A DNA stretch of 23,418 nt. Source: Neoconidiobolus thromboides FSU 785. Its lineage: Eukaryota; Entomophthoromycota; Entomophthoromycetes; Entomophthorales; Neoconidiobolaceae. Where the stretch lies: assembly GCA_025603075.1 (NCBI GenBank), contig MU626527.1, positions 1 to 23,418 of the forward strand, read 5' to 3'. This document shows, piece by piece, positions 1 to 23,418 of this stretch (the stretch's first letter is position 1; every line of letters begins with the position of its first letter). A program made the translations under genes and the position numbers. Below the pieces are notes generated by a model. It saw nothing but the letters and a program-made list of their open reading frames with translations, searched no databases and was not told where the DNA came from.

Positions 1-310
1 TTAACCATATTTCCACTTTGGTGTTCCTCGCCTAAAACTTTACCCCCAATTAATTTAGCTACTCGTTGGCCTCCTTCCCATGCCAAATTATGAATATAAT
101 TGATAATATTATCCTGTCCATATTTCTCGATAAAATCTAAAGAAGCATCTGTTGCTAACCAACATGAAAAATCAATAGTACCTGGCCACTGAAAAGTAGT
201 TTGAAAATTATTTGACCCATAACCAACTGCAATAACTGTGGGATGAATAATGGACTGATACTCTTTTCTAACGTACAATACAGAGGTAGGACGATAAGCG
301 TAGCCCCATT
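1..310. repeat. Inverted repeat arm A (partner 3740-4049)
   Basis: Base p of this arm pairs with base 4050-p of the partner. I checked all 310 positions and found two mismatches (g290/t3760 and a99/c3951) and no indels. The arm codes for residues 228-330 of the intact aminotransferase. It may extend past the window start. Confidence 0.95.
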
Positions 311-992
311 TGTGTAACGTAGTCGAAAAAAAATCTACCTTAGTTTTAGCTATATTGAGTTTAATTTGTCCAAAAGCATGCGCTCCATCAACTACTACTT
401 TAGCACCATGCTCTTTAAATAAGATAGCAAGCTCTTCATATGGAAGAATTAATCCAGGTACAGATATAATAGCATCCAAAACAGCTACCGTAATTTTAAT
501 ACCATTTGATTCTGCTTGCTCAATGGCCTGCTTTACTGATTCAATTAATTGTCTATCACTGACAGGCTTATGTCTAAATTCAATTAAGTTAACTCCCTGT
601 TTTTCATTTAAAAATTGAATCAATACATTCACTGAATTATAAGCGGTATTGAAATAAAATAAAGTATCTTTCTCGGTTAACTCTAAACTCCTTAAGACTA
701 CGTTAATACCCTGAGTTGCATTTTTTATAAATACTACATCTTCTGGATTTGCACCGATAATATTTGCTATTCTTTTTAATGGCTTTTGTAAGTTTTGTTG
801 AAGTGGACCAAGCAACAATAAATCTGGATGGGACTCAATAGCGTCTAACCACTTGATTCTACTTTCTCTTACACTTTTAGGCACTGTACCAAAACTACCA
901 TTGTTCAAATGAGTTAATTTAGGATCTAATTGAAATTCTTGCTTGATGTTGTCACCAAAGGCTTGTTGATTGTCATTGTTAAGTAAAACCAT
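1..992 (-). CDS. Class V (PLP-dependent) aminotransferase-like protein, C-terminus cut by window start
   Basis: This open frame of 330 codons runs from the ATG at 992-990 to the window edge with no intron. It matches the isopenicillin-N-epimerase/Egt2-like branch of class V PLP enzymes. The N-terminal substrate motif NNGSFGTVP lies at residues 30-38. The PLP-contacting motif VVVDGAHAFGQ lies at about 199-209, with D202 and H205. The Schiff-base lysine is K228, in TTLHKWGYA. QWPGTIDFS (about 268-276) is the family's later WPGT motif. Going by the related copy at 3057-4281, about 77 residues are missing and the full protein would be about 407 aa. No signal peptide is visible, so it is probably cytosolic. 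The substrate cannot be told from sequence; desulfurase, lyase and epimerase activities all occur in the family. Its last 310 bases are almost identical, inverted, to 3740-4049. Confidence 0.85.
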   Translation of the reverse strand, partial: MVLLNNDNQQAFGDNIKQEFQLDPKLTHLNNGSFGTVPKSVRESRIKWLDAIESHPDLLLLGPLQQNLQKPLKRIANIIGANPEDVVFIKNATQGINVVLRSLELTEKDTLFYFNTAYNSVNVLIQFLNEKQGVNLIEFRHKPVSDRQLIESVKQAIEQAESNGIKITVAVLDAIISVPGLILPYEELAILFKEHGAKVVVDGAHAFGQIKLNIAKTKVDFFSTTLHKWGYAYRPTSVLYVRKEYQSIIHPTVIAVGYGSNNFQTTFQWPGTIDFSCWLATDASLDFIEKYGQDNIINYIHNLAWEGGQRVAKLIGGKVLGEEHQSGNMV

Positions 993-1621
993 TTTAATTT
1001 TTAAAAATAAGAAAAGATCAAGATTTCGTTTTTTTATAGTTTTTTAAGTTGCCTTATGGCACAAGGATGATATTTAAAACTTACTTCATTGGAATTTTCA
1101 GTTCTACAATTTTAATAGTGCGAAATTGCGTTATGAAAAAGAAATAATAGTCATTGTGAACCATAACTAAGGGTATATTAGAATTTCATTAAATTAGAAT
1201 AAGGTTCAATTAGTAATCGAAAATTATAATAATGTTTATATTTTATCAGCAATGATAAAGTAAAATAGTTAATAATTGAATAAAATTAAGGTTTTTGAAT
1301 AATTCTATATTCTTAATATCCGTTACTGAACAATAGATTTTCATAAAGTTTATTATTATTAATCATCTTCTGAGCAATATTTTGTGATATAACGTCATTG
1401 ATAAGATTAAAAACAATAAAGCTACTATCTATCATAATAGCTATAGGGCTTATTGGTAAAATATCAGACTATTGTGCAAAAGGTATATACATATGTAATA
1501 ATATTTACAAATAATTAACTATTGAGAAATGTATAATTTAACTAAGTTTCAATATTAATAGCTATTATTTATACATATCAAATAAAAAGAATCAGCTTAT
1601 AGAATTACTAAATTTTAAAAT

Positions 1622-2024
1622 ATGGGGATGTATTTTTTTGTTTAAGAATTTTACTAATAATCTTCTGCTAAGTGGCGCTTAAAAAGTGAAAAAGTAATGA
1701 AACAAAAAAATATCCCTATATAGTATTTTTGACTTAGCATAACTATAGTGAGAAAATTTTGACCAAACTGAAATAAAAATTCTGAAAATAATTTTGACAA
1801 AAGTGAACAAAATTGAATATTTCATTTTAAATAAGAATTTTGTTCACTTTGAGAGGGGGTTGCTATTAGATTTTTTTTCTTGCTATAGTTGTAACAGGTT
1901 GAAAATACTATATTAGGATATAAGGGTGTTTTTTTTGGCCTCATTGCTTTTTCTATTTTTTAAGTGCTATTTGAGTGGGAAAATTGTTAGCAAAGTTCTT
2001 AAATATAAAAACATATCCTCATAT
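1622..2024. mobile_element. Foldback element made of two inverted copies of a short repeat family
   Basis: The left copy (1622-1718) begins TATGGGGATGT and ends near TATCCCTATA. The right copy (1920-2024) is the same sequence inverted, beginning AAGGGTGTTTTTT and ending ACATATCCTCATAT. Complementarity continues inward: 1715-1730 pairs with 1902-1917, and the ACTATAG block at about 1742-1749 pairs with CTATAGT at about 1883-1890. Each arm is therefore about 130 nt, imperfectly matched. No coding capacity is present, so this would be non-autonomous (MITE or foldback type). That label is inference from terminal inversion and copy number. Confidence 0.65.
1800..1850. repeat. Perfect 15-bp stem inside the foldback element
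   Basis: AAAGTGAACAAAATT at 1800-1814 is exactly complementary to AATTTTGTTCACTTT at 1836-1850, with a 21-nt loop. It sits in the loop region of the larger foldback, so the structure is nested. Confidence 0.85.
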
Positions 2025-2467
2025 ATTGGTTCTACCTAAGGATTGATGTTTTTATGGCTTTGGTTTATAAAATTATGAACTCAACACAAACACTATCAAA
2101 ATGTTTTTTTTTATATTTACAGCCTTTAGAAATCTTTTACGATATAATTAATTCTTTTAAGATTTTTTTAAAATAAAATTTAGTTAAATATAAAGTTTAG
2201 GCCTTAATAAAACTATCTATATAAATAATTTATAGAAATCGTTGCCAAAAAAAACCCAAAAGTTGCAACAATTATAATTTAGAGTAAATCATATGAGAAT
2301 ATTTTGTTTTTATATCTTGTAAATTATGCCACACAGAAAATGGACAAAATAGTAAAGCAATAAAAGTATTCCTATATGATTCTTACAAATTTGACCTAGA
2401 CCAAACTATAAAGCTTTATCTACAATTTTCCTCTTGACACGATTGTAAAATAAGCTAGATTTGATTC

Positions 2468-2488
2468 AATGTTAATTTGATTAACATT
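2468..2488. repeat. 9-bp perfect palindrome with 3-nt loop
   Basis: AATGTTAAT, then TTG, then ATTAACATT. This short hairpin in noncoding DNA could be a binding site or chance in AT-rich sequence. Confidence 0.5.
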
Positions 2489-3056
2489 GTAAATATCTTT
2501 AGTTTCATTATCTTATCCATTAAATTACTAAGAAGAATTTTTTTGAATAAAGTTCTAAACAAAAAACAAAAGACTCTATTCTTAAAATAAAAAATGCTCA
2601 AAGTAAAAAGTGGTAATTGAATAAATAGTTTTGCTTGATGAAGGGTCCAGTTTGAGTTGAAGTTACTCTGTAATGATTTCTAATGCTCAAGTTTAAGAAA
2701 CACTCGTTTAATAAAAGGAAATGTTTCTTTGATTTCACTTCATCCCTTTTTATGCAATATCGATATTAGATAATTTGTTAGTAAATACTGAAGTAAAAAA
2801 GGTATCTCCAGCCCTATTCTTATCTAACTAGATCCTATTCTAAGTGATGATAATTTGTTTAAAAAAGCAAAAGTTCTTAGCTACAATATTAGCTTTTATA
2901 TTTAAATTTTTTAATACATAGCTCTTATTATTCCAATTACATCAATTATTTTTTGAAAAAGCCTGCTATTTATGGACTGGCCTAATAGAGCTATTTCTTA
3001 TACTAAAGTTTACAAGTTCTCTTGCATATATGAACCCACCTAATATAAAAATAAAA

Positions 3057-4281
3057 ATGACATTGCTTAATGACAATGATAATTCACAACCCTCTGGTAA
3101 TAGTATTCAACATGGATTTCAATTAGATTCTAAATTGATTCATTTAAACAATAGTACCTTTGGCACAGCTCCTAAGAGCGTAGAGGAAGTCGAATTAGCT
3201 GGTTAGATGAAATAGAGTCGAATTCCGATTTAATGATATATAACATATTTCATTCGCTTTTAGAGAAGTCTTTAGGAGAGATAGCAAATATGGTCGATAC
3301 AAATCCACAGAGTATTCTGTTTATAAATAATCCCACTCAAAGCGCTAATACCATTTTAAGAAGTTTAAATTTAGCCGAGAAAGATACTTTGTTTTATTTA
3401 AATATTGGTCATAGTTCAGTGAATGTACTAGTTTAATTTTTGAAAGAGAAGCAAGGAGCTAACTTGATTGAATTTAGACACAAATCTGTTAGTGATAAAA
3501 GTTAATTGAGTCAGTGAAACAAGCTATTAAAGAAGTAGAATCAAAATCTATTAAAATAATAGTAGCTGTTTTGGATAAAATTATATGTTCGTCTGGATTT
3601 ATACTACTTTATGAAGAGTTTGCTGCTATATTTGAATAGCACGGTACCAAAGTAGTAGTTGATGGAGTATATGCTCTTGGACAAATTATACTTAATTCAT
3701 CAAAAAACAAAGTTAATCTTTTTACGACTATATTATATGAATGGGGCTACGCTTATCGTTCTACCTCTGTATTGTACGTTAGAAAAGAGTATCAGTCCAT
3801 TATTCATCCCACAGTTATTGCAGTTGGTTATGGGTCAAATAATTTTCAAACTACTTTTCAGTGGCCAGGTACTATTGATTTTTCATGTTGGTTAGCAACA
3901 GATGCTTCTTTAGATTTTATCGAGAAATATGGACAGGATAATATTATCAACTATATTCATAATTTGGCATGGGAAGGAGGCCAACGAGTAGCTAAATTAA
4001 TTGGGGGTAAAGTTTTAGGCGAGGAACACCAAAGTGGAAATATGGTTAATATCGAGTTGCCATTTAATTTGGATAATGATAAAGATTATGGCGCTTTATT
4101 TGCAAACTATATTTGGGAGAAATATCACTATCGTATCAAATGCTTCTACTATGAAAATCAATGGTATCTTCGATTATCTGGCCAATTGTTTTTAACTTTG
4201 GAACACTTTGAAAGTTTTGGGAAATTGGCACCTAACGCTATTACTGAATTTAAAAAATCTTTAAACCCTACCCATTTGTAA
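3057..4281 (+). pseudogene. Class V aminotransferase pseudogene (paralog of the gene at 1-992)
   Basis: Homology to the intact copy runs from the ATG at 3057 to the TAA at 4279-4281. The 5' half is broken. A one-base deletion near 3185-3200 leads to TAG at 3204-3206. A nonsense TAA at 3434-3436 replaces a Gln codon. A second one-base deletion lies near 3500, and TAG at 3637-3639 replaces a Glu codon. The catalytic lysine codon has become GAA (3739-3741). From 3640 the frame is open to 4281, and from 3740 to 4049 it is almost identical to the intact gene. After 4050 it supplies about 77 residues of C-terminal domain ending in NPTHL. In the N-terminal half only the diverged NNSTFGTAP motif survives. 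A functional short protein from the 3' open frame is unlikely because it lacks the PLP lysine and most of the large domain. Confidence 0.9.
3740..4049. repeat. Inverted repeat arm B (partner 1-310)
   Basis: This arm is 308/310 identical to the reverse complement of 1-310. In the 84 bases just before it (3661-3744, overlapping the arm by five bases) I count 23 mismatches to the paralog, so the boundary is abrupt. It falls inside the codon of the former catalytic lysine. Confidence 0.95.
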
Positions 4282-4699
4282 TTTGATTTGTATAATTAAA
4301 TAACTCTTTAAAATTGTATATTTATATGTTTATTTATAATTTCATTTAATGATTTCACTTTTTTGTTTTATTTTATATCAAATATTTTTTTAGTATCAAC
4401 TTTATAAATGTTGAATTATTAAATTTAATATATTAAATTCTCAATTTAAATGCTAATTCACCAATTTATCTATTTGATTGGCGGATGGTTCAACACTATG
4501 AAATAGTAATTGAATATGGTATGTGCAAAATAATTAAGATAGAACATAAGCTATAAATGTAAGTTCTAATAATAAGTGAAGTAGTAAAATAAAGTAAAAA
4601 CATTTATAATTAATAAACTCGATTAATTAAAGTTTTAATCTTGCTGTTTCTTACTTCTTTATTTTTTAAAACAGTTCCGGGCGAACTTTACCTCTCATT
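4282..4699. other. Intergenic, AT-rich, no gene seen
   Basis: This stretch lies between the pseudogene and the kelch gene. It presumably carries the kelch gene's promoter and 5' leader. The last 30 bases are less AT-rich. No element is recognisable. Confidence 0.5.
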
Positions 4700-6109
4700 A
4701 TGTTTCCAACTCACTTGATCTTAGGGCTCTATTTTATTTTGTTAGTTAGCTCTCAATCTTTAGATATCTCATCAATTAGCTCTGGAAGCTGTATAAAGAA
4801 CAATGATAAAATTATTTATTTAGGTGGAGTAAAAGGCCAAGTTAATAAGAACCAAGATAATCAAAATAATGATAAAATATTGACATTAGACTTAACTAAG
4901 CAATTCAATGTATCATCTGTACCATGGCAGTCACTAGCAAGTTCGAATAACTTCCCAAAAAGAGTATATTCAAAATCTATTTTTATGTCCAACTCAGATA
5001 CAATTATCAACTTTGGTGGTTCTAACTCTCAGCCTTTATATCAAACATTTGATTTAAAAGCATTGAAATGGTCATCAAATAAAGAAGCATCTAAACAATT
5101 TTTAGATATTATGAAAAAAGGAAAAAGGAGCTCTCCGGAAGATACCTTCGGTTTTACCTTATTACAAAATGATCAAAATCCAGATGAGTTTATCTATTAT
5201 GGCTCAGCAGCTGCAAAAGTACCAAAGAAAGAAATTTTTACTGCAAAGATATTAATTTATAATATAAAATCAGAAAAATGGAGCGAAATATATAGCGATA
5301 ATACACCTGCTTTGGATCACATTTCTATAGTTTATGGTGGAAAATTATATTCTTTCTTTGGTACGGATACGAGAACCTTAAAAAATAATGAAGAAGTAAG
5401 AATCTTTGATTTAAAAAGTAAAAAAATGACAGTATCAAAGACTTCAAGTCCGCCACCAAAAGTAGAAAAATACTCCTATACTAAAGTCAATGATCAACTT
5501 TATGTTATACCACATACAAAAGAAATGAATTCCAATATATACATTTTAAATTTAAAAGACAAGGATCTTAAATGGTCAAAACAAACTATATCTAATTTTA
5601 AATCAAATCAACAGGGGTGCTTTGTTGATTATTATGGCTACTTACTTTTCTTTTCTGGAGAAACTGATAACTCAATTTCAAGTGCTCAAATAATCAATCC
5701 TCAAACCTGGAAATTAATGGATGCTCTGTCTATCTCCAGTGATAGATCTAATAATAATGAAAATCCACATGACTCAAGTATATCAAATAGTACCGAAGAA
5801 AACAGGAGTAATTTAGGGGCTATCGTAGGAGGAATCGTAGGAGGGATAATGTTTTTAGTATTAGCTGGGTTAGGGATTTACTTTTTTATTTATAGAAAGA
5901 AGTCAATGGAACATAATGAATCGATGGACTCTGATCGCCAATTAATTCAAGAACCAAAAATTGTACCTTTACCAGAATCGTTTGATAATAGTGTATTAAA
6001 TTGTAGTTATTCGACTATAGCTACCTTTTCAACGCATACTGAGCATCCATTTAAAACAGCTGATAGCTCCCCATTACCCGCTGCTTATCTTGCTCAAAAT
6101 ATCAACTAA
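4700..6109 (+). CDS. Kelch-repeat type I membrane protein
   Basis: A 469-aa protein without introns. Residues 1 to about 19 form a hydrophobic signal peptide, with cleavage likely after the SSQS region. The ectodomain (about 20-365) contains degenerate kelch blades: paired strands with GG or G-turn motifs (YLGGVKG, NFGGSNSQ, YYGSAAA, FFGTDT, FFSGETD) followed by a Trp or aromatic 12-20 residues later, as in ALKW, SEKW, DLKW and QTWKL. That is about six blades, consistent with a beta-propeller. A Gly-rich stretch leads into one transmembrane helix at about 373-398, followed by the basic stop-transfer RKK and a cytosolic tail of about 68 residues. Proteins of this plan (signal, kelch, GG-rich helix, short tail) are abundant in early-diverging fungi. 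Ligand and role are unknown; surface sensing or adhesion is a guess. Confidence 0.85.
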   Translation: MFPTHLILGLYFILLVSSQSLDISSISSGSCIKNNDKIIYLGGVKGQVNKNQDNQNNDKILTLDLTKQFNVSSVPWQSLASSNNFPKRVYSKSIFMSNSDTIINFGGSNSQPLYQTFDLKALKWSSNKEASKQFLDIMKKGKRSSPEDTFGFTLLQNDQNPDEFIYYGSAAAKVPKKEIFTAKILIYNIKSEKWSEIYSDNTPALDHISIVYGGKLYSFFGTDTRTLKNNEEVRIFDLKSKKMTVSKTSSPPPKVEKYSYTKVNDQLYVIPHTKEMNSNIYILNLKDKDLKWSKQTISNFKSNQQGCFVDYYGYLLFFSGETDNSISSAQIINPQTWKLMDALSISSDRSNNNENPHDSSISNSTEENRSNLGAIVGGIVGGIMFLVLAGLGIYFFIYRKKSMEHNESMDSDRQLIQEPKIVPLPESFDNSVLNCSYSTIATFSTHTEHPFKTADSSPLPAAYLAQNIN

Positions 6110-6615
6110 AATTTTAGTGCTGATTTTTGAACCTTAAGTTAAATAAATTTTAATATAAATTTTAATTGATTGTTAAAAATATACCCCCTAGAACATCTTA
6201 AATGTAATAATGTTTTAATTGTATTTGTTAGTGTTTAATAGTAATTCTGTAAAATGGTTTAAATATATTGCAATAATATAAAATCACCTCAACTGTGAAT
6301 TATAGTGTTAGAAATTATTAACTTTAATCCGCTTTATTTTATAAATTAAATATTAATACTAATACTAATACTAATTAATTAATTTAGAAAAGTTGAAGTA
6401 AAATTATTCTTAGAAAAATAATTTCTATTAAGTTTATAATTTACAACGATAAAATTACATTTATAATGATATATTCTTTACATAAATATAAAACTTTTAA
6501 ATTAATCAATTAATCTATATCAATAACAATCCTTATTTGATTTAATACTAATAATTGTACGTTTTATTTAAATTTATTACAAAGATAATTCTTATTTACT
6601 CAATAAAGAATAAAC
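6110..6615. other. Convergent intergenic region with an ACTAAT tandem repeat
   Basis: This is the shared 3' flank of the kelch and copper transporter genes, extremely AT-rich. A short run of ACTAAT units lies at about 6353-6375 and is followed by AATT-type repeats. It should hold both polyadenylation regions. No gene is visible. Confidence 0.5.
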
Positions 6616-7320
6616 CTAATGACAAGAAGATTGAGGACCCGAATGATTTTCTGGATTGACTTTAGTATCAAAATCAGTAGATTGATTTCTAACGATACCT
6701 CCACTACCTAAAGAATGACGGGGGGATGACAAACCTTCATGTTCTGGGTCAAATTTACTCTCAATTGAACCCTTAGAACGGAAACGAGAGAATAAAAACA
6801 CTCCAACTGCATGACCTGCAACCACTGAAAAGAACAAACCAACATTATAGATCATAGTTACCAACATTAAAAAGTAAGCTAAGGTAGACTCAACAAAACG
6901 AAGTAAAGATAGGATTACTGCTTTACCCCAAGTGATTACACTCGACATTTCAAAAAACATAAACTTATTTTTTGAAATCAAGGTTTCTTCGGTATTACCT
7001 TGAACTCCAAAAGAGTTTGCGGTGATATCGGCGGCTTCAGCTTCTTGAATCCATTTGGCTTGAAGGTTAGAACCAAACACCAAAAAGCCTTCTAATAAAA
7101 TACCTAAAAAGAAAAAGAGAAGCCAAGCACCTGAATAACTACCATATGTTTTTGGTACCCAAGATTGAAACATCATATAATCATTGATACCACCATGAAA
7201 ATACATCTTCATACTTGGTGCTGAATTGGAATCGGAACTACTGTCATGATCATGTGCTAGTGCAGTAGTACAAAGCAAAGCTACTGTAAATACGAATAAA
7301 TTGCAAATTTTAGATAACAT
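6616..7320 (-). CDS. Ctr-family copper transporter
   Basis: This 234-aa single-exon protein starts with a signal-like hydrophobic segment (about 5-22), then an His/Asp/Ser-rich stretch and the copper-binding motif MKM at 37-39. TM1 lies at about 64-83. TM2 (about 134-158) carries the Ctr signature MxxxM (M152, M156). TM3 (about 161-178) carries GxxxG (G169, G173), which packs the trimeric pore. The long TM1-TM2 loop and the C-terminal tail are cytosolic, and the tail ends in Cys-His, as in several Ctr proteins where it binds Cu(I). The family imports Cu(I) across the plasma membrane or exports it from the vacuole. The few Met motifs (one MxM rather than several MxxM clusters) recall Ctr2/Ctr3-like members, so the membrane is uncertain. 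Two TTCTAGAA palindromes lie within 100 bp upstream. Confidence 0.92.
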   Translation of the reverse strand: MLSKICNLFVFTVALLCTTALAHDHDSSSDSNSAPSMKMYFHGGINDYMMFQSWVPKTYGSYSGAWLLFFFLGILLEGFLVFGSNLQAKWIQEAEAADITANSFGVQGNTEETLISKNKFMFFEMSSVITWGKAVILSLLRFVESTLAYFLMLVTMIYNVGLFFSVVAGHAVGVFLFSRFRSKGSIESKFDPEHEGLSSPRHSLGSGGIVRNQSTDFDTKVNPENHSGPQSSCH

Positions 7321-8108
7321 TGGAATTGAATTTAAAAAAGTTAAAAGATAAAGCTTCTAGAAAGTTATTAAAGGGGTTTTTAGGTTCTATCTGCCTTCCA
7401 AATATAGTAGCCTTCTAGAACGTTTCGCTTCTAAGGAAGAAAGTTGGTTTCTATTGTTAAATTTTGATTTGCTAGAATTTAAACCCTTTGTGTTTTGGCT
7501 AGATTTATTGGAAGCTGTGGTCCTATCAAATTGCTTGCTTATTCAGTGATTTTAATAATATTCTTTAATAGAGTATTTTGTAATTATTTTAATTAATGTA
7601 TCAGATAAACATAATAAAAATATATTATTATCTAAGACCAAAAGCTTATTATTATATTAAAGCTCTACTTCTGACTTATATAAACAAAGTATCAAGTCAA
7701 TGTAAATAAACTAAATTTCCTAAAATTTCCTACTTGAACTATGTAGTAATAAGCTGCGAATTGATTACATTGACATTAATACCTAGAATAGATATGGTTA
7801 TATAAATTTTATTAATCATGGGTATAAATATAGCAGGTAATGTAATAACTTCAACATAAAGATTAAAATAATGAAAATATAAAGACTAAAATGACAAAAT
7901 AAAGTAATTTATCAACCTGATAAAACTATATAATTTCAAGTCAATATAAAGAGCCAATAAAAAAGCTTAAAATCAATTTAAGTTTGGGCTAATTGGGCAA
8001 TATTATTAAATCAATATCCCATTACTCATCCACATTAAATCAAACAGTAAAGCTATACGGTAAATTCCTTTCCTCTTGGTACCATAAGGTTATATAAAAT
8101 CAACTGAA
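7321..8108. promoter_or_regulatory. Divergent promoter region between CTR-like and RPL20 genes
   Basis: These 788 bp separate two divergently transcribed genes. The half nearest the transporter is less AT-rich. It carries two TTCTAGAA palindromes (7355-7362 and 7413-7420); the second continues cgTTTC, one base from a three-unit heat-shock-element pattern. GGAAGCTGT at 7510-7518 fits the loose GCTG-core copper-signalling element described for fission yeast Cuf1. These are pattern matches only. The half nearest RPL20 is plain AT-rich sequence. Confidence 0.35.
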
Positions 8109-9036
8109 ATGGGTAAAGTAAGTAAGAAATACAAATTTTACAAGAGATTATAAAGGATAATGACAATAACAGAAAAGTAAAATGACCAAAAAGGATAAAA
8201 AAACAAGAAATATAGAAATCCAATTAAAAAAATAAAAAATACATCCATCTAAATATCCAACAAAAAGCAGTAGAAAATATTATACATGAAAGAAACAAAT
8301 CGAGCTATTATAAAAACGATAAAATTAATAAACAAAAAATATTAAAAAGATGTCATATTAGCTTAACGAATATCAAGTCATTGGACGTAAGCTTCCTACT
8401 GAAAAGGAATCTTCCCCAAAGATTTTCCGTATGCGTCTTTTCTGTCCTAATGAAACTGTTGCCAAATCTCGTTATTGGTATTTCATGAAAAAGGTTTCTA
8501 AAGTAAAGAAAGCTTCTGGAGAAATTCTTTCCGTTAACAAGGTAACTAAAATGATGCCTAATGTTTAAGATTATATATTTATTTTTATAAAGATTCACGA
8601 AGCCAAACCTCTTAAAGTTAAGAACTATGGTATTTGGTTACGTTATGACTCTCGTTCCGGTACCCACAATATGTACAAAGAATATCGTGAAATGTCACGT
8701 GCCGAAGCTGTTGAAGCTTGCTGTAAGAGAATTGTCTAATTTTAATTGTAATAAGTACTTATAAAAATATATAGATCTTGATTTAGCTGCTCGTCACCGT
8801 GCTCGTTTTAGATCAGTACAAATCATCCGTGTAGCTGAAATTGCTGCTAAAGATGTTAAACGTGCTTATATTCAACAACTTTTGGTATATCTTTATAACA
8901 ATAATCAAATTTTTATATCTAACTTTTTTTTTAGAAACCAAAGCTTACTTTCCCTCTTCCTCACCGTGTCCTCAAACCAGCTCACAAGAAGCACCGTGCT
9001 CTCTTCCTTGCCAAACGTCCTTCTACTTTCTGTTAA
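8109..9036 (+). CDS. RPL20: 60S ribosomal protein eL20 (L18a/L20 family)
   Basis: Five exons: 8109-8117, 8362-8541, 8593-8722, 8775-8884 and 8935-9036. The first exon codes only Met-Gly-Lys and is followed by a GTAAGT donor and a 244-nt intron. The start was chosen because the reading frame entering [12 protein letters not shown] has an in-frame TAG just upstream at the intron end, so the nearer ATG at 8350 cannot be the start. The other introns are 50-52 nt, with clean GT/AG ends; the last has a CTAAC branch-like site and a polypyrimidine tract. The assembled protein (about 176 aa) carries the family's [38 protein letters not shown] and FPLPHR motifs and ends in KRPSTFC, close to the yeast KRPSTFY. 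eL20 lies on the 60S subunit near the 5S rRNA and eL21. A tiny first exon with a long intron is typical of fungal ribosomal protein genes. Confidence 0.95.
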
Positions 9037-9958
9037 AAACTTTTAGTTTTAGGCTATGTTGAGGAAGTTTAAAAATAAACTAATTTAAAAATAATGGATA
9101 TTAAAATAGGGTAATTGGAATTAAAGTAAAATATTTTATTAGAAACTATACATATAATAATTTTAGGTCTTTATTTTTATTAATATATATAATATAAGAT
9201 ATTTCAGATAGAGCTTAAAATGGATAAGTTTGTATAGTAAAATAGTAGGAGTAAAAGTATAATAGTTAATAAGGAGGACTGTTTTGAAGTATTGAAGAAT
9301 CTAGGAGCTATATTCTATTTTTATCCCCTCATAATCTTGAATAGTTTATTATAGGGGGATATATTTTTATGTTTAGGGATTTTATTAACAATTTTCTCAC
9401 TTAAGTAGCACTTAAAAAACGGAAAAGTGATGAAGCCAAAAAAAGACATCTCCATATGCTTTAATACCCTCCTATGTTAGAAGTTTTTAAATAGAGATAT
9501 ATTGCAGTTCAGCCATAATTTTTCTATTTAATAAATTAGACTTTTGATAATACATATATATATCATCCTTTATTTTCTTCATGATTTTTGATTTATATGA
9601 TCGAAAGATCTATTTTTTATACTCAAATATTAAAGTCATATTTAATAGGAAGTAATAAAATAACTTCTAATAAAGTAGGGCCTGAAATACTATCCCCATT
9701 GCTTATCTTTTCTCTCACTTAATATACATTTAATATCTATTAATGAAGTACTTATGAGTAAGTAATAACTTTTGAAAAATACAAAAAAAATATTTAAAAT
9801 AAAATGAACCTATTTAAAATAATTATTTAAATATTATATTGTTACTTTATGAATTCATCCATTCCCCTTTTATTTCATAATTAAATAAAACCGTTAATTC
9901 AATTACTATTAAAACCTTAAAAATAAATTAAAAAACAATATCAGTATACGATTTATAA
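9037..9958. other. Convergent intergenic region with one short repeat copy
   Basis: No coding frame is visible between the ends of RPL20 (+) and the DM9 gene (-). Apart from the repeat at 9354-9455 it is AT-rich sequence that must contain both transcript ends. Confidence 0.5.
9354..9455 (+). mobile_element. Short interspersed repeat copy (GGGGATGT family), single
   Basis: It begins GGGGGATATATTTTT and ends GACATCTCCAT. The middle (ttaagtagcacttaaaaaa, then ggaaaagtgatgaagcc) aligns with the other copies in the same order. The orientation is the same as the left arm at 1622. No partner copy lies nearby, so single copies exist as well as inverted pairs. Confidence 0.65.
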
Positions 9959-10456
9959 TTAACTAGAAACATTATTAGGTACTGCTAATACATAATAATA
10001 ATCCAATTCACTGACTGCTTTTTCTTTATAAGCATAAGTATACATCAGCCCATTAGGAAAGTGTTCACCTACTTTACCTATGACAACCCCACTTCCCACT
10101 TGCGTTTTCCCTACATAAAGTTCTTTACCGTCCGCTTCATAACCCACTTCAAGAGGTGACCAACCACGTAATTGAATTCTACCTGTACATTGTCTCCAAT
10201 ACAACAAACTTTCATCCCCCACTAAAATTTCATAATCGAATAAAAAATGTTCTTTTCCTCCATAAGCAATCGAGGCTCCTCGAATATGTGGGCCTGCTTT
10301 TCCAGGTACTAAAGAACCATTAAACATAGCTCGAGCTACAAATAAAGGTTTTCCATCACCTTCTTGACCACCTTGGACCGCATTTGGCGGTATTGAACCA
10401 CTCTTTGCTTTAACCCATTCAAATTGGGGATGTGATCGACCAGCTCTTTCGCTCAT
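9959..10456 (-). CDS. DM9-repeat (DUF3421) protein
   Basis: This 165-aa intronless protein contains two tandem DM9 units, about 13-80 and 82-158. The first shows FEWVKAKSGSIPPNAVQGG, then PLFVARA and GSLVPGKAGP. The second shows LEVGYEADGKELYVGKT, GVVIGKVG and LDYYYVLA. The repeated 'LFV.RA...G.L.PGK' and 'LYVGKT..G..VIGKV' halves are the DM9 signature. No signal peptide or membrane segment is present, so it is probably cytosolic. DM9 proteins are best known from insects and molluscs, and some bind mannose and act in pathogen recognition; the role in fungi is unknown. The coding sequence is clearly less AT-rich than its surroundings, which may reflect protein constraint, expression or origin. 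Confidence 0.9.
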   Translation of the reverse strand: MSERAGRSHPQFEWVKAKSGSIPPNAVQGGQEGDGKPLFVARAMFNGSLVPGKAGPHIRGASIAYGGKEHFLFDYEILVGDESLLYWRQCTGRIQLRGWSPLEVGYEADGKELYVGKTQVGSGVVIGKVGEHFPNGLMYTYAYKEKAVSELDYYYVLAVPNNVSS

Positions 10457-11306
10457 TATTTAAAGTGATATTGAATTTTGTATGTTAAAAGAGTAATATT
10501 CTTAGTTAAATAGCTAAAATAAAATTTTAAAATGAGCTTTGGTTGATGTAACATGATGAAATTTATTAAGATTTGAAATTAAGATTGATTGGTTAAAGAT
10601 AAAAGTAAAGTTTTGTGAAGATAGTCAGTTTTTTATTAGTGTCATATAGTGGGATAGGAAATAAGTTGTTTATAAATTTGATTGCTTTTAATTATTATAA
10701 AAATAAATGAAATAAGATATATCAATGATACTAGATTCTATGTTTTTTTGAATGTAGTTATCACAATATAAATTTCTAAACTAAGACAATTTTTAAACTT
10801 ATTTTAAATCCAAAAGTTTATAGAATAATCAATGTCTTTAAAAAATTTAAAATTGGCAAATAATAAATTAAAATTTGTATAATTAATCTAATAACTAACA
10901 TTCAGGTACCTGATTAATATATAGAAGATCAACAATAATATCAAAAACTTAATTTATAGTATAATATGGGGATGTCTTTTTGTATTTAATATCTTAATAT
11001 CTTAATATCTATTTATTTTTTTATTTTTTTATTTTTTTATTCAAAAAATAAAGAAACAAAAAAATAAGGCTATTTAGTATAGTACTTTTTTATTTAAAAT
11101 GATATGACTTATTTTAATATAATAAAATATTATATATTATAATATTGATTTTCTTTTCATATTGTTCAAAAAAGCATTGATTAAAACGTATTTTAATTGG
11201 ATACATAAAAAGCCAATCAAACTCGTCAAAACATTCATTGAAAGTAAGAGAAGCAAAATAAGTACAAAGCAAGATTCTAATCTTTATAATATAACTATAT
11301 AAAAGA
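10457..11306. other. Divergent intergenic region with a degenerate repeat copy
   Basis: This region lies between the DM9 gene (-) and Mago nashi (+) and must carry both promoters. It is AT-rich with no open frame. A decayed repeat copy occupies about 10966-11078, and AT-only microsatellite tracts surround it. Confidence 0.5.
10966..11085 (+). mobile_element. Degenerate copy of the GGGGATGT repeat with internal tandem expansion
   Basis: The left end TATGGGGATGTCTTTTTG and the right end AAAGAAACAAAAAAATAAGGC match the copy at 1622-1718. The middle has been replaced by three AATATCTT-like units and three ATTTTTTT-like units. Assignment rests on the two ends only. Confidence 0.45.
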
Positions 11307-12118
11307 ATGGCTAACCCAAAAGATTCATTTTATCTAAGATATTAGTAAATTTTAATGACAATAAATTCTATCTTAATTATTAATAAAATATTTTAGTACT
11401 GGCCATACCAACAATAAAAGTGGTCATGAATTTTTAGAGTTTGAAATCAAGGGAGATGGTAGATGTCGATATGCTAATAATTCAAATTATAGAAATGATT
11501 CATTGATTAGAAAGGAATGTAAGTTTAACTTTGGGCTTTTAAGATCTAATTATGAAGATGTTCAAATTTGGAATTGATTATTAATATTGGTTTCTATAGT
11601 TTCTATAAGTCCAATAGTCATTGAAGAAATCAAAAAAATTATTCAAGATAGTGAAGTTTTTGAGTAAGTATTTTATTTAATAATAATGGAATTAATAAAT
11701 AAAGATGCTAATATATTATTATTTTTTAAACTAAATAGTTGTGACGATGAAAATTGGCCTGAAAAAGATAATGAAGGTCGTCAAGAATTAGAAATTAAAA
11801 TTGGAGAACATCACATTGCTTTTGAGGTAATTATTAAAGGATTTAAATCAAAAGAGATAAATCAAAATTGAAATTTGGAATTGAAAATAATTATTAATAT
11901 GTTAATTTATATCTTATTTTCCTAGACATCCAAATTGTTTTCGTTATCTCAAGTAACATCAAGTAAAGATCCGGCTGGTTTAGAGAAATTTTATTTTTTA
12001 GTACAAGATTTAAAATGCTTAATTATCTCCCTTATTTCATTGCATTTTAAAGTAAGTAATTATATCTATGTTTAATACGAGGAATTAATGTGATTTTTTT
12101 TAGATAAAACCTATCTAA
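11307..12118 (+). CDS. MAGO: Mago nashi, exon junction complex core subunit
   Basis: Six exons: 11307-11344, 11397-11518, 11600-11663, 11739-11826, 11926-12051 and 12104-12118, with introns of 52-99 nt and GTAAGT-like donors. They splice to a 150-aa protein, the usual Mago length. Diagnostic blocks in order are FYLRYY.GH (8-16), [48 protein letters not shown] and the terminal HFKIKPI; the last exon carries only IKPI and the stop. Mago forms the Mago-Y14 heterodimer that locks eIF4A3 on spliced mRNA. The protein is rather diverged for this highly conserved family (for example [14 protein letters not shown], where most species have a DDALWPPPD-type loop). Presence of an EJC core gene fits the intron-rich genes around it. 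Confidence 0.95.
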
Positions 12119-12777
12119 GTATATATATTATAAAATATTAAGGACCAGTTATTAATAATAATAAAATTTTAAAGTTGAGAAATGTTTATCTTTGTTTTGG
12201 AGTTTATTTTTATTGTTTATTCGATTTATTATATTCATTAATTTGATATTTTATAATGGGTATAATTATCATTTTATTATTTTATAATAAATTAAATTTA
12301 ATGAAATATAAAGTTTATTAATCTTAGTTGAAATTAAAATTTGATAGATTGTATAAAAATATATTTTTACATCTATTATAATAACATTAATATGAACTAT
12401 TATTATAAATATTATTATTTTATTAATTATTCCTTATTCTCTATATCATAATAGCAAATAAGTCAACTAGTATAAATATGTTAAAAGATTATTATTAAAT
12501 AAATTGTTTATAGAGAATATGTGCCAAAGATAATGTTTATTTAACCTTGGCTAAACTTTTAATTATATTTTTCAATTATAATCAAGTATAATATCATTTT
12601 AGAGTTGAGTTCCCTATTAAAAAATTAAAGTGAGAGGACCAAAAGAAAGATATTAGCAGTTGTCCAATTTAGACCCGAATATTACAGAATTAAAAAAAAT
12701 GCAAACCTTAAAATATTAAATAATCTCACTTTTTTCTTATTTGATTTATTTTGTAACTTTTTATAAGTAAACAGGGA
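12119..12777. other. Intergenic, AT-rich, no gene seen
   Basis: This stretch lies between the Mago stop and the SLS1-like start, both on the plus strand. Only short AT-rich frames and AT microsatellite patches are visible. The last 150 bases are less repetitive and probably hold the downstream promoter. Confidence 0.5.
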
Positions 12778-15526
12778 ATGTTCAAATTTAGCATTGGAAT
12801 AGTTAATAGAACGAAACGACTTCAATTACATACCCAAAATAACAGAATTGCTCAACTCCTAGCCCAAGTCAATAAACTTCAATATTACTCTACCTTTGAT
12901 AAGAATTATGGTTTAACAGCATCATCATCCGATGACAAACCCATCAAAAAACGACGTCCAAAACCTATTGACCCTCAAACTCAAGGAATTTTTGATTTAG
13001 CCGCCCAATTCGAGTCTTCTGCTCATATTAAACCCGTTAAAGAAGAAAGTGTTAATTTAAAAGAATATTATTTGGAATATATAGGAAAAAATAATGGATT
13101 AAATGAGATAGAAGATTTAGTAGTTAGAATAACTAAAGCATTTGATAAAGCTCAAATGAAAAAATATATACTAGATAATATTGATGGGAAATTTAAAAAT
13201 AATAAGTGGACAAAAAAAGAGTTAGTTTATTGGATATTAGAGAAAGAAGGAGTAAGAGTTAGGAAAATAGAAGAGATGAAGGAGGAGAAGGAGATGGAAG
13301 TGGAGATTATAGATAAAGTGGAAGAAGGTAAATAATTTAAAACGGATAAAAAATAAAGATATTTATATAATTAAATAGAATTTCAATCGAGTAAAAAAGA
13401 AATCTATTTTTTAATTTGTAAAGGTAAATCAAAATATTACTTAAATGAACTATTAAACTAACAATTTATTTATTTATTTATTATAATTAAAGGAGGAGAA
13501 AATTTAAGAAATTTAGAATTATTAGGCAATAGTGATATGGAAATCAATTTAGAATTGGAAAGTTATATCATCCGTGGTTCAAAGAAAGAAATTGAAAAAA
13601 CGCAAAAATTAATTAAAGAATTAATGGTAATTTAAACAAAAACAAAAGAAGATTATAAAAACTGAAAGACTAATAAATTGATTTTTTATTTTATATAGAA
13701 TTTTACCACTTTAACAATCGATATCACTTCTCTTTATCAACAAGATAATAAATTTATTAAAAAAAATGCAGAATTATTGGCGGCTATTGCACATACCACA
13801 GGTACTTATATTACTGTTTCGCATATGAATAATGTAAGTTGAGGAATATTTTTACAAAGTTTATATGTGATAATAATTGATAATTAATATTTTTAGGGTC
13901 AACAACTCTGTTTAACTGGATTAAATTCAAGAGAAATAAAACAAAGTTTAGAATGGATTTATCAAACTTTTAAATTGGTAAATAGATTATATTAATGTTA
14001 TTTAATAAATCGTTAAATATTATTATCTATATAGAATCATAATGAATTACCTAAGTTGGATTTATATTATTCAAATAGAAAAAACACATTGTATCAATCT
14101 CCAATAGTAGATTCCATAGAATTTAATTCCTTCTTTAATAATTTTTCAATGTTTCAAATCAAAGAAGATATGATTGAAGAGGTAGTTATTATTATTATTA
14201 TTATTAAAATTGAATTGTAGTTAATAATATTTTCTAGATATTAGAAGAGGACAAATATGATATTACAAAGAAATTAGATTATTTAAATAGTTATAAAATG
14301 TAAGTAAGAAATTAATGAATTTAAAATAGGAACTGAAATTCATTTTATTTTAGGTTGAACGATAAACTCATAAATAAGCATAATAATTTAACATTACCAG
14401 AAATATTTGATTCGATTACATCTAAAATAGTAAGACCTGGATTTGAACCTAAGATAATTGCAAAGTAAATTATTTTGATATTTTTACTTTTTTAATATTA
14501 ATATTAATAATATATAATAATAATAATAATATTTTAGATTTGGACATTCAACATATTTTAATAAATTACAATTTGCTCAAGCCAATTATTTTGATCAACA
14601 AATTAAAATTAATAATTTAAAAGAGCAATTTGATAATAATAATGATTTAGATAGTTATTTTATTAATAGGTAAATATTAATATATTAATATAAATTCATT
14701 TTATTAAATTTAACTTAATTAAATTAATTTATATAATAAAATTTAGTTTTCCATTACATAAATTACGTGAAGATTATCTTAAATCAACAACAAAAGAATA
14801 TTATTCGATAGAATATTCACCTATTAGTATAAAACAAAATCCATTTTTTATTAATGATTATTTTAATATTAATGAAATGGTCAAGATACCAAATAAGAAT
14901 TTATTACTTGAATTAGATAAATTAAAATATAATTTAAATTTAAAATTTAAATTATATATTGATGAAAACAATAATACAAAAATTGAAGATAGTTATTACT
15001 TAATGGATCAACAAATAGTTAATTTAGAAATTGGGAATAGGTAATTTAATAATAATTAATAATAATAATTTATGTTTTATTTATAATATTTATAATAGTA
15101 ATAGTTCATTACAATTCCAAATATTTAATCAAAGTAATTTGTCTTCTAATTTAGAATGTTTTAAACAATATTTGAATAGCATAAAAATTCAAAATCAACA
15201 AATATATATATTAAATCAATTTGAGTTTCCTATTTTAAATCAAAATCAACTACAATTTCAATTAGTTAAAGTACAAAAGATTAAAGAGTATAAATTTGAT
15301 ATCAAATTAAATGAATGGGATAAAGAGATACAAGTAGAATGTTTAGAAGTTATAGGAAATGAAAAAGAGGAACAACATAGGAGAGTAGTTAAGGTAAATG
15401 AAGAGATTGAAAAAATTTTAAATTAAAAATATTAATAATGTATATTTACTTTTTTAGACAAATATTTCAAATGATGAAGAAAGTACAAATGTGTTAAATT
15501 CAATTATTAATTTATGTTATTATTAA
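12778..15526 (+). CDS. SLS1-like mitochondrial inner-membrane gene-expression factor
   Basis: Eleven exons: 12778-13327, 13493-13626, 13699-13833, 13897-13977, 14035-14181, 14238-14299, 14354-14464, 14538-14669, 14747-15040, 15099-15393 and 15458-15526. All junctions are GT/AG and in frame, giving 669 aa; yeast Sls1 is of similar size (643 aa). Residues 1 to about 40 are Arg/Lys-rich without acidic residues, a mitochondrial presequence. Next come KKRRPKP, a helical segment resembling the SLS1 N-domain (KYILDNIDGKFKNNKWTKKE, about 127-146), and then a KH-like unit in exon 2 (LELLGNSDMEI...YIIRGSKKEIEK). In yeast, Sls1 couples mitochondrial transcription with translation at the inner membrane. 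The assignment rests on domain order, length and presequence, as overall similarity is low. If the last intron is retained the protein ends at 15426 instead. Confidence 0.6.
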
Positions 15527-15618
15527 ATTAAATTAATATAGAATATAGAAAGTTTTTAATATAAAAATAAAGTAGATTATTTAATTAATTATTAATAGAA
15601 GAATGAATCAAAATTATT

Positions 15619-15690
15619 TCATTTTATTTTATTTTATATTTTATATTTTATATTTTATATTTTATATTTTATATTTTATTTTATTTTATT
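15619..15690. repeat. TTTTATA tandem repeat at the convergent SLS1-like/IPK1 junction
   Basis: About six TTTTATA units are flanked by TTTTA units and fill much of the 159-bp gap between two convergent genes. The tract reaches the IPK1 stop codon (15686-15688). Transcript ends of both genes must lie in or near it. Confidence 0.85.
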
Positions 15691-16087
15691 TGATATTAGC
15701 TTTAACAATATTTTGATCTAATTGATAATAATGATCTAATTTCATATGGGACTTTGGATCTAAATCAACAATACCTAATTGATAATAAATCTTATCTTTA
15801 TTTTTTAGCCAATCTTTTAATATTAATTCATCTCTGAACATCTCTTTATCAATGTTTTTTAATAAGTTACTATCAAAACTAAGAAGAATATTAAGTATTA
15901 ACAGCTATTAGAGTAATAGAGAATATAAAAGGAAACTTACTTTATAGAATCGTTACTAATTAATGGAATAGTTAATAAAATTGAACAATCTTTAAAACTT
16001 AAAGAAGCAATAAATGCATAAATTGCAGTTAATATATCATTATCATCCGTAAGATTAATATTTTTATTAAGTTCATTATTATCTATA

Positions 16088-16118
<31 letters not shown>

Positions 16119-17396
16119 TAAAAATAAAATTTAAATTCTAAAAACTTACTATTTAAACTTTCAATTACATTTAACCAATCTTTTTCTATTGGTTCTTCGA
16201 TTTGTTTATTTTCTAATTTCTCTTTTAGTTGATAAATTCCTTCAATATCATATTTATCTAATTTTAATTGAGCTAATTTTAATTTATATAATAATTTATC
16301 ATTTAATAATATAACAGATATTAAACAAATAAAAAATTGTTTGATATTTCTTCATAAATAAAATAATTTAATATAAATAAATAAAATACAGATGATTAAA
16401 CTTACACTTCAGATGAAATATTAAAATCAAGTGATAGTAAGTCAAATGCCTATAAATAAATAAATTATTAATACAATATTTCAATAAATTTAAAATAAAT
16501 TCAATTCACCTCTTTCACCTCTATTTCTATTCCATCCCTGAATAACCTCAAGTTATTTTGTGGAGTTTGAATTAATTGACTAAGACTACATTTGATCTTA
16601 TCAATATTCTGTGAATAAAGATCCATTGGACAATATTCACTTTTTGTTTTATTTCCTGATAACAATTTAAATTCTTGATGTAAACAAAATCGACATTTAG
16701 TTAATTTGATCTTATTTTGTTCCAAAATATATCTAGAAGTAGGCAGAAAACCCCATTTTGGCTAATTAAAAAAGGATAATATTTAATTTAATGCTTAAAT
16801 CATTATTATTAATATCAATCAACTTACTTTAATTTCTATGCCTAATGTATTTCCCTTTCTTAACGGTATACTTTTATAAATCATTAATAAATTTTGACTT
16901 AAAAATATATATTTAGCATTCCAGTTTAATCGTTTGTTTCTTCTAAATTGGGGTCTAGATAAATAGATTTGATCATCTATGGATTTAATAAACCCGATAG
17001 TTGGTTGAAGGAATAACTAATAGAATATTGAGGTTACTAAAATAGATGGGTTATTATATGAACGTTATGATTGACTTACATTAAATGGTAAATAATCTTC
17101 TCCTATGAGTGAAGTCACTATAATGTCTTTAAATATTTTGATTTTTATAGGATCCTTAACAATATCTTCTTTATTACCAGTTTTTGTTAATCGTAGTATT
17201 AAATTATTCTGTAAAAGTTAATTCTTAATTTTTCTTTTTATTATTATTATCAAATTTCAATATAGCTTACTAATTTTGAGTTAATTCCAATATAACCTAA
17301 TACAATGTTTTCATTGCCTTCTTGAATATATTGCCAGTTACTAGGGACAAAGATTTCAGATTCAGGATAAGATGAGATTGAAGTATTGGAAGTCAT
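15686..17396 (-). CDS. IPK1: Inositol-pentakisphosphate 2-kinase
   Basis: Eight exons on the minus strand: 17396-17271, 17208-17080, 17016-16828, 16761-16510, 16449-16406, 16349-16150, 16082-15941 and 15878-15686. They splice in frame to 424 aa. Family motifs appear in order: NWQYIQEGNENIVLGY near the N-terminus (about 20-35; the nucleotide-binding G-loop region), LRLTK, then EIKPKWGFLP (about 146-155), CRFCLHQEFK, YCPMDLYS, PQNNLR, DIEGIY, FKDCSI, and C-terminal YQLGIVDLDPK and KLDHYYQLDQNIV. VDLDPK supplies metal- and ATP-binding Asp residues. The enzyme phosphorylates Ins(1,3,4,5,6)P5 at the 2-position to make InsP6, which supports mRNA export and is the precursor of inositol pyrophosphates. 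The unusual GTGAAT donor after exon 4 is the only one that keeps the frame. Confidence 0.93.
16091..16130. repeat. AAAAATA-type microsatellite inside an IPK1 intron
   Basis: About six AAAATA units lie in the intron between exons 6 and 7 (16083-16149). They make up most of that 67-nt intron. Confidence 0.8.
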
Positions 17397-17932
17397 TGTT
17401 CAAAATATAATAATTAAGTTGTATTCTATTTTAATTGAATATTGATAGTCTTTATTAATTGTTTATTAAATTGAGTTAGTTGAATTTGATTAATGATACA
17501 AAATAACAAATTTAGAAAATTCAAAAGAAATAAAGTGAATTTAAATTAAACAACTAAATTTATTAAGGATTAATCAAGAATTTTGACTAAAATAAAATTA
17601 TTATTTATATCACCACAATGCCACTTATAAAAGTATATAAAAACCTATTAATTAGCTATAATAATAACGTATGATATATTTATTAACAAAGGGCTTTAAA
17701 TTAATAAAAATAAAAATAAAAAATCTTAAATCTTTTAATATATGGGGGTGTTTTTTTTGGCTTTCATCACTTTTTTATTTTTAAGTGCCATTTGAATAAA
17801 AAACTGTTGGTGAAATTTTCAAATACAAAATACATCACCATGCATTATTTCATGTTAAATTTACTATTGTAATTTTATCATAAAATGTTAAGCTTTATAT
17901 ATTTTAAATAAAATTAAATTTATAGGAAAATT
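17397..17932. other. IPK1 upstream region and tRNA 5' flank, with one repeat copy
   Basis: This stretch holds the IPK1 promoter (read leftward) and the DNA before the tRNA gene. It is AT-rich with no open frame. The repeat copy at 17742-17843 ends about 90 bp before the tRNA. Confidence 0.5.
17742..17843 (-). mobile_element. Short interspersed repeat copy (GGGGATGT family), inverted orientation, next to tRNA
   Basis: It begins ATGGGGGTGTTTTTTTTGG and ends TACATCACCATG. Its middle contains TTTTTAAGTGCCATTTGA and ACTGTTGGTGAAATTTTC, which match the copies at 1920 and 22513. Terminal bases form an imperfect inverted repeat. Confidence 0.7.
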
Positions 17933-17938
17933 GCGGCT

Positions 17939-17982
<44 letters not shown>

Positions 17983-18005
17983 GCGTTCAATCCGCGGTGG
18001 GCGCA
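17933..18005 (+). tRNA. tRNA-Phe (anticodon GAA)
   Basis: A 73-nt cloverleaf without intron. The D arm is GCTC/GAGC with an AGTTGGGA loop. The anticodon stem TCAGA/TCTGA encloses CTGAAGA, so the anticodon is GAA. The T arm is CCGCG/CGCGG with loop TTCAATC, and the discriminator is A. Internal A and B boxes are intact. The acceptor stem GCGGCTA/TGGGCGC has one G-G mismatch (positions 4 and 69) and one T-G wobble (6 and 67). CCA is not encoded, as usual in eukaryotes. Confidence 0.95.
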
Positions 18006-18012
18006 CATATCC

Positions 18013-18017
18013 TTTTT
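18013..18017 (+). terminator. RNA polymerase III terminator of tRNA-Phe
   Basis: A run of five T begins 8 nt after the tRNA discriminator base, the expected Pol III stop signal. Confidence 0.8.
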
Positions 18018-18404
18018 ATAATTTCAAACTAATATTAAATAACAAATTTTTACTGTATGAAAAATCAATTCAAAGTAATTTTCAAGTCAAATATAAGATT
18101 TGAATGAAGATATATTATAGTAATAATTTAATGAAATGAAAGTTATATTGAGTTAATTGAATTCTTAATAACTATTATTAAGTCTATATTTTTTACTTTT
18201 ATAAGATCAAGTTGTTCAACTAGTTTCAAAATTTATAATAAAATCTATCTATTATCATTAATAAACTTTAAAAATTCATTTAAAAAAACTCTCAATTTTT
18301 AATCACCTTTTTAATTTTTAATTTTTAATAATAAAAAAATTTGTCTATAATTATTAAAAATGTTCACCCGATGCATTTATATTTTTTCTATTCAGATTTA
18401 TCTT
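18018..18404. other. Intergenic, AT-rich, no gene seen
   Basis: This stretch lies between the tRNA and the 3' end of the mL44 gene. Only AT-rich sequence is visible, presumably including the mL44 3' untranslated region. Confidence 0.5.
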
Positions 18405-19750
18405 TTAGATTCTAGATGGAGCGTCTGAAATTTTAGTTGGAAAAAAAGTAAGTTCATCTTCTTCTAAAGTATCTGAGGGTAATTGGAAATCTTTTAATTC
18501 CGTTAAATAATAGCGAATCAATGCGTCTTTACAGGCCTAATTAATAAAATCGTTATTATCATCATTATCATTATTGAGTTTAATTAGTTTACTCTAAACT
18601 CGGCCATTTTAAGAGAGGAGCCATAACCTAAATTAAAGATGTTATTAGTTATTTGTATTTGAATATTATTCTAATTGAAATTTACTTTCTCCTAATTTAA
18701 CATCACCGGAATAAACACCAACTACAAATACTGGTCGATTAGATAATCTACCTGTCTCTTTAAGTAATCTAAATAAAATAAAATATTAATTAATACAAAT
18801 TCATTTAATTTCATTCTATCATTTCCGTCTGTCTTTTTCTATATTCAACTTTCTTTCATCCACTTTTATGTATTTACTATTTATTATCATAATGATTGTT
18901 TTTATTACTTACCTTGATACTGGTTCCGGTTTATTTTTAATTTTTAATAATGAAACTAAACTTTTTTTTGGAGTTGCTAATGGTAATAAACTATTCACAT
19001 CTACTTCTTTACTTAATAAATGTTGATGAATAAATTCTTTAGTAGCTACTGCACCCTATTGAATTAAATTTAATATTTTAATAAAAGTTAATTAATTTAT
19101 CATTACCTTATCATGATAAATAGCACCAATTAAAGCTTGGACTGATTTTCCTAATATCTTATTAAATCCTACAATTTGTTCTCCCTCACTCTATTACAAA
19201 TAATATTAAAAAATTAACATTGAAATCAATATAAATAATAATGGAATAATAAAATTACCTGTTCTTCTTTATAACGAATCAATGGTGCTAAACCAAAACC
19301 TTGTCCAATCTTGGATAATGCGTAAGGATCATAATGCACTCTTAATATATCTTCAATAGTATTAACAGGTAAATTGGGATATTTGATATAATAATATTCC
19401 GAAAGGTAAAGACCTAATACTTTTTTACCTAGTTTATAAATAGAAGATTATTATTTATTATATTATATTATATTATATTATATTATATTACCTAAATAAC
19501 GTAATCTATCATTAGTACTAGTTTTTCCTAATAAATAAGATTTATGGGTAATAACTTGTTCAATGATTTGCTTATCAGTAAAATTAATATTGAGACGAGC
19601 TAATAATGCATTAATAGAAGCATCACTTTTAACTTCAGTGGTAGTATTAGTAGTGTTAATTGGGTCTGAAGAATAATAACGTATCCTTTGGGTGGAGGTG
19701 AGTAATGACGAGATTGGGTTGGTTTTAATTAATCTTAAATTTCTAAGCAT
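18405..19750 (-). CDS. Mitochondrial large-subunit ribosomal protein mL44 (yeast Mrpl3 family)
   Basis: Seven exons on the minus strand: 19750-19492, 19428-19259, 19190-19107, 19055-18913, 18768-18686, 18627-18593 and 18536-18405. They splice in frame to 301 aa. Residues 1 to about 27 form a basic presequence ending near RIRYYSS. An RNase III-like domain follows (about 48-195), with HKS, NDRLRYLGKKVL, LGKSVQALIGAIY and HDKG. The double-stranded-RNA-binding domain (about 216-275) shows RPVFVVGVYSG, KLGE.YGSSLKMAE and ACKDAL. Compared with active RNase III (ERLEFLGD), the catalytic Glu and Asp are replaced by Arg and Lys, and the second acidic site is also lost. This is expected for mL44, which is structural. 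It faces the Rpp40-like gene across a 203-bp promoter. Intron 1 carries a TATTA microsatellite. Confidence 0.9.
19451..19490. repeat. TATTA microsatellite in mL44 intron 1
   Basis: About seven ATTAT units run directly into the GTAATATAAT donor of the first intron (19429-19491), so repeat length changes alter the donor-proximal intron sequence. Confidence 0.85.
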
Positions 19751-19953
19751 TATTAAAATTATAGAGTTCTATTTTATATAGTTAAAATGAAATTTTAATT
19801 AAATAATTTGATATCAAATTAATAAGAATTGAGATTTAGAAATGGATTCTATAGATTATTATGGGAAGTAAAAATTAGTTGAGGAATAAAAAAAGATCCA
19901 AGTTTAATTTGGAATTTTAATACTTTAAATATTAGTATTATTCTATTACAAAA
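19751..19953. promoter_or_regulatory. Short divergent promoter between mL44 and RPP40-like genes
   Basis: Only 203 bp separate the two start codons, so the genes probably share a bidirectional promoter. The sequence is AT-rich and shows no element I can name. Confidence 0.5.
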
Positions 19954-21346
19954 ATGACACATTATTTAAATTTAAAAAAAGATGTTTATAGTAAAGCCAT
20001 AATTCAATATGAAGAATCAATCAATGATGAAGATGGAAATGTTAATATGAATATGAATATGAATAAGATACAGCCTTATTTACATCAAGTAATACAATAT
20101 AGAATTTATTAATTAACTAATATTTAATAGTTTAAAAAAAAAGATAGAAATACAAGTACCAAAAATAAACAGAAACAATATTGAATATGGCTCCGAAATT
20201 ATGGAAATAATAGATCAATTAAAACAAAAAGAATATAATTACTATTTAATTAATTTAAATTTAGTAGAATTTCTAAAGCCGAAAACGAAAGATATTAGCT
20301 ATAAAAATATATTTTATTATTATTTACAAAAAGGCGTTGTATCAGCTAAAAGCTATTCCATTAATAACGAAACGGAAGATACTTTTTGTATTGATAATAA
20401 TTCGATGTTATATTTAAATTTATCAAAAGATACTTATTATCAACTGGGATTAATAGGTAAAAAAATAAAGATAGATAATAATTCAATAGAAAGGTTTATT
20501 GTTAAATTGGATTTAAAGAGTGAAGAATTAAATGAAGAGAGTAGTTATTATAAGAGAGTAGTAAACTGTTTTGAAAATGTATTTAATAAAAATATTCCCT
20601 TTTTAATGACTTTTGTTGACGAAGGTAATATGATAAACAATAATAAATGATAATAATAATAAATAATTTAATCTTAATATAATAGAAACGAAAGAAGATA
20701 TGAATATTAGTAAATTAATAACTGAAATGAAAGATACAGTTGAAATAAAAAAATATATTATGAAATGTAATTATGAACCAATATGGGAAACAGTGTTGCC
20801 AGAAACTAAGAATAATCAAATATTAGATTATTTAAATAATATAGAAGATATAGTTGAGTGGAGTGGTATTATCTCTAATAGTATTAATAATACAGTAATT
20901 AATGATAATAATAATGAAAGTACTGGTGAAGTTATTAAATTACATTGGAATGGTTATTTATCTTATTATCAAATGGAAAGTATATTAGAAGAACTAAGGT
21001 AATTTATAAATAGTATTTTGATAATATATCATAATAATATTATTATTATTAATTAATTAATTAATTAATTTATACATATAATAGTCTTTTAATAAAAATA
21101 ATTCAACAGAATAATTCCACTCAATCTATTCCTTTCCTCAGCTTCACTATGTATGGTTTTGAAGATAGCATTATTAGTTGGTATTATAAAAATAATATAA
21201 AAAATGAAAATAATGAAGATAAACTACATTATTATTCATTATCCGGTGAAAACATTACTCAATATTATTTTTTATTTAATTTGAATAAATTGAGTTTAAT
21301 TGATATTAAAATTGCAAATGGTATGGAGAGGGCAGTGTTTGGATAG
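19954..21346 (+). CDS. RNase P/MRP subunit Rpp40-like, with one reading-frame break
   Basis: Four exons are inferred: 19954-20088, 20131-20624, 20686-20998 and 21085-21346, about 400 aa. Rpp40-family features are the FCIDNNSMLYLNLSKDTYYQLGLIGKK block with the following RFIVKLDL (exon 2), WETVLPETK, and near the C-terminus SFTMYGFEDSIISW followed by GENITQYYFLF, matching the family's 'GF.DSPVSW...GE..Y' ending. The protein is a subunit of the complexes that mature tRNA 5' ends and process rRNA. Exon 1 (ends CAT CAA, donor GTAATA) joins exon 2 one base out of frame. Exon 2 starts TTT, then nine A, then GATAGA; eight A would restore the frame. Exons 2, 3 and 4 join cleanly. If exon 1 is wrong, translation could begin at ATG 20201, losing about 70 residues. 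Confidence 0.75.
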
Positions 21347-22376
21347 GATTAAAGGCAAAAACAATGAAATTGAATGCAATTGATATAGAAAAAGAATGAT
21401 AAAAATTGAAAGTTTTTTTTTTAAATAAAATAAAATAAAATAAATAAAATAAAATAAAATAAAAACTGATTGTTATTTTTTACTATAATATTAAAAAATA
21501 ATTTTAACTTTAATTTTTAATTTAACTTTAGTAATGTATACTAATTATTGTTATTTTGTATATTTTTAATTTTGCTTTTAGCCAATTAGAAAGTTACTTT
21601 ATTGCTATTGAAATTAGAAATAGTAGAACATTATTATTAAACATTATAAAAAGGGTAATGAAATTGAGTATTTTTTTTAGAAGAATACATGTTTAAGTCA
21701 TTAAGTCTATAAACTGAAGTTTTATAATTTCAATTAAGTTTATTTCCAATTTTTATTGCTTTTTATTAAAATAAAACTTCAATAATATTATGCTAACTAT
21801 TGTGAAATCTAGTACTCAGTGTTTGGAGTCAAGAACAGCTATTGCCTGGCTGATTACACTATAAGTCGAAAGGTCTTAGTTCATGTGACTAAGATAGACT
21901 TGGATTATGAGGAATAGCACATAATAGATTGCAAGTTATATAAGACAAATAGAATAGACAATACTAATGTAAAATCTATGTAAAATACTATTAACAAAAC
22001 TTAGTGGCTTTATTAAATGTTCGAGATATCAGGGAATAATTCAGTTAAAAAGCCTCGAACTACTATACTCTGTAAACTCTTTTATACTCTGAAAAGTATA
22101 AATATCAAAATGAGAAGATAATATTCTTCGGGATGGAGCTAGAAATTCTCATAGCAAATCAAACTAAGAACGTGGAATTGATTTTCTCTGAGCTTGAGAA
22201 CACAACAGTTTAGGTGATTGTTATGCTATAATTAACCATGGGACTAACAAAGCGATATTTCACACCATCTAAATTTTAATATTTAAATATTAAAAAAAAC
22301 TAAAAAACTAAACAATCAATTAAACTATTTCTTATAAGATCTCAAGTAATAGCTAAATTTTATATACTAAAAATGT
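21347..22376. other. Noncoding 1-kb region with AAAAT microsatellite and a less AT-rich segment
   Basis: An AAAAT-type repeat lies at about 21421-21464, just past the Rpp40-like stop. The segment at about 21795-22260 is visibly less AT-rich than other intergenic DNA but is closed by stops in the frames I read. It contains short perfect inverted repeats: TCTTAGT/ACTAAGA around 21877-21897, and GTTCGAG/CTCGAAC around 22019-22060. No tRNA, snRNA or protein is recognised. Confidence 0.45.
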
Positions 22377-22615
22377 ACGGGGATGTATTTTTGTTTAAGA
22401 ATTTTACTAATCATTTTTCCACTCAAATAATGTTTAAAAGATGGAAAAAGTAATCAAGCTAAAAAAACACCCCTTTATAGTTAAATTTTCTAAAATAGAA
22501 TAAATTTAACATTCGGGGATGTTTTTTTTTGGCTTTATTACTTTTTCTATCTTCTAAGTACATTTGAGCAGAAAAATGATTAGTAAAATTCTTAAATGCA
22601 AAAATACATCCCCAT
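22377..22615. mobile_element. Compact foldback element made of two inverted repeat copies
   Basis: The left copy 22379-22473 (GGGGATGTATTTTTG to AAACACCCC) and the right copy 22515-22613 (GGGGATGTTTTTTTTTGG to ATACATCCCC) are inverted relative to each other. The 41-nt spacer is itself partly complementary (AGTTAAATTT against AAATTTAACA). The whole can fold into a hairpin with arms of about 110 nt and a loop of about 15. ATTC flanks the right copy on both sides (22511-22514 and 22613-22617 region), a possible target duplication of that copy. No coding capacity is visible. Confidence 0.75.
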
Positions 22616-22936
22616 TCATTTTATTACTTTAACATGAAAATTAGTATAAAATGGATAATATTAGTTCTGTTATAATTAAGTTCATATTGATTATCAAAAT
22701 CAACTTTATAAAAAAAGAGCAACTCAAGTTGCATTTGAATGTTATTAAAAATAAATTATAAAACCCCTTAAAAAAGCCATTAAATTCATATAATAAATAA
22801 CTGAGTTTATTCTTCAATGATTTTAAAAAAAGATGATATAAATAGTCCAAACTTGACATTCATATTAACTAACTTAATAGTTTTCTATTTTTCCTTTTCA
22901 ATATCTATTAATTAATTTTACTCTGTTCCTAAAAAT
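22616..22936. other. Upstream region of the secreted-protein gene
   Basis: AT-rich sequence between the foldback element and the ATG at 22937. A short minus-strand open frame here has no recognisable features. It presumably holds the promoter. Confidence 0.45.
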
Positions 22937-23143
22937 ATGAAAATCAATTCTATTATCTTATCATTCTTTTATTTAATAACTATTACAACTTCATTTGTAC
23001 CTAATATTCCATCTATTCAAAAGGATTCTATACCAAAACCTCATAAATCAAGGTTTAGTCATAACATTTATTACTCAGAAACAGATAATCAAATAACAGA
23101 TAATGAACTAACAGATAATAAATTAACACAAGAAGTCAACTTC

Positions 23144-23179
<36 letters not shown>

Positions 23180-23418
23180 TTAATTAAACCAACTGAAATA
23201 GTACCTCAATCTACTCAATCTACTCAATCTCAAACTTATCAATCTCAAAGTGTTAAACCTGATGATAATCAATCTTATCATAACAAAATTTATAGTGTCA
23301 AATCCCAAAATCTTCAACCTAAACAAGCTAATTTACCTACATATCTTCAATTAAGTAATCTTGATTTAATACAATTAATGAAACTCAATGGTTTAATTCA
23401 AGATGATGATTCTATTAA
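22937..23418 (+). CDS. Secreted Asn/Gln/Ser-rich protein, C-terminus cut by window end
   Basis: The frame is open from the ATG at 22937 to the last base, 160 codons. Residues 1 to about 20 (MKINSIILSFFYLITITTSF) form a classic signal peptide. The mature part is low in complexity. It has three imperfect TDN(Q/E/K)(I/L)T units (about 50-64), a run of 12 Asn encoded by pure AAT, three QST/QSQ-type units, and then many Gln, Ser, Tyr and Lys. A more ordinary, possibly folded segment starts at about 135 (LPTYLQLSNLDLIQLMKLNG). No known domain is recognised. It could be a cell-wall or extracellular protein whose folded domain lies beyond the window. Lack of introns so far and a consistent frame across the repeats support coding. 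Confidence 0.75.

Follow-up and report, generated by a model that had tools for sequence, protein, structure and literature searches.

The analysed window is the whole of contig C270 (MU626527.1), 23,418 bases of the 23.1-Mb assembly of Neoconidiobolus thromboides FSU 785. It starts with a gene for a class V PLP-dependent enzyme on the minus strand (3-992, codons 1-330), whose open frame is still uninterrupted where the contig ends at base 1 and shows no visible intron. The predicted protein belongs to PF00266, the family of class V PLP-dependent enzymes (E 2.7e-28; 99.4 bits against a curated cut-off of 21.5), and its nearest solved relatives by sequence are structures of the hercynylcysteine sulfoxide lyase Egt2 (PDB 5uts, chain E value 4.7e-44, and 5v12). 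It shares with Egt2 the class V PLP family, the HKW lysine motif and a match across residues 11-324, but the sequences are distant and other class V enzymes are also near, and an Egt2-like role is putative. The lysine of HKW, K228, is invariant in five relatives (alignment without P0003) and presumably binds PLP. Relatives from Massospora and Entomophthora are 45-54% identical across 95-98% of the query (among the 120 listed of 189 protein hits). The genome contains further PF00266 matches on contigs C33, C59, C35 and C213, and a protein search of the contigs with the intact gene gave five matches at E ≤ 0.001, all at this locus or at the end of contig C51. The deposited protein P0001 (241 aa) ends within the repeat described below and is 100% identical across 73% of the query. 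A full-length conspecific protein linking the intact gene to a C-terminus was sought, but among the 120 listed of 189 hits P0001 is the sole one that is named from N. thromboides and has 100% identity. The public gene model for window 3-992 is probably truncated.

A head-to-head spacer (993-3056) separates the start codon of this gene from that of an inverted pseudogene on the plus strand. In codon alignment, the diverged part of the pseudogene (3057-3739) lacks a single base at each of two sites, contains two in-register stops and encodes Glu in place of the HKW lysine. Coding bases 311-992 are identical to the pseudogene at 496 of 680 positions (73%). In two segments that align without gaps (311-548 and 554-791), the paralogs differ by substitution at 43/160 first, 23/158 second and 55/158 third codon positions, a pattern that an old duplication under partial selection would give. 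Homology between the paralogs begins only ~13 bases upstream of the ATG (window 1003-1005 and 3046), and BLAST found no similarity between them further upstream. Retrocopying of the duplicate was considered from this start of homology near the ATG; the intact gene, which shows no intron, does not discriminate for or against it.

The spacer contains two inverted copies of a dispersed repeat of ~110 bases (~1617-1728 and 1917-2027). The element recurs in the window at 9348-9460, 17734-17846, 22370-22480 and 22505-22623; it at times forms inverted pairs, and by eye one of its ends resembles the other in inverted form (GGGGATGT ... ACATCCCC). We take it to resemble a MITE. With the spacer as query at least 163 matches were obtained, its own place counted, from the best 40 of 2749 first-look candidates. 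Among the matches listed, the other matches of spacer 1004-3046 and of C51:117199-117860 are these ~110-base repeats, and a few spacer matches extend ~100 bases past the repeat.

Block R and its boundaries

The intact gene and the pseudogene both run into a 310-bp inverted repeat, block R. One copy (1-310, minus strand) adjoins the intact gene and has the contig end as its outer end; the other (3740-4049, plus strand) adjoins the pseudogene. The inverted near-identity described in the sequence-only reading of this DNA was reproduced exactly: 308 of the 310 positions are equal, with mismatches only at window 99 and 290. Directly next to R, 311-548 and 3502-3739 differ at 60 of 238 positions (178/238 equal). 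The contrast in mismatches between R and its flank has a Fisher P of 1.2e-21, and the binomial chance of two or fewer mismatches in 310 at the flanking rate is 4.3e-36. The similarity of the paralogs is therefore not uniform, which had been raised as a possible objection, and identity in R lies far above that of the adjoining paralogous sequence, as for an ectopic conversion tract. For the 84 bases up to the boundary 23 mismatches had been counted; this divergence is there, but the recount gave 22. Identity indeed starts within a codon, since the boundary lies in codon 228, AAA in the intact gene (the lysine of HKW) and GAA in the pseudogene.

The inner boundary of R is present in two contigs. 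A search of the contigs with the R arm found one additional place, C51:117861-118170, and on the pseudogene side the match extends over C51:117861-118201; C51 is 118,201 bases long, so the match reaches the contig end with the same pseudogene-R join as in the window. The last 341 bases of C51 have one mismatch to window 3709-4049, and the final 31 of them are pseudogene-specific and differ from the intact gene. These observations bear on whether the identity is itself an artefact, in which consensus building or chimeric joining put intact-gene sequence onto the pseudogene. R does touch two contig ends and contains an assembly conflict, as such an artefact would have it, but the 31 pseudogene bases at the junction are the same in both contigs that contain it, the C51 copy has a change of its own, and paralogs at ~75% identity would not normally be merged. 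We therefore consider this explanation very improbable.

Comparison of the three assembled copies of R gave three variable sites, 99, 145 and 290. At the silent site 99, A stands beside the intact gene and G both beside 4050 onward and in C51. Site 145 is G beside the intact gene and beside 4050 onward, and A in C51, where it results in A283V. Site 290 results in P235S in both pseudogene-linked copies. The copy beside the intact gene thus differs from that of C51 at 3/310 positions, and the amino-acid changes in R (S235 and V283) are confined to pseudogene-linked copies, both being present in the copy of C51. This distribution fits the intact gene as the donor of the copied sequence and the pseudogene as its recipient, with constraint relaxed afterwards. 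Since the copies of R diverge by ~1% (2 or 3/310) and the paralogs by 27% outside it, the event is much younger than the duplication.

The outer boundary is of another kind. The base at which C51 departs from the repeat is the exact counterpart of window base 1. The sequence to the left of C51:117861 does not carry the family any further, and the frame read on from R stops after six codons, the first of which spans the join. The second tract boundary, which was to be looked for beyond base 1, is thus located at the C51 end, where R passes into non-coding DNA. A conversion tract returns to the diverged paralog at its second boundary; because the sequence does not do so in C51, R is probably not a plain conversion tract. 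The proposal of an old duplication with one recently overwritten half consequently stands in part: an old inverted copy with recent intact-gene sequence in the pseudogene half is supported, but a simple tract with complete paralogs on both sides is not, as the outer boundary in C51 joins non-coding DNA.

Conflicting continuations and ownership of the C-terminus

R has two neighbours on its gene side, the intact gene and the pseudogene, and two on its other side, 4050 onward and the non-coding DNA of C51. C51 pairs the pseudogene with the non-coding DNA, whereas C270 pairs the pseudogene with 4050 onward. With only two copies of R these pairings contradict each other, and the contigs are then in conflict at a shared repeat as expected of an assembly error, provided that there is no third copy or second orientation. 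A contig that starts at the branch base would be what an assembly graph yields for a repeat with two continuations. The neighbour drawn outside the pseudogene-linked copy of R, 4050 onward, is therefore in doubt, and the question becomes which gene owns the sequence that follows.

Window 4048-4281 (plus strand) encodes the C-terminal 77 codons of the family and a stop. It had been treated as part of the pseudogene, which we do not maintain, since its frame is open and it is a family-like C-terminus without pseudogene features. It is also the only copy in the searched contigs, where no second C-terminus was found (one protein match and one DNA match); these contigs reach down to ~10 kb (the last two numbered have 10,242 and 10,029 bases), and a shorter contig could carry another. 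A database search with the 169-aa frame of R plus the C-terminus returned one protein of 96 aa, on a 118,201-base contig. The intact frame runs directly into the C-terminus, as bases 2-1 (AA) and base 4050 (T) form the same AAT codon, and the joined product of 330 + 77 codons has 407 aa. Six relatives besides P0001 were aligned (P0002-P0007, of 189 hits). The 407-residue join aligns end to end with four of them, P0002, P0005, P0006 and P0007 (405-417 aa); the N-terminus is missing from P0004 (381 aa), and P0003 (367 aa) is cut short, its model stopping inside the C-terminal part with 10/31 residues common there.

Similarity to the relatives points in the same direction, but less sharply. Relative similarity was taken as the similarity to five relatives over the similarity among them; P0003 was left out for its early-ending model, and nine of the ten relative pairs were used, all but the close P0002-P0004. 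By this measure the C-terminus scores 1.14 (95% 0.88-1.47), the N part of the intact gene 1.21, R 1.09 and the N part of the pseudogene 0.90 (0.77-1.03). The bootstrap P of the C-terminus being equal to or below the pseudogene is ~0.05, and the intervals of both overlap. Among columns invariant in five relatives (P0003 left out), the C-terminus keeps 6/9, the intact N part 25/27, R 23/26 and the pseudogene 15/27; by this measure the C-terminus lies between the intact gene and the pseudogene. The lack of disabling changes in the 77 codons is weak evidence, because the rate in the pseudogene (four in 227 codons) predicts only ~1.4. The likeness of the C-terminus to the relatives leans to the intact gene but is not clear-cut.

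Since a single copy, the frame and the similarity together favour it, the C-terminus most likely belongs to the intact gene. The favoured pairing is accordingly intact gene, R and 4050 onward on one side and pseudogene, R and C51 on the other, which means that C270 has the loop (311-3739) reversed. From the conflict between C51 and C270 and the single C-terminus, we infer that the contig probably gives this loop in the wrong direction with respect to 4050-23418. The intact gene would then be 992 to 1 plus 4048-4281, and the pseudogene would terminate in the copied R abutting C51. A misassembly at the contig edge, proposed earlier as the plain alternative, is in this modified form probably right: the 99% identity is likely real and the continuations of the R copies are likely swapped.

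Site 145 fits the favoured pairing, whereas site 99 does not: two copies permit two R haplotypes, but three occur, and a single consensus error, heterozygosity or a third copy must be invoked. A third copy is part of an alternative in which the window is right as drawn, with two complete inverted paralogs and a classical conversion tract that is 310 bases or longer, while C51 ends in a third copy of the pseudogene piece. This would account for the three haplotypes without error and for the sharp inner boundary of R. It leaves the intact gene's own C-terminus missing from the searched contigs, however, and requires as a coincidence that C270 starts at the exact base where C51 departs. Moreover, no 5' part of a pseudogene was found beyond that of C270, so that this part of a third copy must either have been collapsed or lie in an unsearched contig. 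We regard this alternative as unlikely. Both orientations of the loop could instead be real in the culture, if recombination between the R arms inverts 311-3739; some nuclei would then have the complete gene, and in others it would be cut after R. One assembly does hold the signatures of both orientations (pseudogene-R-4050 in C270 and pseudogene-R-non-coding DNA in C51), together with three R haplotypes. A single crossover should also bring along the intact allele at site 99, but this is absent, and an assembler given only one orientation could yield the same pair of contigs. A polymorphic inversion is thus quite unlikely.

Proposed break repair, probable assembly error and possible inversion

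The account that we favour, and hold to be somewhat probable as a whole, combines an old duplication, copying during break repair and a loop drawn inverted by the assembler; the odd structure is probably a small scar of DNA repair plus an assembly error. An Egt2-like PLP-enzyme gene and its old head-to-head inverted copy would have diverged to ~73% identity while the inverted copy decayed into a pseudogene. Recently, the pseudogene would have broken near codon 228, and the broken end may have invaded the homologous intact gene and copied ~310 bases. The copied end would then have been joined non-homologously to unrelated DNA, now the end of C51, with loss of the pseudogene's own 3' end. The outcome would be a 310-base inverted repeat with arms ~3.4 kb apart. 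The assembler, probably working on short reads, could not have distinguished the two orientations of the loop; it would have broken off C270 at the branch base and attached 4050-4281 to the pseudogene instead of the intact gene. The true order would be C51, R, pseudogene, spacer, intact gene, R and 4050 onward.

Strand invasion, copying of ~310 bases and subsequent end joining are suggested by R having one homologous and one non-homologous boundary. A pathway class in which strand invasion and copying are ended by end joining is known, and homologous repair ended in this way was reportedly described by Richardson and Jasin in 2000. The locus resembles such repair in its homologous boundary at codon 228, its non-homologous boundary between R and C51 and the donor copy between them. 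It differs in that break, donor and pathway are here deduced from sequence alone and were not observed.

The proposed cause of the assembly error agrees with a short-read assembly, as suggested by contig ends in ~0.5-kb repeats; the consulted portions of PMC7466969, PMC6169396 and PMC3678771 contain no statement of the assembly method. Three further contig ends were searched, and two of them (C51 left and C271 left, but not C270 right) lie in dispersed repeats. Bases 1-557 of C51:1-1500 are a dispersed repeat of ~460-560 bases with at least 39 other places at 86-95% identity (best 40 of 2611 candidates), and contig C100 also starts in it. In C271 (23,405 bases), a ~444-base sequence of the left end recurs inverted near the other end (22947-23390, 92% identical), and C88 and C177 carry sequences related to it. 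It may represent a large mobile element or a subtelomere. No ambiguous base N occurs in 30 loci (112,940 bases, overlaps counted). A doubled assembly with duplicated haplotypes was considered and rejected, as window 4282-8282 and 22700-23418 match only themselves and no doubling was seen in either stretch.

Inversions of chromosomal segments have precedents in fungi. In Saccharomyces, a flip/flop region of chromosome XIV with 4 kb arms and a region of 24 kb occurs in both orientations across strains, according to the part of PMC9731477 consulted. As there, a segment flanked by inverted repeats that homogenisation of duplicated genes keeps alike can change its orientation, but the present locus has a 310-base arm and a 3.4 kb loop, and its flip is more likely a choice of the assembler. 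Hansenula/Ogataea polymorpha is reported to switch mating type by inversion of a chromosomal region (PMC4238957). This is a fungal precedent for a switch by chromosomal inversion, but no mating-type genes or signs of regulated inversion were seen at the locus studied here. That the 310-base arms act as an on/off switch by inversion, in which a flip of the 3.4-kb loop gives the C-terminus either to the intact gene (407 aa) or to the pseudogene (leaving a truncated enzyme) and both states coexist, is an idea to which we give very little credence.

The favoured account would probably correct the public gene model P0001, whose 241 aa end in block R, and it predicts that C51 and C270 are neighbours. 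It would also offer an example of repair that was begun by homology and finished without it. Should the flip be true, an early-diverging fungus would possess a small genetic switch at this locus.
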